Part shown: piece after piece, positions 1 through 64,000 of the stretch
Layout of the letters: each line of letters begins with the position of its first letter
Position numbering within the stretch: the first letter of the stretch is position 1
Assembly (NCBI GenBank): GCA_025774935.1
Contig: JALGZK010000008.1
Span: forward strand, 40,402 to 104,401
Length of the DNA: 64,000 nucleotides
Source: a bacterium
GTDB lineage: Bacteria > Joyebacterota > Joyebacteria > Joyebacterales > Joyebacteraceae
Direction of reading: 5' to 3'
Position numbers and translations under genes: made by a program
Notes under the pieces: model-generated
What the model was told of the DNA's origin: nothing
Databases searched by the model: none
Seen by the model: the letters and a program-made list of their open reading frames with translations, nothing else

Positions 1-600
1 CGCGGGAAGCGCGTCGTTCCTCCCGGACAGCGCGGCGACCGCAGCGGGGCACACCTTGAGCGGCGACATCCCACGGCCGAGCATCTCGAGCGTCGCGGGA
101 AGCGCGCCCCCCGAGACCGCGTCCCGCCCCTCCGGTGACTCGAGGACCTCCTTCCGCCACTCGAGGCTGGCGAAATACTCGCGCAGATACCCCACGAGCG
201 GCTCGACGAAGGAGAAGGCGAACGAGCCGTCCCCGCGGAAGAGCCTCCCGTACTCGAGCATGAAGAGGATCAGCGAGCGGTCGGAGAGACAGCAGTCCGA
301 CGGCGAGGGCCGAGCGTCGCCGTCCATCTCGTCGTCCTGCGCGAGGAAGTGGGCCGCGCCGAACGCGTTCCCGAGTGCCATGGTCCTCGCGGCGTCGAGA
401 GCGCCCTCGAACGGAAGGGCCTCCGCGAGGAAGAACGGAAGCCTGAGAACGAAGTTGTCCCTCGTGATCCCGCGCTCGAACGCCGGCGCCCCGGCGGAAC
501 CGGAGAGCTCCGGCATGGCGGATCTGAAGCCGATCGCAACGCGGCGCAGTTCGGCGCGGTGGTCGATCGCCGACGAGATCGCTTCCGTGGTCGAGCGCAT
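1..600 (-). CDS. Partial protein with Asp-rich DDEMDGD motif; possible isoprenoid-synthase-fold enzyme (C-terminus missing)
   Basis: Reading leftward from the ATG at 600-598, 200 codons run open to the window edge, so the C-terminus is missing. Third codon positions are strongly GC, as in the neighbours. The product is helical-looking and soluble. Around residues 75-95 it has a stretch ending in AQDDEMDGD; an Asp-rich DDxxD motif in a helix is the Mg-diphosphate site of class I isoprenoid synthases, so a terpene- or prenyl-synthase-like fold is possible. Only this motif supports it; the second Asp-rich motif would lie outside the window. No clear ribosome site precedes the ATG, and an upstream non-ATG start is possible because the frame stays open. 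Real gene: fairly likely. Function: weak. Confidence 0.5.
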   Translation of the reverse strand, partial: MRSTTEAISSAIDHRAELRRVAIGFRSAMPELSGSAGAPAFERGITRDNFVLRLPFFLAEALPFEGALDAARTMALGNAFGAAHFLAQDDEMDGDARPSPSDCCLSDRSLILFMLEYGRLFRGDGSFAFSFVEPLVGYLREYFASLEWRKEVLESPEGRDAVSGGALPATLEMLGRGMSPLKVCPAAVAALSGRNDALPA

Positions 601-674
601 GGATGTCCCGAAGGGGATCGTGCCGGGGCGTTCAGCTGGTGGGGACTGGGAAGTGTCGTTTCTGGATGAGGACC

Positions 675-720
675 GGCCGGCAGGGCAGTTGCGGGAGAAT
701 CATCTGCGTTCCTGCCGGCC
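675..720. repeat. 10-bp perfect inverted repeat with inner stem
   Basis: GGCCGGCAGG (675-684) pairs with CCTGCCGGCC (711-720). Just inside, GCAG and CTGC can extend the stem past a small bulge. On the minus strand it would lie in the leader of the gene starting at 600. It has no T-run on either side, so it is not an ordinary intrinsic terminator. Confidence 0.45.
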
Positions 721-1468
721 GTTGTGGGCCAGCTCCATCCCCAGAAAGGTGAGAAGCAAGACGCTGACCAGAGTTGCTGCTTAGGATGGAGCCCGCGGAG
801 AACCGCGTTGTGGTGCTGCTTGTGTGCGCGCCTTTCGGTGGGCGCTGACCGTATTCGAATCCTCTGTCTATGTTGGTTACAGCTCCGGTGCTGATCGAGC
901 TGTGGAGTTCTCAGCCGAGCACGGGCGATGCGATACCGATGAGCAGGATCACGACCATTACCTTTATTCTCACTCTCGCCGCGCTCGGCATAACTGCTAC
1001 CTCTATGTCATCTCCCCTGTACTGCTCGAGGAGCCCTAGAGTCCGGAAGAGAGAAGCGAACCAAAGAGCGACCGGACTCGCCCCCCCTGCTTTGTTAACA
1101 CCCTGGCCGCCTCTCCCTTCCATATTTAGTTGTCAACTACACCCCCCTCTACCGCATAGGTCGTGCCAGAAACGGGTGAATGAGTCCTCAGCCACTCGAA
1201 AATCGCTCAGTTCTAACTGCCACACCTACAGCAGGTTACAGAGGTGGCCCGAGATTCACTCAGGTTCGTGACCGGGCCTCATGGCAAAGATTCGACGGTA
1301 ATTGAGGTGCCCATGTGGACAGCCACCGTAACTTGCTCATGTATAGGGAGTTGTGGAACCGTCGAGATTTTGACGCCTCGTCTGGTTTTGGACGCGCTGG
1401 AAGGCCTGACGAGGGGAGGGTCGGGGCGCCGCGGGGCTGCGCTGGAGGCGCCCCGCGGACACGAAAAC

Positions 1469-1488
1469 GCCCCGGTCAAGCCCGGGGC
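1469..1488 (-). terminator. Intrinsic terminator after the sigma-54 activator
   Basis: GCCCCGG (1469-1475) and CCGGGGC (1482-1488) form a perfect 7-bp stem with a 6-nt loop. Read on the minus strand it is followed by a short T-run (complement of 1464-1467), about 60 bp past the stop codon at 1548. Confidence 0.6.
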
Positions 1489-1547
1489 CGCGTGGTGGGA
1501 TCTGGTGTGAACTCGGCGCAGCCGGCGCCGGGCCGGGGTCTCCGCCC

Positions 1548-4500
1548 CTACCCGAGACCGTACTTCTTCATCTTCGCGTGGAGGCCGGTCCTCGAGAGAC
1601 CGAGGACGTCGGCCGCCGCCTGCTTGTTCCAGCCGGTCCGGGAGAGCGCTTCCAGGATGCGGCTCTTCTCGAGCGCCTCGACCTCGTTCTTGAGCGAGCG
1701 GCGGTGCGGCTCTTCGTCGCCCAGGGTGATCTCATAGCGGTTCCGGAGCTCCGGGCTGATCTTGTCGATCCCGATCATCTCCCCGTCGGCGGCCAGCGCG
1801 ACGCCGCGCCGCACTTCGTTCTCGAGCTCCCTCACGTTGTTCCCGCGCCAGTCGTACCGCTGGAAGATCTCGCGGACCTCGCGGCTGAACCCGGGGATGT
1901 GCTTCCCCTCGCGCTTCGCGTAGAGCTCGCGGAAGTGCTCCATGAGGACCGGGACGTCGTCCGGGCGGTCGCGGAGAGGCGGCACCTGGATCACGACCGC
2001 GCAGAGGCGGTAGAAGAGGTCGCGCCTGAACCGCCCGGCCTTGACCTCCTCCGCCAGGTCCTTGTTGCTCGCGGAGATGACGCGCGCGTCGCTCGTCCTC
2101 GTGACGCTCTCCCCCACCCGGCGGTACTCGCCGTTCTGGAGGAACCGGAGGAGCTTCACCTGGAGCTGCTGGCTCATCTCGCCGATCTCGTCGAGGAAGA
2201 GCGTTCCGCCGGCCGCGGCCTGCACGAGGCCCTCGCGGTCGCGGTCCGCGTCGGTGAACGCGCCCTTCACATGACCGAAGAGCTCGCTCTCCTGCAGGTT
2301 CGGAGGGATCGCACCCGCGTTCAGCGCGACGAACTTCCCCGTCCGGCTGCGGCCGTCGACGTGGACGGCGCGCGCGATGAGTTCCTTACCGGTCCCGGAC
2401 TCGCCGCGGATGACGATCGGGACGTGGCTGTCCTTTAGGCGGTCGATGCTCGAGAGGATGCGCAGCATCTCCGCGTCGCGGGTGATGAGGCCCGCGTGGT
2501 TCGGCGAGTCGCCGAGCTCCTGTGCGAGCTCCCCGTTCTCCCTCCACGCGACCGACTCGCCGACCCTGGAGAACGCGAGGCCGAGCATCCGCGACGCTGC
2601 GGCGACGAACTCGACGTCACTCTGCGTGAACGGCGCGGGCCGCTCGGACTTCATCCGGTCGGCGTAGAGCAGATAAGTCGTGCCGCGCGCACCGCTGATC
2701 TCGGCGGGAATGAGGGCCACGGCGCCGACGCCCGGCGCGAAGTAGGCGTCCGCGGAGCGCGGGTCGCTCACGATGAGCGGCCTCGTGTGTCCGCGGTTCC
2801 CGACGGTCGTGCGCACGAAGCGGGTGACCTCGGCCACCCCGCGTCCCGTGCGGTCGACCGACGTGGCGACGGCGGGACCGGTCTCCTCCGTGAGCGAGTA
2901 GAGGACCAGGCGGTTGGCCGGGACCGACGCCGCGATCTCGTTCGCGAACTCGTTCAGGTCCTCCGGCTTCGGCTCGGTCGTCTCGAGGAACCGGTACCCC
3001 TCGGCGATCGTGGAGTAGCGTCCCTGGCGCGAGACGCCGGCCTCCTCGAGCTCCGCGTCGAGCTCCTTCAGGATGGCGTCGATCTCGGCGAGGCCCTCGC
3101 TGTCGTGGCTCACCTCCATCTTGAGGCGCGCCCGGTCGAGCCACGTCCTCGCCCGGTCGAGCTGGCCGCCACGCTGGAGTGCCTTGCCGCGCTCGAGCTC
3201 GCAGCGAGCCACCCAGTCGCCGGCGCCGATCCTCGTGAAGATGGCCTCGGCGGCGGAGAACCGCGCCTCGATCCTGTCCACGGGGAGGTCGCCCGGAGGC
3301 GACGAGTCGCGCATGCCGACGGCGTCGGCGAACGCGGTCTTGGCGGTCTGGAACGACTCGCCGGTCCTGCGAAGCATGTCCTCGGCGCGGTTCACGAGGA
3401 CCTCGGCGGCGGTCCGCTCGCCCTTGGCGTAGCAGATGCTCGCGAGGACCCTCAGGAACGCCCCCTCCTCGAGCCTGTCGCCCAGCTCGCGGGAGAGCTT
3501 CACGCCGTCCGAGCAGTCGCGCTCGGCGTCCTCGATCCTGCCGAGCGTGAGGAGCGCCTCGGCGCGCCTCCGGAGGACCTCCCCGACGACGTCGCCGTTC
3601 GAGGCGAGGCGGTACGCGCAGCCGAGCGCCCTGTCCAGCGTCGCGAGAGCCTGCTCGTACTCGCCCTGGTCCATCTCCAGCTCGCCGATGTACTCGAGCG
3701 CGAGCGCCTCAGCCCTGAGATACCCCTTCTCCCTCGCCACGCGGAGCGCGTTCTCGAAGAGCTCGCGCGCCCGGCCCGTTTCGCGGCGTACGCGGTACAC
3801 GTTCCCGAGCGCGGTCTTCGCGGCGACGAGTCCTCGGACGGCGCCGATCCGCGAGTACGTCTCCTTGGCCTCGGTGAGCATCTCCTCCGCTTCCGCCCAT
3901 CGAGACAGGCGGTAGAGCGTGATGCCCACGTTCGTCAGGCGATCGGCGATCGCCATCGAACGCCCCTGCTTCCGGTCGAGCTCGAGCGCGCTCTCGAGGT
4001 ACTCGAGGGCGCCGTTCAGGTCGCCGGTACGCTTGGCGAGAATGCCGAGGTTGTTGTAGGCCGCAGCGAGGCCTGACTCGCTCGCGAGCCTCTTCTGGGA
4101 GACGAGATAGTCGGTGAAGTAGTCCCTGGCGGCCTCGGTGTTCCCGATCTCGGCGTTCGCGATGCCGAGCATCTTGCCTGCCTCAGCCAGAAGATGGCTG
4201 TCGGGACTGGTCCTGAGTGCGTCGTACGCCTTCTGAGCCGCGCGCAGCGCTTCTTCGTAGCGCCCGCTCTCGATCTCGATCCTCGCGAGGACGACGTTCG
4301 CCTCGGCCCACGACGTCGCTTCCTCGTCCTCGAGCTCCAGATCGTCGAGCTTCGCGCAGTGTGCTCTCGCCTTGACGTAGTTGCCGAGCCCCAGGTGGCA
4401 CTTCGCGATCCGGACGCAGAGCCCCGCTACCTCGTCGTCGGAGAGCGTGGAACCCAGCTCTTCGCCGGCGGCGCGGCTGAAGTACCCGAGCGCGTCCGTG

Positions 4501-4640
4501 TAGCTGTCGGACTCGAGATAGACGTCGCCGAGTCGGATCGCGGTCAGCGCGGCTTCCCGCGCGCTCCGCGACTCCATTGCTCGGCGAAACGCCTCGAGCA
4601 TCTCGCGTTCGGGCTTATCGTCCGGTCGTCGTTCAGCCAC
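1548..4640 (-). CDS. Sigma-54-dependent transcriptional activator with TPR and GAF-like sensor regions
   Basis: 1030 residues. The first ~480 are helical TPR-type repeats (motifs such as YNNLGILAKRTGDLNGALEYL), followed by a GAF-like region at about 550-705. The AAA+ domain has Walker A GESGTGKE with Lys near 752, the sigma-54 contact loop as GAFTDA rather than GAFTGA, and Walker B GGTLFLDEIGE. The C-terminus is a Fis-type helix-turn-helix (WNKQAAADVLGLSRTGLHAK). It should drive open-complex formation by sigma-54 polymerase, with TPR and GAF sensing protein or small-molecule signals instead of a phospho-receiver. I found no -24/-12 promoter nearby, so its targets are unknown. It is transcribed alone, with a terminator at 1469-1488. 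Confidence 0.93.
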   Translation of the reverse strand: MAERRPDDKPEREMLEAFRRAMESRSAREAALTAIRLGDVYLESDSYTDALGYFSRAAGEELGSTLSDDEVAGLCVRIAKCHLGLGNYVKARAHCAKLDDLELEDEEATSWAEANVVLARIEIESGRYEEALRAAQKAYDALRTSPDSHLLAEAGKMLGIANAEIGNTEAARDYFTDYLVSQKRLASESGLAAAYNNLGILAKRTGDLNGALEYLESALELDRKQGRSMAIADRLTNVGITLYRLSRWAEAEEMLTEAKETYSRIGAVRGLVAAKTALGNVYRVRRETGRARELFENALRVAREKGYLRAEALALEYIGELEMDQGEYEQALATLDRALGCAYRLASNGDVVGEVLRRRAEALLTLGRIEDAERDCSDGVKLSRELGDRLEEGAFLRVLASICYAKGERTAAEVLVNRAEDMLRRTGESFQTAKTAFADAVGMRDSSPPGDLPVDRIEARFSAAEAIFTRIGAGDWVARCELERGKALQRGGQLDRARTWLDRARLKMEVSHDSEGLAEIDAILKELDAELEEAGVSRQGRYSTIAEGYRFLETTEPKPEDLNEFANEIAASVPANRLVLYSLTEETGPAVATSVDRTGRGVAEVTRFVRTTVGNRGHTRPLIVSDPRSADAYFAPGVGAVALIPAEISGARGTTYLLYADRMKSERPAPFTQSDVEFVAAASRMLGLAFSRVGESVAWRENGELAQELGDSPNHAGLITRDAEMLRILSSIDRLKDSHVPIVIRGESGTGKELIARAVHVDGRSRTGKFVALNAGAIPPNLQESELFGHVKGAFTDADRDREGLVQAAAGGTLFLDEIGEMSQQLQVKLLRFLQNGEYRRVGESVTRTSDARVISASNKDLAEEVKAGRFRRDLFYRLCAVVIQVPPLRDRPDDVPVLMEHFRELYAKREGKHIPGFSREVREIFQRYDWRGNNVRELENEVRRGVALAADGEMIGIDKISPELRNRYEITLGDEEPHRRSLKNEVEALEKSRILEALSRTGWNKQAAADVLGLSRTGLHAKMKKYGLG

Positions 4641-4700
4641 TTGTCGGCCTCGCGTAGCAGGGATGAAACGCTTCGGCTCCCGACGCCCCTGCGCCGGCTG

Positions 4701-5054
4701 CTAGTACAGAGTGGCGAGAATGTACTTCAGGTGCGTGAACGCGAAGCGGAGCTGCGCGTACATCGACGCGAGCCTCAGCTTCCGTCCCGTGACGTTCCCG
4801 TCTCCTTCGCCCTCGCCGTCTTCCTCGGGAGGCTCAGGGACGTCGCCTTCGTCCTCGTCGCCCCCAGGGTTGTTGTGGCCCCAGCGATCGTCGTCGCCTT
4901 CGTCACCGTCGTCCCTGAGCGCGACCTGGCCGCATGCGCCAGAGCCGTTCCAGGAATTCCGGTATGCGCTCCTCGCCGAACTCGTCGTTGCCGTCAGCAA
5001 GACCAAGCCCAGCACGAGGACCACAAGCAGAGCAAGGGTGCGCCTCTTCATCAT
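4701..5054 (-). CDS. Small secreted protein with acidic, low-complexity middle
   Basis: 117 residues from the ATG at 5054, chosen because AGGAGG (complement of 5062-5067) sits 7 nt upstream. An N-terminal signal peptide (MMKRRTLALLVVLVLGLVLL) is followed by a short region with one Cys, an Asp/Glu/Gly-rich stretch at about residues 45-85, and a more ordinary C-terminal segment (SMYAQLRFAFTHLKYI). I recognise no family. The acidic run could bind divalent cations, but nothing proves it. The gene has its own promoter and a structured leader of about 150 nt, which suggests control at the RNA level. Confidence 0.7.
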   Translation of the reverse strand: MMKRRTLALLVVLVLGLVLLTATTSSARSAYRNSWNGSGACGQVALRDDGDEGDDDRWGHNNPGGDEDEGDVPEPPEEDGEGEGDGNVTGRKLRLASMYAQLRFAFTHLKYILATLY

Positions 5055-5069
5055 CGGGGTCCCTCCTTG

Positions 5070-5201
5070 TGGCCTGCCCTCTCGGGTCATCCTCCACGAT
5101 TCGAATCTGTGCCGCCGGGAGTTCGCGTCATAGATACTCGCCCGGCGGCGAGTGACGCTGGTACTAGGGGGGTATCCGGTGGGAAGGCCGGGGAGCCTTC
5201 C
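5070..5201 (-). ncRNA. Structured 5' leader with mutually exclusive stems (candidate cis-regulatory RNA)
   Basis: Between the promoter and the ribosome site of the small secreted gene the transcript can form a first hairpin (5182-5188 with 5195-5201, 7 bp). A second, bulged hairpin pairs 5125-5129 with 5154-5158 outside and 5136-5142 with 5147-5153 inside. The 9 nt at 5111-5119 (GCCGCCGGG) are also perfectly complementary to 5141-5149, which are used by the second hairpin, so the two pairings exclude each other. That is typical of a switching leader, but it matches no riboswitch class I know. Confidence 0.4.
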
Positions 5202-5207
5202 AACGTC

Positions 5208-5236
5208 ATTCTACCATTCAGGGGCAAATCCGTCAA
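5208..5236 (-). promoter_or_regulatory. Sigma-70-type promoter for the small secreted gene
   Basis: On the minus strand TTGACG (complement of 5231-5236) and TAGAAT (complement of 5208-5213) are separated by exactly 17 bp. Transcription would start near 5201, leaving a leader of about 150 nt. Confidence 0.65.
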
Positions 5237-5277
5237 TATCCAACCCCGGGCGACTGAACTGCATAAATGATGCCCGG

Positions 5278-6054
5278 TCACGAACTGCCCTCCCCCATAG
5301 TACCCTTGACAAACCGCGTCATCGATTCCAGACACCGCTCGAAGATCGCGGCGCCCTTCGCGGCCGTGGCCGCCCCCGGATGCCCCTCTGCGCCGGTCCA
5401 GCCGTCTGCCGGCGGTCCCGTCCCCACACCCTCCGGATAGGCCCTGAACCGCTCTTCCTGCTCTTCCGCACCGCTCTCCGGAATCCGCTCCTTCCTCACT
5501 CGTTCGGGGAACAGATGCAGAGCGAGGGACGTTTCGACCTCGCCCGCGTGCTCTACCCCTGTCTGATGAGTGAGAAGGTCCCCCGTTTCCACCCAATATG
5601 GGAAGACGACGAAGACCTCGCAAACATTCGCTTCGAGGAGCGGGAGGGCGGCCTGCTTGATGGCCTCGTGGTGGGCGAACCCGTAGCCGTCTGTGGCGCA
5701 CCCGTGTGCGGTCACGAGGAAGAACCGGCGGAACCCGTATCTCGACCAGTCGGCCAGTAGGGACCCTAGCCCCTCGCGCAGCCCGTCGAAGGAGAACCCG
5801 GCCGTGCCTGGAACGAACCGGTCGCACGGGAGGTTCACGCCGTACTCGAGGGTCGGGGCGAGCGGGATGCCGGTCTCCCTCGCGATTCCCGCTGCGAAGG
5901 CCTCGGCGATGAGCGTGTCCGTTGAGAGTGGAAGATGGGGGCCGTGCTGCTCGCAGGTCCCGATCGGCAAGATGAGGGCGTCCGAACCCTCGAGCCAGGT
6001 CCGGACCTCCTGCCACGTCATGTCGGCGAGCTTCCTCGTCCGGTCGGGCACCAC
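5278..6054 (-). CDS. Creatininase-family amidohydrolase
   Basis: 258 residues from a GTG at 6054; a second GTG at 6051 sits better behind the GGGGGAG ribosome site. The fold is recognised by GTCEQHGPHLPLSTDT near the N-terminus, whose Glu, His and Asp bind the two metals, and by HAGEVETS in the second half. The usual asparagine-containing NGHGGN stretch reads VTAHGCATDG here, so the active site is not that of a standard creatininase. The family includes creatinine amidohydrolase, mycofactocin MftE and pyrimidine- or flavin-pathway amidases. No mycofactocin or creatine genes are present, so the substrate is unknown. It follows the ArsR gene by 20 bp and is probably co-transcribed. Confidence 0.85.
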   Translation of the reverse strand: MVPDRTRKLADMTWQEVRTWLEGSDALILPIGTCEQHGPHLPLSTDTLIAEAFAAGIARETGIPLAPTLEYGVNLPCDRFVPGTAGFSFDGLREGLGSLLADWSRYGFRRFFLVTAHGCATDGYGFAHHEAIKQAALPLLEANVCEVFVVFPYWVETGDLLTHQTGVEHAGEVETSLALHLFPERVRKERIPESGAEEQEERFRAYPEGVGTGPPADGWTGAEGHPGAATAAKGAAIFERCLESMTRFVKGTMGEGSS

Positions 6055-6074
6055 TCCCCCTAAGTCGCGTCCCG

Positions 6075-6539
6075 TCAGAGCAGGAAGTCGTCCATGTCAT
6101 CGTCGGCCGGCGGCCGCTCGACGACCGGGCGCTCCTCTTCTTCTGACCCGCGAGGAGCGCGTGGGGTTGGTTTCCGCGAGGAAGGTGCGGGTGGCCCGGA
6201 GGCGGTCCCCGGGCGCCGCGAGGCTCCGGATGCCCTCGGCGGCATCTCCCGGGGCGTCACCACGAGCCCCGTCCAACGCGCGGTCAGGTCGAGGAGCTCC
6301 CGGACCGACGGGTCTTCCGTCTCCCAGTTCGCCTGGTAGTAGACCCAGCGGCCCTCCCTCTCCTCGACGGCGAGCCCGGCCTCGCGGAGCCTCCTCAGAT
6401 GGTAGGAGACCTGCGGCTGCGAGAGCCCCAGCTGGGAGACGATCTCGGTGACGTTGCGCCGCCCGCCGAGAAGCACGACGAAGACCTGGAGGCGAGTCGG
6501 ATCTCCGAGTTCGCGGAAGGCCTCGATCGCCTGCGTCAT
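6075..6539 (-). CDS. ArsR-type winged-helix transcriptional regulator with a charged tail
   Basis: 154 residues from the ATG at 6539, which gives the usual ArsR N-terminus; a longer open frame upstream is not protein-like. Residues 1-75 contain the winged helix, with ELGDPTRLQVFVVLLGG and the recognition helix LSQPQVSYHLRRLREAGL, then the wing EREGRWVYYQ. No Cys pair of a metal-sensing ArsR is present, so a metal signal is unlikely. The last ~60 residues are a Pro/Arg/Glu-rich, probably disordered tail. It probably controls itself and the creatininase gene behind it through the palindrome at 6661-6670. Confidence 0.85.
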   Translation of the reverse strand: MTQAIEAFRELGDPTRLQVFVVLLGGRRNVTEIVSQLGLSQPQVSYHLRRLREAGLAVEEREGRWVYYQANWETEDPSVRELLDLTARWTGLVVTPREMPPRASGASRRPGTASGPPAPSSRKPTPRAPRGSEEEERPVVERPPADDDMDDFLL

Positions 6540-6660
6540 GGTAGCGGTCCCGTCACGCGCGGCTCCCGGAGGTTCGATGGAGGGCCATTCTCCGAAGTTC
6601 GTTCGGTGGAGGGCCGTCCGAAAGAAGGTCCTTCGAACCACGACCCCTCACCCACCGACA

Positions 6661-6689
6661 GTGCTAGCACCGCGCCCTCCCGCAGTCAA
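6661..6689 (-). promoter_or_regulatory. arsR promoter overlapping a 10-bp palindrome (candidate operator)
   Basis: On the minus strand TTGACT (complement of 6684-6689) lies 17 bp from TAGCAC (complement of 6661-6666). The -10 hexamer is part of the perfect palindrome GTGCTAGCAC at 6661-6670, a good position for a repressor dimer that blocks polymerase. The -10 match is weak. Confidence 0.45.
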
Positions 6690-6784
6690 GCCCGGAGGCT
6701 CGCGGAACGCGTCTTCCTCCGAGCGGTCCGACCGGCTACAATGGAACCGGACGCTCCGACGTCGTTCAGGATGGGAGAGCACGC

Positions 6785-7855
6785 GTGACGAAGCCTGCGA
6801 AGGACGCGCGACGCGACGGGCCGATCGATCTGCGGGGACTCACCCTCGACGAGATCGAAAAGGTCCTCGCGAAGCTCGGCGAGCCGAGGTACCGCGCCGA
6901 CCAGGTGGCGGCGTGGGTCTTCCAGCGTGGCGTTCGGACGTTCGACGAGATGACCGACCTCCCGCTGACGCTCAGGGAGAAGCTCGCAGGGGACTTCAAG
7001 CTCGCCGGAGCGGAGGTCGTGCGCCGGGAGTCGTCCGCGATCGACGGCACCGAGAAGTTCCTGCTCGAGTACGGCGACGGCTCGGCCGTCGAGGCCGTCA
7101 TCCTCAGGGACTCGGGCCGGACGACCGGGTGCATCTCGACCCAGATCGGGTGCCGATTCGGATGCAGCTTCTGCGCGACGGGCGCGATGGGGTTCGTCAG
7201 GAACCTGACCGCCGGAGAGATCGTCGAGCAGATCCTCGCCCTGCGGCGCAGCGTCGACCCCGAACGCGTGTCGAACCTCGTGTTCATGGGCATGGGCGAG
7301 CCGCTCGACAACTACGACGAGACCCTGAAGGCGATCCGGATCGCCAACGCGCCGTGGGGGCTCGGGATCGGCGCGCGGAAGATGACCGTCTCGACGGCGG
7401 GGATCGTCCCCGGCATCCGCAGGCTGGCCCAGGAGGACCTCCAGCTCAACCTCGCGGTCTCCCTCAACTCCCCGAAGCAGCGCCTCCGCTCCCAGATCAT
7501 GCCGATCGCCGAACGGTACTCCCTGAACGAGCTCATGGACGCCCTCGGCGACTACGCGCGCACCACGGGACGGCACGTAACCCTCGAATACCTGCTCCTC
7601 AAGGACATCAACGATTCCCCCGAAATGGCCGGGATGCTGGCGGACCTTGCCCGCAAACTGCCTTGCAAGGTCAACCTCATCTGCTATAATGAGACTGAGA
7701 AGTCAGCGTACGCACCCCCCTCTGATAAGACAGTTGAGCGGTTCCTCGCGCTCCTGAGGACTCGTTGCCCGACGGTGGTGAGGAGAGTCAGCCGCGGCAG
7801 CGACATCGCCGCCGGCTGCGGCCAGTTGGCCGTGCCGAAGAAGAGGTCGCGGTAG
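6785..7855 (+). CDS. rlmN: Dual-specificity RNA methyltransferase RlmN (23S rRNA A2503 / tRNA A37 C2-methylation)
   Basis: 356 residues from a GTG behind a GGGAG ribosome site. This radical SAM enzyme makes 2-methyladenosine at 23S rRNA A2503 and tRNA A37. The cluster motif CRFGCSFC gives Cys123, Cys127 and Cys130. The second catalytic pair is also present: Cys116 in TGCISTQ and the methyl-carrying Cys near 345 in AAGCGQL. The conserved NLVFMGMGEPLDNYD is present. Length is normal for the family. It diverges from arsR; a TACAAT at 6737-6742 may be its -10, without a convincing -35. Confidence 0.96.
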   Translation: MTKPAKDARRDGPIDLRGLTLDEIEKVLAKLGEPRYRADQVAAWVFQRGVRTFDEMTDLPLTLREKLAGDFKLAGAEVVRRESSAIDGTEKFLLEYGDGSAVEAVILRDSGRTTGCISTQIGCRFGCSFCATGAMGFVRNLTAGEIVEQILALRRSVDPERVSNLVFMGMGEPLDNYDETLKAIRIANAPWGLGIGARKMTVSTAGIVPGIRRLAQEDLQLNLAVSLNSPKQRLRSQIMPIAERYSLNELMDALGDYARTTGRHVTLEYLLLKDINDSPEMAGMLADLARKLPCKVNLICYNETEKSAYAPPSDKTVERFLALLRTRCPTVVRRVSRGSDIAAGCGQLAVPKKRSR

Positions 7856-7947
7856 GCGACCGTGAGGCGCGGAAGGCCGCGGGATCCGGCAGCGATCGAG
7901 AGCGACCGCGCGGGGGATGCTCAGTCCATCGATTGGCAGCAGGGGTT

Positions 7948-8742
7948 ATGGTCCTAACGAAATCAGCAGTCGTCACCGCAACGGCAGTGATCCTCGCAGT
8001 TTCGGCAACGTGTCTTCTCGCGGAAGAGCCTCCCGTCAGCCAGGACGACATATTCTCGGACCTCTCGGCGTTCGTCGAGAAGGTGGAGGGCGCGCTCCCC
8101 GCCGGGTGGCACGTCGTAGAGACCGACACGGGCGGGACGCCGATCGGCTGGACGGGAGAGAGCGCGGGGTTCTACGTGATGGTCGAGGACACCGCGACGC
8201 GGTTCTTCCACCCGAAGGGCTTCCACTATTTCTCGTTCTACCGTCTCTGGCTCATGCCGTCGGACTGGGAGGGCGAGATGAGGCGCACGCCGTACGTCTC
8301 CGATTCGAGCCCCGCCTACCTGCTCGGAGTCAGCGACAGCTTCCTCGCGCTCTACCACTCGGCCGGCGGAAACGTATGGGAGGACGGGCCGGGAGAGCTC
8401 TGCGAGGCGCTCGAACTCGACAGGATCTGCTACACCGACCTCACGAGACGGACCGTCGACCTCGAGATCGAGGAGAAGCTCAAGCAGAAGCTCGACGAAC
8501 TCCCGGACGCATCCACGTCGATCTCCCCGCGCCGCATCATCGGCCTCACGGGTGACGGTGCGAACCTCTACATAGAGTACCTCTTCTCACCCGACGACGA
8601 GCGCACGCCCGGGGAGCAGCTCGCGGCTCTGACCGACGCGCTCGCTGGGGACGTCTTTCTGTCGCTCCCCGAGATCGAGTCCCTCTATCTTCGGCGTTGC
8701 ACGGCCGACACTTACACTGATACCATCGTCCATCGGAACTAG
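7948..8742 (+). CDS. Exported protein of unknown function
   Basis: 264 residues from the ATG at 7948, preceded by AGGGG; the open frame extends upstream into rlmN but that part is not protein-like. The N-terminus is a signal peptide (VVTATAVILAVSATCLLAEE). The mature part is hydrophilic and globular with several Trp and three Cys, and has no motif I recognise. The region around SISPRRIIGLTGDGANLYIEYLFSP looks like mixed beta-strand structure. It lies 92 bp after rlmN and 96 bp before an outer-membrane barrel gene. Confidence 0.75.
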   Translation: MVLTKSAVVTATAVILAVSATCLLAEEPPVSQDDIFSDLSAFVEKVEGALPAGWHVVETDTGGTPIGWTGESAGFYVMVEDTATRFFHPKGFHYFSFYRLWLMPSDWEGEMRRTPYVSDSSPAYLLGVSDSFLALYHSAGGNVWEDGPGELCEALELDRICYTDLTRRTVDLEIEEKLKQKLDELPDASTSISPRRIIGLTGDGANLYIEYLFSPDDERTPGEQLAALTDALAGDVFLSLPEIESLYLRRCTADTYTDTIVHRN

Positions 8743-8838
8743 GCGAAACCCGTCTCCCCTTCCCGGTCGTCCTATTGGTGAGCTCTGCAACTGCGAGCGT
8801 CGCCGACGGCCGCTTCCTGCTGCTTGCGGAGGGTTTCC

Positions 8839-10029
8839 ATGTCTGCCCGGAGAGTCGCGCTTCTCGTCCTGATCGTCGTCACTGCAGCCTCCACCCACGT
8901 GTTCGCGCACGAGATCCCAGACGCGTTCCTCGAGGTCGACGCGTCCGACTTCACGAGCTTCTGCCTGGACGACGGGGGATGTATCGGCCCCGCCGGCAGG
9001 TACTACTACAACCGCGTCGACGGGATAAACTTCTACCTCGGCCTCCGCTACCGGTCCGACATGCACCTCCACCCCCGGGTCCTCGCGCTCTGGGGCTGGC
9101 CGTCGGCGCGGAGCGGCAGCATGTACCAGCTCGAGTTCGAGCAGCCCCTCATCGACCAGAACAGCCTGTCGTTCGGGGTCGGCTTCTACGACAAGACCAA
9201 CACGTCGCGGCAGGACGCGGAGCGGGTCCAGGACCTCGACAACAACCTCCGCGCCATGTTCGCCCGCCGCGACCTTCGCGACTACTTCACGTCGGAGGGC
9301 GGGAACTTCTTCGTGAACTACGTCGTGACGCCCCAGCTCAGGTTCCGTCTCGAGTTCAAGAGCGAGAACCTCTCGTCGCTCGACACGGCGCAGAGCGTCT
9401 GGTCGCTCTTCCGGAACGACGAGGACTGGCGCGAGAACCCGCCTCTCACGGTGGGCATCGAGAACGGGCAGCGCGAGTTCGAGGGCAAGATGAAGAGCTG
9501 GGTCGGGTCGTTCGAGTACGACACGCGGGACGAGTTCGAGTACTCGGGGTGGCGCCTCCGCGGGTACTACACGTACTCCGGCGAGAGGTCGGGCGGGGAC
9601 TACGACTTCCGGAGGATCGACTTCGACGTCATGCCTTACTGGCGCATCACCGAGACCCAGACCCTGACGCTCAAGGCGTGGTGGGGACTCGGCAGCGGCA
9701 CCGACTACCCGTCGCAGGAGATGTTCTACCTCGGCGGCATGGAGAACATGGCCGGATACGGTGACAAGGAGTTCTCCGGCAAGAACGTGTTCTGGGGTAG
9801 AGTCGAGTACGGCGTGCACGTCTGGGAGGAGTTCGAGGTCATCTACTACGGTGATCTCGGCGAAGCGTGGAACGGATCGACGGGTTTCGACTCGAGCGAG
9901 ATCCTGTACGATCTCGGTATCGGGTTCAGGTGGGATTTCCCGGGACTCGGCGACTTCAGGATCGACGCGGCGCACGCGCTCGAGGACGGGCGCGACCTCC
10001 AGGTCGACTTCAGGCTGTACGTCTACTAG
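8839..10029 (+). CDS. Outer-membrane beta-barrel protein (Omp85/surface-antigen-like barrel)
   Basis: 396 residues from the ATG at 8839 with GGAGGG 5 nt upstream. A signal peptide (residues 1-25) precedes a chain of amphipathic strands rich in Tyr, Trp and Arg that ends in an aromatic residue (LYVY), as outer-membrane barrels do. The part around FYLGGMENMAGYG and the strand FWGRVEYG resembles the closing segment of BamA/TamA-type barrels, where a G-rich turn precedes the last strands. No POTRA domain is present, so it is a barrel-only relative and not BamA itself. Its substrate is unknown. Confidence 0.75.
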   Translation: MSARRVALLVLIVVTAASTHVFAHEIPDAFLEVDASDFTSFCLDDGGCIGPAGRYYYNRVDGINFYLGLRYRSDMHLHPRVLALWGWPSARSGSMYQLEFEQPLIDQNSLSFGVGFYDKTNTSRQDAERVQDLDNNLRAMFARRDLRDYFTSEGGNFFVNYVVTPQLRFRLEFKSENLSSLDTAQSVWSLFRNDEDWRENPPLTVGIENGQREFEGKMKSWVGSFEYDTRDEFEYSGWRLRGYYTYSGERSGGDYDFRRIDFDVMPYWRITETQTLTLKAWWGLGSGTDYPSQEMFYLGGMENMAGYGDKEFSGKNVFWGRVEYGVHVWEEFEVIYYGDLGEAWNGSTGFDSSEILYDLGIGFRWDFPGLGDFRIDAAHALEDGRDLQVDFRLYVY

Positions 10030-10197
10030 CTGAGGCGCCGACGAGGCGCGGAGAAACACATACATCCAGAGATGGCCGTCAGAGAACGGTCCCGTCGCGC
10101 GGGCGGACCGCGTCCCCTCTCGTGGGGATGCGTTCGTCCGCGTGAGTGTAGGAGGGGTCGCCCGGACGGTCGACGGAAGGCAAAGGGGGCAGGTCTC

Positions 10198-12741
10198 ATG
10201 AGAGTGCTCGCGGCGATACTCACGGCGGCCGTGGCGACGGCGCTTCTTCTGCCGGGAACCGCGCAGGCGGACGTCCTCGGCAACACGTGGCTCCGGGGCG
10301 CGAGCTCGGTCGCGCTCAACGACGACGCGACGGCGATCTTCCTGAACCCGGCGGGGCTCGCTCTGTACGGGGAGACCAGCGGCTACGGCTCGCTGTCGAC
10401 GGCCGGCGGCAACAGCGAGGGCGCGGCGTTCGCGTTCAAGGGCGGCGGCTTCGGGTTCGCCTGGAACAGGCAGTACATGTGGGAGCCGTACGGCGACTCG
10501 GAGAGCAACGGCTACCGTCTGACCGGCAAGATGGTCGACACCTACACGCTCGGGCTCGGGTTCGGAGAGGCCCGGAAGTGGGGACTCGGGTTCGACTACC
10601 GGTGGTTCCGCCAGCGATACGGAGACTACGCGAAGTCGGGCACGTGGGACGTCGGGTTCATGTACCGCCCGTTCAACGGCCTGTCGCTCGGGTTCGCCGC
10701 GAGGAACCTGTCCGAGCCGACGCTCCCGACCAGCATGACCGGTTCCGCCGGGGGCGTCCGCGGCTGCGAGTGCGAGACGACGACGTCCTACGTCTCAGGC
10801 ATCGCCATCCGGCCCTTCGGGAACCGCCTCACGATCATGGCCGACATGAGCGTGCCCCGGGACAACGGGTTCGACGACGCCGTCTACTCCGGCGGCATCG
10901 AGACCGAGATCATGAACGGCCTCGTCCTCAGGGCCTCGGTCCTCGACCACAAGATCGACGGCGAGCGCCAGGACGACTGGAGCGTCGGGCTCTGGCTGAA
11001 CGGTCTGCACTTCGGAGCCGGGTACAACAGCAAGAGCTTCACGGGCGCCACCGATCACATCAGCACCTACGAGGCGCTCGTCACGGCCGAGCGCATGCGA
11101 ACCGTCATCAAGCCCACGGGCCAGATCGCGGAGATCAAGATCGCAGGCCAGCTCGCCGACGTCGCTCCTGGATGGAGTTTCTTCGGTGAGCCGAGGAGCA
11201 GCGCTCAGCGCATCGTCAGGAACATCAGGACGGCTGCCAACGAGAGCGGGGTGGAGTGCATCGTCGTCAGGATCGGGGACGTCGGGCGCCCGTTCCTCGG
11301 AGGACCCTCGGGACTCATCCAGGACATCCGCGATGAGCTCGAGTGGGCCCGCGACGTCAAGGGGAAGAAGATCGTCGCGTACTTCGAGTACTTCGTGGGC
11401 ACGCAGGAGTACTACCTCGCCACCGTCGCCGATCAGATCGTCCTGAACCCGATCTCGGGACTCGAGGGTATCGGGAACTACGTGAACGTCCAGCGGTTCA
11501 CCGAGTCGACCGGGAAGCTCGGGATCGACTGGGACTTCATGTCCGCGGGGAAGTACAAGAGCACCTTCCACTCGATAGGGGCGGGTCCGCTGACCGACGA
11601 GCAGCGCGAGGAGGTCCAGTCGCTCGTCGACGCGAACTACGCGGTCGTCCTCTCGGGGCTCACCGAGGGACGGGGCATGAGCCTCACGGAGGCCGCCGGA
11701 CTGAGCGACGGCCGCATGCTCACCGCGCCACAGGCGCTGGAGGCCGGGCTCGTCGACCGGCTGGGGCACTACGAGGACGCCAAGACCGCGGCGAGGGAGC
11801 TCATAGGCGGGGAGATCCCCGACGATCCCGAGAAGATCGACGTCGTCGACGTCGGGAAGTGGAAGCACAAGACGTACGACTGGAACTACGGCCCGGTGGT
11901 CGCGGTGATCGGCGCCTACGGCAGCATCCACACTGGCAAGGGCGGGACCGATCCGATGTCCGGCGACCAGTCGATCGGCTCCCAGACGATGGTCAAGACG
12001 CTCCGGCGCGCGCGGAAGGACTCGCGCGTCAAGGCCGTGATCTTCAGGGTCGACAGCGGCGGGGGCGGCGGTCTCGCGACCGACGAGATCCGACGGGAGA
12101 CGAAGAAGCTCGCCGAGAAGAAGCCGTTCATCGTCTCCATGGCAGACGTCGCCGGTTCGGGCGGCTACGGAATCTCCGTCGAGGGCGACAGGATCTTCGC
12201 CCAGCCGCCGACGATCACGGGGAGCATCGGCGTCGTCGCGATGAAGCCGATCCTCGAGGAGCTCTACAACAAGATCGACGCGACGAGCGAGACCTTCAAG
12301 CGCGGCGAGCACTCGGACCAGTGGTCACTCATGCGGGGAATGACGGAGGAAGAGCTCGAGATGGCGCGCGAGGTCATCGACTGGTTCTACGAGGACTTCC
12401 TCAAGAGCGTCGCCGAGGGTCGGGGCATGGAGGTGGACGAGCTTCGCGAGCTCGCGGAGGGCAGGGTCTACACCGGCACCCAGGCGCTCGAGGTCGGTCT
12501 CATCGACGAGCTCGGCGGGCTCTCGGCCGCGATCGACTACGCCTGCGAGACGATCGACGTCGAGAGGGAGAAGGCGGCGATCGTCTTCTACAGGAAGAAG
12601 AGCTCCTTCTGCGACATGATGATGTCTCAGGCAACGAGAACTCTGGGCCTGCACCGCTTTATCAGCATCGACGAGGGCGGGCTCGAGGACCTCTACCAGC
12701 TGGAGATGACGAACGACGTGCTGGACGCTCTGGTGGAGTAG
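10198..12741 (+). CDS. sppA: PorV-like outer-membrane barrel fused to signal peptide peptidase SppA
   Basis: 847 residues from the ATG at 10198 (upstream frame not protein-like). A signal peptide precedes a region up to about residue 290 that looks like a FadL/PorV-type barrel: NDDATAIFLNPAGLAL, then alternating Gly/aromatic strands. From about 300 to 790 it is a long-form (67K-type) S49 peptidase with two alpha/beta domains. Catalytic residues align with E. coli SppA Lys209 and Ser409: Lys454 in GKYKS and Ser654 in AGSGGYGIS, exactly 200 residues apart in both. SppA normally degrades leftover signal peptides and is anchored in the inner membrane. Here the anchor seems to be an outer-membrane barrel, putting the peptidase in the periplasm. 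A terminator follows at 12798-12827. Confidence 0.9.
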   Translation: MRVLAAILTAAVATALLLPGTAQADVLGNTWLRGASSVALNDDATAIFLNPAGLALYGETSGYGSLSTAGGNSEGAAFAFKGGGFGFAWNRQYMWEPYGDSESNGYRLTGKMVDTYTLGLGFGEARKWGLGFDYRWFRQRYGDYAKSGTWDVGFMYRPFNGLSLGFAARNLSEPTLPTSMTGSAGGVRGCECETTTSYVSGIAIRPFGNRLTIMADMSVPRDNGFDDAVYSGGIETEIMNGLVLRASVLDHKIDGERQDDWSVGLWLNGLHFGAGYNSKSFTGATDHISTYEALVTAERMRTVIKPTGQIAEIKIAGQLADVAPGWSFFGEPRSSAQRIVRNIRTAANESGVECIVVRIGDVGRPFLGGPSGLIQDIRDELEWARDVKGKKIVAYFEYFVGTQEYYLATVADQIVLNPISGLEGIGNYVNVQRFTESTGKLGIDWDFMSAGKYKSTFHSIGAGPLTDEQREEVQSLVDANYAVVLSGLTEGRGMSLTEAAGLSDGRMLTAPQALEAGLVDRLGHYEDAKTAARELIGGEIPDDPEKIDVVDVGKWKHKTYDWNYGPVVAVIGAYGSIHTGKGGTDPMSGDQSIGSQTMVKTLRRARKDSRVKAVIFRVDSGGGGGLATDEIRRETKKLAEKKPFIVSMADVAGSGGYGISVEGDRIFAQPPTITGSIGVVAMKPILEELYNKIDATSETFKRGEHSDQWSLMRGMTEEELEMAREVIDWFYEDFLKSVAEGRGMEVDELRELAEGRVYTGTQALEVGLIDELGGLSAAIDYACETIDVEREKAAIVFYRKKSSFCDMMMSQATRTLGLHRFISIDEGGLEDLYQLEMTNDVLDALVE

Positions 12742-12797
12742 ACGGGGCGTTCGATGGGGCGTCCCGCGACGAGTCGGGCGCGACGTGTGAGACGCGA

Positions 12798-12827
12798 GAG
12801 GGCCGTGGCGATGATGCCGCGGCCCTC
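12798..12827. terminator. Bidirectional terminator between convergent genes
   Basis: GAGGGCCGTGGC and GCCGCGGCCCTC form a 12-bp stem (one G-T pair) with a 6-nt loop, between the stop of the SppA fusion (12741) and that of the minus-strand beta-helix gene (12883). There is only a short T-rich tail on the plus side. Confidence 0.55.
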
Positions 12828-12882
12828 TTCATGTGTCGTGCGACTGTCGCCGGCAAGCGAGCCCGACCTCGAGCACCGTCGG

Positions 12883-14148
12883 TTACCGGTACATGGACTT
12901 GATCACTCCCCACGAGGAGTCCGTCGCGATCCAGGTCGTGGCGCAGCCGAAGCCGCGCGCACCGATAAGCTCGCCCCATATGTTGTTCTCGGGGAGGCAC
13001 TGCGACGCGCCGTCTACAGTCACGTCCCCCATCGGGAGGCTGCAGAACATCGGGTCGACGAAGAGATTGTCGTAGTAGACACCGCACAGATCATCGCCGC
13101 CGGCGTTTCCGAAGATGTCCGAGCGCGTGATCGTCGGGATTCCAGCAGAAGCGGCGCAGTGGACTCCCTTCCCTTCGGTGCTGAAGGCGACGATCGTGTT
13201 CGTGATCTCGGCGCTCCCCGACGGCCCGCGGATGAAGAGGCCGCCTCCGAGCAGAGCGGCGTTCCTCACGAACGTGCAGTTCTGGAACACCGCCGGGGTC
13301 CCGTTGTCGCACCCGCCTCCCGCGTGATCCGCCGTGTTCCCGAAGAACGTGCAGTGCGAGAACGTAGGCGAGGCGCCGACGTCGGTGCTGACGCCGCCGC
13401 CCAGCTCCGTCGCGTGGTTCCTCAGGAAGAGCGTGCTCTCGAGCTCAGCGGCGCCACCATCGAAGAGGATACCGGCGCCCATCTCGGCGGTGTTGTCATC
13501 GAACACGCAGTCGGTGAGCGTCGGGTCGCAGCCGGTCCCGGAGATCATCCCGCCACCGTAGTAGCTCTCGTTCCCGAAGAAGATGACCCGCGTCAGTTCC
13601 GGGGACGAGTCGTAGGCGACGCGGAGGCCGCCGCCCAGGTACTCAGACCAGCAGTTGGTGATGACGCAGTCCTCGAAAACCGGGAACGAAGAATCTACGA
13701 TGTTGACACCTCCCCCGGCGTGCGCCTCGCACGAGGAGATGCGGCAGTTCCTGACCGTCGGGGACGACCCGATGCACGTGATGCCTCCCCCTTCCGATCT
13801 GAACCCGTTCACGATGTCGAAGCCGTCTGCGACCGTGCCCGGCCCCTCGCCGTTCGAGAAGTCGAAGCCTCGCCCGGAGATCTCGCAGTCGATGACGACG
13901 GCACCGCCTTCGGACATGGCCCGGAGGAGGAGCTCCTTTCCCCCGAATGTGAGGTTGCGGTTCTCGCCGCCTGTGTAGGTGCCCGGCGCTACGAGGATGG
14001 TGTCCCCCGGCGCCGCGGCATCGAGCCCGGCCTGAATGGTGAGGTAGTCGCCCCCGCCCGACCAGTCGACGGTGTGCGTCGTCGCGGGCGAGGTGGCGGG
14101 AAGCGCAAGACAGAAGGCGCCGAGGAGCACAGCGGTAGCGGCTCGCAT
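12883..14148 (-). CDS. Secreted right-handed beta-helix protein with WGxIKSxYR C-terminus
   Basis: 421 residues from the ATG at 14148, with GGGAGG upstream. After a signal peptide the chain starts with VDWSGGGDYLTIQAGLDAA, the capping repeat seen in pectin-lyase-like and polymorphic-membrane-like passengers, followed by about ten rungs of the type GGG-x-P-TF-x-NCTFxxN. Many Cys residues in the rungs suggest disulfides or stacking. It lacks the FlgD-like sorting cassette found in other window proteins and ends in DSSWGVIKSMYR, nearly the same last residues as the beta-helix at 45005. Ligand and surface role are unknown. It has its own promoter at 14237-14266. Confidence 0.85.
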   Translation of the reverse strand: MRAATAVLLGAFCLALPATSPATTHTVDWSGGGDYLTIQAGLDAAAPGDTILVAPGTYTGGENRNLTFGGKELLLRAMSEGGAVVIDCEISGRGFDFSNGEGPGTVADGFDIVNGFRSEGGGITCIGSSPTVRNCRISSCEAHAGGGVNIVDSSFPVFEDCVITNCWSEYLGGGLRVAYDSSPELTRVIFFGNESYYGGGMISGTGCDPTLTDCVFDDNTAEMGAGILFDGGAAELESTLFLRNHATELGGGVSTDVGASPTFSHCTFFGNTADHAGGGCDNGTPAVFQNCTFVRNAALLGGGLFIRGPSGSAEITNTIVAFSTEGKGVHCAASAGIPTITRSDIFGNAGGDDLCGVYYDNLFVDPMFCSLPMGDVTVDGASQCLPENNIWGELIGARGFGCATTWIATDSSWGVIKSMYR

Positions 14149-14236
14149 AGTGCCTCCCTCCCGCGGACACGGCATCCCGCCGTCCGCCGCGGCTGCGCCG
14201 AGAGACGGGTGTCGGCGGAGTTTCTGACCGCAGTTC

Positions 14237-14266
14237 ATTGTACTCCCTGTGGCGGTCATTCGTCAA
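14237..14266 (-). promoter_or_regulatory. Sigma-70-type promoter for the beta-helix gene
   Basis: On the minus strand TTGACG (complement of 14261-14266) and TACAAT (complement of 14237-14242) are 18 bp apart, about 85 nt before the ATG at 14148. Confidence 0.6.
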
Positions 14267-14345
14267 GAAGGGAGAGCCGAGATCGGGCTCTGATCCCTCC
14301 TGCGGCCCTCCTGATACCGGAGGAGAGCCGCCTCCCGGCCGCCGC

Positions 14346-14374
14346 TTGACTTGCCGCACACGCGCGCCTATCCT
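14346..14374 (+). promoter_or_regulatory. Candidate sigma-70 promoter for the hdr operon
   Basis: TTGACT (14346-14351), 17 bp, TATCCT (14369-14374). It is the best promoter match upstream of the 13-gene operon. Confidence 0.45.
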
Positions 14375-14754
14375 GTAGTCTACGGAAGGTAGCTGTCCTT
14401 CCTCAGGGGTGTTGCGCGCCTCCCGAAGCCACGCGCGCCTGCACGTTGAGCAGAAACCGGAGCTCCCCGCCGCTCTCGCCCCGACCAAGCCAGAGACACG
14501 GAAGTGCAGATGGGACCGTCGTTCCCGGAAGGTGAGCGGCGGCGCCCTTGCGTATTTCCCGTTCGGCGTCTCACGACGGATCCACTCACAGCCGGCATCC
14601 TGTCGGCACGACCCCGACCGCAGCGTGACCGACTCACGAGCGGGCAGAGCGTCGTGTCGAGACGTTCTGTTCCGGGCGGACCCCACTTCCGCGGCAACCG
14701 CCGCCCCGCGGGAGCATCTTAAGGCATCGGAAGGACCCGCTCACCGGAGACCTC

Positions 14755-15687
14755 ATGGAGACCGACAGCCCTCATCCCGATCCGTATGTCCCCGAGAGGA
14801 ACGAACCGCTCGTCGCGGGCGTGAGCAACAAGATCGGCTCCGTCCTCGTCGTCGGCTCCGGCATCTCCGGCATGCAGGCGGCGCTGGATCTCGCCGATGG
14901 CGGCTACTACGTCTACCTTCTCGACAGCGAGCCCGCGATCGGCGGCCTCATGTCGAAGCTCGACAAGACCTTCCCCACCAACGACTGCGCGATGTGCGTC
15001 ATGAGCCCCAAGCTCGTGGACTGCGGTCGCCACCTCAACATCGAGCTCGTCACCTACGCTGATGTGAAGAACATCGACGGCGTTCCCGGCAACTACAACG
15101 TCGAGATCGTCCGGAAGGCGAAGTCGGTCGACGAGGAGAAGTGCACCGGGTGCGGTGACTGCGTGACGGGCTGCCCGTCGCGGTACGTGGTCCGTCCCCC
15201 CGCCGAGGGCGCCCTCTACGAGCCGGAGACCACGGCGGACGAGAGAGATTTCATCGACCGGCTCCTCCGTGAGGAGGAGGACGTCGAGGGCAACCTCCTC
15301 TCGGTCCTCCAGGACGTGAGCGAGTACTCCCGCTACCTTCCCGAGCACGTCCTCAAGTACCTCTCGGACAAGACCGGGATCCCCCTGGCGAGGATGATCT
15401 CGGTCGCGACGTTCTACGACGCGTTCTCGCTGGAGCCCAGGGGCGAGCACACGATCTCGGTCTGCATGGGAACCGCATGTCACGTGAAGGGCTCGGGCCT
15501 CCTCCAGTCGAGGCTCGAGGACATCCTCCAGATCCAGAGCGGCGAGACCACGGCCGATGGCAAGTTCACACTCCAGACCGTGAGGTGCATCGGCTGCTGC
15601 GCTCTCGCGCCGGCCGTCCGCATCGACGAAGAGACCTTCGGGTTCGTGATGGTGCGCGGGCTCGAGAAGATACTCAACAGGTTCTAG
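14755..15687 (+). CDS. Fusion of the N-terminal half of HdrA with a NuoE-like [2Fe-2S] domain
   Basis: 310 residues. Residues ~28-150 match the FAD-binding half of HdrA: VLVVGSGISGMQAALDL, the Cys segment NDCAMCVMSPKLVDC, and the first ferredoxin Cys set CTGCGDCVTGCP. There HdrA stops. From ~160 to the end it is a NuoE/HndA thioredoxin-like domain with CMGTAC and RCIGCC, the four ligands of a [2Fe-2S] cluster. The missing HdrA half continues in the gene at 17617, in register with the break. The HdrA N-terminal domain is absent. It is the first gene of the operon, 3 bp before the NuoF-like gene. It likely passes electrons between a flavin in the rebuilt HdrA and the NADH-binding subunit (inference). 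Confidence 0.85.
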   Translation: METDSPHPDPYVPERNEPLVAGVSNKIGSVLVVGSGISGMQAALDLADGGYYVYLLDSEPAIGGLMSKLDKTFPTNDCAMCVMSPKLVDCGRHLNIELVTYADVKNIDGVPGNYNVEIVRKAKSVDEEKCTGCGDCVTGCPSRYVVRPPAEGALYEPETTADERDFIDRLLREEEDVEGNLLSVLQDVSEYSRYLPEHVLKYLSDKTGIPLARMISVATFYDAFSLEPRGEHTISVCMGTACHVKGSGLLQSRLEDILQIQSGETTADGKFTLQTVRCIGCCALAPAVRIDEETFGFVMVRGLEKILNRF

Positions 15688-15690
15688 CGC

Positions 15691-17598
15691 ATGGCACGCA
15701 TCAACACACAGGCGGAGTTCGAGCGCGTCGCGAGGGAGGCCGCGGAGCGGTACTGGGGCCGAGGGCTCACGATCCGGATCGGCATGGCCTCGTGCGGGCT
15801 CGCGGCGGGGGCGGGCGCCCTCTACGACGTTGCCGCCGAGCGCGTGAAGGCGAACGGGAACGGTCTCGCCCTGACGAGGCTGGGATGCCGGGGAAGCTGC
15901 GTCACCGAGCCGATGGTCGACGTGGTCTCCCCGGACTTCCACCTGACCTTCGGGAACGTCACGAAGGCTGGGCTCGAGGCCATCATGGACGCCGCGGTGG
16001 CCGACGACTTCAGTTCGTTCGAGGACGCGGACGCCGTCTGGCAGGAGCGCGAGGAGCTCCGAACCGACGGGACGGTCTACCGCACCCGGCGAGGCACGCC
16101 GTCGCGAATCCCGGACATATCGGAAGTCCCTTTCTACACGCCTCAGCGGAAGATCATCACTCGGAACTGCGGCCTCATCGACCCCTTCAGCATCGAAGAG
16201 GCCCTGGCGAGGGACGGCTACGCCGCGCTCGTCAAGGTGCTCACGGAGAACGACCCGGCGGGTGTCATCAAGACCGTGACCGACTCGGGCCTCAGGGGAC
16301 GAGGCGGCGCCGGGTTCCCGACGGGCCGGAAGTGGGCGTTCGCGAGAGAGGCGGCCGGGGACGAGAAATACGTCTTCGTGAACGCGGACGAGGGCGACCC
16401 CGGTGCGTTCATGGACCGGTCGGTCCTCGAGAGCGATCCCCACGCCGTCCTCGAGGGCCTGGCCATCGGCGCGTTCGCCGTCGGGGCCTCCAAGGGCATC
16501 ATCTACGTCAGGGCCGAGTACCCGCTCGCGGTGCAGACCCTGAGGAACGCGATCGTCCAGGCCCGCGAGTACGGGTTCCTGGGAGAGAACATCCTCGGCT
16601 CGGACTTCAGCTTCGACGTCTCGCTCCGCATCGGAGCGGGCGCGTTCGTCTGCGGCGAGGAGACCGCGCTCATCGCCTCCGCCGAGGGCAGGGTCGGAGA
16701 GCCGAGGCCGCGTCCCCCCTACCCCGCGCAGTGCGGGTACAAGGGAGCGCCGACGGTCATCAACAACGTGAAGACCTGGTCGGCCGTCGCTCCGATCATC
16801 CTGAACGGGGCGGAGTGGTTCGCCGAGGTCGGCTCGGAGAACAGCAAGGGCACGGCTGTCTTCTGCGTCACGGGCACGATCAAGAACACGGGGCTGGTCG
16901 AGGTCCCGATGGGCATGAGCCTGAACGACATCATCCACGACATCGGAGGAGGACCCGAGCGCGAGGGGGCCGAGCTCAAGGCCGTGCAGACCGGCGGGCC
17001 GTCCGGCGGCTGCCTGCCGAAGGAACAGTTCGACCTCAGGGTCGACTACGAGCAGCTCACCGAGGCCGGGTCGATGATGGGCTCGGGCGGGATGATCGTC
17101 GTCGACGACAGAACGTGCATGGTCAACCTCGCGAAGTTCTTCCTGAACTTCACGATGGACGAGTCGTGCGGGAAGTGCACGCCGTGTCGGGAGGGAACGC
17201 GGAGGATGTACGACCTCCTTGAGAAGATCACGTCGGGGAAAGGCACGGAGGAGGACGTCAGGCTCCTCGAGGAGCTCGCGGTCTACGTGAAGGACACGTC
17301 GCTCTGCGGTCTCGGGGCGACGGCGCCCAACCCCGTGCTCTCGACGCTGAGGTACTTCCAAGACGAGTACGACGCGCACATCAAGGAGCACCGGTGCCCC
17401 GCCGGGGAGTGCGAGGCCCTGATCAGCTTCCACGTGGTCCCCGACAAGTGCACGGTCTGCGGGGCGTGCGCGAAGGTCTGTCCGGTGAACGCGGTCCTCG
17501 AGGCCGGCGAGGCTCCCCCGACGATCGAGCAGGACGCGTGCACCAGGTGCCGCACGTGCTTCGAGGTGTGTCCTTCGGACGCCATCCGAATCGACTAG
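15691..17598 (+). CDS. NuoF-like NADH-binding flavoprotein with extra N- and C-terminal iron-sulfur domains
   Basis: 635 residues, like the HydB/HndC form of NuoF. Residues ~20-100 are a thioredoxin-like [2Fe-2S] domain (ASCGLAAGA, GCRGSC). The core binds FMN and NADH: GRGGAGFPTGRKW, NADEGDPGAFMDRSVLE, with the [4Fe-4S] motif SCGKCTPCREG at about 490. The C-terminus has two [4Fe-4S] ferredoxin motifs, CTVCGACAKVCP and CTRCRTCFEVCP. Such subunits take hydride from NADH (or donate it to NAD+) in bifurcating hydrogenases and dehydrogenases. No hydrogenase large or H-cluster subunit is present in this window, so here it probably serves the Hdr modules. Confidence 0.93.
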   Translation: MARINTQAEFERVAREAAERYWGRGLTIRIGMASCGLAAGAGALYDVAAERVKANGNGLALTRLGCRGSCVTEPMVDVVSPDFHLTFGNVTKAGLEAIMDAAVADDFSSFEDADAVWQEREELRTDGTVYRTRRGTPSRIPDISEVPFYTPQRKIITRNCGLIDPFSIEEALARDGYAALVKVLTENDPAGVIKTVTDSGLRGRGGAGFPTGRKWAFAREAAGDEKYVFVNADEGDPGAFMDRSVLESDPHAVLEGLAIGAFAVGASKGIIYVRAEYPLAVQTLRNAIVQAREYGFLGENILGSDFSFDVSLRIGAGAFVCGEETALIASAEGRVGEPRPRPPYPAQCGYKGAPTVINNVKTWSAVAPIILNGAEWFAEVGSENSKGTAVFCVTGTIKNTGLVEVPMGMSLNDIIHDIGGGPEREGAELKAVQTGGPSGGCLPKEQFDLRVDYEQLTEAGSMMGSGGMIVVDDRTCMVNLAKFFLNFTMDESCGKCTPCREGTRRMYDLLEKITSGKGTEEDVRLLEELAVYVKDTSLCGLGATAPNPVLSTLRYFQDEYDAHIKEHRCPAGECEALISFHVVPDKCTVCGACAKVCPVNAVLEAGEAPPTIEQDACTRCRTCFEVCPSDAIRID

Positions 17599-17616
17599 CA
17601 GGAGCGACCGAGCGAC

Positions 17617-20600
17617 GTGAAGGAACACGAAGAAACCAGATGCTCAGAGCATGACGTGTGCGTGAACGCGGTGCGGATCACGCTCGACGGCGTGCCCATG
17701 GAGGTGGAGCTCGGGACGACGATCCTCGCGGCGGCCACGTCGGCCGGCGTGACGATCCCCACGCTCTGCCACTACGGCGGGCTCGAGCCGGCGGGCGCCT
17801 GCCGCATCTGCGTCGTGGAGCTCAAGACCGAGCGGGGCAGCAGGCTCGTGCCGGCGTGCCACTACGCCATCGAGGCCCCCGCCGACATCTCCACGAGCTC
17901 TGAGCGCGTCGTCTCGTCGAGGAAGATGACGATCGAGCTCCTCCTCGCCCGCTGCCCGGAAGTGCCGGCACTCCAGGAGCTCGCCGCGGAGTACGGCGTC
18001 GAGACCACGCGCCTCCCGTCGGACGACGACGACTGCATTCTCTGCGGGCTCTGCGTGCGGACCTGCCGCGACCTCATGGACACCGAGGCGCTCTCGATGG
18101 TCGGGCGCGGGCACGGCCGCCGGGTCGCCCCGCCGTACGACAAGAAGTCGCTCGTCTGCATGAGCTGCGGCGCCTGCGCGTTCGTCTGTCCGACGAACAA
18201 GATCAAGATCGCCGATCTGTACGCCGGCAGGACCAGCGAGAACCTCTCGACCTACGACGAGAGGCTCGTTCCCGTCGGGAACATCCGCCTGAACTACTCG
18301 CAGCAGATCCCGAAGGTCCCGGTGATCGACCGCGAGAACTGCGTCCACTTCGTGACAGGCGCGTGCGGCGCGTGCGAGAAGATCTGCAACGTCGGCGCGA
18401 TCGACTACGACCAGGAGGACCGCGAGGAGACCCTGAACGTCGGCGCGGTAATCGTGACGCCGGGGTACGACTCGTACGACGCGTCCCAGAAGGGCGCGCT
18501 CGGCTACGGGCGCTACGAGAACGTCCTCACGAACCTCCAGTTCGAGCGGATCCTGAGCGCATCGGGTCCGTGCGAGGGCGAGATCCGGCGCCCCTCGGAC
18601 GGCGCGCATCCGAGGAAGGTCGCGTTCCTCCAGTGCGTCGGCTCGCGCGACACGAACGAGGAAGGGAAGCCGTACTGCTCGTCGATCTGCTGCATGGCCT
18701 CCATCAAGGAGGCGGTCATCGCGCGCGAGCACGACTCGAACGTCGAGCCCACCATCTTCTACATAGACATGCGAACGCAGGGCAAGGAGTTCGAGCGGTA
18801 CTTCGAGGGCGCCAGGAACGACCACGGCATCGTCTTCAAGAGGAGCAGCGTAGCGAAGCTCTACGAGAAGCCGGCCACGAAGAACCTCGTGGTCCGGCAC
18901 GTGGACGAGGAGACCGGCGAGATCGCTGAGGAGGAGTTCGACCTCGTCGTCCTCGCCGCTGGCCTCGTCGCGCACGAGAGCAACGCCGGTCTCGCCGAGA
19001 GCCTCAACATCACGCTCAACGAGCACGGGTTCTGCGAGGGACACACGTACCAGGTGCCGGGAAGCGGTGGTGGGAACGGCGGTGGGAACGGCGACGGGAC
19101 GGCCGGGCAGGGCGCCGGGGCGACCGCCGGGTCGGCCGCCGGCATCTTCACGGGCGGCGCCTTCACCGAGCCCCGATACATCCCGGAGGCCGTCGTCGAG
19201 GGGAGCTGCGCCGCCTCGGGCGCCGCGAGGCTACTCGCGGAGGCGCGCGGGACGCTCGCCAGGAAGAAGAAGTACCCGAAGCAGCTCGACGTCGCGAAGG
19301 CCGTGCCGCGCATCGGCGTGTTCATCTGCCGCTGCGGGATCAACATCGCGGGAACGGTCAACGTCCCGGACGTGGTCGCCTACTCCGCGACCCTCGGGAA
19401 CGTCGTCCACGCGTCCGAGTTCGTCTACTCGTGCTCGCAGGACTCGCTCGAGGTCATCAAGGAGACCGTCGCCGAGCACAAGCTGAACCGCGTGGTGGTC
19501 GCGTCGTGCACGCCGAGGACTCACGAGTACCTCTTCGCCGACACCATCCGCGAAGCGGGTCTCAACCGCTACTACTTCGAGCTCGCTTCGATCCGGGAAC
19601 ACTGCTCCTGGGTCCACATGCAGGAGCCCGAGCTGGCGACGCAGAAGGCGAAGGAACTCGTGGAGATGATGGTGAGCAAGGTCCGGGGCGCGCGCCCCGT
19701 GAGCCTCGAATACTCGCCGGTCGTCCACCGCGGGCTCGTCATCGGGGGCGGCGTGAGCGGGATGAACGCCGCGCTGAGCCTCGCCGAGCAGGGCTACGAG
19801 GTCGACCTCGTCGAGAAGGAAGGGAAGCTCGGAGGTAACTACCTCAAGCACCGACGCCCGGTCTGGAACCTCTACTCCCCGACATACCTCGAGGACCTCG
19901 AGGCCGCCGTGCGGGCCAACTCGAACGTCACGCTCCACCTGAACTCGGAGGTGATCCTCTTCTCCGGGGTCGTCGGGAACTTCTACGCCGAGGTCTGCAA
20001 CCGCGAGACGGGAGAGGAGCACGAGATTAGCTGCGGCGCGGCCGTCGTCGCGACCGGCGCCGTCGAACGCGAGCCCGTGGAGTACGGATACGGCACCGAC
20101 GAGCGGATCATGACGCAGCTCGAGTTCGAGAGCCTGCTGGGCGGCGAGGACGAGCCCGCGCCGGACATCAAGAGCGTCGCCATGATCCAGTGCGTCGGCT
20201 CCCGCGAGGAACCGAACCTCTACTGCAGCAGGATCTGCTGCACGCAGGCCATCCAGAACGCGATGGAGCTCAAGCGGAGGAACCCCGACGCCACCGTCCA
20301 CATCATCTACCGCGACATCAGGACGTACGGGGTCCGCGAGGAGCTCTACCGCGAAGCCAGGGAGGCAGGCGTCCTCTTTCTGCGGTACGACGTCGACCGG
20401 AAGCCGGAGGTGACGACAGGCCCGGACGGTCTCAAGCTCAAGGTCTACGACCGGATATCCCGGCGCGAGGTCGAGCTCGGCCCGGACGCGGTCGTCCTCT
20501 CCACCGGCCTCGCCCCGAGACCCGACAGCGAGGAGCTCAGCAAGGTCCTCCGCGTACCGCTCACGCGGGACGGGTTCTTCCTCGAGGCGCACGCGAAGAT

Positions 20601-21006
20601 CCGCCCCGTCGACTTCACGTCCGAGGGGCTCTTCCTCGCGGGTCTCGCCCACTCGCCTCGCTTCACGAACGAGTGTGTGACGCAGAGCCTCGGCGCCTCG
20701 GCGCGGGCCGCGACGATCCTCTCGAAGGACAAGGTCGAGTCGAAGGCCGAGATCGTCGAGGTCAACCTCGCCCGCTGCTCAGGCTGTGCGCTCTGCGTCG
20801 GGATGTGCCCGTACGAGGCGAGGCAGCTCGACCCCGAGAGCGGGAAGGCCACCGTGAACGACATCCTGTGCCAGGGCTGCGGCGCCTGCGCGGGCATCTG
20901 CCCGAACAAGGCGACCGTCCAGCACCTGTACAGACAGACACAGATCATGCACATGCTTGAACCCGTCGGCGCGCAGGCGGGAACGGAGGCGGAGGCGTCG
21001 GAGTAA
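17617..21006 (+). CDS. NuoG-N-like / HdrA C-half / complete HdrA triple fusion
   Basis: 1129 residues from a GTG, with AGGAG 13 nt upstream; a later GTG is possible. Residues ~20-90 are a NuoG-type [2Fe-2S] domain (CHYGGLEPAGACRICVVE). The His-Cys3 site expected next is lost (ARCPEVPALQELA). Two [4Fe-4S] motifs follow (CILCGLCVRTC, CMSCGACAFVCP). Residues ~210-475 are the C-terminal half of an HdrA, starting where the gene at 14755 breaks off (VPVIDRENC, CGACEKIC). A Gly-rich linker (~475-520) leads to a complete HdrA (~560-1120): N-terminal domain FICRCGINIAG, FAD motif GGGVSGMNAALSL, C-terminal CSGCALCVGMCP and CQGCGACAGICP. This HdrA lacks the ferredoxin insert. Probably the scaffold of the complex. 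Confidence 0.88.
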   Translation: MKEHEETRCSEHDVCVNAVRITLDGVPMEVELGTTILAAATSAGVTIPTLCHYGGLEPAGACRICVVELKTERGSRLVPACHYAIEAPADISTSSERVVSSRKMTIELLLARCPEVPALQELAAEYGVETTRLPSDDDDCILCGLCVRTCRDLMDTEALSMVGRGHGRRVAPPYDKKSLVCMSCGACAFVCPTNKIKIADLYAGRTSENLSTYDERLVPVGNIRLNYSQQIPKVPVIDRENCVHFVTGACGACEKICNVGAIDYDQEDREETLNVGAVIVTPGYDSYDASQKGALGYGRYENVLTNLQFERILSASGPCEGEIRRPSDGAHPRKVAFLQCVGSRDTNEEGKPYCSSICCMASIKEAVIAREHDSNVEPTIFYIDMRTQGKEFERYFEGARNDHGIVFKRSSVAKLYEKPATKNLVVRHVDEETGEIAEEEFDLVVLAAGLVAHESNAGLAESLNITLNEHGFCEGHTYQVPGSGGGNGGGNGDGTAGQGAGATAGSAAGIFTGGAFTEPRYIPEAVVEGSCAASGAARLLAEARGTLARKKKYPKQLDVAKAVPRIGVFICRCGINIAGTVNVPDVVAYSATLGNVVHASEFVYSCSQDSLEVIKETVAEHKLNRVVVASCTPRTHEYLFADTIREAGLNRYYFELASIREHCSWVHMQEPELATQKAKELVEMMVSKVRGARPVSLEYSPVVHRGLVIGGGVSGMNAALSLAEQGYEVDLVEKEGKLGGNYLKHRRPVWNLYSPTYLEDLEAAVRANSNVTLHLNSEVILFSGVVGNFYAEVCNRETGEEHEISCGAAVVATGAVEREPVEYGYGTDERIMTQLEFESLLGGEDEPAPDIKSVAMIQCVGSREEPNLYCSRICCTQAIQNAMELKRRNPDATVHIIYRDIRTYGVREELYREAREAGVLFLRYDVDRKPEVTTGPDGLKLKVYDRISRREVELGPDAVVLSTGLAPRPDSEELSKVLRVPLTRDGFFLEAHAKIRPVDFTSEGLFLAGLAHSPRFTNECVTQSLGASARAATILSKDKVESKAEIVEVNLARCSGCALCVGMCPYEARQLDPESGKATVNDILCQGCGACAGICPNKATVQHLYRQTQIMHMLEPVGAQAGTEAEASE

Positions 21007-21040
21007 CGCGGCGCCACTCCCCTCCCCGAAAGGAGCAGAG

Positions 21041-21526
21041 GTGGAAGCGACGGTAGAAGGGAAGACACCGACGGAAGACGGCACCCCGACCACGAGCCAG
21101 GGCGCAGGGCCCTTCGAGCCCAAGATCATTGCGTTCGTGTGCAACTGGTGCACGTACGCCGCCGCGGACCTGGCGGGGACCTCGAGGATCCAGTACCCGC
21201 CGAACGTGAAGATCGTGCGGCTCATGTGCAGCGGCGCGATCGATCCGATCTACGTGCTCCGCGCGATCACGGGCGGGTTCGACGGGGTCCTGATCGGCGG
21301 ATGCCATCCCGGCGACTGCCACTACCAGACTGGGAACTACAAGGCGCGCAGGCGCGTCACGATCCTGAAGGAGATCCTGAAGTCGGTCGGGTACGACGAA
21401 GAGAGGGTGTGGCTCCGCTGGATCTCCGCGAGCGAGGGAGGCGCGTTCGCCGCCACGGTGAGCGAGATGGTCGAGGCACTCAAGTCGCACGGCCCCAACG
21501 TTCTCACGACCAACTGGAACAAGTAG
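21041..21526 (+). CDS. mvhD: MvhD-family [2Fe-2S] electron-transfer subunit
   Basis: 161 residues from a GTG at 21041, chosen because AGGAG lies just upstream (21031-21035) and the preceding frame belongs to the end of the previous gene. It has the MvhD pattern: FVCNWCTYAAADLAG, RLMCSGAIDP and GCHPGDCHYQTGN, whose Cys residues bind a [2Fe-2S] cluster. In methanogens and in the bacterial Flx complex MvhD/FlxD docks on HdrA and carries electrons from hydrogenase, formate dehydrogenase or NADH module to the bifurcating flavin. It is the direct link between the Nuo- and Hdr-like subunits here. The first ~25 residues are a Thr/Glu-rich extension. Confidence 0.92.
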   Translation: MEATVEGKTPTEDGTPTTSQGAGPFEPKIIAFVCNWCTYAAADLAGTSRIQYPPNVKIVRLMCSGAIDPIYVLRAITGGFDGVLIGGCHPGDCHYQTGNYKARRRVTILKEILKSVGYDEERVWLRWISASEGGAFAATVSEMVEALKSHGPNVLTTNWNK

Positions 21527-21532
21527 AGACCA

Positions 21533-22654
21533 ATGAAGAAGAGACTGAAGCTGGATTCGAACGGGCACGGGATGGAGGAGGCGCTGGGGCGCCTCGCGAG
21601 GCTCATGATCTCGACGGGAGGGGTGGACCGGGTCTTCATCCCGCAGCACGACGAGACGGGCGAGGCGGTCTACGCGACGCTCGTCGCCGACGTGGACGCC
21701 CTCAAGGACCCCGCGCCGCTCGTGCCGTACATCAACGGCAACAAGGGACGGGAGGCGGGTCTCTCCACGCCGAAGAACGGCGAGAACAAGACCGCCGTCT
21801 TCGTGCGTCCGTGCGAGGCCCGGGCGATCATCGAGCTCTCGAAGCTCATGCAGGCGCATCGGGAGAGCATGCTCCTGATCACGTCCGACTGCCCGGGGAC
21901 CCTCACGCTCGAGGACTACAAGCGCCTCCGCGAGGAGCACCCGGACCACCGCGAGGAGGTCGCGGCGTTCTACGCGCCGTTCCACGGAGGAGAGCGCCTC
22001 GAAGGACACGAGGTCCGCGAGTGCTGCACGTTCTGCGAGTCGCTCGCGCATCCCATGAGCGACATCCGCCTTCTCCTCGTCGGAGCGCCGGAAGGAACGG
22101 TCGTCGTCGAGGCCACGTCGGAGGCCGGCGAGCGGGTGCTCTCGAAGCTCGAGATGGAGGAAGCGGCGGAGGTCGACGAAGCCGTGCGGGAGAAGTTCAC
22201 CGAGGGTCAGAAGTCGCGCCACGCCGAGATGGAGGCACACTGGGACGAGGTGGTCCACTCGGTCGAGGACTTCATGCACCTCGTCCAGCACTGCCGCAGG
22301 TGCTACAACTGCCGGGCCGAGTGCCCGATCTGCTACTGCCGCGAGTGCGTGTTCCAGACGGCCACGTTCGAGGTGACGCCCGACGCGTTCGGGAGGCGAG
22401 CCGACCAGTACGGCGTCGTCAAGATGCCGCCCGACACGCTGGTCTTCCACCTGACGAGGATGAACCACATGGTGACGTCCTGCGTCTCCTGCGGTCAGTG
22501 CACCGAGGCCTGCCCTCAGAAGATCCCCGTGGGGAAGATCTTCTCCGCGGTGGGCAGGAGGGTTCAGGACGTCTTCGACTACAGGGCCGGCGCCGATACG
22601 GCCGACGAACTGCCGCATGCAGTCTTCCGTGAGGACGAGCTCGAGCCGCGCTAG
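21533..22654 (+). CDS. FrhB/FdhB-like iron-sulfur flavoprotein
   Basis: 373 residues, 6 bp after mvhD. The conserved VRPCEARAIIELSKL and the CTFCES region are those of the F420-hydrogenase/formate-dehydrogenase beta-subunit family. The C-terminal third has Cys-rich motifs CRRCYNCRAECPICYCREC and CVSCGQCTEACP for [4Fe-4S] clusters. Family members carry FAD and exchange electrons with F420, NAD(P) or ferredoxin. In bacteria without F420 the partner is usually ferredoxin or NAD(P)H. No F420-synthesis gene is seen here, so I do not assign a substrate. Co-location with mvhD and hdrA suggests it is a second electron entry point of the same complex. Confidence 0.8.
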   Translation: MKKRLKLDSNGHGMEEALGRLARLMISTGGVDRVFIPQHDETGEAVYATLVADVDALKDPAPLVPYINGNKGREAGLSTPKNGENKTAVFVRPCEARAIIELSKLMQAHRESMLLITSDCPGTLTLEDYKRLREEHPDHREEVAAFYAPFHGGERLEGHEVRECCTFCESLAHPMSDIRLLLVGAPEGTVVVEATSEAGERVLSKLEMEEAAEVDEAVREKFTEGQKSRHAEMEAHWDEVVHSVEDFMHLVQHCRRCYNCRAECPICYCRECVFQTATFEVTPDAFGRRADQYGVVKMPPDTLVFHLTRMNHMVTSCVSCGQCTEACPQKIPVGKIFSAVGRRVQDVFDYRAGADTADELPHAVFREDELEPR

Positions 22655-22683
22655 GCGCGCCGGGCTTCTCCTGGAGAATCGCG

Positions 22684-23403
22684 ATGGCAACAGAACTGAA
22701 AGAGAAGGACGTCACAGAGGCCGGCGACGACGGCATGGTCAGCATCTTCGTGATGGGCAAGGAGTACCGGGTGCCCGACGCGCTGACCATCATGAAGGCG
22801 ACCGAGTACGCGGGCTACCGGTTCATCCGCGGCTGCGGGTGCCGGGGCGGCGCGTGCGGGGCGTGCGCGACCGTCTACCGGACGGGCGACGACTACCGGA
22901 TCAAGGTGGGGCTCGCGTGCCAGACGCTGATCGAGCCGGGGATGCACCTCACGCAGATCCCGTTCTATCCGGCGAACAAGGCGATCTACGACCTCGATCT
23001 GGCCGAGCCGACGGTCGAAGAGGTACTCAAGCACTACCCCGAGATCGCCAGGTGCCTCTGCTGCGAGGTCTGCACGCGGGCGTGCCCGCAGGACCTCGAG
23101 GTCATGTACTACATCCAAGCGGCGCTCCGGGGAGACGTGAAGGAAGTGTCCCGGCTCTCGTTCGAGTGCATCATGTGCGGGCTCTGTGTGTCTCGGTGTC
23201 CCGCCGAGCTCATGCACTACAACGTGGCCATCCTCTGCCGGAGGCTCTACGCGAGGTACGGCATGAAGAGGGCCGAGCACGTCGCTGAGCGCGTCCGCGA
23301 GATCGAGGAAGGGAAATACGACTCGGAACTCGACGAGCTGGTCGGGATGGACGAGAAGGACCTCGTGAAGGCCTACGAGGGCCGTGACTTCGAGGAAGCA
23401 TAA
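22684..23403 (+). CDS. Succinate dehydrogenase/fumarate reductase-like iron-sulfur subunit
   Basis: 239 residues. Residues ~20-95 form a plant-type [2Fe-2S] domain with CGCRGGACGACAT and the distal LACQT. Two [4Fe-4S] motifs follow, CLCCEVCTRACP and CIMCGLCVSRCP. This is the SdhB/FrdB layout, but a canonical SdhB has a [3Fe-4S] cluster as its third centre, and here the fourth Cys is kept. Methanogen TfrB has the same N-terminal half fused to an HdrB-like CCG domain. Here that part could be supplied by the separate HdrC and HdrB genes downstream. It sits 12 bp before the flavoprotein gene, with AGGAG of the next gene overlapping its stop. Confidence 0.87.
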   Translation: MATELKEKDVTEAGDDGMVSIFVMGKEYRVPDALTIMKATEYAGYRFIRGCGCRGGACGACATVYRTGDDYRIKVGLACQTLIEPGMHLTQIPFYPANKAIYDLDLAEPTVEEVLKHYPEIARCLCCEVCTRACPQDLEVMYYIQAALRGDVKEVSRLSFECIMCGLCVSRCPAELMHYNVAILCRRLYARYGMKRAEHVAERVREIEEGKYDSELDELVGMDEKDLVKAYEGRDFEEA

Positions 23404-23414
23404 GGAGACGTGAC

Positions 23415-25043
23415 GTGCCGTATTCCAGGGAGATGATGGAGTCGGTCAGGAAGGTCGTGGAGACGCGCCCGGCCAGGATCGCCGAGGCGAAGGAGGGGAA
23501 GCACTTCCCCCGTCTCGGCCAGGACGACATCGAGGCCATCCTGAAGAAGTACCACCCGGACTACAGGGACGGGACGAAGCGGGAGGTCAGGGTCGGGGCC
23601 GGGAAGGGCACGATCGTCCCGAACGAGCTCGCGGATCTCCTCGAGGCGCGACCGATGATCCGGCCCGAGGACGTGGAGCTCGGCACCGTCGACGTCGACA
23701 CCGACGTCCTCGTGATCGGAGGCGGTGGGGCGGGCGCCGCGGCGGCTCTCACGGCGGCCGCGGAGGGGGTGAACGTCACGGTCGCCACGAAGCTCAGGCT
23801 CGGGGACGCGAACACGATGATGGCCGAGGGAGGCATCCAGGCGGCCGACAAGGCGAGCGACTCGCCGGTGCTGCACTTCCTCGACATCCTCGGCGGAGGG
23901 CACTTCACGAACGACCGCGAGCTGGTACGCACGCTCGTCAGCGACGCGCCGTCGATCATCGGGTGGCTCGAGGATCTCGGCGTCCTCTTCGACAAGGAGG
24001 AAGAGGACGGCACGATGCAGACGCTGCACGGCGGCGGGACGTCGCGCAAGCGCATGCACTCGGCGGGCGACATGACCGGAGCCGAGATCATGCGGACGCT
24101 CCGGGACGAGGTCAAGAACCACCCGGACGAGATCCGCGTGCTCGAGTTCTCCCCGGCGGTCGAGCTCATCCTGGGCGACGCAGGCGGAGTGGCGGGAGCG
24201 GTGCTCTACAACATGGAGACCGAGCAGTACATCGTCGTGCGCGCGAAGACCACCATCATCGCGACAGGCGGGTTCGGCAGGCTCCACATCCAGGGATTCC
24301 CCACGACGAACCACTACGGCGCCACGGCCGACGGCATCGTCCTCGCCTACCGCGCGGGAGCGGCGCTCAAGTTCCTGGAGGCGACGCAGTTCCATCCCAC
24401 GGGAGCGGTCTTCCCGGAACAGAACGTCGGCCTCCTCATCACGGAGAAGGTGCGGGGCGCCGGCGCGCAGGTCGTCAACGTCGAGGGTGAGCAGTTCGTC
24501 TATCCGCTCGAGACGCGCGACGTGGAGTCGGCGGCGATCATCCGCGAGTGCGAGGAACGCGGGAAGGGCGTCGTGACGCCCACGGGGCGCAAGGGGTGCT
24601 GGCTCGACTCTCCGATGGTCGAGGTCCTGCGAGGCGCGGGGACCATGCAGAACGATTTCCCCGCCAAGTACAGGCAGTTCATGCGGCACGACATCGACAT
24701 CAGCAAGCTCCCGATGCTCATCTACCCGACGCTCCACTACCAGAACGGCGGCGTCGCGATCAACGCGGAAGCCGAGGCCGAGAGGGAGAACCTCTACCTC
24801 GCCGGAGAGGTCACCGGGGGCATCCACGGCACCAACCGGCTGATGGGGAACTCGCTCCTGGACATCCTGGTCTACGGACGCCGCGCCGGACTGAACGCGG
24901 CAAGGAAGAGCAAGGAGACGCAGCCGGGCAGGCTGACGCTCGAGCATCTGAGCGAGTACGCAGCCGAGCTCGAGAAGGCGGGGATCGGGAGCGAGGCAGT
25001 CTCTCCCATGCTCCTCCCCGACTACGCCGGCAAGCTCGGATAG
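23415..25043 (+). CDS. Fumarate reductase/succinate dehydrogenase-like flavoprotein subunit (TfrA-like)
   Basis: 542 residues from a GTG with AGGAG at 23403-23407. The first ~90 residues are an extra N-terminal region; the FAD motif VLVIGGGGAGAAAAL follows. Active-site elements of fumarate reductase are kept: QFHPTGAVF, the proton-donating Arg in TEKVRGAG, and HYQNGGVAI. In SdhA/FrdA a His in a SHT segment binds FAD covalently. Here the segment reads DANTMMAEGG, so FAD is probably non-covalent. No SdhC/SdhD membrane anchor exists nearby, which fits a cytoplasmic thiol-linked enzyme like TfrAB. L-aspartate oxidase and other relatives are less likely because of the iron-sulfur partner. Confidence 0.85.
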   Translation: MPYSREMMESVRKVVETRPARIAEAKEGKHFPRLGQDDIEAILKKYHPDYRDGTKREVRVGAGKGTIVPNELADLLEARPMIRPEDVELGTVDVDTDVLVIGGGGAGAAAALTAAAEGVNVTVATKLRLGDANTMMAEGGIQAADKASDSPVLHFLDILGGGHFTNDRELVRTLVSDAPSIIGWLEDLGVLFDKEEEDGTMQTLHGGGTSRKRMHSAGDMTGAEIMRTLRDEVKNHPDEIRVLEFSPAVELILGDAGGVAGAVLYNMETEQYIVVRAKTTIIATGGFGRLHIQGFPTTNHYGATADGIVLAYRAGAALKFLEATQFHPTGAVFPEQNVGLLITEKVRGAGAQVVNVEGEQFVYPLETRDVESAAIIRECEERGKGVVTPTGRKGCWLDSPMVEVLRGAGTMQNDFPAKYRQFMRHDIDISKLPMLIYPTLHYQNGGVAINAEAEAERENLYLAGEVTGGIHGTNRLMGNSLLDILVYGRRAGLNAARKSKETQPGRLTLEHLSEYAAELEKAGIGSEAVSPMLLPDYAGKLG

Positions 25044-25079
25044 CCGAAGGCCATCCGGCGAGCGGCCGAGAGGAATGCG

Positions 25080-25493
25080 ATGAAACTGGTTCTTGAACGC
25101 GGGGACTTCACGAGGACCTTCCACGAGAGGCTGAAGGAGCTCTCGGGGCAGGACCTCTTCACCTGCTATCAGTGCGGGAAGTGCTCGGCAGGCTGTCCGA
25201 GCGCCGCCGTGATGGACGCTCCCCCGCACGCCATTGTCCGGCTCGCGTGGTTCGGCCAGGAGGATGACCTCATGAAGCTCAACTCCTACTGGCTCTGCGC
25301 GGCGTGCCTGACGTGCGACCTCCGTTGCCCCAAGGGCATCGACATATCGCGGATCATGGAGGCGCTGCGCGTGATGTTCCTGCGCCCGAGAGAAGAGCCC
25401 GACATGGTGCCGCCCGAGTCCCTTCCGAAAGACATGCTCTCGAGGATCCCGCAGCAGGCGCTCGTGGCGGGAATGAGGAAGTACACGAAATGA
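25080..25493 (+). CDS. hdrC: HdrC-like iron-sulfur subunit (set 1)
   Basis: 137 residues. Two [4Fe-4S] motifs, CYQCGKCSAGCP and CAACLTCDLRCP, with the spacing of HdrC. It transfers electrons between HdrA and HdrB. It is shorter than the second HdrC (200 residues) and has no membrane segment, so it belongs to the soluble HdrABC type. Its stop overlaps the next start (ATGA). Confidence 0.92.
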   Translation: MKLVLERGDFTRTFHERLKELSGQDLFTCYQCGKCSAGCPSAAVMDAPPHAIVRLAWFGQEDDLMKLNSYWLCAACLTCDLRCPKGIDISRIMEALRVMFLRPREEPDMVPPESLPKDMLSRIPQQALVAGMRKYTK

Positions 25494-26503
25494 GGACCTT
25501 CTACTACCCCGGCTGCACACTGCCAGACAAGGCGCGCGACTTCGACACGTCCGCGCGCACGACCTGCGACCTCCTCGGCATCGAGCTCGAGGAGATGGAG
25601 AGGTGGGTCTGCTGCGGCTCCGCGTTCAAGCTCGACCGCACGAACGTGATGCAGCACCTGGCGCCGATCAGGAACCTCGCGGAGGTGCACAAGGAGGGCG
25701 GGAGGCTCATGACCCTGTGCGTCTTCTGCTACAACTCCCTGAAGCGGGCGAACTACGCGTTCAACGCCGCGTCCGACCGACAGGAGATCCTGAACGACTT
25801 CATCGAGTCCGACTACGACGGCAAGGTCCAGGTGGTCCACCTCCTGGAGATGCTCAAGGACGACGTGAGCTTCGAGGCGCTCGCCGAGCAGGTGAAGCGT
25901 CCGCTTACGGGTCTCAAGGTCGCGGTGTTCTACGGCTGCCTCCTCATGCGCCCGTTCAAAGAAGTCGGGTTCGAGGATCCGGAGAACCCCTCCGTCCTCG
26001 AGAGGCTGTTCGAGGCACTCGGCGCCGAGGTCGTCCCGTACCCCCACCACCTCGAGTGCTGCGGGTCGTACCTCTCGCTCAAAGACCCCGAGCACACGAC
26101 AACGTGCGTCACGAAGATCCTCGGGTCGGCCGTCGCCGAAGGCGCCAACGCGATCGTCACGAGCTGCCCGATGTGCAACTTCAACTTCGAGTTCTTCGGC
26201 GGAGACCTCGTCTCGAGAAACCAGATCCACACGTTCTACTTCACGGAACTCCTGGCGCTCGCGCTGGGCGCCGACAAGGAGCTGTGCGGGCTCGAGCAGC
26301 ACGAGACCGACGTCGATGGCTTCCTCCAGGACCTCTTCGCCGGACGCGCGGCAACCGAGCCAGTGGCCCCAGAGCCGGCGACGGAGGAACCGCCCGCCGA
26401 GGAGCCCGAGGCCGCCGCGCCCGAGGCGCCCGAGCGACCGGCGGCGAAAGAAGTGCCGGCTGAGAAGGAAGGAGTCGCCGGGGAGCGCGATCCGAGCGAG
26501 TGA
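25490..26503 (+). CDS. hdrB: HdrB-like CCG-domain subunit (set 1) with acidic Pro/Ala tail
   Basis: 337 residues from the ATG at 25490 that overlaps the hdrC stop. Two CCG domains are complete: YYPGC, WVCCGS, LCVFC and then VFYGC, ECCGSY, CPMC, the ligands of the two non-cubane [4Fe-4S] clusters that cleave disulfides in HdrB. The disulfide is CoM-S-S-CoB in methanogens and unknown in bacteria. Residues ~285-337 are an added Glu/Pro/Ala-rich tail absent from the second HdrB. Confidence 0.92.
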   Translation: MRTFYYPGCTLPDKARDFDTSARTTCDLLGIELEEMERWVCCGSAFKLDRTNVMQHLAPIRNLAEVHKEGGRLMTLCVFCYNSLKRANYAFNAASDRQEILNDFIESDYDGKVQVVHLLEMLKDDVSFEALAEQVKRPLTGLKVAVFYGCLLMRPFKEVGFEDPENPSVLERLFEALGAEVVPYPHHLECCGSYLSLKDPEHTTTCVTKILGSAVAEGANAIVTSCPMCNFNFEFFGGDLVSRNQIHTFYFTELLALALGADKELCGLEQHETDVDGFLQDLFAGRAATEPVAPEPATEEPPAEEPEAAAPEAPERPAAKEVPAEKEGVAGERDPSE

Positions 26504-26527
26504 CGCCGCCCCTGGCGCGCTGAACGG

Positions 26528-28483
26528 ATGACGAGAATCGGAGTGTTCTGTTGCTGGTGCGGGTCGAACATCGGCGGGGTCGTGGATCTCGACCGGGTGA
26601 ACGAAGCTGCTTCGAAGATGCCCGGGGTCGTCCACGCGGAGTGCTACCGCTACTTCTGCTCGCAGCCCGGCCAGAATATGATCGAGGACGCCATCCGGGA
26701 GCACGAGCTCACGGGAGTGGTCATCGCGGCCTGTTCTCCGAGCATGCACGAGGGTACGTTCCGGAAGGCGGCGGAGCGGGCCGGGCTCAATCGGTATCAG
26801 GTGGAGATCGTCAACACGCGCGAGCAGGTCGCGTGGGTGCACCAGGACGAACACGAGGCGGCGACCGAGAAGGCGATCGCGCTCATCGCCGCCATGGTCG
26901 AGAAGACGCGGCAGGACAAGCCCCTCTCCCCCGGCCGCGCTCCGGTCGTAAAGCGGGCACTCGTCATCGGGGCCGGGATCAGCGGCGTCCAGACCGCGCT
27001 CGACATCGCCAACGGGGGCTGCGAGGTGATCCTCGTTGAGAAGGAACCGTCGATCGGCGGACACATGGCGCAGCTGTCGGAGACGTTCCCGACCCTCGAC
27101 TGCTCGCAGTGCATCATGACGCCGAAGATGGTCGACGTCGCGCAGCACGAGCGCATCAACCTCCTCACGTACTCGAACGTGGAGGAGATGTCGGGGAGCG
27201 TCGGGAACTTCCACGTGAAGATCAGGCGATTGGCCGCGTACGTGGACCGCGACAAGTGCACGAGCTGCGGCGTCTGCATCGAGAAGTGCCCAGTCAAGGT
27301 GTCTTCGGAGTTCGAGATGAACCTCGTCGAGAGGAAGGCCATCTACGTGAACTCGCCGCAGGCCGTTCCGAGCACGCCGGTCATCGACGCGGGGAACTGC
27401 CTGTTCCTCACGGAGGGGAAGTGCGGCGTCTGCAAGAAGGTCTGCGAGATCGAGGCTGTCGACTACGAGCAGACGGACGAGGTCCTCGAGTTCGACGTCG
27501 GGGCCGCGGTCGTGGCGACGGGGTTCGACGAGTTCGACCCGAACCTGAAGCCCGAGCTCGGCTACGGGCGCTACGAGAACGTCATCACCGGGCTCGAGAT
27601 GGAGCGGCTGTGCTCGTCGTCTGGTCCGACGGGCGGCGAGATCCTGCTCAACGGGAAGAGCCCGAAGGACGTCGTCTTCCTCCAGTGCGTGGGCTCGCGC
27701 GACGAGTCGGTCGGGAACGAGCACTGCTCGAGGATCTGCTGCATGTCGACCGCGAAGCAGGCGTTCCTGGTCAAGGAGAAGATCCCGGGAGCGACGGCGA
27801 CCGTCTTCTACATGGACATCCGCGCGTTCGGGAAGGGCTACGAGGAGTTCTACGACCGCGTCCGGAAGATGGGCGTCGACTACCGGCGCGGGAGCGCCTC
27901 GGAGATCTACCGGCGGAAAGACAGGCTCGTCGTCCGGGCGGAGGACACGCTCGCGGGCGAGCCGGTCGAGGTCGAGGCGGATCTCGTCGTCCTCGCCGCG
28001 GGGCTCGTTCCGCGACGGGACGCAGACGAGATCGCGCAGACGATGAAGCTGTCGCGCTCGACCGACGGGTTCATCAGGGAGTCGCACCCGAAGCTCCACC
28101 CCGTCGAGACCACGACGGCGGGCATCTTCCTCGCCGGCTGCAGCCAGGGCCCGAAGGACATCCCCGATGCGGTCGCGCAGGCGGGATGCGCGGCGGCCAA
28201 GGTGTTGAGCCTCCTCGCCGCAGGCGAGCTCACCTCCGAGGCAGCGATCGCGGAGGTGAACGAGGAGCGGTGCGCGGCGTGCGGGATGTGCGAGACGGCG
28301 TGCCCGTACGACGCGAGGACGCTCGACGAGGAGAGGAGCGTCGCCGAGGTCGACGAGCTCCTCTGCCAGGGATGCGGCGCGTGCGTGGCGGCGTGCATGA
28401 ACAAGGCGTGCGAGCTCAAGAACCTGACGACGCGGCAGATCGGCTCGATGGTGTCGCAGCTTGGCGAGAGAGGACGGCACTGA
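26528..28483 (+). CDS. hdrA: HdrA flavoprotein, complete (set 1)
   Basis: 651 residues, the normal HdrA length. The N-terminal domain has FCCWCGSNIGG and CSPSMHEGTF. FAD is bound at VIGAGISG (148-153). The inserted ferredoxin has CTSCGVCIEKCP and CGVCKKVC. The C-terminal ferredoxin has CAACGMCETACP and CQGCGACVAACMNKAC. HdrA carries the bifurcating FAD in HdrABC-MvhD complexes. It is closely similar to the next gene (for example GCEVILVEKEPSIGGHMAQL in both), so the two are recent paralogs. It lies 24 bp after the first hdrB. Confidence 0.94.
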   Translation: MTRIGVFCCWCGSNIGGVVDLDRVNEAASKMPGVVHAECYRYFCSQPGQNMIEDAIREHELTGVVIAACSPSMHEGTFRKAAERAGLNRYQVEIVNTREQVAWVHQDEHEAATEKAIALIAAMVEKTRQDKPLSPGRAPVVKRALVIGAGISGVQTALDIANGGCEVILVEKEPSIGGHMAQLSETFPTLDCSQCIMTPKMVDVAQHERINLLTYSNVEEMSGSVGNFHVKIRRLAAYVDRDKCTSCGVCIEKCPVKVSSEFEMNLVERKAIYVNSPQAVPSTPVIDAGNCLFLTEGKCGVCKKVCEIEAVDYEQTDEVLEFDVGAAVVATGFDEFDPNLKPELGYGRYENVITGLEMERLCSSSGPTGGEILLNGKSPKDVVFLQCVGSRDESVGNEHCSRICCMSTAKQAFLVKEKIPGATATVFYMDIRAFGKGYEEFYDRVRKMGVDYRRGSASEIYRRKDRLVVRAEDTLAGEPVEVEADLVVLAAGLVPRRDADEIAQTMKLSRSTDGFIRESHPKLHPVETTTAGIFLAGCSQGPKDIPDAVAQAGCAAAKVLSLLAAGELTSEAAIAEVNEERCAACGMCETACPYDARTLDEERSVAEVDELLCQGCGACVAACMNKACELKNLTTRQIGSMVSQLGERGRH

Positions 28484-28525
28484 CGAGGTGAGGTTCCGAG
28501 AGACGACATCGGACGGGAAGGCTCG

Positions 28526-30472
28526 ATGAATCGCATAGGGGTATTCTGCTGCTGGTGCGGCTCCAACATCGCGGGGGTCCTCGACCTCGACCGGGTCCTC
28601 GAGGAGACCGCTAAGATACCCGGCGTGGCGCACACGGAGTACTACAAGTACTTCTGTTCGCAGCCGGGCCAGGAGATGGTCATCAACGCCATCCGCGAGC
28701 ACGAGCTCGACGGCGTGGTCATGGCCGCCTGCTCCCCCAGCATGCACGAGGGCACCTTCAGGAAGGCCGCCCAGCGCGCCGGGCTGAACGAGTACCAGCT
28801 CGAGATCGTGAACGTCCGCGAGCAGTGCTCGTGGGTCCACCAGCTCGAGAAGGACGCCGCGACGGACAAGGCTATCAAGCTCATTGCCGCGATGGTCGAG
28901 AAGACGAAGCAGAACGAGCCGCTCACGGCCGGGACGGCGCCGGTCGTCCAGCGGGCTCTCGTGATCGGCGCCGGCATCAGCGGGATGCAGGCCGCGCTCG
29001 ACATCGCCAACGGCGGGTGCGAGGTTGTCCTCGTCGAGAAGGAGCCCTCGATCGGCGGACACATGGCGCAGCTCTCCGAGACGTTCCCGACACTCGACTG
29101 CTCGCAGTGCATCATGACGCCTAGGATGGTCGAGGTCGCCCAACACGAGAACATCAGGCTCATGACCTACTCGAACGTCGACGAGGTGACCGGCAACGTC
29201 GGCAACTTCCACGTCAAGGTCCGGACGAAGGCGGCGTTCGTCGACCGCGACACGTGCACGGGCTGCGGGCTCTGCATCGAGAAGTGCCCCGCGAAGACGA
29301 GCTCGGAGTTCAGCCGGGGGCTCGAGAACAGGAAGGCGATCTACGTCAACTCGCCTCAGGCCGTTCCGAACCAGCCCGTGATCGACGCCGAGCACTGCAT
29401 GTACCTCCTGAACGGGAAGTGCGGGGTCTGCAAGAAGGTCTGCGAGATCGGCGCGATCGACTACGAGCAGGAGGACCGCTTCGAGGAGATCGACGTCGGG
29501 GCGATCGTCGTCGCGACGGGGTACGACCTCTACGACCAGAAGGAGTTCCCCGAGTTCGGCGGCGGCGAGATACCGGACGTCATCGACGGGCTCCAGTTCG
29601 AGCGCCTGAACTCCGCCAGCGGTCCGACCCTCGGCGAGATCCGACGCCCCTCGGACGGGAAGATCCCGAAGCAGATCGTCTTCATCCAGTGCTGCGGGTC
29701 GCGGGACCCGGAGAACGGGGTACCGTACTGCTCGCGCATCTGCTGCATGTACACGGGCAAGCAGGCGATGCTCTACAAGCACAAGGTCCACGACGGCCAG
29801 GCCTACGTCTTCTACATGGACATCCGCGCGGGCGGAAAGGGCTACGAGGAGTTCATCCAGCGGGGCATCGAGGAGACGAACACGATCTACTTCCGGGGAC
29901 GCGTGTCGCGTCTCTACCGGCAGAACGGGAAGGTGATGGTCTCCGGTGTCGACACGCTGTCCGGACAGACCATCGAGATACCGGCGGACATGGTGGTCCT
30001 CGCGACGGCCATCGTGCCGAGCGAGGGCGCCGCGCAGGTCGCCGAGACTCTCAACGTCGCCACGAGCGAGAGCGGGTTCTTCGCCGAGGCGCACGTGAAG
30101 CTCCGCCCCGTCGAGACGCAGCGGCGCGGCATCTTCCTGGCGGGCTGCGCGCAGGCGCCGAAAGACATCCCGGACGCGGTGTCGCAGGCGGGATGCGCCG
30201 CCTCGAAGGCGCTTGCCCTCCTCGCGTCGCGGCAGCTCAAGTCCGAGGCGCAGGTCGCGATCGTCGACGAGGAACGGTGCGCCGCGTGCGGCATGTGCGT
30301 CGCGGCGTGCCCCTACGGAGCGAGAACCCTCGACGAGGAGCGGAACGTTGCCGAGGTCGACGAGAGCCTGTGCGAGGGATGCGGAGCGTGCGTGGCGACG
30401 TGTCTCAACAAGGCGTGTGAGCTCAAGAACCTGACGTCTCGACAGATCAGCACGATGGTCGGGGAACTGTAA
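28526..30472 (+). CDS. hdrA: HdrA flavoprotein, complete (set 2)
   Basis: 648 residues. The architecture matches the gene before it: FCCWCGSNIAG, FAD motif VIGAGISG, inserted ferredoxin CTGCGLCIEKCP and CGVCKKVC, C-terminal CAACGMCVAACP and CEGCGACVATC. Between the two paralogs, changes concentrate outside the cofactor motifs, so both are probably functional. The stop overlaps the start of the following hdrC (TAATG), which suggests set 2 is A-C-B and set 1 is C-B-A. Confidence 0.94.
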   Translation: MNRIGVFCCWCGSNIAGVLDLDRVLEETAKIPGVAHTEYYKYFCSQPGQEMVINAIREHELDGVVMAACSPSMHEGTFRKAAQRAGLNEYQLEIVNVREQCSWVHQLEKDAATDKAIKLIAAMVEKTKQNEPLTAGTAPVVQRALVIGAGISGMQAALDIANGGCEVVLVEKEPSIGGHMAQLSETFPTLDCSQCIMTPRMVEVAQHENIRLMTYSNVDEVTGNVGNFHVKVRTKAAFVDRDTCTGCGLCIEKCPAKTSSEFSRGLENRKAIYVNSPQAVPNQPVIDAEHCMYLLNGKCGVCKKVCEIGAIDYEQEDRFEEIDVGAIVVATGYDLYDQKEFPEFGGGEIPDVIDGLQFERLNSASGPTLGEIRRPSDGKIPKQIVFIQCCGSRDPENGVPYCSRICCMYTGKQAMLYKHKVHDGQAYVFYMDIRAGGKGYEEFIQRGIEETNTIYFRGRVSRLYRQNGKVMVSGVDTLSGQTIEIPADMVVLATAIVPSEGAAQVAETLNVATSESGFFAEAHVKLRPVETQRRGIFLAGCAQAPKDIPDAVSQAGCAASKALALLASRQLKSEAQVAIVDEERCAACGMCVAACPYGARTLDEERNVAEVDESLCEGCGACVATCLNKACELKNLTSRQISTMVGEL

Positions 30473-31074
30473 TGGCGACGAAGACGACGGCGACCATCAT
30501 AGACACGACACAGGCCGGAACCGCTGGCGGCGAGCTCTGCTCCGCCGTGATCGAGTCGAGCGGCCAGCCGGTTCTCTCCTGCTACCAGTGCCAGCGGTGC
30601 GGTGGCGGGTGCCCCGTGGCCGTCGCGAGCGGGACCACTCCCAGCGACTTCCTCCGGCTCCTGTCCCTCGGCCTCGCCGACGAGGCGCGGAAGAGCCCAC
30701 TCCTCTGGCTGTGCGCCGGGTGCGGGACCTGCGGCGCGCGATGCCCGAACAAGATCTCGACGAACGAGGTCATCGACGAGCTGAGGGCGGTGACGGCAGG
30801 GCGCGGGAGCGCTGCCGAGGGAACTGGCGACATCCCGGTGTTCCACCGGCTGTTCCTCAAGCAGATCCAGTACCTCGGCCGCCAGCACGAGCTCTTCCTG
30901 ATCGGCGCGCTCAAGATGCGTACGCGGAAGTTCCTCAAGGACATCGATCTCGGCTATCAGATGTTCCGGAAGGGGAAGCTGCCGCTCCTGCCCCACAGGG
31001 CGTCCGGCATCCCGGAGGTGCGGTCGATCTTCAAGGCGAGGGCGAACGCGAGGAAGGGGGCCGGCGAGCGATGA
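30472..31074 (+). CDS. hdrC: HdrC-like iron-sulfur subunit (set 2)
   Basis: 200 residues. Motifs CYQCQRCGGGCP and CAGCGTCGARCP bind two [4Fe-4S] clusters. Compared with set 1 there is a Thr-rich N-terminal extension and a longer basic C-terminal part (KMRTRKFLKDIDLGYQMF, also found in HdrC proteins of sulfate reducers). No membrane helix. Start and stop both overlap neighbours, so translation is coupled to hdrA and hdrB. Confidence 0.92.
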   Translation: MATKTTATIIDTTQAGTAGGELCSAVIESSGQPVLSCYQCQRCGGGCPVAVASGTTPSDFLRLLSLGLADEARKSPLLWLCAGCGTCGARCPNKISTNEVIDELRAVTAGRGSAAEGTGDIPVFHRLFLKQIQYLGRQHELFLIGALKMRTRKFLKDIDLGYQMFRKGKLPLLPHRASGIPEVRSIFKARANARKGAGER

Positions 31075-31934
31075 ACCGATACTGCTATTACCCCGGCTGC
31101 TCCCTCACCTCCTCGGCCGTCGAGTACGACCGGTCGTGCCGGTCGGTCTGCGAGGCGCTCGGGATCAGGCTCGACGAGCCCGCCGACTGGAACTGCTGCG
31201 GCGCGTCATCAGCGCACGCGCTCGACCGTGACGTCGACCTGGCGCTCTCGGCGAGAAACATCTCACTCGCGCACCGCGAGGGGCTCGAGATGGCGATCCC
31301 GTGCGCCGCGTGCTACTCGCGCACCGCGCACGCGTGGCAGGTGCTCAGAGACGACCCGGACGAGAGACGGAAGCTCGAGAGCGAACTCGGCTTCGAGTTC
31401 CGCGAGGACCTCCCGGTCCATCATCTCCTGCAGATCGTCGATGAGGTGACGGCGGTCCGAGGCCTGGCCAGGCCCGCCGACGATGGGGCCGAGCCCGGCG
31501 ACGGGTCCGGTGACGTGACCCGGATCGTCCCCGGCGTCTCGAAGGTCGCGTGCTACTACGGCTGCCTCATCAACCGGCCGCGGAACATCAACCCAGGCGA
31601 CGACATGGAGAACCCGCAGGCGATGGAGAGGATTCTCGCCCGCGCAGGATACGAGTCCGTGCCGTGGTCGTTCGCGACGGAGTGCTGCGGTGCCTCGCTC
31701 TCGTTGACGCGCGACGACGTGGTCCGTGATCTCGTCGGGCGCATCGTCGACGCAGCGCGGGAGGCGGGCGCCGACGCGATCGTGACCGGCTGCCCGCTCT
31801 GCCAGGTGAACCTCGAGTCGCGGCAGGACGGGGGGTTCCCCGTGTTCTACTTCACTGAGCTTCTCGGCGTAGCGCTGGGGCTTCCCGAAGCGAAGGACTG
31901 GCTCAGGATGCACCTCGTGGACACGGGCGCCTGA
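31071..31934 (+). CDS. hdrB: HdrB-like CCG-domain subunit (set 2)
   Basis: 287 residues from the ATG overlapping the hdrC stop. Both CCG domains are intact: YYPGC, NCCGAS, CAAC and CYYGC, ECCGAS, CPLC. The linker between the domains carries an Asp/Gly-rich insertion (DDGAEPGDGSGD). Last gene of the operon; a hairpin follows at 31971-31992. Confidence 0.93.
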   Translation: MNRYCYYPGCSLTSSAVEYDRSCRSVCEALGIRLDEPADWNCCGASSAHALDRDVDLALSARNISLAHREGLEMAIPCAACYSRTAHAWQVLRDDPDERRKLESELGFEFREDLPVHHLLQIVDEVTAVRGLARPADDGAEPGDGSGDVTRIVPGVSKVACYYGCLINRPRNINPGDDMENPQAMERILARAGYESVPWSFATECCGASLSLTRDDVVRDLVGRIVDAAREAGADAIVTGCPLCQVNLESRQDGGFPVFYFTELLGVALGLPEAKDWLRMHLVDTGA

Positions 31935-31970
31935 CCCGAAGGTAGACGCCCGTGGGAATCGCGAGCAATC

Positions 31971-31992
31971 GGCTCCTCCGAAAGGGGGAGCC
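31971..31992. terminator. Hairpin between convergent hdr and FMN-binding operons
   Basis: GGCTCC and GGAGCC flank a G/C-rich interior that can pair further. It lies between the stop at 31934 and the convergent stop at 32012. A similar hairpin follows the paralogous gene (32882-32907). T-tracts are poor. Confidence 0.4.
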
Positions 31993-32011
31993 GTCGTACG
32001 TCCGGGAGCTG

Positions 32012-32746
32012 CTACTCCGCGGTGTCCTCGACCGGAGGCTCGGTGTCGACGGGAGCATCGGTCTCCGCCGGCGTCTCTTCCGCCGGCTCCACCTCCTCCA
32101 TGGGAGCGTCCTTCAGGCAGAACTCCTTGCACAGAACGACCGCCTTCGTCACTGCCGCACACGCGCTCCGGGACGAGACCGTCGCGCCGCTCACCGCGGT
32201 GACGTTCTCCCCGATCTCGACCTCGGTCTCAGCCGTCATCCCTTCGAACTGGGTGAGGAACGTCTGGCGTTCGATCCCCTTGCCACGTCGCTCGCCGTGC
32301 TTGAGAATCTCCACGTGCGTGACCGCGCCTTCGGAATCCAAGCCGACCAGGTAGTCGACCATGCCCCACTTCCCGGGGGCGTCGACGACGACCGCGGTCC
32401 CCAGGTCCTCGCCGTCCTTCGAGGCGTGGAAGAACAGGAAGACAGTGGTCGGTTGGTACTCGGCCGCCTCAAGCGCGACCATCGTCTCCTCGTAGTCCTC
32501 GGCCAGGGGGCAGCCCCACGCTTCCTTCTCGGCCGTCGTGAGGAGGACGTGCCTGTGCTCCTCCTCGAGCCTGAGAAGAGTCTCGGCCGAGAGCTCGTAC
32601 TCCTTGGGTGTGATCGTCACGCCCTCCCCGAACGTGAGCGCCAGGGCTTCCTCGACCGTGGCGACGGTCTTCGCGTGAGAGACGCCCGAAGCCACGACCA
32701 CTGCGAAGGCGAGCGCGGCAGCTGCAACGATTCCTCGCTTCGTCAT
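32012..32746 (-). CDS. Exported FMN-binding-domain protein, copy 1 (ApbE substrate candidate)
   Basis: 244 residues from the ATG at 32746 behind AGGAGG. A signal peptide (MTKRGIVAAAALAFAVVVASG) is followed by a region with WGCPLAEDYEE, then an FMN-binding domain with KWGMVDYLVGLD and the flavinylation motif VSGATVSS at about 195. ApbE attaches FMN to the last Thr/Ser of such motifs. The Pro/Glu/Thr-rich C-terminal ~35 residues look disordered. The protein closely matches copy 2 upstream. Likely a periplasmic or surface electron carrier (inference), comparable in role to PplA. Confidence 0.85.
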   Translation of the reverse strand: MTKRGIVAAAALAFAVVVASGVSHAKTVATVEEALALTFGEGVTITPKEYELSAETLLRLEEEHRHVLLTTAEKEAWGCPLAEDYEETMVALEAAEYQPTTVFLFFHASKDGEDLGTAVVVDAPGKWGMVDYLVGLDSEGAVTHVEILKHGERRGKGIERQTFLTQFEGMTAETEVEIGENVTAVSGATVSSRSACAAVTKAVVLCKEFCLKDAPMEEVEPAEETPAETDAPVDTEPPVEDTAE

Positions 32747-32749
32747 CCT

Positions 32750-32860
32750 GCAGCACCTCCTGGTGGTTTCCCGGCGGGGACCTGGCTCGGCCCCCACCCC
32801 GCTCGTGTAGAGCACATCATCTGAACCGTCGCCATTGTAGCATCGAGGTCGGCCGTCTAC
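32750..32860 (-). pseudogene. Remnant of the apbE 3' end left by tandem duplication
   Basis: The bases upstream of copy 1 align with the 3' end of apbE at about 33678-33785. On the minus strand they still read VLYTSGVGAE, against VLHTSGMGTE in the intact gene, and are followed by the same ribosome-site region. Small shifts have destroyed the frame. This shows that one unit (end of apbE, FMN-binding gene, hairpin) was duplicated in tandem. Confidence 0.75.
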
Positions 32861-32881
32861 TCGGTGAATCTAAGAACATCA

Positions 32882-32907
32882 GCGGCTCCGCCGGAAGGGG
32901 GAGCCGC
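32882..32907 (-). terminator. Hairpin after FMN-binding copy 2
   Basis: GCGGCTCC and GGAGCCGC form an 8-bp stem about 18 nt past the stop of copy 2, with a T-containing tail on the minus strand. It corresponds to the hairpin at 31971-31992 after copy 1. Confidence 0.45.
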
Positions 32908-32924
32908 CGTGTGTCACGGACCGG

Positions 32925-33674
32925 CTACTCGCCGGTGCTCTCGGCCGGCGGCTGAGACTCCTCCGCGGCGCCTGTCTGCGACGGAGCGTCCGCCTCCGGT
33001 GGCGGCGCTGTCTCCGTGGGAGCCTCGGTCTCTTCCGGAGTGTCCTTGAGACAGAACTCCTCGCACAGGACGACCGCTTTCGTCACGGCCGCACACGCGC
33101 TTCGAGACGAGATCGTCGCGCCGCTGACGGCGGTGATGTTCTCCATGACCTCGATCGAGGAGGTCATCCCCTCGAACTGAGTCAGGAAGGCGCGACGCTC
33201 GATTCCCTTGCCGCGTCGCTCATCATGCGCGAGGATCTCCACGCGCGTGACCGCGCCCTCGAGGTCGACCCCGACCAGGTAGTCGACCATTCCCCACTTC
33301 CCGGGGGCGTCGACGATCACTGCGCTGCCGAGATTCTCGCCGTCCTTCGAGGCGTGGAAGAATTCGAAGCTCGTGGTCGGCTGGTACTCGAGTTCCTTGA
33401 GCTCCGCCATCGCCTCCTCGTAGTCCTCAGCGAGAGGGCACCCCCACGACTTCTTCTCGTCTGCAGTGAGGAGGGTGTGCTTGTGCTGCTCCTCCAGACT
33501 GATGAGCATTTCGGCCGTGAGTTCGTACACTTCCGGCGTGATGGTCACTCCTTCGCCGAACGTCAACGCCAGTGCCTCCTCGACGGTGGCGACGGATTTC
33601 GCGTGGGCAAAGCCCGACAGCGCGACAGCCGCGATCGTGAACGCGATGGCGGCAGCGGTTCCTCGCTTCGTCAT
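32925..33674 (-). CDS. Exported FMN-binding-domain protein, copy 2
   Basis: 249 residues from the ATG at 33674 behind AGGAGG, 13 bp after apbE. It has the same layout as copy 1: signal peptide MTKRGTAAAIAFTIAAVALSG, WGCPLAEDYEEAM, KWGMVDYLVGVD, and the flavinylation motif VSGATISS. The C-terminal Glu/Pro/Thr tail differs from copy 1. The direct neighbourhood of apbE supports covalent FMN loading. This copy is probably the ancestral one because it follows the intact apbE. Confidence 0.87.
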   Translation of the reverse strand: MTKRGTAAAIAFTIAAVALSGFAHAKSVATVEEALALTFGEGVTITPEVYELTAEMLISLEEQHKHTLLTADEKKSWGCPLAEDYEEAMAELKELEYQPTTSFEFFHASKDGENLGSAVIVDAPGKWGMVDYLVGVDLEGAVTRVEILAHDERRGKGIERRAFLTQFEGMTSSIEVMENITAVSGATISSRSACAAVTKAVVLCEEFCLKDTPEETEAPTETAPPPEADAPSQTGAAEESQPPAESTGE

Positions 33675-33687
33675 CCTGCTGCACCTC

Positions 33688-34710
33688 CTAGTGGTCTCCG
33701 GGCGGGGACTTGAGTTCGGTCCCCATCCCGCTCGTGTGGAGCACCTCGCCAGATACCGTCACCATTATAACCTCTAGATCAGCAAGCTGCTCGGCGAATT
33801 GCAGGCCCCTCTGAGGTCCCATCACGAACAACGCCGTGGCCCAGGCGTCGGCCATCGTCGGGTCGGGAGATATGACGGTGATGCCGGACAGCTCTTCAGC
33901 CGGGTACCCCGTCCTGGGATCGAAGATGTGATGGTAGCGCTTCCCCTCGTGGATGAAGAACCGCTCGTAATCGCCGGAGCCCATCACTGCCGTGTCCTCG
34001 ACCTCGAGGTATCCGAGAAGGCCCTCCCCCCGCGTGGCCCTGATGCCGACCTTCCAGGGGCCCCCGTCGCGCACCCCCAGGGCGTAGATGTCGCCCCCGG
34101 CATCGATGAGAGCCTCGGTCACCCCCATCTCCTCGAGCACCCGCACACCCTCGCCGACCGCGTAGCCCTTGGCGATCCCGCCGAGGTCGATCCTGACATC
34201 TTCCCGGGTCTTCGTGAGCGAGCCTTCTTCGAGAGTCAGGTACTCGTACCCGACTCTTTCCAGACACTCCTCGACCTCCTGGCGCTCGGGGAGCTCCGGG
34301 GCCTCATCGTAGAAACCCCACAGCTCGATCAGGGGTGAGATGCTTACGTCGAACGCCCCGTCGGTCGAGCGAGACATCTCGAGCGCAGGACCGACGATGC
34401 CGAGAATCTCCGTGTCGGTCACGGGGATTCCATTGTGGTTGAACGCGTGGAGGGGGCTCTCGGGGTTCAGGATGTTGAACTTGTCGTCGACCTCCTCCAT
34501 CCGGTCGAGCGCGGCGTTGAGGGCGGCGACCGCGCTCTCCTCCGGACCTCGCGCGTGGATTGTGACGTAGGTCCCCATCATGAAGCGGGTCTTCTCGAAT
34601 ACTTCCGCCGGGGCTCCCTCGCCAACGCCTGACGTGCACGACGTGAGCACCGTGACACTCAGGGGAGCAAGCACTATCGCGGCAACAGCGGCTCGGGCTG
34701 GTCGTCTCAC
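33688..34710 (-). CDS. apbE: FAD:protein FMN transferase ApbE (lipoprotein)
   Basis: 340 residues from a GTG at 34710, chosen because GGGGA lies 6 nt upstream and the product then begins with a lipoprotein signal ending in the lipobox LTSC; the frame is open to 34800. ApbE transfers FMN from FAD onto Thr/Ser of exported proteins. Family signatures are present: MGTYVTIHARG, FNHNG, DGAFDVSISPL, DLGGIAKGYAV, IDAGGDIYALG and HHIFDPRTGYP. Likely targets are the two FMN-binding proteins behind it, and NqrC and NqrB in the same island. Confidence 0.94.
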   Translation of the reverse strand: MRRPARAAVAAIVLAPLSVTVLTSCTSGVGEGAPAEVFEKTRFMMGTYVTIHARGPEESAVAALNAALDRMEEVDDKFNILNPESPLHAFNHNGIPVTDTEILGIVGPALEMSRSTDGAFDVSISPLIELWGFYDEAPELPERQEVEECLERVGYEYLTLEEGSLTKTREDVRIDLGGIAKGYAVGEGVRVLEEMGVTEALIDAGGDIYALGVRDGGPWKVGIRATRGEGLLGYLEVEDTAVMGSGDYERFFIHEGKRYHHIFDPRTGYPAEELSGITVISPDPTMADAWATALFVMGPQRGLQFAEQLADLEVIMVTVSGEVLHTSGMGTELKSPPGDH

Positions 34711-34811
34711 GGGGATTCCCCGGCTTTGGGCCTTGTCGTGGTTGAGCGGTACCGGCGGGAACCGGATCGCGTGACACATTCTAGCAGACTCGCACATCAA
34801 GGCAAATCAAA

Positions 34812-34838
34812 GGCCCCGAGTCCAGAGGACCCGGGGCC
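34812..34838 (-). terminator. Intrinsic terminator after the porin gene
   Basis: GGCCCCGAGTCC and GGACCCGGGGCC pair over 12 bp with one mismatch and a 3-nt loop. On the minus strand a TTTGATTT tail follows. It lies 40 bp past the porin stop, so apbE and the FMN-binding genes may have their own promoter or depend on read-through. Confidence 0.7.
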
Positions 34839-34878
34839 TTCGGTCTTCGTACATCTGTCGGCGACATCACACTAGTCG

Positions 34879-35997
34879 CTAGAACGTCGCCCTCACACCG
34901 ACGTTGATGCGGCCGTACTTGAGGGCGGTCTCGTCTCCGGGCGGGTATCTGTCGCCGCTCGGATCCGTCCGCTCGGCGTCGATGGAGTCGTAGGCGAACA
35001 TCACGCTGACGCCGTCCGCCGGTCGCCAGTTCGCGCCCAGCGTCCACTGCGTGTAGTTCTCGTCCATCTCGGCGCCGGCAAAGAAAAACCCGGCCCAGTT
35101 CATGTCGGTAACCGAATAGCCGCCCATCAGCTCCCACGTCGGCGTGACATCGTAGAACGCCTTCACGTACCAGCCCGAAGGCTCCCCGTCCACGTCGTCG
35201 CTGACCAGCTTCTCGTAGGTCCCGCCCAGGTACTCGCCGCGGACGTTGAACGCCGCCATGGTGTAGTCCACACCGAGGGCGTAACGGGTCATGTTGTTGC
35301 CGTCGTCGTCGTACTCCCCGTAGCCGAACGAGCCCAGGAACTTCAGGTTGCCGTTCATCAGCTCCGGCGCCGTGTGGAACATGAAGGTCCACGCGTCGTC
35401 CGTCTGACCGCTGACATCGGACGTGGGGCCGTTCGTAAGGTAGAGATACGCCGGGATCGCGTAGCCCTCGCCCTCGAAGTTCTTGTAGAACTCCACTCCC
35501 ACATCGTGCCAGGAGCCGAGCCACGAGTTAGCCGAAACGACGTACGCGTTGTACTGCTCGTCCCAGAAGAGCTCGTAGCCGTAGTCCCAGCAGAACAGCG
35601 GCTTCAGGTAGCCCGCCTTCATCTCGTAGTCCGCCGGCATGTACCAGATCACCGCGGCCCTGAGAATCTCGACGTGCGCCTCGCTCGACGGGCTCCTCGT
35701 GATCTCCTCGGAGCCGAGTCTCGGCGTAGCGCCTGCCGAGAACCGGATCTCCGGCTGCGCCTCGACGGCCCAGTCGTCGGCGATCTCCCTGTAGAAGTTG
35801 AGGATCACCTGGCTCAGACCGGCCGACGCGCCGTTCTTGGAACTCGTCGTCTCGTCGTCGTACGTGATCTCACCGTCGCTCGAGTCGTAGAGGAAGAACT
35901 TGACAGTTCCGCCGACGGTCGTCTCCTGAGCGTTCACAAGCCCTGCACACATGAATACGAACATGCAGGCAGTGACCAGGATCAGGATTGGCCTCAT
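34879..35997 (-). CDS. Outer-membrane porin-like beta-barrel
   Basis: 372 residues from the ATG at 35997 behind GGGAGG. Signal peptide (MRPILILVTACMFVFMCAGLVNA), then long amphipathic strands with Tyr/Trp girdles (WDYGYELFWDEQYNAYVV) ending in GVRATF with terminal Phe, the usual signal for BAM. It resembles the phosphate-selective/OprO-like single-chain porins, without a clear family match. In an electron-transfer island it could be a route for quinones, flavins or electron-carrier assembly, but that is only context. Confidence 0.75.
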   Translation of the reverse strand: MRPILILVTACMFVFMCAGLVNAQETTVGGTVKFFLYDSSDGEITYDDETTSSKNGASAGLSQVILNFYREIADDWAVEAQPEIRFSAGATPRLGSEEITRSPSSEAHVEILRAAVIWYMPADYEMKAGYLKPLFCWDYGYELFWDEQYNAYVVSANSWLGSWHDVGVEFYKNFEGEGYAIPAYLYLTNGPTSDVSGQTDDAWTFMFHTAPELMNGNLKFLGSFGYGEYDDDGNNMTRYALGVDYTMAAFNVRGEYLGGTYEKLVSDDVDGEPSGWYVKAFYDVTPTWELMGGYSVTDMNWAGFFFAGAEMDENYTQWTLGANWRPADGVSVMFAYDSIDAERTDPSGDRYPPGDETALKYGRINVGVRATF

Positions 35998-36097
35998 ACC
36001 TTTACCTCCCTGCTGTGTCCGTCTTGGTCGAAACAATCGATCCGCACTGCTTCCGGTCCGATCCACCTCCTTCCCCGGCTGAAAGCCGTGCTCCAGT

Positions 36098-37339
36098 TCA
36101 CTTGTGCTGCGTTGAGCGATCCGCGCTACCGCCGCCCCCGGCTACCCGGGCATCCGCCCCGGCAGACTCGAGGTACAGCGCGGCGATGAGGTCCGTGAGA
36201 AGGGGAACGAAGTCACGGACGCCCCGGAGCTTCTTCAGGTTCCGCACACGAAACGTGTCAACAACGGTCTCCCAGAATGTCGGAATCGCGAGCCACGCCT
36301 CTGAGAGGACCGCCGCTACATCGTGGACGGGAATACCAAAAACCCTCAGCGGTGACAAGAGTTTTGTTACTCCATGTGTCATGTCCGCCGGAGAGGTCGT
36401 TCGCACCCAGAGCGCACTTGCCATCATGAGCAAGAGTATCCTCGTGGCATAGAGCGCTCCCGTGAGGATCCCTTCCCGCGTGATCCGGACAGCACCAATT
36501 CTGACAATCACCTCCGCGCCGTCGTTGAAGAGGACCGGCAGGAGAAACGCGACCGCGAGCAGGAAGAGGTACCGCCTCATCCTTGACAGTAAGTACACGG
36601 GGGACGCGCCGGAGACGGCACCCAGGGCGAGGAGTGCGATGAGGATCCCGATGTAGAGGCGGGTCTCCGTGAAGACGAGGACCACGATCGCGAGGACGAC
36701 GATAGCGGCGACCTTGACGACGGACGGCGTGCGGTGCAGGACGGACTCGCCCGGCGCGTAGTCCCTCGGGGAGAAGGACCCGATGTCTCCGGTCGCGTGG
36801 ACCGTCCCCGCCTCCTCCGCGTGGGCGTCCCGGATCCGAAGGCAGACGTTACCCGCGACGATGCCGGTCACCCAGCCCGTGACGACGGCGCCGATCACGA
36901 GCCACGGGTAGAAGATGAAGATGCCCGGATGTCTCACGAGAAGGATGTAGGCCAGGAGGAGCTGGACGGTGTTGTGGGCGATCGCCCCGACGACGCTCAC
37001 GCTCACGATCGACAGCCGGGTCCGGGGAAGGGAGAGGACGACCCAGTAGACCGCGCCCATCACGAGTGTGCTCGCGATCCCGGCAGAGAAGCTCAGGATG
37101 AACCCGGGCGCCATGAACGTCCCGATGATGAACGAGCTCAGGATGGTCCGGAGGATCGTGATCTGGAGAGCGTAGCCGAACCCGTACGTGACGAGTGCGA
37201 TCAACGTGAGCGTGTTGGCGAGACCCAGCCGCAAGCCGGGGATGGGATGCGGGAGAAGCGACTCCGCGATCTGGAGCACGCACGCCACGGCCACCAGGAG
37301 CGCGAGCCTGCGTGTCTTCGTGTCGGTGTGCTGTTCCAT
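36098..37339 (-). CDS. Gx-transporter (HepI-like) domain fused to an EcfT-like membrane domain
   Basis: 413 residues, about ten membrane segments. Residues 1-170 are the Gx transporter/heptaprenyl-synthase component I-like domain (PIPGLRLGLANTLTLIAL). From ~210 to the end it resembles EcfT/CbiQ (ARILLLMMASALWVRTTSPADMTHG, then the C-terminal helical part). The Ala-Arg-Gly coupling motifs of EcfT are not obvious (RNLKKLRGVRDFVPLL), and no EcfA ATPase is in the window. A normal ABC-type ECF transporter is therefore doubtful. Gx proteins accompany Rnf/Nqr and flavin-based extracellular electron-transfer loci, with a suggested role in flavin or quinone-precursor handling. Confidence 0.82.
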   Translation of the reverse strand: MEQHTDTKTRRLALLVAVACVLQIAESLLPHPIPGLRLGLANTLTLIALVTYGFGYALQITILRTILSSFIIGTFMAPGFILSFSAGIASTLVMGAVYWVVLSLPRTRLSIVSVSVVGAIAHNTVQLLLAYILLVRHPGIFIFYPWLVIGAVVTGWVTGIVAGNVCLRIRDAHAEEAGTVHATGDIGSFSPRDYAPGESVLHRTPSVVKVAAIVVLAIVVLVFTETRLYIGILIALLALGAVSGASPVYLLSRMRRYLFLLAVAFLLPVLFNDGAEVIVRIGAVRITREGILTGALYATRILLLMMASALWVRTTSPADMTHGVTKLLSPLRVFGIPVHDVAAVLSEAWLAIPTFWETVVDTFRVRNLKKLRGVRDFVPLLTDLIAALYLESAGADARVAGGGGSADRSTQHK

Positions 37340-37364
37340 CCCACTCCCGCGCCGGGGCCCGTCC

Positions 37365-37772
37365 TCACCGCACGATGGCGTCGAGGAACGGGGGTTCCTC
37401 CGACTCGATCGTGACCAGGGTCTTGTTGGGAACGCAGGCGATCACCTGCCTGGGACGCCGGATCCACCCGCCGTTGACGCAGATCTGCTGGGGGCAGTCC
37501 GAGGCGAGAACCCGGATCGCGCCCTCTTTGACCTCGAGCCTCACTGATGAGCCCGGCAGCTCGACGACGCGGTCGACATCGAGACCGATGGTCTCTACGA
37601 GAGCCTCGCCCTCGTAGACCTTCGCTACGGCGGGACCGGCGGCCTCCCTGCTCTGGGCCCGTCCGACCCGGATGATCGCCGCCGTGGCCAGGACGAGCAC
37701 CACGGCGATGAGGACCACGTCGGCCACCGAAGGCCGGAAGAACCGGGGATTGTCGAAGGGATCACGCCTCAT
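37365..37772 (-). CDS. NusG domain II (NusG_II)-containing membrane-anchored protein
   Basis: 135 residues from the ATG at 37772; an upstream ATG at 37817 would add 15. One N-terminal membrane segment (VADVVLIAVVLVLATAAIIRV) precedes a small extracytoplasmic beta domain with DCPQQICVNGGWI and IACVPNKTLV. Despite the name the domain is not a transcription factor here. It is a frequent neighbour of Gx transporter, ApbE and Rnf/Nqr genes. The CPxxIC pair could form a disulfide. 26 bp from the Gx/EcfT gene, likely co-transcribed. Confidence 0.82.
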   Translation of the reverse strand: MRRDPFDNPRFFRPSVADVVLIAVVLVLATAAIIRVGRAQSREAAGPAVAKVYEGEALVETIGLDVDRVVELPGSSVRLEVKEGAIRVLASDCPQQICVNGGWIRRPRQVIACVPNKTLVTIESEEPPFLDAIVR

Positions 37773-37839
37773 GGCGGGAGGGTCCTCGCGGCCCGTGCGG
37801 GTCAGTGCCGCTCTCATCGGGCCTGAGGCCGCGGGGCCG

Positions 37840-38847
37840 CTACGTCAGCCCGGACGTCGCGAAGCCTCTCTCGAGCACGAAGTCCGCGAGCCCGAGGAGG
37901 CTCACCTTGTACTGCGACTCCGCGAGCACGTCCAGGCTCTTCTTCGCGGACTCCACGTAGGCTATGGCGGTGTCCTGCGTCTTCCGGGCGGCGCCCGAGG
38001 AGAGGAGCTTCTCCCGGATGACCCCGAGCGCATCCTCTCCGGACCGCGAGTCCAAGAGGGCCGCGAGCGCCTGTCGCTCGTCCTCAGGGACGAACTCCCA
38101 GAGAACGAGGATCGGCAGGGTCGCCTCTCCTGCCGCGATGTCCTGCCCGGGCTCCTTCCCCATCCGCACCTCGTCGCCGATGAGATCGAGGTAGTCGTCG
38201 ACGATCTGGAATGAGACCCCGAGGCTCAACCCGTAGTCGCCGAGGCCACCGCGGAACTGCTCGTCCTCGCTTCCGAGCGACGCGCCAACCTGCGCGGACG
38301 CGGCGAAGAGCGCGGCCGTCTTCTTTTCGACGATGTGGACGTAGCGCTCCATCGAGAGCTCGAGGTTCTTTCGCTCCCAGATCTGCAGGAGCTGTCCCTC
38401 GCACATCGACTTGGTCGCCGCGCTCATGCAGCGGACAATGCTCGAATCGTCACACCGGGAGATGAGCTCGAACGCGACGGAGTAAAGGTAGTCGCCGAGC
38501 GCGATCGAGACGTCGTCCCCCCACTTCATGTTGATCGTTGGGTTGTGGTGGCGGAGGCGGGCGTTGTCGACGACGTCGTCGTGGAGGAGCGACGCCATGT
38601 GGATGAGCTCGACGGCGCACGCGAGGTCGACCATGTGCTCGCCGCAGGACGCCGGGCTCGCACCGCCCGACGCCTTCGCAGAGAGGAGCACGAGCGCCGG
38701 CCGGACCCGCTTGCCGCCCGACTCGAGTACGTAGCGTCCGACCTCGCTCATCGATGTGTCGGCGGTGGCAGTCAGGCACTCGTGGAGAACCGACTCCACC
38801 GTGTCGAGGTCCTCGCGCACGGGTGCGTAGATCCGCTCGAGCTCCAT
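37840..38847 (-). CDS. Polyprenyl diphosphate synthase (quinone side-chain)
   Basis: 335 residues, trans-type chain-elongating prenyl synthase. GGKRVRPALVLL, the first Asp-rich motif LLHDDVVDNA, and the second QIVDDYLDLIG are intact. Length and position next to nqr genes fit an octaprenyl/heptaprenyl synthase (IspB/HepT) that makes the side chain of mena- or ubiquinone, the electron acceptor of Nqr. Chain length cannot be read from the sequence alone. In Listeria, the corresponding gene dmkB lies in the flavin-based electron-transfer locus. Confidence 0.93.
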   Translation of the reverse strand: MELERIYAPVREDLDTVESVLHECLTATADTSMSEVGRYVLESGGKRVRPALVLLSAKASGGASPASCGEHMVDLACAVELIHMASLLHDDVVDNARLRHHNPTINMKWGDDVSIALGDYLYSVAFELISRCDDSSIVRCMSAATKSMCEGQLLQIWERKNLELSMERYVHIVEKKTAALFAASAQVGASLGSEDEQFRGGLGDYGLSLGVSFQIVDDYLDLIGDEVRMGKEPGQDIAAGEATLPILVLWEFVPEDERQALAALLDSRSGEDALGVIREKLLSSGAARKTQDTAIAYVESAKKSLDVLAESQYKVSLLGLADFVLERGFATSGLT

Positions 38848-38868
38848 TCCCTCCCCTTCCGCCCGGGA

Positions 38869-39321
38869 TCAGAAGTAGTCCAGCGCCTTGATCTTCTTGA
38901 GCTGGATCTCGTCGCGCTCTTCCATGCGAACGAGACTGTCGAAGAGATCCTTCACGTCGGGATCGATGTCCTGCTGCGCCACCTGCTTGTAGATCGAGAT
39001 CAGGCACTCGTCGAGCTCGATCGCGATGTCGAGCACGTCCTCTGCCGTGGCGTCGGGATCGAGCGTCCGTCCCGCGAAGCGATCGCACTCCGAGGAGACC
39101 GGCTCGTATCGGATGGGGAGCACCGAGATTCGCTTGTACGTGTCGCCGGGGAACCTCGACAGCGCCTGCTGCAGGCGCCGCCGGTGCCGCGCCATGTAGT
39201 CCGTGAGGAGCCTGACTCCCTCGCGGTGCGTCTGCTCCGCGAGGCTCAGGTAGTAGTCCATCAGCAGGCACTCGAAGTCGGACGCTCGCCTCAGGACGCA
39301 GGCAACGGTCGTGACCGACAT
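38869..39321 (-). CDS. Ferritin-like helical protein (rubrerythrin-superfamily candidate)
   Basis: 150 residues from an ATG with GGAGGG upstream. All-helical with Glu in plausible diiron positions (DFECLLMDYYLSLAEQTHREG; LDECLISIYKQVAQQ; RMEERDEIQLKKIK). A complete ExxH pair is not found in the expected helices, so it could be a ferritin-like fold with altered or no metal site. It is 11 bp after nqrF, within the operon. Assignment by fold only. Confidence 0.55.
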   Translation of the reverse strand: MSVTTVACVLRRASDFECLLMDYYLSLAEQTHREGVRLLTDYMARHRRRLQQALSRFPGDTYKRISVLPIRYEPVSSECDRFAGRTLDPDATAEDVLDIAIELDECLISIYKQVAQQDIDPDVKDLFDSLVRMEERDEIQLKKIKALDYF

Positions 39322-39332
39322 CAGACCCTCCT

Positions 39333-40427
39333 CTAGAACTCGTCGTAGAAGATGTCTTTGCCCTTGAGACCCTTGTCATCGAGGACCTTCATCACGGCCT
39401 CGATCATCGGAGGAGGTCCGCACAGGAACGCCTGCCGGTTCTCCCCGTTCTTGTCGATGTGCTTGTCGACCGACAGGTGGATGAACCCGGTCTCCCCGTC
39501 CCACTCCTCGTCCTCGCCCAGGGGGTCGGAGAGCGCGTAGATGACCTTGAAGTTCGGGTGCTTACCAGCGAGCTCCTTGAACTCGTCGAGGTAGAAGACG
39601 TCCTGCGTCGTCCGCGCGCCGAAGAAGAGCCACAGCTTCCTGTCGGGCCAGCGGTCGTAGACGGTGTAGATGATGTTCTTCATCGGCGCCATGCCGCAGC
39701 CGCCGCCGACGCAGATGATCTCGACCTCCGGGTCCTCGTTCAGTCGGAACTCGCCGTACGGGCCGGTGAAGATCACGGGGTCATCGACCGAGAGGTTGTG
39801 GCAGTACGTCGAGCCGATGCCGCCCGGGACGAGCCTCACGATGAGCTCGACGTCGTTCATCTCGTACGAGGGCGAGCTGATCGAGTACGCGCGGTAGACC
39901 GGTCCCTCGGGAGAGGGAGCCTGAAGCTGGACGTACTGGCCGGGGCGCTGCTCGATCTCGGCGGGCTCGTTCAGTCTGAAGTTGACCTCGACGATGTCGT
40001 GCGTGAGCGCCTGCGTTCTCGAGACGTTCGCAGAGAACATCTTGACGTTCAGGATCTCTTCCGGGACCTTGATCCTGATGTCCTCGCGGATCTTCACCTG
40101 ACACGCGAGGCGCACGCCCTGCCGCACCTGAACGCGCGTGAGGAACGGGGTCTCGGTCGGGAGGACCGGTCCGCCGCCCGCGAGAACCGTGACCTTACAG
40201 TGCCCGCACGACCCTCGCCCACCGCACGCCGAGGGTATGAAGACCTTGACCTCGTTCAGTGCCGACAGCAGCGTCTGCCCGCCGTCGACCTCGAACTCAC
40301 GGTCGCCGGCGTTGATGTCGAGCTTGCAGACGCCGTAGTTGATGAGGACGCGCTCCGCCACTGTCAGGGCGATCGTGAGCCCGACCAGGAGTCCGCCGAA
40401 GACGAGTATCGGAAGAAGGAAGACCAT
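39333..40427 (-). CDS. nqrF: Na+-NQR subunit F (NADH dehydrogenase, FAD and [2Fe-2S])
   Basis: 364 residues. N-terminal membrane anchor (VFLLPILVFGGLLVGLTIAL), then a plant-type ferredoxin domain (CGGRGSCGHC and the distal LACQ) and a ferredoxin-NADP reductase-like module with RAYSISS (FAD), GGGCGMAPMKN (NADH) and CGPPPM near the end. NqrF takes electrons from NADH and passes them to the other Nqr subunits. Slightly shorter than the Vibrio protein (about 408). Next upstream gene is nqrE, 7 bp away. Confidence 0.96.
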   Translation of the reverse strand: MVFLLPILVFGGLLVGLTIALTVAERVLINYGVCKLDINAGDREFEVDGGQTLLSALNEVKVFIPSACGGRGSCGHCKVTVLAGGGPVLPTETPFLTRVQVRQGVRLACQVKIREDIRIKVPEEILNVKMFSANVSRTQALTHDIVEVNFRLNEPAEIEQRPGQYVQLQAPSPEGPVYRAYSISSPSYEMNDVELIVRLVPGGIGSTYCHNLSVDDPVIFTGPYGEFRLNEDPEVEIICVGGGCGMAPMKNIIYTVYDRWPDRKLWLFFGARTTQDVFYLDEFKELAGKHPNFKVIYALSDPLGEDEEWDGETGFIHLSVDKHIDKNGENRQAFLCGPPPMIEAVMKVLDDKGLKGKDIFYDEF

Positions 40428-40434
40428 CGTTCCC

Positions 40435-41025
40435 CTACTGGATCCTCACCATTCCTGCGAAGCCCATGAAAGCCATCGCCATCACGCCCGTGATGATCAT
40501 CGCGATCGCGACGCCCCGGAACGGAACGGGCACGTCTGAGTAGCGCATCTTCTGCCTGAGCCCCGCGATCAGGACGATTGCGAGCGTCCACCCTATTCCG
40601 CCGCCGAAGCCGAACGCAATCGACTGCCAGAACGTGTACTCGCGAATGATCATGAAGAGCGAAACACCCAGAATCGCGCAGTTCACCGTGATGAGCGGGA
40701 GGAAGATGCCGAGAGCGTGGTAGAGCCCGAGGCTGAACCGCTCGACGAACATCTCCACGAACTGTACGAACGCGGCGATGACCGCGATGAAGACGATGAA
40801 CGAGAGATACGTGAGCCCGAACGGAACGAGCACGTGGTGGTAGATGCCGTAGTTGATCGCCGTCGTGGCCGTCATGACGAAGATGACGGCAGCGCCCAGC
40901 CCGGCCGCGGTCTCGATCTGCTTCGAGACGGCGAGAAACGAACACATCCCCAGGAAGTTCGCGAGCAGGATGTTGTTCGTGAATATGGCCGCGATCAGGA
41001 TGACGAACGGCGAGAGCTCGCTCAT
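40435..41025 (-). CDS. nqrE: Na+-NQR subunit E
   Basis: 196 residues, six membrane helices, the Rnf/Nqr D/E (RnfA/RnfE) fold. TNNILLANFLGMCSF includes the membrane Cys that helps bind the Fe between NqrD and NqrE; a matching Cys region is INYGIYHH to NCAILG. Start overlaps the nqrD stop (ATGA). Confidence 0.95.
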   Translation of the reverse strand: MSELSPFVILIAAIFTNNILLANFLGMCSFLAVSKQIETAAGLGAAVIFVMTATTAINYGIYHHVLVPFGLTYLSFIVFIAVIAAFVQFVEMFVERFSLGLYHALGIFLPLITVNCAILGVSLFMIIREYTFWQSIAFGFGGGIGWTLAIVLIAGLRQKMRYSDVPVPFRGVAIAMIITGVMAMAFMGFAGMVRIQ

Positions 41026-41696
41026 GGCTGAGTCCCCTCATCCTCCTCGTTCGCGCCGGAGAGTGCGTTGAAGAGCGCGATCAGGAACCCGAGAGCGACG
41101 AACGCGCCGGGCGCCAGGATCGCGAGCTGGTTCGGAACGTACCACTCGGGCATGACGACGTGCCCGAAGACCGTGCCGGCGCCGACGAGCTCCCGGAAGA
41201 AGCCGATGAGCGCGAGCACGATGGCGTAGCCGATCCCGTTCGCGACGCCGTCGACGATCGAGACGACCGGCCGGTTCTGGAGCGCGAACGCCTCCGCGCG
41301 TCCCATGACGATGCAGTTGGTGATGATGAGACCGACGTACGGTCCGAGCTGCTTCGACATCTCCCAGTAGTACGCCTTCAGGATCTGGTCGAAGACGATC
41401 ACGAACGTGGCGATGATGGCGACCTCGGCGATCATTCGGATGCGCCTCGGCGTCACGTTCCTGAGGAGCGAGACGAACAGGTTCGAGCCCACGCACACGA
41501 AGATGAGCGCGACGCCCATGACGAGCGAGTTCTCGAGCCGGTTCGTGACGGCGAGGGCCGAGCAGATCCCGAGGATCTGGATCGAGATCGGGTTCTGCGC
41601 CCAGACGCCGTCCTTCAGCGTCGCGATTCCCTTGCCGCCGCAGGGGCCGCCGGGAAGCGCGCAGGTCGTGCAGGCGATCGGCTCGTTCGTCGCCAC
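41022..41696 (-). CDS. nqrD: Na+-NQR subunit D
   Basis: 224 residues, six membrane helices. QILGICSALAVTNRLENSLVMG and LIITNCIVMGRAEAFAL are the paired half-helix motifs with the conserved Cys residues. The first ~25 residues form a Cys-rich (CTTCALPGGPCGG) extension not typical of Vibrio NqrD. It follows nqrC by 4 bp. Confidence 0.95.
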   Translation of the reverse strand: MATNEPIACTTCALPGGPCGGKGIATLKDGVWAQNPISIQILGICSALAVTNRLENSLVMGVALIFVCVGSNLFVSLLRNVTPRRIRMIAEVAIIATFVIVFDQILKAYYWEMSKQLGPYVGLIITNCIVMGRAEAFALQNRPVVSIVDGVANGIGYAIVLALIGFFRELVGAGTVFGHVVMPEWYVPNQLAILAPGAFVALGFLIALFNALSGANEEDEGTQP

Positions 41697-41700
41697 TTCG

Positions 41701-42315
41701 TCAGCTCCCCTCGCCGCTCGCGAGAATGTCGTCGATCGTCTCGTTCAGCATCGCTTCGACCTTGTCGCTCGTCATCGTCGCGCCGGAGATCGCGTCGACC
41801 TCGTTCGGGCCGTCTGCCCCGTCGCCGACGATGGCGACCCCGCTGCCCGCGGGGGTCGAGATCACCTTCCCGCGGAACTGATCCTGGAAGCCGGGCGTCG
41901 AGATGTCGCCCCCGAGCCCCGGCGTCTCCTCGTGCCGGTAGAACGTGATCGCGTAGATGGTGTTCATGTCGTCGCGGAGGCAGATGAACCCCTCGACTGG
42001 CCCCCAGAGCCCGGGCCCGTCGAAGCGCGTCGCGTTCAGCGTTCCTTCCTCCGGGTGGTCGTAGACGTAGAACTCACGCTCGCCGCGCGTGAGCGTCGTG
42101 ACGTTCGCCTCGTAGACCTCGAGGAGCTCGGCCGACCGGGCCGCCGCGTCGAACGGGACGCCGAGCACGCCGAGCACGTTTCTGACCTCCTCGGCCTGCG
42201 CGTTCGCCGCCTTCCTGTCGGCGGTGAACCTGTCCACGCCCGTGAGCATGGCGGCGCAGACGAGCCCGAGCAGGAGCGCGTAGATGACCGCGTATAGGCT
42301 ATGCTTTTTGTTCAC
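41701..42315 (-). CDS. nqrC: Na+-NQR subunit C (covalent FMN)
   Basis: 204 residues. One N-terminal membrane helix (YAVIYALLLGLVCAAML), then a periplasmic FMN-binding domain with the flavinylation motif ISGATMTS; the last Thr is the expected FMN attachment site, as Thr225 in Vibrio. Overlaps the end of nqrB by 17 bp. ApbE for the modification is encoded in the same island. Confidence 0.95.
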   Translation of the reverse strand: MNKKHSLYAVIYALLLGLVCAAMLTGVDRFTADRKAANAQAEEVRNVLGVLGVPFDAAARSAELLEVYEANVTTLTRGEREFYVYDHPEEGTLNATRFDGPGLWGPVEGFICLRDDMNTIYAITFYRHEETPGLGGDISTPGFQDQFRGKVISTPAGSGVAIVGDGADGPNEVDAISGATMTSDKVEAMLNETIDDILASGEGS

Positions 42316-43369
42316 GCAGTCTCCTCACGCTCGCGGCGATGAATGTCTCGTCCAGGACCGGCGCGAAGATGTTCCCGAGGAGTATCGCGAACGTGACTCC
42401 CTCGACGTAGCCGGTGAGATTCCTGATGAGCGCCGTCGCGACTCCGATGACGATCCCGTAGATCCACTTGCCCGCGCTCGTCATCGGACTCGTCACGGGG
42501 TCCGTCGCCATGAAGAACGCGCCGAAGAGGACTCCGCCCGCGAGCATGTGCCACCCGACCGTCCCGACGTCGCCGCCGTGCAGCACGAGCGAGAGCACCG
42601 CGAACGACCCGAGGAACGAGACGGTCGTCCGCCAGCTCGCGACGCCCACACCGACCAGGAAGACCCCGCCGAGGATGATCGCGAGCGCCGAGGTCTCCCC
42701 CGCGCTTCCGAGCACGCTTCCGAAGAACAGGTCGGTAGTGGCGGTGAACTCGCCGGCCTTCGCGAGCGCGAGCGGCGTCGCGGAAGCCACCGCGTCGACC
42801 GAGAGCTCGGTCGCGCGGCCGAGGAGCCCGGTGCCGGGCTCGACCCACGCGCCGGACATCGCCTTCGGGTACGCCAGTCCGAGGAAGACCCTCCCGACGA
42901 GCGCCGCGTTGAAGAGGTTCCGGCCGGTCCCGCCGAAGAGCTCCTTCCCGATGAGAACGCCGAACGCGCAGCCGACGGCGACCATCCAGAGCGGCAGCGC
43001 CGGCGGGAGCACGAGCGGGAAGATGAGTCCGGTGACGAGGAAGCCCTCGTTGACCTCCTCCTTGCGGACCGTCGCGAACAGAACCTCGACGGCTCCGCCC
43101 GCGGCGTACGAGACGATGAAGACCGGGATCATCCGGAGGCCGAAGAAGTAGATCGACGCGAGCGTGGCCGGGACGAGCGCGATGATCACCGTCGTCATGT
43201 ACCGCTTGACGTCGAGCGGGTCGCGTGCGTGCGGAGCGACCGCGGTGGCCGTCGCGGGCGAGAAGAAGAACGCGTCGCCCGCGTCGAAGACCGGCTTGAA
43301 GAAGTTCAGCCTGCCGCCCTCGTCGAAGAGAGGCCTCGCGCGATCGAGAAGGTTGGCCACGAGCCTCAC
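42299..43369 (-). CDS. nqrB: Na+-NQR subunit B (covalent FMN, riboflavin, quinone site)
   Basis: 356 residues from a GTG at 43369 that overlaps the nqrA stop (GTGA); longer readings continue antisense into nqrA and are not protein-like. About ten membrane helices. The FMN-bearing Thr of NqrB lies in SGAT; here the segment is ASATPLALAK, with Ser-Ala-Thr kept. GVLFGAFFMATDPVTSP near the end is family-typical. NqrB forms the Na+ channel and quinone site. It is shorter at the N-terminus than the Vibrio protein (about 415). Confidence 0.94.
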   Translation of the reverse strand: MRLVANLLDRARPLFDEGGRLNFFKPVFDAGDAFFFSPATATAVAPHARDPLDVKRYMTTVIIALVPATLASIYFFGLRMIPVFIVSYAAGGAVEVLFATVRKEEVNEGFLVTGLIFPLVLPPALPLWMVAVGCAFGVLIGKELFGGTGRNLFNAALVGRVFLGLAYPKAMSGAWVEPGTGLLGRATELSVDAVASATPLALAKAGEFTATTDLFFGSVLGSAGETSALAIILGGVFLVGVGVASWRTTVSFLGSFAVLSLVLHGGDVGTVGWHMLAGGVLFGAFFMATDPVTSPMTSAGKWIYGIVIGVATALIRNLTGYVEGVTFAILLGNIFAPVLDETFIAASVRRLREQKA

Positions 43370-44763
43370 TCTTCCACCTCCTCGAGGAGTGCCTCTAGCT
43401 CCGCCTGGATCTCCTTCTTCGCGTCGATGAACTGCTGCCTGAGGTCGATCTTCGATGGACAGATGTACGAGCAGAGACCGCACTCGAAGCAGAGGTCGAC
43501 GCGGGTGTCGATGGTGCTCTCGATGTCGTGGGCGTAGATGTACTTGTGGATGACGTTCGGCATGATCCCGGCGGGACAGACATCTACGCACTGTCCGCAG
43601 GAGATGCACGGTCGGAGCTCGCCCCGGAGCGCGGTGTTGATCTTCTCGGGAAACGCGGGCCGAACCTCGCTCGCGAACGTCTTCGAGTACGACCGGCTCC
43701 CCCAGCCGGGACGAATCCACCCAAGGAACGGCCGCGTCGTGCTCTCGACGAGCACCGTCAGGCCGGTAGACTCCGCGCAGAGCCCCTTCTGCTCGGGGCC
43801 GACCGTCCCGCCGGTCATGATGCCGCCGTTCACGACCCGCACGGGCTTCTCCGTGACGTGGCCGCCGATGAGGTCGTGGATCGGCTGACCGACGACGGTG
43901 CGCACGTGCGTCGGCGCGTCGATGGCCGGACCGCCGACGGCGACAATCCTCTCCACCGCCGGCGTACCTGTCGTGAGGACCCGGTCCACGGCGAGAACGC
44001 CTGCGGTCGTCAGGGCCCAGACGGGATTCTCGAGGCTCGGCGTGAGCCCGAGGTGCCTGGCAAGGGCCACTGGGTGTCCGTACGGATAGCGGCGCGGCAC
44101 GGCGACCAGGTTCACGAAAGCGTGTCCGCGGAGCTTCTCCCTGACCTCACTCGCGAAGTCGGTCCTGATGTCGGACATCGCGACGTAGATGGGCTGGTAC
44201 TCGAGGAAGCTCTGCAGGTGCTCGAGTCCTCGAGCGAACTCGTCGAGTCTCCCGCGCAGCAGGACGTCGCCCCGTGCGACGTGGGGATCGAGGTGAACGG
44301 TCGTGACGAGGATCGCGCCCGGCGTCCCCGACGGATCGAGGGGAGTGCCCGTGTGCGCGTCAGCGAAGAACTGCCATGCACCCAGCTCGAGCAGCATCCT
44401 CCTCTTCCACTCGGAGACCGCGGGGTCGTACCTCGAGCGCTCGGCAGACTCATCGTGTTCGCGCACCGAGCATCCCGCGGCGGGATCGAGGTCCTCGAGT
44501 ACGACGTGACCCTCGAGCGCATCGAGGCGCACGGTCCCGGCGTACGGTGCGAGGAGCGGGACGTTGAAGTTCCCGGGGTCCTTCGCGATCTCGTCACCGC
44601 ACGCGACCTTCTGTCCGTCGGTGACGTCGATCTCGCTGAACGTGAAGCGACGGCTTCGGAGCGGAAGGTAGAGGCGCTCGGGAGCGGGCAGGTCCCTGAC
44701 TTCATTGGTGGGCCTGCCTGCGAGATGAACGTTGTAGCCGCCGCGCAGTTTCATCGTGCTCAC
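43366..44763 (-). CDS. nqrA: Na+-NQR subunit A with an intact RnfC-like 2x[4Fe-4S] segment
   Basis: 465 residues from a GTG at 44763 (GGAGA 4 nt upstream; an ATG at 44754 is the alternative). The RnfC/NqrA core is recognised by NVPLLAPYAGTV and IVAVGGPAI. Near the C-terminus are CISCGQCVDVCPAG and CFECGLCSYICP, eight Cys for two [4Fe-4S] clusters. Vibrio NqrA has lost this set and keeps only fragments, so this is either an ancestral-type NqrA or one with a real redox function. First gene of the nqr operon. Confidence 0.93.
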   Translation of the reverse strand: MSTMKLRGGYNVHLAGRPTNEVRDLPAPERLYLPLRSRRFTFSEIDVTDGQKVACGDEIAKDPGNFNVPLLAPYAGTVRLDALEGHVVLEDLDPAAGCSVREHDESAERSRYDPAVSEWKRRMLLELGAWQFFADAHTGTPLDPSGTPGAILVTTVHLDPHVARGDVLLRGRLDEFARGLEHLQSFLEYQPIYVAMSDIRTDFASEVREKLRGHAFVNLVAVPRRYPYGHPVALARHLGLTPSLENPVWALTTAGVLAVDRVLTTGTPAVERIVAVGGPAIDAPTHVRTVVGQPIHDLIGGHVTEKPVRVVNGGIMTGGTVGPEQKGLCAESTGLTVLVESTTRPFLGWIRPGWGSRSYSKTFASEVRPAFPEKINTALRGELRPCISCGQCVDVCPAGIMPNVIHKYIYAHDIESTIDTRVDLCFECGLCSYICPSKIDLRQQFIDAKKEIQAELEALLEEVEE

Positions 44764-44817
44764 GTGTCTCCGGGTGATGGCGCGTCCCGCCCGTGTCCCC
44801 GCTCCGGTACGACGAAG

Positions 44818-44847
44818 CCCCCCGCATGGCCGGTCCGGGCCGGGGGG
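44818..44847 (-). repeat. G/C hairpin in the nqr leader
   Basis: CCCCCC (44818-44823) pairs with GGGGGG (44842-44847), with an inner GGCC/GGCC stem. It lies between the candidate promoter and nqrA. No T-run follows on the minus strand, so it might affect translation or RNA stability rather than end transcription. Confidence 0.4.
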
Positions 44848-44862
44848 ACGCTCAGTCCGGCA

Positions 44863-44891
44863 AGTCTACACCATCCCGCATCCCTCGGCAA
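44863..44891 (-). promoter_or_regulatory. Candidate promoter of the nqr operon
   Basis: Minus strand TTGCCG (complement of 44886-44891), 17 bp, TAGACT (complement of 44863-44868), about 100 nt before nqrA. Both boxes deviate from consensus. Confidence 0.4.
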
Positions 44892-44967
44892 ACGGAAATT
44901 CGCGACCTCGCCATCCTCGACTCCTGCGGGCCCCGTGAGAACTCTCCCCGAGACCAGCCCGGGGTGC

Positions 44968-44973
44968 TATAAT
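44968..44973 (+). promoter_or_regulatory. -10 box TATAAT before beta-helix gene
   Basis: A perfect TATAAT 31 bp before the ATG at 45005, but with no recognisable -35 at 16-18 bp. An extended -10 is also not evident (TGC before it). Confidence 0.35.
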
Positions 44974-45004
44974 GAGGGCCCCCCAGCCAGAGGAGGTGCC
45001 AGCC

Positions 45005-46225
45005 ATGGAGCGAGCCTTCAGAACCGCGCCCCTCACGATCCTCACGATGCCAGTGCTCCTCGCCGCGACCCTCGCGACCTGCGCCCCGGCGGACGCCGCC
45101 ACCGTGACAGTCGACTGGTCGGGCGGAGGCGACTTCGAGACCATCCAGGAAGGCGTCGACTCCGCGAGTCCCGGGGACACGGTGCTCGTCATGGACGGGG
45201 TCTACACCGGGCCGTCCAATCGTGCCATCAGCTTCGGAGGGAAGGACATCTCGCTGATCGGCCCGGCGGGACCGATTTTCACGAGGATCGACTGCGGGGA
45301 GCTCGACCGCGCGTTCGTCTTCGAGGACGGCGAGACGGCAGCCGCCCTCGTCCGCGGGTTCACCATCGAGAACTCGTCGTCGGCCGTGGGAGGCGCGGTG
45401 CTCTGCACGGACTCCTCCCCGACCTTCGAGTCCTGCGTGTTCGCCCACTGCGAGGCGGACTCCGGGGGCGCGCTGTTCATGCGCCGCTGCTACTCGATGG
45501 TCGAGGACTGCTACTTCGCGCACTGCCGTGCCGTCGCCCGTGGCGGTGCCGCGACCCTCGTCTCTTCCGACCCGGCGTTCGTTGGCTGCAGGTTCATTGA
45601 GAACAACGCCGGTGCGGGGGGCGCGGTCTACTGCGAGCAGTCCTTCCCCGCCGTCTCCGCCTGCGAGTTCTCGGGCAACGTGGCCACGACCACCGGAGGG
45701 GCGGTCCACCTCTACTGGTCCGCGCCCCACTTCTGGCGGTGCCTCATCTCCGCCAACAGCGCACAATCCGCGGGGGCGATCTACTGCTACTGGTCGACGC
45801 CTGTTCTCGAGAGGTGCACGCTCGTCGCCAACAGCGGCGTCGACGGCGGCGCGATGTGGTGCTCGGTCCAGAACGCGGCGGCGGTCCTCGAGAACTGCAT
45901 CGTCGCGTTCTCGCTGAACGGCCCTGCGGTCGACGGCTTTGCGTGGTTCATCTGCTCCGACGTCTACGGGAACGAGGGCGGCGACTGGATCTACCCGATC
46001 AGCGACCAGCTAGGCACGAACGGGAACATCTCCCTCGACCCCCTCTTCTGTGGTAATGAGAACCCCGGGTTCTACTACTCGCTCCACGCGGACTCCCCGT
46101 GCGCGGCGGAGAATAACCCCGGCTGCGGCGACGTCGGCATGTGGGGCGCGGCGTGCCCGCCTTCGACCGGGGCCGACGAAGGGCTCGAGGCCACGTGGGG
46201 CTCCATCAAGTCACTCTACCGGTGA
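45005..46225 (+). CDS. Secreted right-handed beta-helix protein with WGxIKSxYR C-terminus
   Basis: 406 residues from the ATG at 45005, with AGGAGG at 44992-44997. Signal peptide (about 1-30), then VDWSGGGDFETIQEGVDSA and rungs with many Cys (GGAVLCTDSSPTFESCVF; GGAVYCEQSFPAVSACEF). It ends in ATWGSIKSLYR. Very similar in layout to the protein at 12883. Probably a surface or secreted adhesin-like or carbohydrate-binding protein; no catalytic motif is recognised. Confidence 0.85.
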   Translation: MERAFRTAPLTILTMPVLLAATLATCAPADAATVTVDWSGGGDFETIQEGVDSASPGDTVLVMDGVYTGPSNRAISFGGKDISLIGPAGPIFTRIDCGELDRAFVFEDGETAAALVRGFTIENSSSAVGGAVLCTDSSPTFESCVFAHCEADSGGALFMRRCYSMVEDCYFAHCRAVARGGAATLVSSDPAFVGCRFIENNAGAGGAVYCEQSFPAVSACEFSGNVATTTGGAVHLYWSAPHFWRCLISANSAQSAGAIYCYWSTPVLERCTLVANSGVDGGAMWCSVQNAAAVLENCIVAFSLNGPAVDGFAWFICSDVYGNEGGDWIYPISDQLGTNGNISLDPLFCGNENPGFYYSLHADSPCAAENNPGCGDVGMWGAACPPSTGADEGLEATWGSIKSLYR

Positions 46226-46307
46226 GGTCCCCCGGCCGCCGAACCGTCTCGGCAGGCACACCACCCGACCCGCAGTATCCCCCGGTTGGGGCGTTTCTGC
46301 GCCATCA

Positions 46308-46336
46308 TTGACATACCCGAGAAAACTTGCTACAAT
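46308..46336 (+). promoter_or_regulatory. Sigma-70 promoter before the large beta-helix gene
   Basis: TTGACA (46308-46313), 17 bp, TACAAT (46331-46336): a near-consensus promoter about 50 bp before the GTG start at 46387. Confidence 0.75.
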
Positions 46337-46386
46337 TGATATTCTATGAGGGGGCAGCACTCCGTCTTCCGTCTGGAGGACCATCT

Positions 46387-49128
46387 GTGAGCCGTCTTGG
46401 ACCGGTGTGCCTTGCTTTCGTGCTGGTCTTCGTCGCTCTGACAGCGTCGGGGGCTGTCGTGCACGTCGACCACGCGGGCGCGGGCGACCACCTCACGATC
46501 CAGGAAGGCATCGACGCCGCGAGCACGGGCGACACGCTTCTCGTCGCCCCGGGGGTCTATTCCGGCCCAGGGAACCGTGACATCGATTTCACGGGGAAGA
46601 ACCTCGTCCTCCTCTCCTCGATCGGTCGGGACAGCACCTTCATCGACTGCGGAGGGACCCCCGGGGAGCCCCATCGCGGCTTCTTCTTCCACTCCGGCGA
46701 GGACACCACGTCGCTCGTCGGCGGCTTCACCGTCACGAACGCGGTCGCCGACAGCGGGGCCGCCATCTTCGTTCGCGGGGGCGCTTCGCCAAGGATCCAC
46801 GACTGCGCCCTCCTCTCGAATGCGGCGGAGGTCGGCGGAGGCCTCTGCTCCGTCTCCTCGTTCCCGATCGTCCGGTACTCGCTCTTCGACGCGAACGACG
46901 CGGACGCGGGGAGCCGGAGATACGGCGGCGGTGCCGTCTACGGGGAGTCCTCGGGCCTCACGTTCCTGAACACCGACTTCACCGGCAACCACGCCGAGAT
47001 CGACCTGGGGTACGGCGGGGCGGTCCACGTCCGGGCGTGCGTCCTCCAGATGACGGGGTGCACGCTGACAGACAACTACGCCGACTACGGTGGCGGCCTC
47101 TTCAGCGCCTACTCCACGGTCGAGGTGTCCGGCTGCTCGTTCGTCGGGAACTCGACCAACGGGGCGGGCGGCGTCTGGTGCGACAGCGTCACGTACGGGA
47201 CCTTCGAGGACTGCACGTTCACCGGGAACGACGGGTTCTTCGGAGGCGGCGGCATGCACTGCTCGGGATGGTCGAACGTCTCGGTCACGGGCTGCACGTT
47301 CACGGCGAACGAGTCGAACGGGGCCGGGGCAGGGCTCCGCGCGGACGGGGCCTCGCCGATCGTCACCGACTGCACGTTCTACGGGAACGTCGTCTTCTCC
47401 GGAAGCGGGGGCGGCGTGACGTGCCGCGCGACGGCTCAGCCGCAGTTCGTCGGATGTGTTTTCGACAGCAACTCGGCGTTCGGGGCGGCCGGCGGCGGGC
47501 TCGAGTCGGTCAACTCCATCCCGGTGCTCGAGGACTGCACGTTCACCCGGAACTACGCGACCATCTTCGGCGGCGGGCTCTTCTGCGCGTCGTCACCAGC
47601 GGAGCTCACCGACTGCAGCTTCGCGGAGAACCTGACCGAGGGGTCGGGCGGAGGCGTGTATCTCACCGACCTGGCAGACGCCTCGGTTGTCTCGTGCTCG
47701 TTCGAGCGGAACACCGCGCACACCGGCGCGGGCCTCTACTGCGTCTCTGCGACCCCGGTCCTCGACGGGTGCCTCTTCGTCGGGAACGTCGTCGACACGC
47801 TCCCCGGGTCGTACGGGGGGGCGATCGTCTGCAAGGGGGCCGACGTCGAAGTGACCTCCAGCACGTTTGCCGAGAACGGAGCGCCGTCGGGCGGGGCGTT
47901 CTACTGCGAGGACTCCTCCCCCGAGATCGTGAACACGATCATCGCGTTCGGAATCGAGGGCGAAGCAGTCGCGTGCGTCGGGTCGAGCGTGCCGGTCGTA
48001 TCGTGCACCGACATATTCGGGAACGCCGGCGGCGACTGGGCGGGCTGCATCGCCGACCAGGCCCCCTTCTCGGGGAACCTCTCGGTAGACCCGCTGTTCG
48101 TCGACGCGCACGGCGGTGACTTCCGTCTCCTGCCGGACTCCCCGTGCGTCGACGCGTCGGGGTGCGGGCTGATCGGGGCGTTCGGGGCCGCCTATGCCGA
48201 GGAGCCCTTCATCACCGGGATCCGGGACGTCGGGAACGACGAGGGCGGCTACATCAGGGTGAGCTGGTATCGGTCGTCTCACGACGCGGCGGGCGACAGC
48301 CTCTACACGACGAGCTACGCGCTCTACCGGCGGCCCGACGGAGCGCGTGGCGGCCGCGCGCCCATCGGAGAGTGGGACTTCCTCGAGAGCATCCCCGCGG
48401 CGGGAGAGCCCGAGTACAACTTCGTCGCCGAGACGCTCTGCGATTCGACGGCCTCCGGAGGAATCTGCTGGTCCGTGTTCGCCGTCAGGGCGAGAACGAG
48501 CCAGCCGGTCGTGTACTTCGATTCGCAGCCCGATAGCGGGTACTCGTACGACAACGTCGCGCCGGCCAGGCCCGCGAATCTCTTCGTCGGCGGGGGTGAG
48601 GGCGGCACGCTCGTCCTCAACTGGGATCCGAACGAGGAAGGGGATCTCGAGCGCTATGCCGTCTACCGGGACACCGTCCCGGACTTCGAGCTCGGCGAGC
48701 CGCTCGCGTTCGTGACGACCGAGTCGTTCGGGGACGACCCGCCGTTCGCCGATTGCTGGTACCGTGTGACCGCGTGGGACATAGGCGGAAACGAAAGCGA
48801 GCCCTCGGACGCGGGGTCGATCAGCACCGGAGTGGCGGGACTCCCCACGCGGTTCGCGCTGGGGCCGGCCGTGCCGAACCCGTTCCGCGGACGGACGACG
48901 CTCGCGTTCGAGCTACCGACGCGGGCGCGCGTGTCCGTGCGCGTCTTCGACGTCGCGGGCCGACTCGTTCGCGTCGTTCTTGATGAGGAAGTCAGGACGG
49001 CGGGCCGCCACGCGATCGCGTGGGACGGAAGGGACGACCGCGGCCGCCGCGTCGCGTCTGGAATCTACTTCTTCCGCGCCGAGAGTGAGGGCGTCGCCCT
49101 CACACGGAAGGTGCTGCTCCTCAGGTAA
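46387..49128 (+). CDS. Large secreted beta-helix protein with fibronectin-like and FlgD-like C-terminal domains
   Basis: 913 residues from a GTG at 46387 with GGAGGA 6 nt upstream. After a signal peptide: VDHAGAGDHLTIQEGIDAA and about 15 beta-helix rungs (GCTFTANESNGAGAGL and similar) to ~residue 600. Then a fibronectin-like region (NWDPNEEGDLERYAVYRDT) at about 735-815, and a terminal FlgD-like/type-A sorting-like cassette (PNPFRGRTTLAFELP; VFDVAGRLVR; WDGRDDRGRRVASGIYFFR; KVLLLR). The cassette is typical of secreted proteins of FCB bacteria and probably directs export or surface attachment. Confidence 0.9.
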   Translation: MSRLGPVCLAFVLVFVALTASGAVVHVDHAGAGDHLTIQEGIDAASTGDTLLVAPGVYSGPGNRDIDFTGKNLVLLSSIGRDSTFIDCGGTPGEPHRGFFFHSGEDTTSLVGGFTVTNAVADSGAAIFVRGGASPRIHDCALLSNAAEVGGGLCSVSSFPIVRYSLFDANDADAGSRRYGGGAVYGESSGLTFLNTDFTGNHAEIDLGYGGAVHVRACVLQMTGCTLTDNYADYGGGLFSAYSTVEVSGCSFVGNSTNGAGGVWCDSVTYGTFEDCTFTGNDGFFGGGGMHCSGWSNVSVTGCTFTANESNGAGAGLRADGASPIVTDCTFYGNVVFSGSGGGVTCRATAQPQFVGCVFDSNSAFGAAGGGLESVNSIPVLEDCTFTRNYATIFGGGLFCASSPAELTDCSFAENLTEGSGGGVYLTDLADASVVSCSFERNTAHTGAGLYCVSATPVLDGCLFVGNVVDTLPGSYGGAIVCKGADVEVTSSTFAENGAPSGGAFYCEDSSPEIVNTIIAFGIEGEAVACVGSSVPVVSCTDIFGNAGGDWAGCIADQAPFSGNLSVDPLFVDAHGGDFRLLPDSPCVDASGCGLIGAFGAAYAEEPFITGIRDVGNDEGGYIRVSWYRSSHDAAGDSLYTTSYALYRRPDGARGGRAPIGEWDFLESIPAAGEPEYNFVAETLCDSTASGGICWSVFAVRARTSQPVVYFDSQPDSGYSYDNVAPARPANLFVGGGEGGTLVLNWDPNEEGDLERYAVYRDTVPDFELGEPLAFVTTESFGDDPPFADCWYRVTAWDIGGNESEPSDAGSISTGVAGLPTRFALGPAVPNPFRGRTTLAFELPTRARVSVRVFDVAGRLVRVVLDEEVRTAGRHAIAWDGRDDRGRRVASGIYFFRAESEGVALTRKVLLLR

Positions 49129-49136
49129 CGCTCACC

Positions 49137-49154
49137 GGGGCAGACCTCTGCCCC
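49137..49154. terminator. Hairpin between convergent genes
   Basis: GGGGCAGA and TCTGCCCC form a perfect 8-bp stem with a 2-nt loop, between the stops at 49128 (+) and 49172 (-). No clear T-run on either side. Confidence 0.4.
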
Positions 49155-49171
49155 CCGTCACACCTCCGGTT

Positions 49172-50125
49172 CTAGAAGAAGAAGTGCATGACCGTCGAGA
49201 ACTCGTAGATCGTCATCATCTCGTCGTTGTAGCCCTGCGGCGCGTGGATGGCTGTGGCCTCGAGCCCCAGGCCGAGATCCTCCCTCCCTGTGTAGAAGAC
49301 CCCTACCCCGACGCTCGACAGCTCCAGACTGTGGTCGTCCCCCGCCAGCAGGAAGGGGTCCACCTCGTACGAAAAGAGGAGACCGACGGGCGCACCCCCG
49401 ATCGCGGCGAAGTCGATGCCCGCGGTCACCCCGCCCGATACGGCGTTGGACACGCCCGACACCTTTCCCCACGCCTCCATCCACCCCAGTTCGAGGTAGC
49501 CGGTGAGACCCAGCCAGGGCTTCGGCGCCCACGCCCCGTTGAGTCCCGCTCGCGGATAGCTGATCGTCGTTTCGTCGGCGATCGAGCTGTCTTCAGTCCA
49601 GCCGTTCTCGACGAGGTCGTCCACGAAGTCGATGAGGTTGATGGTCCAGAGGCTGCCGCCGCTCACATCGGCCGTTGCCGAGATCTGGGCCTTGTCCCAG
49701 CGCCAGAGCCGGGCAGACGCTCCCGCCGAACCGCCGACCCCCCACGAGACGCCCTGCGCCAGGATGGACGAGCCCTCGATCCCGCCGCGCCCCAGCCCGA
49801 AGGCTCCGAACCGGATTGCCAGCCACTCCATCACCTGCTGCTGATACTCGAACCCCTGCGTGAGATACAGGACGTTGCCCTCGAACAGATCGACCTCATC
49901 ACCACCGATGTCGATGTTCAGGAGCGGGAGTTCGAAGACGGCGCCTCCCGTAGAGCTTCGAACGTACGTCGCGAGAAACGGGTCGGGGAGGTGCCCAGTC
50001 GGCATGAACCCGTGGCCGTTGAGGACCCTCTCCATCGGGTCGGCTTGGACCGGCTGCGGCGCGAGAAGCGCCGCCAACGCCACGACACCGGCCACCGCGA
50101 GCGCTCTCCGAGTCGTCCTGCCCAT
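49172..50125 (-). CDS. Outer-membrane or surface barrel protein of unknown family
   Basis: 317 residues, ATG at 50125 with GGAGG upstream. Signal peptide (MGRTTRRALAVAGVVALAALLAPQPVQA), then Gly/aromatic amphipathic strands (SWGVGGSAGASARLWRWDKAQISATADVSGG; GYLELGWMEAWGKVSG) and a C-terminal Phe-Phe-Phe. This fits a transmembrane barrel. No known ligand site. It diverges from the membrane protein gene at 50322. Confidence 0.7.
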   Translation of the reverse strand: MGRTTRRALAVAGVVALAALLAPQPVQADPMERVLNGHGFMPTGHLPDPFLATYVRSSTGGAVFELPLLNIDIGGDEVDLFEGNVLYLTQGFEYQQQVMEWLAIRFGAFGLGRGGIEGSSILAQGVSWGVGGSAGASARLWRWDKAQISATADVSGGSLWTINLIDFVDDLVENGWTEDSSIADETTISYPRAGLNGAWAPKPWLGLTGYLELGWMEAWGKVSGVSNAVSGGVTAGIDFAAIGGAPVGLLFSYEVDPFLLAGDDHSLELSSVGVGVFYTGREDLGLGLEATAIHAPQGYNDEMMTIYEFSTVMHFFF

Positions 50126-50321
50126 GTGTCTTCCTCCAGGTATGTGGGAGCTCGGCCTATGCCCTGACGCCAGGTTCGCTTCGGTTCAGCCACCTTAAGG
50201 AGTTCCTCACGATGATGCAACAGGAGAGGCGGCGTCCGGGGGCGTGTTCCCCTTGCCCACGGCGACCCGGCCCCCTATCATCGAGCTCACCGCGCCACAC
50301 CCAACCACGGAGAGCCACGCC

Positions 50322-51080
50322 TTGCCTCACAGACCGACGACTGAACAGACGGACGGCGGGAACCGCTCCCCCTCCCGGCTGCGCACCGCCGACATCCTCG
50401 GCCCCGCGTTCAGGCGGTTCCTCTGGAACTGCTACGACCACCTGGGTCTCCTGATCGTCGCGAACCTCCTCTGGCTCGTTCTCCTCGTGCCGATCGTGAC
50501 GGCACCCGCGGCGACGGCCGGCCTCTTCGAGATCGCCCGGAGGATCGCCAACCGCGAGGAGGTCAGCGTCCGCGACTTCTTCCTCGGCTTCAGGCGCGAC
50601 CTCCTCCCAGCGTCCAGGGTGGGCGGACTCACCCTTCTGAGCGGATTCCTCCTGTGGGTCGCCATCGACTTCTACAGCCACCTCGGCGGATGGGCTTCCC
50701 TCCCCGGCATGTTCCTCGCCGCCGCGCTCGTCTGGATCGCCACGTTCTTTCTCCTCATGCACATTCACCTTCATCCACTCATCGCCACGGGAGACCGCGG
50801 CCTCAAGACCCTCCTGAGGAAGGCCGGGCTCCTGGTGCTCGACAACGTTGGCTACACAGTCGGGATCGCCGTCCAGGCCCTCATGGTCGCAGTCATCTGC
50901 ACCCTGACCGGCGCCGGCCTCGTCCTCATCCTGGGGAGCTGCCTCGCCGTCCTCCTCTCAACCGGGCACAGAGAGCTCCTGAAGCGCTACTTCCCGGACT
51001 CTCCGGAGGCCCAGGAGGCCGAGGAGACCCGTCGCTGGAGGGACGTTCTGAGGCCCTGGGACGCCCCGAAACCGCACTGA
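50322..51080 (+). CDS. YesL/DUF624-like integral membrane protein
   Basis: 252 residues from a TTG at 50322 (GGAGAG 7 nt upstream); the frame is open to a GTG at 50244, so the start is uncertain. Five or six membrane helices. The start of the domain (FRRFLWNCYDHLGLLIVANLLWLVLLVPIVTAPAATAGLFEIARRI) matches the YesL family: W-x-N-L followed by P-A-T-AGL. YesL proteins often sit near carbohydrate transport genes in Firmicutes, but here there are none, so the role is unknown. Confidence 0.72.
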   Translation: MPHRPTTEQTDGGNRSPSRLRTADILGPAFRRFLWNCYDHLGLLIVANLLWLVLLVPIVTAPAATAGLFEIARRIANREEVSVRDFFLGFRRDLLPASRVGGLTLLSGFLLWVAIDFYSHLGGWASLPGMFLAAALVWIATFFLLMHIHLHPLIATGDRGLKTLLRKAGLLVLDNVGYTVGIAVQALMVAVICTLTGAGLVLILGSCLAVLLSTGHRELLKRYFPDSPEAQEAEETRRWRDVLRPWDAPKPH

Positions 51081-51154
51081 AAGCCGCCAAATACACCTCT
51101 GAGCCGCGTCTGGCAACTCCACCTAAGAAAATACCATCAGAATCAAGATTCAAC

Positions 51155-51183
51155 TTGACATTATCAAGGTGTGTCTTTATAAT
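51155..51183 (+). promoter_or_regulatory. Consensus sigma-70 promoter of the DUF2089 operon
   Basis: TTGACA (51155-51160), 17 bp, TATAAT (51178-51183): a perfect match to both boxes in an unusually AT-rich stretch, about 50 bp before the ATG at 51235. The 5-bp repeat CTTGA/TCAAG surrounds the -35 box. Confidence 0.85.
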
Positions 51184-51200
51184 CATCAATGTGATGATTA
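51180..51200 (+). promoter_or_regulatory. Perfect 9-bp palindromic operator overlapping -10 and start site
   Basis: TAATCATCA (51180-51188), 3 nt, TGATGATTA (51192-51200). Twofold symmetry centred just past the -10 box suggests a dimeric repressor that blocks initiation. The neighbouring DUF2089 protein has a helix-turn-helix-like region and is the natural candidate for self-repression. Confidence 0.7.
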
Positions 51201-51234
51201 ACAATGCTGACGTGAGGGCCACAAGGAGGTGAGA

Positions 51235-51609
51235 ATGCTGCACAGGCACCCAGGAACCTGCCCGACCTGCGGGGGTGAGATGGTGATACGGGAGCTCGAG
51301 TGCCCCGCCTGCGACATCACGATCCGGGGCCGCTTCGAGACCTGCCCGTTCTGCATCCTCTCGAAGGAGCAGACGGAGCTCATCAAGATCTTCCTCAAGT
51401 CCCGCGGCAACCTGAAGGAGATCGAGAGAGAGCTCGGGATCTCCTACCCCACCGTTCGGGCCAGGCTCGACGACGTCGTACGGACGCTCGGCTTCACACC
51501 GGCGCCCGAGGTCCCTGAGACGATCAAGGAGGAGCTTCTCGCGAAGCTCGAATCGGGAGAGATCGATGCAGACGAGTTCGTACGGAAACTGGATGAGGCG
51601 ACCGCATAG
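51235..51609 (+). CDS. DUF2089 protein: zinc ribbon plus helix-turn-helix
   Basis: 124 residues from the ATG at 51235, chosen because AAGGAGG (51223-51229) ends 5 nt before it. Four Cys in two CPxC-type knuckles (CPTCGGEM, CPACDI) form a zinc ribbon, with a third CPFC. The HTH-like segment EIERELGISYPTVRARLDDVV follows at about residues 60-85. A short acidic tail ends the protein (ESGEIDADEFVRKLDE), of the kind seen in SHOCT/YvlB-like proteins. DUF2089 genes often precede YvlB-like genes, as here. Probably a DNA-binding regulator of the pair. Confidence 0.88.
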   Translation: MLHRHPGTCPTCGGEMVIRELECPACDITIRGRFETCPFCILSKEQTELIKIFLKSRGNLKEIERELGISYPTVRARLDDVVRTLGFTPAPEVPETIKEELLAKLESGEIDADEFVRKLDEATA

Positions 51610-51850
51610 CAGCGCGGTCTGCCCGACGAGTGACATCTGGCCTGAGGACGCCGTGCCTGTTCGTCAGGCCGCGGCCCGTCCCCGGCCGTCCGCGCGCGAG
51701 ACCGTCCGGCCGAGCGCGGTACGGCCGCCCAGGCCACCGAGGGCGCCCAGAGCACCCCGGCCACCGAGAGCACCAAGACCCATCGCACCGCCCGAGCCGC
51801 CGCGACCGTTCGCTCCGGAGCTCGGTGCCAAAGACGCAAGGAGACACTTC
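51610..51850 (+). other. Proline/arginine-coding stretch between DUF2089 and YvlB-like genes
   Basis: An open frame continuous with the next gene encodes an Arg/Pro/Ala-rich repeat (RPPRPPRAPRAPRPPRAPRP). A GTG at 51653 with GAGGA upstream could extend the next protein by 66 residues; the strong AAGGAGA just before 51851 argues against it. It may be a disordered N-terminus or just leader sequence. Confidence 0.4.
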
Positions 51851-52510
51851 ATGGACGAGGAGAAGCTGCGCATCCTGAAGATGGTCGAGGACGGGAAGAT
51901 CAGCGCGACCGACGCTGTCAAGCTCATCGAGGCCCTCGAGAAGACGGAGACGCGTCCTAGCGAGCGCGAGCTCCGAAAGAGATGGCTTCACGTGAAGGCC
52001 ACCAAGGACGGCGACAGGAACGTCGACGTCAAGATCCCCCTCTCCCTTCTCAAGTTCGGGTTCAAGCTCGCGCCGCACCTTGGCAGCGGGAAATACCATC
52101 GGAACGCCGCGAGACATGCGGAGCGGGCTCAGGCCAGGGCGGAGCGCGCCCAGGAGAAGGCCGAGAGGCTGCAGGAGCGGATCGAGGAGAAGACCGAGAG
52201 GCTCAGGGAGCGTCTCGAGGAGAGGCTCGGGAACGGGTCGCACCCCGAGATAGAGGCCACGATCGAGGAGGCGCTCGCGGAGGCCCGGGATCAGCTGGAT
52301 GCAGCGATGAAGGAGGCTGCGCTGGCCGCATCGCGCGTCGAAGCCGGAGCGGACGGGTTCACGATGAACGGCGTACCCGGCATCCCCGAGCTCGGCGATC
52401 TCGATCTCGACAAGATCCTCGAGATGGCCGCACACGAGGACTTCGACGGCAAGATCCTCGAGGTCCACGACGATGATGACGACGAGCATGTCGTGATCAC
52501 GCTCGAGTAG
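51851..52510 (+). CDS. YvlB/SHOCT-like coiled-coil protein
   Basis: 219 residues from the ATG at 51851 (AAGGAGA 6 nt upstream). The N-terminus MDEEKLRILKMVEDGKISATDAVKLIEAL is the hallmark of YvlB/LiaX-type proteins, which sense or respond to cell-envelope stress. A beta-like patch (KDGDRNVDVKIPLSLLKFGFKL) is followed by a long charged coiled coil (about residues 85-150) and a C-terminal acidic end (HDDDDDEHVVITLE). No membrane segment. Forms a two-gene operon with the DUF2089 gene; regulation through the palindrome at 51180-51200. Confidence 0.78.
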   Translation: MDEEKLRILKMVEDGKISATDAVKLIEALEKTETRPSERELRKRWLHVKATKDGDRNVDVKIPLSLLKFGFKLAPHLGSGKYHRNAARHAERAQARAERAQEKAERLQERIEEKTERLRERLEERLGNGSHPEIEATIEEALAEARDQLDAAMKEAALAASRVEAGADGFTMNGVPGIPELGDLDLDKILEMAAHEDFDGKILEVHDDDDDEHVVITLE

Positions 52511-52594
52511 CGAACGCGGTCATCGTGGCTGCGCGGGAACGACCACGGCCGCACCGGCGGCCCGAACGCCCTGAGCGGGGCGACCGGACGAAGG

Positions 52595-52616
52595 CCCGGG
52601 GTGGGATAACCCCGGG
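52595..52616 (+). terminator. Terminator hairpin of the DUF2089-YvlB operon
   Basis: CCCGGGGT and ACCCCGGG form an 8-bp stem with a 6-nt loop, followed by TCTTCAC. A second 8-bp hairpin (GCGGCGCA/TGCGCCGC, 52632-52651) with a TCTCACTTT tail lies 15 bp further and may back it up. Confidence 0.6.
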
Positions 52617-52699
52617 TCTTCACACACAGAGGCGGCGCATCGCTGCGCCGCTCTCACTTTCGCTCGTTCGCCCGCCCGACCGGGCGGCCGCTATAGACC

Positions 52700-52912
52700 T
52701 CAGGTAGACCTCGCGGCGGGCGCGCAGGTGGTGCAAGATGTCGCCGAACACGAGGAGCCAGGCCCTCCCGGCGATGAGAAGACCGACATCTGGCGCGCCG
52801 AGTTCTTCGACCCGCACGACGGGCACTCGTGGGGCACGTCACGTTCGTCGAAGGACTCGAGCTCCTCGAACTCCGTGCAGCAGTCCTCGCATCTGTACTC
52901 GAAGATGGGCAT
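52700..52912 (-). CDS. FmdB-family zinc ribbon protein
   Basis: 70 residues from the ATG at 52912, with AGGAGG upstream; the longer open frame is not protein-like. MPIFEYRCEDCCTEFEEL and HECPSCGS give the two CxxC knuckles of the FmdB/FYDLN-type zinc ribbon; one knuckle reads CEDCC. The C-terminal 20 residues are Ser/Cys-rich. Family members are small regulatory or assembly proteins of unclear role. Confidence 0.85.
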   Translation of the reverse strand: MPIFEYRCEDCCTEFEELESFDERDVPHECPSCGSKNSARQMSVFSSPGGPGSSCSATSCTTCAPAARST

Positions 52913-53006
52913 TCGGCCTCCTGAGTTCCTGCCTCCAGTATGACTCCAGACAGCGCTCATGACAAGCGCACGGTATTGGATGCCCCGGAGTCGGCCCGGG
53001 TTCGGG

Positions 53007-53678
53007 CTACTCGGCCCTGCGAAACAGCCCTCTGCGGTGGACCGTAGCGTCCTTTCCCTCGAAGACGACTCGCTCCCAGCCATCGCCGAAGAGCCCCAAG
53101 AGCTCCTCGTTCGTGTAGGGTCTGAAGAGCATTCCCTCGCGCTTCCCGCCCGTGTATCGGTGTGTCCCGTCGGGAAGGACCTCTGCCACGGACTCGGGGT
53201 CCTTGCTCTTGTCCTCGTCGATCGAGACGAGAAGGAGCGCGCCCGGCTTCGCGATCCTCGCGAACTCGGAAGAGTTACCCGTGGCGTCCGCGAGCGTTAT
53301 GTGATCGAGCACGCTCCACGCGAGGATGCCGTCGACGCTCCGATCGGGAAGATCGACGGAGTCGCCTCCACAGGCGGCGACCTCCACCTCGAGCCCCTCC
53401 TCCCCCGCGCGCTCGCGCGTGAAACGAGGGCCTGCCTCTGCGACGTCACACGCGACGACGGCGAACCCGAGTCGTGCGAGCGGGAGCGCGTTCCGGCCGA
53501 GCCCGCACCCGAAGTCGAGCACCCGTGCTCCCTCGGGGAGCAGTTCGACAAACCGATCCGCCATCGGCTGTTCGCCATCGAAGATCGACTTCTGCCACTT
53601 CTCCGGCAGGCCGTTCTCGATCGCGTTGTCGATGAGATGTTCCCAGAACGCGCCCGAGTAGACTTTGTCATCAGTCAC
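53007..53678 (-). CDS. Class I SAM-dependent methyltransferase
   Basis: 223 residues. Motif I VLDFGCGLGRNALPLA (about 53-68), acidic residue ACDVAE at the end of strand 2, and the acceptor-side segment RIAKPGALLLVSID. Related to the methyltransferase-11/25 type; no specific substrate motif. Ten bp after another methyltransferase gene, so they are probably co-transcribed. Confidence 0.88.
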   Translation of the reverse strand: MTDDKVYSGAFWEHLIDNAIENGLPEKWQKSIFDGEQPMADRFVELLPEGARVLDFGCGLGRNALPLARLGFAVVACDVAEAGPRFTRERAGEEGLEVEVAACGGDSVDLPDRSVDGILAWSVLDHITLADATGNSSEFARIAKPGALLLVSIDEDKSKDPESVAEVLPDGTHRYTGGKREGMLFRPYTNEELLGLFGDGWERVVFEGKDATVHRRGLFRRAE

Positions 53679-53688
53679 GCGCCACTCC

Positions 53689-54792
53689 TCACTCCCCCGC
53701 TGCTCGCGGGGGCTTTATCGCGACGGCGAACCCGCCCGGCTTCGTCGGCGGGCCGGCGTTCTCCACGGCTTCGATCCCGAACCGCTCGCTCACCTCCACG
53801 AACGTGTCGGCGAACTCCTCGAGGCTCCCCTCTTCCGCTACCGCGTCGAAGAAGCCCCGGACATCTGGAAACCGGACGTCAGTGTGTCGAACGTCGACGA
53901 ACCCTGTCTCCCTGAGAAGCGCGTCGAGACCCGGCGTCGTGAGGTGCTCGAGCTCGAAGTACTTCGTCTCCCGAACGAACGGCTCGAGGCTCTGGAAGAA
54001 CGCCAGATCCAGTTCGGGCGGTCGCTGTGGCGCGGAGTCTCCGTGGCCGAGGTTCTCGAGACGCTGCGAATCCTCTTCAAGCGAACCGAGGATCCGCGCG
54101 AGTTGAGCGTCATCACGGATCCGAAGGGGGTCGAAGAAGAACGCGTAGCGCGTCTCCCGCGGCGGGAACTTCGTGCGGACCTGGTAGAAGACGACCGGTT
54201 CGCCCTTCTTCGTGTCGGACCAGAGCTCCTCGTCTCCGTCGCCATCCGGGAAGTACCGCTCGAAGTTCTCGAAGTCCATCGCGAGCGACCCGCCCGGCTT
54301 GAGAACGCGGAGGACCTCGGCGAGGGCCATCCTCGGGTCGCCCGTCTGCTCGATCGAGGACGCGGCGGTCACACCTCCAAAGCTCCCGTCGTCGAAGGTC
54401 ATCGCGAGGGCGTCCATCTCGAGGTACTCGACGTTCGGGATCCCGAGCCGTGCCGCGTTCTCACGCTGGACGCGCACACGTCGTGGCGATGGGTCGATGC
54501 CGATCACCTTCTCGAACCGGTCCGCGATCCGGAGGGAGGGCCAGCCGTCCCCCGGCCCGACATCGAGAACCGTACCGGCACCGCGAACCGCGTGAGCGAA
54601 GGCGCTGCACACTGCGGTGTCGTGCCAGTGGCCGCGATTCCGGTAGTCGAGAGGCTGATAGATGACGGCCAAGCACTCGTCGGACTGAGATTCCATGCGC
54701 TCGTACGCGAGCTCGGCCGTCGTTGAGCGCGAGGGCGCGAGCTCGGAGAGGATCCAGCGTTCGATGTCGTTGCGGGCGACCTGTGGTGTCAT
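53689..54792 (-). CDS. Class I SAM-dependent methyltransferase (UbiE/methyltransferase-11 type)
   Basis: 367 residues from an ATG with GAGGAG upstream. Motif I VLDVGPGDGWPSLRIA followed by the acidic VIGIDPSP, then VTAASSIEQTGDPRMALAEVLRVLKPGGSLAMDF, the usual post-I to motif III stretch. The C-terminal ~150 residues are family-specific. The product pair with the next gene suggests two steps on one substrate; the pathway is unknown. Confidence 0.88.
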   Translation of the reverse strand: MTPQVARNDIERWILSELAPSRSTTAELAYERMESQSDECLAVIYQPLDYRNRGHWHDTAVCSAFAHAVRGAGTVLDVGPGDGWPSLRIADRFEKVIGIDPSPRRVRVQRENAARLGIPNVEYLEMDALAMTFDDGSFGGVTAASSIEQTGDPRMALAEVLRVLKPGGSLAMDFENFERYFPDGDGDEELWSDTKKGEPVVFYQVRTKFPPRETRYAFFFDPLRIRDDAQLARILGSLEEDSQRLENLGHGDSAPQRPPELDLAFFQSLEPFVRETKYFELEHLTTPGLDALLRETGFVDVRHTDVRFPDVRGFFDAVAEEGSLEEFADTFVEVSERFGIEAVENAGPPTKPGGFAVAIKPPRAAGE

Positions 54793-54883
54793 CGGCTGCT
54801 CCTCGACGCAGCGTCCAACGGGTGAGGGGACTCTCCCGAGCCCCCTCTATGATAGCAGATTCCGTGCTGACGCTGCGGCTCCT

Positions 54884-57800
54884 CTACTTGAGGAGAACGG
54901 CCTTGCGATCGAACTGCGCTCCGTCGGCAGTCTCCATGCGAAGGAAGTAGACACCGCTGGCAGCACGTCCCCCCGAGTCGGTCGTGCCGTCCCAGACTAC
55001 TTCGTGCTCGCCCGGGGCCACGCTCTTCAGAGCGAGGGTCCTCACGACACGGCCGGCGATATCGAACACGCGAAGAGAGACCGGACCTTCGGAGGCCACG
55101 CTGTACCTGATCGTCGTCGTGGGATTGAACGGGTTCGGGTAGACGGAGAAGAGGCCGTTGCGCAACACTCCATCCCCTTCGACGACCCCCGTCCACTCCG
55201 TCGCGACCGGGATAACCTCGCTCGGGGCTCCCTCGACCCCGAACGTATCGACCACCGATACGGCGTAGTAGTACGTCTGCCCGTGTTCGAGTGGCGCGTC
55301 AGTGTACGTGGTGTCCGAAGTCGCGGCGATCGCATCCACTCGCTCTCTCCATCGGACCTCATCCAGCCACACCCTGGCATGCTCGCTGCGCCTGGTTCGG
55401 AACTGGATGGTGTCGAGGTACCTTGCGTCCGTGTAGAATGCGACACCCGTGACCACTCGTTCGCCGTCGAGCCAGACAGCATAGGTATCCGCCTCGCAGT
55501 CGAGCCGCCACTGGACGCCGTGCCAGGCTCCCGACTCACACGGCCCGATCATCTGCGGCCCGCTGCCGCGCACCCAGTGGAAGAGAATCTCATCACGAAC
55601 CTCAAGGACACCCGCCGGGTATCCCATGCCGGCCTCGCCTATGATCTCGCACTGGAGGAGGTTCGTTTCCGTCCCGATGTCTCCCGGGCGGAGGCTCCAC
55701 TCGATCCATGGACGTACGCTCACGGTGTCGTCGGGCGAGTGGAAGAACCTCGCGTAACCCGCCGAGGAGTCGGACACCGCTAGGCTCCGCACTCCGGCGG
55801 ATGCCGCGGACTCGGTCACCCTGATCGCCGTTCCTGCCTGCTCGACGACCACCCACCGTATGTCTCGAAACCCTCCTGGAACGCGACGGCTGAGTGCATG
55901 TGTGAGACGGTGTCGCGGTAGACGTTGTAGTACTCCTGGCACGCCGGGACGACCGGCGACCAGGAGAGAAACGCGGACCCATCCCCGGGGAGAGCCTCGA
56001 AACCTGACACTGCCGGCGGGAGCAGATGTGGAACACCGAGGACTTCGTTCGAGAGGTCGCTGACGAGGCCGCCTGTGTCGACTGCAGCGACGCGGTAGTA
56101 GTACGGATCGTAGTTCACGAGCGAGGCATCGACGTACGCAGGAACTGCCACAGAGGCGTGCAGGTCCTCTTCGGCCACTCCGGGCAGGGTGTCCCGGTAG
56201 ACACGGTAGTGATCGAGATCAGACTCCGCGCTCGCCTGCCACGAGAGGAGAACGGTCTCGTCTCCGGATGTCGTCAGCACCTCTTCCGGTACTGCCGGGG
56301 CCGTCGGATTCACCACGACCGAGACCGTGTCGCTCGGTGCGCTCCACCCCCCGAGCGTGTCAACCGCGATGACGCGGTAGAAGTACTCGCGGCCGTTCTC
56401 GAGCGGGCTGTCGATGAACTCTGTGGCGATGGTGTCGAACGGCGACGTGAACTCCCCGAACGCCACCGAGGTGTCCCTCTCGACGCGGTAGTGACCGAAG
56501 ATCGGATCGCTGACGGCGTACCAGCTGAGGAAGGCAGCCCTGTCGTCCCCCGACACGACCACGTCGCTCGGGGCCTCGAGGGGTCCCGGGTAGAGACACC
56601 CTTCACCGAGCGCTCCCATCTGGACCCCCCACGGGTTGCCCGGGGGAAGACAGACAGAGTGGCTGTAGAGCGTGTAGTCGGCGGCTCCCAGGTCGCAGAA
56701 CTGCGGGTTCTCGAAGACGTTGTCGGAATAGTCCCCACAGAGGCTGTCACTCCCGGAGTTGCCGAATACGCAGCTCTGCGTGATCGTGGGCACCGACCCG
56801 CTCGTGCAGTACACCGGTTCGTCGTCGATCCCGAAGACCATGATCGTCCTCGAAACGTCGACATCGCCCCACGTAAGGCAGGCGATCGACGAGCCAAGCG
56901 GGGATCGGTTCCTGACGAAGGTGCACTCATCGACGACGACCGTGGCCTCCCGGACCGCGATGCCACCTCCCCCGTCGTAGGTGTTCACGTTCCAGTCGAA
57001 GACGACTCGCTCGAAGTCGTAGGGCCCGCCCCCGACGCAGCTGACCGCGCCGCCCTCGATGCTCCCCCTGTTGTCGAAGAACCGCACGTCGGTGAACGTG
57101 GCGGCAGCAGACTCGCAGCGAACCGCGCCGCCGCGGTAGTCATAGTTGCCTAGGAACGTCACGTCAGTGAAGGTCGCTCCACCACCCGAGAGAAGAACCC
57201 CGCCACCGTCGCCCATCGGATCGGACGGGTCCTGGCGCCCGCCATTGTCCTCGAACAGGCAGTCCGTGAAGACCGGCATCGAGTTGAGGGAGTAGACTGC
57301 GCCGCCACCTCCCCCCTGGGTGTCGCAGGCCCAGAATGTGCACCCCGAGAACGTGGGAGACGAGTCCACGCAGTACACGGCTCCACCGAAGCCGTCACCC
57401 CAGCTCCACTCATCCCCCGCATGACTCAGCTTGAAGAGGCAACCCTGGAAGCTGGGCGACCCGCCATCGATGTACGCGATTCCTCCTGACATCTCCCCGT
57501 GGGCGACCGCGTAGCAGCTGCGGAAGATGCAGTCGATGAACCGCGGCGATGTGTCCTCGCACCACAGCGCACCTCCGTCAGAGGCCTTTCCGTAGCCGAT
57601 CGTGATCCCCTCGAAGACGCACGTCGAGTCCTGCCCTCCGACAACCCGGAATCCCCTGGCCTGTCGCGAGCACCAGACCGTCGTCGCCTCTGCCCCCGCA
57701 ATCCCCCGGATGACGAGGTTTTTGTCGGAGAGATTCATGTCGCGATTGGCCGCGCCCTCGTAGTACCCCGGCGCGATGAGGATGGTGTCTCCGGAGGCAG

Positions 57801-57948
57801 CGGCTTCGACCGCGGGCTTTATGGAGAAGTAGTCTCCTCCTCCCCCCAGATCGACCAGGATGGTATCGGCAGTCGCCTGACATGTGACGACCAGGGCGCC
57901 ACACAGAAGAAGGAGGACGGTGGTTCTTGTCGTGAGGTGTTTCATCAT
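54884..57948 (-). pseudogene. Secreted beta-helix / fibronectin-type III / FlgD-cassette protein broken by a frameshift
   Basis: Two overlapping frames make one protein. The first (57948 to 55816) has the signal peptide, VDLGGGGDYFSIKPAVEAA, beta-helix rungs and three fibronectin-type III-like repeats (YYYRVAAVDTGGLVSDLSNEV). It ends abruptly after FETYGGW. The second (55942 to 54884) takes up WVVVEQAGTAIRV, a concanavalin/LamG-like part, another fibronectin-like repeat and the FlgD-like cassette (VYPNPFNPTTTIRYSVA; WDGTTDSGGRAASGVYFLR). The shift needs one added G in the GGG run at 55852-55854. It may be a genuine mutation or an assembly error. Intact it would be about 1020 residues. Confidence 0.75.
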
Positions 57949-58017
57949 AGCCTCGTGTCGACCTGACCGAAGCTCCCTGCAGCGACGGCGAGAGCGGCCC
58001 GCGGCGGATCCGTGCGC

Positions 58018-60858
58018 CTACTTCAAGAGCACGGTCTTCCGAGTGTCGCGGAAACCGTCGCCCGTCTCCATCCACAGGAAGTAGACGCCGCTCGCGGCGC
58101 GTTGGCCCGAGTCGGTCGTCCCGTCCCAGCTGAGACGGTGCTCCCCGGCGTCGACGTCGTCATCAACGAGCGTCCTCACGACACGCCCGTTGAGATCGCA
58201 GACACGAATCCTCAACCGCCCCGGCGCGGCCAGGGCGTACCTAAACGCCGTCCCGGCTCTGAAGGGGTTCGGAACCGCCCTGCCGAGACGTGTCGCGAGA
58301 TCTCCTCCGCCCGACACGCCCGTGCCCGATCCCGCGGACTCTCTCTCGAAGAACTCCATGATGTTCGCGATCAGATCGACCCGGTTCTCGATCCCGCTCA
58401 CGTAGTGACCATCGAAGCCGTTCAGCCCTTCGTTCACGAGGGCGATGTCGAACGGCAGGTAGACGGACCGATGGCCGAGGACGCTGTCAATCCTCGCGAC
58501 TCCTGCGGGACGTACCTCACCCAGCCCGTTCAGGTACTCGAGAATCCTGTCCGAGCCATTGCCTGGTAGAGCGCCGACGACATCGACGAGCTGCATCTCC
58601 GGACACGCCGTCCTCAGCCAGCACTCACCGTCGTCGTACGTCAGAAACCCAAGACCCGCGTCGCGCAGCCGGATGCTCGTGTCCGGGTCCGCAGCATGGT
58701 ACGCACCCGCGTGCCGATCGTCGTATGTCGCCCCGAGCCAGTCTGCGAGGAAGCCCGTGACGTCGTTCCCCTCCTCGATGAGGTCGAACGCGATGTCGTT
58801 GCCGCTGATAAGGAGACAGCGGGGCTCTTCGGGTGTGGACTCCGCGAGCCACGACTGCAGGTTGATCTGATCCTCTTCGGTGAACGTGTTCTTCCGCGCG
58901 TCACCCGTGATCCAGATGTGGAGGTCATAATTCTCGTATGCTCCGGTTTCGATGGGTCCTGTCACGGGGCTCGGGCTGTGCTCAGGAACGTGGGCATCGT
59001 ACACGTCGTACTCGTAGCCGAGGATGTCCAGTGCTTCCATCACGTATTCGTCGCTCGAGTGGCCGTAGCGCCGATCGTCACCAGGGATCGGCGTCTGACG
59101 CTTGTCGACTATCAGGATTCCAGGATTCGCGTTGCCCCCGTGAATCGGGAGCAACGAGAACTCGAACGTCGCATCCGGCGCCCCTTCCGGGAGGGTCGAC
59201 ACGTTCCAGTGGCCGTCGGTGACCTCGAAGTAGTAGTGAATCTCGCTCCCGGGAATAAGAACTTCATGAGGCATGTCGACATACCACACGTCGTAGTACC
59301 CGCTGTCGATGCTCTCCGAGTACCAGGTTTGGCCCCCATCCGCCGTCGCAACCGTGCGGGCGGACGTGATGCCGTCGATGTCCACGATCGTCACGGTCGT
59401 CTGCGAGCTCCCCGATCCGCTGAACTCGTCCTCGTACCATTTGCTTCTCGGGTAAGACCACCTTGTTCTCCGGTCGATCCCGGCGGCCCCGACGCGCACG
59501 CGGTCGATGAACGCGCCTGCCGTATGATCCTCGACCGGCATGGGATCATCGTTGTAGAGCGACCACGCCAGAGCGTTCCAGTCCTTGACCGGCGTCCACT
59601 CCATCGACATCGTGACCCACCTCGGGCGATCGGAGTGGGAGCGGTGGTGGTCCCAGGACGTCCATCCCGTGAGCCCTCCGAAGAAGGCGTGTTGACTGAG
59701 TCCCGCGCTCATGTCGCTCTGCGCAACGGTCCACCAGAGCACATCCTCCGATCCTCGAGGCAGATCGAGCCACAGGTCACACTGACTCACAACGCGAACC
59801 GCCTCGGACACGCTGAACGGCGGCGAGATCAGGAGGGAGTGCTGACCGTCGACCATCCGACCGGTCACCTCGTCCACCGCCGCCATCATCCAGCCGCTCC
59901 CCGCGCCGCACGTGTGGCCAAGGAGCGTTGCAGGCTCATACGTCCTCTCGAGTGTCACACCCGCCTGCCCGGCGGGCAGAACGTCCTCGTGCACCCACCC
60001 GTTGTCTCCCGACGATTCGCAATCGTCGTACCACACGTCCTCGCCATTCACGTGAATCAGGAAGTTGTCGAGCTGCCACGCGCCGTCCAGACAGGAGTTG
60101 GAGGGAGGGTTGTTGTACTGATCCTGCGACGAGTACGCCCCATCGGACTCGAAGCGGAAGCGAACCAGCATGTTGTTGCCTGCGAACTCAGGGGGAAGGT
60201 GCAGCGTCCTGTGTCCGTGAGAAGGGCTGTCCCAGTCCTGTGAGTGCCCAGGCTTCCCGGCGAACCCATTGTTCGCGAAGACGCCGAGCGTCGTCCACGA
60301 GGCACCGTAGTCTCTCGAGAAGTCGACGTACCCGTAGTCGTAGTCATTCTCCATTGCGAAGCGCTGGTCCCATTCGAAATAGACCTCGTCTCCGGATCCG
60401 CTCCAGTCCGACAGCGGGAACTCGCGGACGAGATGCTGCCGCCAGTTGTTGCCGTATCCCCGCGGCTGCCGCCACCAGCTGTTGTAAGTACCACACCACC
60501 ACGTGCTGTCGCCCAAGTGCGCGAACCCGTTTATCCGAATCGTGTCCTTGTGCCAGTAGTTCGTCTGGCCTGGGTCCCAACTCATGTCGTGAGACTGCCA
60601 CCCGGCGTTGTCGCCAGTGAGATCCTCGAAGTCGGCATCGAAGAACCACAGGGTCTCGGGGGAATCCTCCCGACACGCCGGGGCTGTAGCCGCCCGCTTC
60701 GCGGGTGCCGCGGGGGCTTCGCCCATCCGCTCTGCCCGCCTCGCCTCGGCAACTGACGCAGCGGTGAGAGTCAGCGCGGCGAGAATGAGGAGACAGGCAG
60801 CGTTCCGTGCCCATCTCCGCGGCGAAGCGGGCGTCGTCTCCACTCCGTAGGTCTCCAT
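58018..60858 (-). CDS. Large secreted protein with FlgD-like C-terminal cassette, tandem paralog 1
   Basis: 946 residues from the ATG at 60858 (AGGAG 9 nt upstream; a TTG at 60864 is possible). Signal peptide at about 13-40. The N-terminal part (LWFFDADFEDLTGDNAGWQS; STWWCGTYNSWWRQPRGYGNNW; WQLDNFLIHVN) looks like MAM/LamG-type modules of immune-inhibitor-A-like secreted proteins. Residues ~575-760 contain a Rossmann-like segment (NPGILIVDKR, LHIWITGDARK, CLLISGNDIAF) reminiscent of ThuA/type 1 amidotransferase-like folds. The C-terminus is the FlgD-like cassette (WDGTTDSGQRAASGVYFL). No catalytic triad is recognised. Confidence 0.8.
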   Translation of the reverse strand: METYGVETTPASPRRWARNAACLLILAALTLTAASVAEARRAERMGEAPAAPAKRAATAPACREDSPETLWFFDADFEDLTGDNAGWQSHDMSWDPGQTNYWHKDTIRINGFAHLGDSTWWCGTYNSWWRQPRGYGNNWRQHLVREFPLSDWSGSGDEVYFEWDQRFAMENDYDYGYVDFSRDYGASWTTLGVFANNGFAGKPGHSQDWDSPSHGHRTLHLPPEFAGNNMLVRFRFESDGAYSSQDQYNNPPSNSCLDGAWQLDNFLIHVNGEDVWYDDCESSGDNGWVHEDVLPAGQAGVTLERTYEPATLLGHTCGAGSGWMMAAVDEVTGRMVDGQHSLLISPPFSVSEAVRVVSQCDLWLDLPRGSEDVLWWTVAQSDMSAGLSQHAFFGGLTGWTSWDHHRSHSDRPRWVTMSMEWTPVKDWNALAWSLYNDDPMPVEDHTAGAFIDRVRVGAAGIDRRTRWSYPRSKWYEDEFSGSGSSQTTVTIVDIDGITSARTVATADGGQTWYSESIDSGYYDVWYVDMPHEVLIPGSEIHYYFEVTDGHWNVSTLPEGAPDATFEFSLLPIHGGNANPGILIVDKRQTPIPGDDRRYGHSSDEYVMEALDILGYEYDVYDAHVPEHSPSPVTGPIETGAYENYDLHIWITGDARKNTFTEEDQINLQSWLAESTPEEPRCLLISGNDIAFDLIEEGNDVTGFLADWLGATYDDRHAGAYHAADPDTSIRLRDAGLGFLTYDDGECWLRTACPEMQLVDVVGALPGNGSDRILEYLNGLGEVRPAGVARIDSVLGHRSVYLPFDIALVNEGLNGFDGHYVSGIENRVDLIANIMEFFERESAGSGTGVSGGGDLATRLGRAVPNPFRAGTAFRYALAAPGRLRIRVCDLNGRVVRTLVDDDVDAGEHRLSWDGTTDSGQRAASGVYFLWMETGDGFRDTRKTVLLK

Positions 60859-60898
60859 GGTCAATCACTCCTGCGTCGTCGCGTCGAGCTCGCGGCTC

Positions 60899-63745
60899 CT
60901 ACTTGAGAAGAACCACCTTCCGTACCGACGAGAACTTGCCCGTCTCCATCCGCACGAAGTAGACGCCGCTCGCCGTGCGATCTCCCGCGTCGTTCAGGCC
61001 GTCCCAAACGACGACGTGCCGGCCCGCGTCGATGGGCTCATCTACGAGGGTCCGCACGACGCGACCGGAGAGATCATAGATGCGGAGCGTCACGCGACCC
61101 TCGGCCGCAACGCTGTACTCGATGGTCGTCGAGGGATTGAACGGGTTCGGGTAGGCGCGAGCGAGTCTGTTGGCAAGCGTGTTCGGCTCATCCACCCCCG
61201 TGCCCGACCCGCCCGGCGCCTTCCCGAAGTACTCCATTATGTTCGCCATGAGATCGACTCGGTCGTCGATTCCCGTTGCGTAATGGCCTATTGGAACGCT
61301 GGCCCCGGGCTCGTCCATCATGAACTCGACACCGAACCCGAGATTCACAGTGTGGTAGCCGAGCCCATCGTGCGTGTACGCGACACCTGCCGGGTGGACC
61401 GATCGGTCTTCCTTGACGTACGCGGCGACGACTTCCACGCCGGGGATCTCCCCTATCGGCTGGACGACGTCGAAGTCATTCATCTCCGGGCAGCCACCGC
61501 GGAGGATGCAACGTCCGTCGTCGTGCGTCATGAAGTCGAAGCCACCCGCGGAGTCGCGGAGCGCGGGAAGAGTGTCCCCCAGGTCGCCAGTAACGAGGTC
61601 GGTCGCGAGCCAGCTCGCGAGGAACCCTAGACTGTCGCCCCCGTCATCCAGTTCCTCGCTGGAGTTGTTGCCCGTCAGGAGCAGGTTCCGTTCTGCGCCG
61701 CTCCCGGCCTCGGACAACCACTGTGACAGGCGGAGCTGGTCGACCGGATTCACCGCGTATCTCCGCACGTCGCTCGTGAACCAGACCTGCGTATCGTAGT
61801 ACTTCATTCCTGAGGTGTCGGGACCATCAGACTTGGAGGTGCTTCCGGATGGAACCTCTACATCGTAGACGTCGCATTCGTACCCGAGGACCTCGAGCGC
61901 CTCGAGGTAATAGTACTCGCTCGTGTGACGGTACTTCCGGTCCTCGCCGGGCGTCAGCCGACCGTGCTTGTCGACGAGGAGGATACCCGGGGACGAGGTG
62001 CTTCCGGTGATCGGCAGGATCGACATCTCGAACCACTGCGCGGGAGCTTCTTTCGGATGGACAGCGACGTTTCCGAGCCCGTCGGTCGCCTCGTAGTAGT
62101 AGCGGATCTCGCTACCCGGGATCATCTCCGCCGCCGGAGGCGGAGTGACCCACCAGGAGCTCTCCGGGTCCTCGCGGTGGCACGCGTAGGAGCTCCAGCT
62201 CGTCCCATCGTCGTTCGAGGACAGAAGGAGGACCGTTGAGACCCCGTCCTCATCGGTGACCCTGATGAGGGCGCTGTCCTCGAACGCCTCAGGAAGATCG
62301 TCCTCGAACCAGTCGTTGAACGAGCGCCAGATGTCGCGTTCGAAGAGCGTGCCGACGTCACCGGTGGGGACTCCGACCCTCTGTCTGTTCAGGAAGAGGC
62401 CGCCCATGTGGTCGTACCCGGGCTCCGGTGGCTCGTCGTTCTGGACCATCCACCTTACGAACAGCCAGGCGTTCCCGGCGTACGCATCCCAGTCCTCCGT
62501 CCCCGTGTACCAGAAGGGCCCCCCGTACCACCAACCCGGATCCGGATCCCAGCCGCCTCCTTGTGGGCAACCGTCGTCGTTCGACAGGATCTCCGTGTCG
62601 AAGATGTCGTTCGACTCCCGCGGGAAGTCGACCCAGGCGTCCCACTTCCCGACGAGCTTGGTCGCACCCTCGACATCGATCGGGGGACTCTGGAGCCAGG
62701 CGAACTCGTGATCGACCATCGTGCCCGTGTTCGGGTCGATGGCCACGTACATCCAGCCGGACTGCTCATCGCAGTATTGATCCCGGCCGGTCTCGAAGTC
62801 GACGCCGTAGAGACCCCGCCAGAACGTGACGCCCGTCTGCCCTGTTGCCGGGATGTCGTCGTGCACCCACCCGTTGTCGCCCGGAGATTCGCAGTCGTCG
62901 AGCCAAACGGTCGCGTCGTTCACCCTCCATTCGATGTTGTCGAGCTGCCAGGCCCCGTCCCGAACGGGGTGTGGCGGATCGTCGAACTCGTCCTGAGACG
63001 AGTAGGCTTCGTCCGACTCGAAACGGTATCGTAGTTCGATGTCCTGACCCGCGTATGTACCGAGGTCGAGCAAGGGATGTCCGTAGGTAGGCGAGTCCCA
63101 GTCCTGCGGGAAGCCCGGCTTGCCGACGAACCCGGGGTTGCTGTACGTCGCGACTGTGTTCCAGGTTCCTCCTCCATCAGTGGAGAAATCGACGTAGCCG
63201 TAATCGTAGTCATGCTCCATCGCGAGCCGCTGGTCCCACTCGAGCGAGACGTCGTCCTCAGGCACGCTCCACTCCGACAGGGGGAATTCACGCGACAGAA
63301 CCTGGTACCAATCGTTCCCGTACCCCCGCGGCTGCCGCCAGCAGATGTCATACTTCCCACACCACCACGTGCTGTCGCCCAGGTAGGGGAATCCGTTGAT
63401 GCGGATCGTGTCCTTGTGCCAGTGGTTCTCGTGCCCGAGGGTCCCGCTCCTGTCGAAGGACTGCCAGCCGGCATTGTCGCCGATGAGGTCCTCGAAGTCC
63501 GCGTCGAAGATCCAGAGCGTGTCGGCACTCGGCCGGGACCGGAGCCCCTCGACAAGTCCATCGATGTCCCCCCGAACACCGAAGAGACCCGATTCATCGA
63601 GGAGCTCCTGATCCGCGGACGATCCGACAAGCGTCAGCCGCGACGCGTCTGGATTGACATCGAATCCTGCGCGGGCCGCGTGGGCGGAACCGCCCACCGG
63701 AAGCCCGAGAGCGACCACCAGGAGCAGTGATGTGGCCGCGCGCAT
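60899..63745 (-). CDS. Large secreted protein with FlgD-like C-terminal cassette, tandem paralog 2
   Basis: 948 residues from the ATG at 63745 with GGGGGTGA upstream. Signal peptide MRAATSLLLVVALGLPVGGSAHA. Same order of parts as the neighbour: DADFEDLIGDNAGWQSFDRS, STWWCGKYDICWRQPRGYGN, SSPGILLVDKHG, WLATDLVTG, and the C-terminal cassette (YPNPFNPSTTIEYSVAAEG; WDGLNDAGDRTASGVYFVR; KVVLLK). The paralogs share most of their anchor motifs but differ in many loops, so the duplication is not recent. Separated by 40 bp from paralog 1, probably one transcript. Confidence 0.8.
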   Translation of the reverse strand: MRAATSLLLVVALGLPVGGSAHAARAGFDVNPDASRLTLVGSSADQELLDESGLFGVRGDIDGLVEGLRSRPSADTLWIFDADFEDLIGDNAGWQSFDRSGTLGHENHWHKDTIRINGFPYLGDSTWWCGKYDICWRQPRGYGNDWYQVLSREFPLSEWSVPEDDVSLEWDQRLAMEHDYDYGYVDFSTDGGGTWNTVATYSNPGFVGKPGFPQDWDSPTYGHPLLDLGTYAGQDIELRYRFESDEAYSSQDEFDDPPHPVRDGAWQLDNIEWRVNDATVWLDDCESPGDNGWVHDDIPATGQTGVTFWRGLYGVDFETGRDQYCDEQSGWMYVAIDPNTGTMVDHEFAWLQSPPIDVEGATKLVGKWDAWVDFPRESNDIFDTEILSNDDGCPQGGGWDPDPGWWYGGPFWYTGTEDWDAYAGNAWLFVRWMVQNDEPPEPGYDHMGGLFLNRQRVGVPTGDVGTLFERDIWRSFNDWFEDDLPEAFEDSALIRVTDEDGVSTVLLLSSNDDGTSWSSYACHREDPESSWWVTPPPAAEMIPGSEIRYYYEATDGLGNVAVHPKEAPAQWFEMSILPITGSTSSPGILLVDKHGRLTPGEDRKYRHTSEYYYLEALEVLGYECDVYDVEVPSGSTSKSDGPDTSGMKYYDTQVWFTSDVRRYAVNPVDQLRLSQWLSEAGSGAERNLLLTGNNSSEELDDGGDSLGFLASWLATDLVTGDLGDTLPALRDSAGGFDFMTHDDGRCILRGGCPEMNDFDVVQPIGEIPGVEVVAAYVKEDRSVHPAGVAYTHDGLGYHTVNLGFGVEFMMDEPGASVPIGHYATGIDDRVDLMANIMEYFGKAPGGSGTGVDEPNTLANRLARAYPNPFNPSTTIEYSVAAEGRVTLRIYDLSGRVVRTLVDEPIDAGRHVVVWDGLNDAGDRTASGVYFVRMETGKFSSVRKVVLLK

Positions 63746-63858
63746 CTATGCTCACCCCCTCTTGTGGGCGGGGAGGCATCCCATGGAGTCCGATCGCGTG
63801 GGGCGTCCGTCGAACACCCCGATCGCCGCATTCCGCCGGCGAGGTTGCGTATGTGAAC

Positions 63859-64000
63859 TCAGAACGCGAACTGCCTGTTCTGCACAACCGTCTCTCCATC
63901 GAGCGTGATCGTGGGGCGCACGACCATGAACCCCCACGAGACGCTCGCCTCGTTCTCGCCTCCAATGAGGAGGTTGTCGCCCAGCCAGAGCGTGGCGTCG
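63859..64000 (-). CDS. 3' end of a gene cut by the right edge
   Basis: On the minus strand 47 codons end at the TGA 63861-63859. They read WLGDNLLIGGENEASVSWGF and later QFAF at the end. Coding-like beta-rich composition and a terminal Phe suggest an exported or outer-membrane protein, but the piece is too short to assign. Confidence 0.5.
   Translation of the reverse strand, partial: DATLWLGDNLLIGGENEASVSWGFMVVRPTITLDGETVVQNRQFAF

Follow-up and report, generated by a model that had tools for sequence, protein, structure and literature searches.

HdrA divided between two chains around a NuoEFG-type module, with the break inside its inserted ferredoxin

The locus analysed here combines parts that are known from several described systems. 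In FlxABCD-HdrABC an NADH-linked module is likewise joined to HdrABC; Flx is not a NuoEFG module and is not known to split HdrA. HdrABC-MvhAGD shares HdrBC and MvhD with the locus, and several relatives of the locus also carry MvhG and MvhA genes beside the split HdrA, but the run of genes in the window (the whole 64,000-nucleotide stretch of DNA that was analysed) contains an embedded NADH module and neither of the hydrogenase subunits MvhG and MvhA. The Bam-Bfu class II benzoyl-CoA reductase resembles it in the presence of a type II HdrA, MvhD, NuoE, NuoF, and NuoG, and its Bfu and HdrA parts have been proposed to act in series (PMC9304861). The Bam-Bfu HdrA (BamE) is uninterrupted and its NuoE, NuoF, and NuoG are separate, whereas in the window the HdrA is cut, its pieces are joined to NuoE and NuoG, and none of the 13 genes of the run encodes a benzoyl-CoA reductase. 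The unsplit Bam-Bfu-like layout was seen at loci L063 (first cluster), L091, and L101.

Insertion of a pyridine-nucleotide module into HdrA has been described as well. In type III HdrA and in the ANME-1 HdrA 9-11, a GltD/NfnB module occupies the same inserted-ferredoxin loop (PMC12054007, PMC9012536), and at L066, which has a GltD-type insertion, HdrA residues 274 and 287 flank the insert. Type III HdrA is, however, one chain with a GltD/NfnB domain, in contrast to the three chains (genes A, B, and C), the NuoEFG module, and the HdrA in two pieces of the window, where no GltD domain was found in A, B, or C. Type II and tandem HdrAs (PMC9012536; Moorella MetFV-HdrABC) possess two HdrA units with the same complementarity of Cys197 and N-terminal domain that is seen in A and C, but in the window the Cys197-bearing unit is split around NuoEFG. 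Within the bifurcating, NuoEFG-like Bfu family (PMC9304861), the window NuoF is nearest to BfuB (7t2r_B), NuoE to BfuC, and the NuoG part to the A subunit of 9mqx, with the difference that the A- and C-type subunits of the window are each fused to half an HdrA. No description of an HdrA split around NuoEFG was found in the full-text literature searched (the Appel et al. 2021 review lay outside that search); the parts are known, and the nested architecture and the trans-ligated ferredoxin that it implies appear to be new.

With the split HdrA at its head, a 13-gene run occupies 14755-31934 of the + strand, and a promoter-like site lies ahead of it at 14346-14374 (Table 1). Gene A (14755-15687, 310 aa) encodes HdrA residues 141-257 followed by NuoE, gene B (15691-17598, 635 aa) encodes NuoF, and gene C (17617-21006, 1129 aa) encodes a NuoG-like domain, HdrA residues ~260-565, and a second HdrA. 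All three reading frames are open and are separated by gaps of only 3 bases (A to NuoF) and 18 bases (NuoF to C). The first-pass annotation had described an HdrA in two complementary halves with the NuoF gene (15691-17598) between them, half 1 fused to NuoE and half 2 to a NuoG-like domain. That anatomy was borne out, the fusions by Pfam matches to 2Fe-2S_thioredx and Fer2_4 and the complementarity by the HdrA2 model NF040770 (777 positions), to which half 1 aligns at 139-256 and half 2 at 260-514, the two abutting; overlapping fragments were looked for in alignments to complete HdrA and none were found. Against the solved HdrA 8rvu_a the halves correspond to 141-266 and 272-529, half 2 corresponds to 274-519 of 9sfi_A, and against the intact HdrA of the same window (26528-28483) A ends near residue 257 and C restarts near 260. 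In this intact HdrA, residue 254 is Cys IV of the inserted ferredoxin and residue 291 is Cys V, so the break falls just past Cys IV, in the loop that links the two ferredoxin halves. By alignment, the halves are confirmed as complementary pieces of one HdrA.

Table 1. Features of the 13-gene run, with coordinates in the window.
Feature	Coordinates	Strand	Details
HdrA half 1	14824..15198	+	gene A aa 24-148: FAD-domain start (GSGISG), C81 = Cys197 equivalent, Cys I-IV C130, C133, C136, C140
NuoE / BfuC-like [2Fe-2S] domain fused to half 1	15229..15684	+	Pfam PF01257 (2Fe-2S_thioredx) 1.7e-41
NuoF / BfuB-like (FMN, NADH; B1, B2 with His563, C-terminal B3/B4)	15691..17598	+	best PDB match 7t2r_B 6.4e-210; cluster ligands
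NuoG / BfuA-like domain	17659..18231	+	gene C aa 15-205: one [2Fe-2S], complete 2[4Fe-4S] set; Fer2_4
HdrA half 2	18250..19251	+	gene C aa 212-545: Cys V-VIII C242, C250, C253, C257; FAD-domain remainder, E310 (E356), K364 (K409)
Second HdrA	19306..20955	+	gene C aa 564-1113: N-terminal cluster domain, FAD domain without Cys197 or inserted ferredoxin, C-terminal 2[4Fe-4S]; Q880 in place of K409
MvhD-like (FlpD)	20957..21526	+	PF02662 4.1e-52; start codon uncertain
FrhB_FdhB_C + 4Fe-4S protein, exchangeable module	21533..22654	+	similar proteins downstream in L036, L037, L043, L105
SdhB/TfrB N-terminal-like iron-sulfur protein	22684..23403	+	
SdhA/TfrA-like flavoprotein	23415..25043	+	PF00890 2.9e-72, TfrA model 1e-96
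HdrC-like	25080..25493	+	
HdrB-like (CCG)	25490..26503	+	
Intact HdrA, yardstick	26528..28483	+	Cys I-VIII = 244, 247, 250, 254, 291, 299, 302, 306
Second intact HdrA	28526..30472	+	
HdrC-like	30472..31074	+	
HdrB-like (CCG), last gene of run	31071..31934	+	

The NADH module is of the Bfu type. The NuoE-part model matched 9mqx_C (Z 17.9, rmsd 1.6, 149 residues), and the nearest relative of NuoF is the BfuB of a bifurcating NiFe hydrogenase. The window NuoF has the ligands of B1, of the unusual B2 set with its His, and of B3/B4 (C493/496/499/539; C476, T514, H563, C569, C574; eight C-terminal Cys); by the published Bfu cluster definitions, the C-terminal dicluster is absent from non-bifurcating NuoFs (PMC9304861). 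The ligands of B1 and B2 occur in all 30 aligned NuoF proteins, with B3/B4 absent in L037 and L049. For B5, the N-terminal [2Fe-2S] cluster, the window NuoF has C35, C66, and C70 as in 9n5u_B, the first of these columns being poorly conserved or misaligned elsewhere. HdrAs aside, the best PDB match of the NuoG part is 9mqx_A (1.2e-42), the A subunit of a bifurcating tungsten aldehyde oxidoreductase. The 2[4Fe-4S] set of NuoG is complete by itself, which leaves A and C with exactly one half ferredoxin each, and these two spare halves are the strongest argument that A and C pair. At L037 (5840-9133) and L049 (10858-14064), the split-system NuoF is without its own C-terminal dicluster and is joined in its place to a Fer4_20 and Pyr_redox_2 (GltD/NfnB-like) domain, which constitutes a third flavin site in the complex.

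Gene C also carries a second HdrA that the first-pass annotation had overlooked. The C model aligned to the HdrA 8rvu_A over 539 residues (Z 37.5, rmsd 5.5), exactly in this part. The split HdrA of the window possesses Cys197 and lacks the N-terminal domain, and in the second HdrA the reverse holds. Cys197 and the N-terminal domain are complementary in the same manner in the tandem and fused HdrAs of ANME archaea and Moorella (PMC9012536), a parallel which suggests a pseudo-heterodimer built from the HdrA units of A and C, with the second HdrA of gene C as the probable partner of the split one.

Relatives of gene A that cover both its HdrA and NuoE parts were sought in 84,980 species genomes, and loci were drawn from the best 80 of 362 confirmed stretches. 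Among these, the order hdrA'-nuoE-nuoF-nuoG-'hdrA, broken at the same HdrA position, was found at ~30 loci from ~15 phyla, and half 2 was found downstream at every locus whose contig extends far enough. Relatives of gene A occur in metagenome-assembled genomes (MAGs) of the Eisenbacteria, Cloacimonadota, Marinimicrobia, Myxococcota, Kiritimatiellota, Spirochaetota, Planctomycetota, and Chloroflexota, and in further MAGs of the Acidobacteriota, Zixibacteria, Stahlbacteria, Armatimonadota, KSB1, WOR-3, Thermoplasmata, and one uncultured archaeon. Within phyla the distribution is patchy, with an A-like gene in 5 of 246 genomes of the Planctomycetota (the phylum of L054) and 2 of 247 of the Spirochaetota (L042). 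Judged by sequence, a split at one residue in ~30 loci is far beyond chance, and the arrangement is a conserved, patchily spread one in two forms and not a local oddity.

Domain painting distinguishes these two forms. In the alpha form, that of the window, A consists of HdrA 141-258 and NuoE, and C of NuoG, HdrA 255-565, and a second HdrA. The beta form (A, HdrA 1-258 and NuoE; C, NuoG and HdrA 253-645) amounts to one otherwise complete HdrA with nuoE, nuoF, and nuoG inside, the break being the same as in alpha; a second split copy, of the beta form, is present on another contig of the source genome itself (G000 contig 15, L116). HdrA is not one continuous polypeptide at any of the split loci, as nuoE-nuoF-nuoG interrupts it in all of them. 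Fusion of NuoE and NuoG to the HdrA halves is the usual state, with half 1 a separate gene ahead of a standalone nuoE at L045, L055, L063, and L103. A fully fused HdrA-NuoEFG chain was sought in relatives and none was found among the best 80 of 362 confirmed stretches.

At most loci hdrC-hdrB lies directly upstream and mvhD downstream. The genes after mvhD include NiFe-hydrogenase-type genes, either both subunits (MvhG and MvhA; L039, L055, and L062) or the small subunit (L051, L054, and L060), MetV-MetF (L049), FrhB-like proteins (the window and others), and Tfr/Sdh-like proteins (the window, L051, and L059). This variation defines a core of HdrBC, split HdrA, NuoEFG, and MvhD to which an exchangeable module is added.

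The known features of HdrA (the GxGxxG FAD start, Cys197, the inserted 2[4Fe-4S] ferredoxin, E356, and K409) are all present in the window, distributed over two chains. Without exception, 23 of 23 split pairs retain the eight ferredoxin Cys, Cys197, E356, and K409; because some of the patterns used to find the loci contain Cys197 and Cys I-II, the independent evidence consists of Cys V-VIII, E356, and K409. Of the columns that are near-invariant in intact HdrA, alpha forms keep 22/24 in half 1 and 32/33 in half 2, and beta forms keep 31/34 and 45/52, respectively. At every locus, half 1 and half 2 are nearest to one and the same HdrA type. The first-pass proposal that HdrA is rebuilt from two chains is supported as the reading that fits invariant residues contributed by both, and HdrA would have to be reassembled in this way. 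The placement of the flavin between NuoE and NuoG did not hold, as it is the inserted ferredoxin that sits at the NuoE/NuoG junction, the FAD lying deeper in the domain built by both halves. Single-chain AlphaFold models were weak, with low confidence for the orphan half in C and likewise for NuoG's own ferredoxin, and did not discriminate on ferredoxin closure; fold searches returned matches for the NuoE part alone (A model) or a match list filled by the second HdrA (C model).

In ordinary HdrA the inserted ferredoxin is the proposed ferredoxin-reducing site. In the dicluster ferredoxin fold each half provides three Cys ligands to one cluster and a single Cys to the other cluster, and by this rule both clusters should here be held by two chains. 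The likely arrangement is a Bfu-type nuoEFG module nested in hdrA between Cys IV and Cys V, with A and C rebuilding the ferredoxin and the FAD domain, and a bifurcating HdrA-HdrBC-MvhD complex thereby hard-wired to the NADH module. Chains A and C would meet to re-form both domains, and the rebuilt ferredoxin would become a fixed connector that exchanges electrons, in or out, via NuoG and NuoF. NADH would thus probably be wired straight into HdrA, along a path that starts at the Bfu core (NuoF and NuoE) with NAD(H) and probably also free ferredoxin and leads through the NuoG-like clusters, the rebuilt ferredoxin, and the HdrA FAD to the HdrBC disulfide site, each step running in either direction. 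MvhD and the exchangeable module would feed the other side through the C-terminal HdrA ferredoxin. In the window, Cys197 and the FAD that likely bifurcates would come from the split HdrA; the N-terminal cluster domain and the C-terminal ferredoxin would come from the second HdrA. What the sequences show directly is the anatomy, the complementarity of the halves, their conservation, and the gene neighbourhood; assembly in trans, the electron path, bifurcation or confurcation with its direction, and the third substrate are inferred. For type III HdrA, the insertion of GltD into this loop has been read similarly, as rewiring the ferredoxin from Fd to NAD(P)H (PMC12054007). Counting against the nested, hard-wired arrangement are the missing C-terminal dicluster in the NuoFs of L037 and L049, the result that neither DsrC (a disulfide partner) nor MetF (a module) was found when looked for across the genome, and L046 (9551-12699), where hdrA'-nuoE directly precedes nuoG-'hdrA without nuoF between them and a MeaB gene follows.

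E356 and K409 are the residues tied to the bifurcating FAD of HdrA (PMC12054007), and their retention in the split HdrA of all 23 loci argues against an unlikely alternative in which the HdrA assembled in trans has a FAD that is not bifurcating. The complex would then be a plain NADH:disulfide (or NADH:fumarate) oxidoreductase, with HdrA just relaying electrons and any energy coupling occurring at the Bfu core. Certain bacterial HdrABC complexes are thought to be non-bifurcating (PMC5861303), and the second HdrA of the window lacks the lysine at the K409 position (Gln, with Glu or Arg in near relatives), consistent with this alternative. The lysine is kept in the split HdrA and lost in the second, making the split HdrA the likelier bifurcating unit. 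It is far less probable that the halves stay apart as degenerate linker or docking pieces, half 2 building its cluster with the adjacent NuoG motif. Some HdrA profiles do align the C-terminal Cys motif of NuoG with the first motif of HdrA (C stretch 180-474), but the two NuoG motifs already form a complete dicluster, as in the stand-alone NuoGs of L063, L091, and L101, half 1 alone is just the first part of a FAD domain, and the FAD-site and Cys residues are under the same strict conservation in each half as they are in an intact HdrA. An assembly error, frameshift, or pseudogene can be dismissed despite every source being a MAG, given that ~30 independently assembled loci, 40-88% identical to the copy in the window, share the split, the gene order, and the invariant residues, with reading frames that are open and domains fused at either side.

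Trees of the HdrA core placed the alpha forms among type II HdrAs and the beta forms among type I. A single clade was rejected by the AU test for all split HdrAs (p = 2e-6), the beta form (2e-6), the alpha form (0.007), and the split-system NuoFs (1e-7). The rejection of one split-HdrA clade rules out a one-time local event and indicates that the break recurs or travels as a cassette; this could reflect nesting on several occasions, movement of a cassette, or a single old split followed by recombination or repeated re-fusion. At L063 (367-15189), from a Dehalococcoidia MAG, an unsplit Bam-like cluster (HdrA, MvhD, NuoE, NuoF, and NuoG) adjoins a split cluster, and the NuoFs of the two are close relatives while the HdrA cores are not. 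The chances appear evenly balanced that the inserted ferredoxin of HdrA is a recurrent plug-in site, with NuoEFG nested repeatedly or shuttled as a cassette between HdrA types, and that a dicluster ferredoxin ligated across two chains hard-wires the HdrA FAD and Bfu FMN centres with no free carrier.

If the nested arrangement is correct, a ferredoxin assembled in trans would be the permanent joint of two electron-bifurcating enzymes, with the nested operon marking the site of the joint. It would reveal the part of HdrA that is turned toward the NADH module and provide a concrete answer to the coupling of NADH to HdrA, left open for Moorella MetFV-HdrABC and class II benzoyl-CoA reductase. Split HdrAs are overlooked by single-domain annotation, which takes half 1 for an unusual NuoE and half 2 for a NuoG.

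Several minor variations were observed at these loci. L107 has an in-frame TGA (2218) at the Cys197 position of half 1, probably encoding selenocysteine, and a break at the same position of HdrA is seen in L077, L091, and L101. Genes with CBS/HATPase and PHP domains, possibly regulatory, lie between nuoF and nuoG-'hdrA at L038 (4711-6789) and L054 (14861-16081). In the window, the genes at 22684-26503 constitute a thiol:fumarate-reductase-like set, in which TfrB is seemingly spread over three genes (SdhB-, HdrC-, and HdrB-like) beside the TfrA-like flavoprotein; the same set is present at L117. Two FMN_bind proteins and an ApbE flavin transferase are encoded on the - strand (32012-34800) right after the Hdr run.
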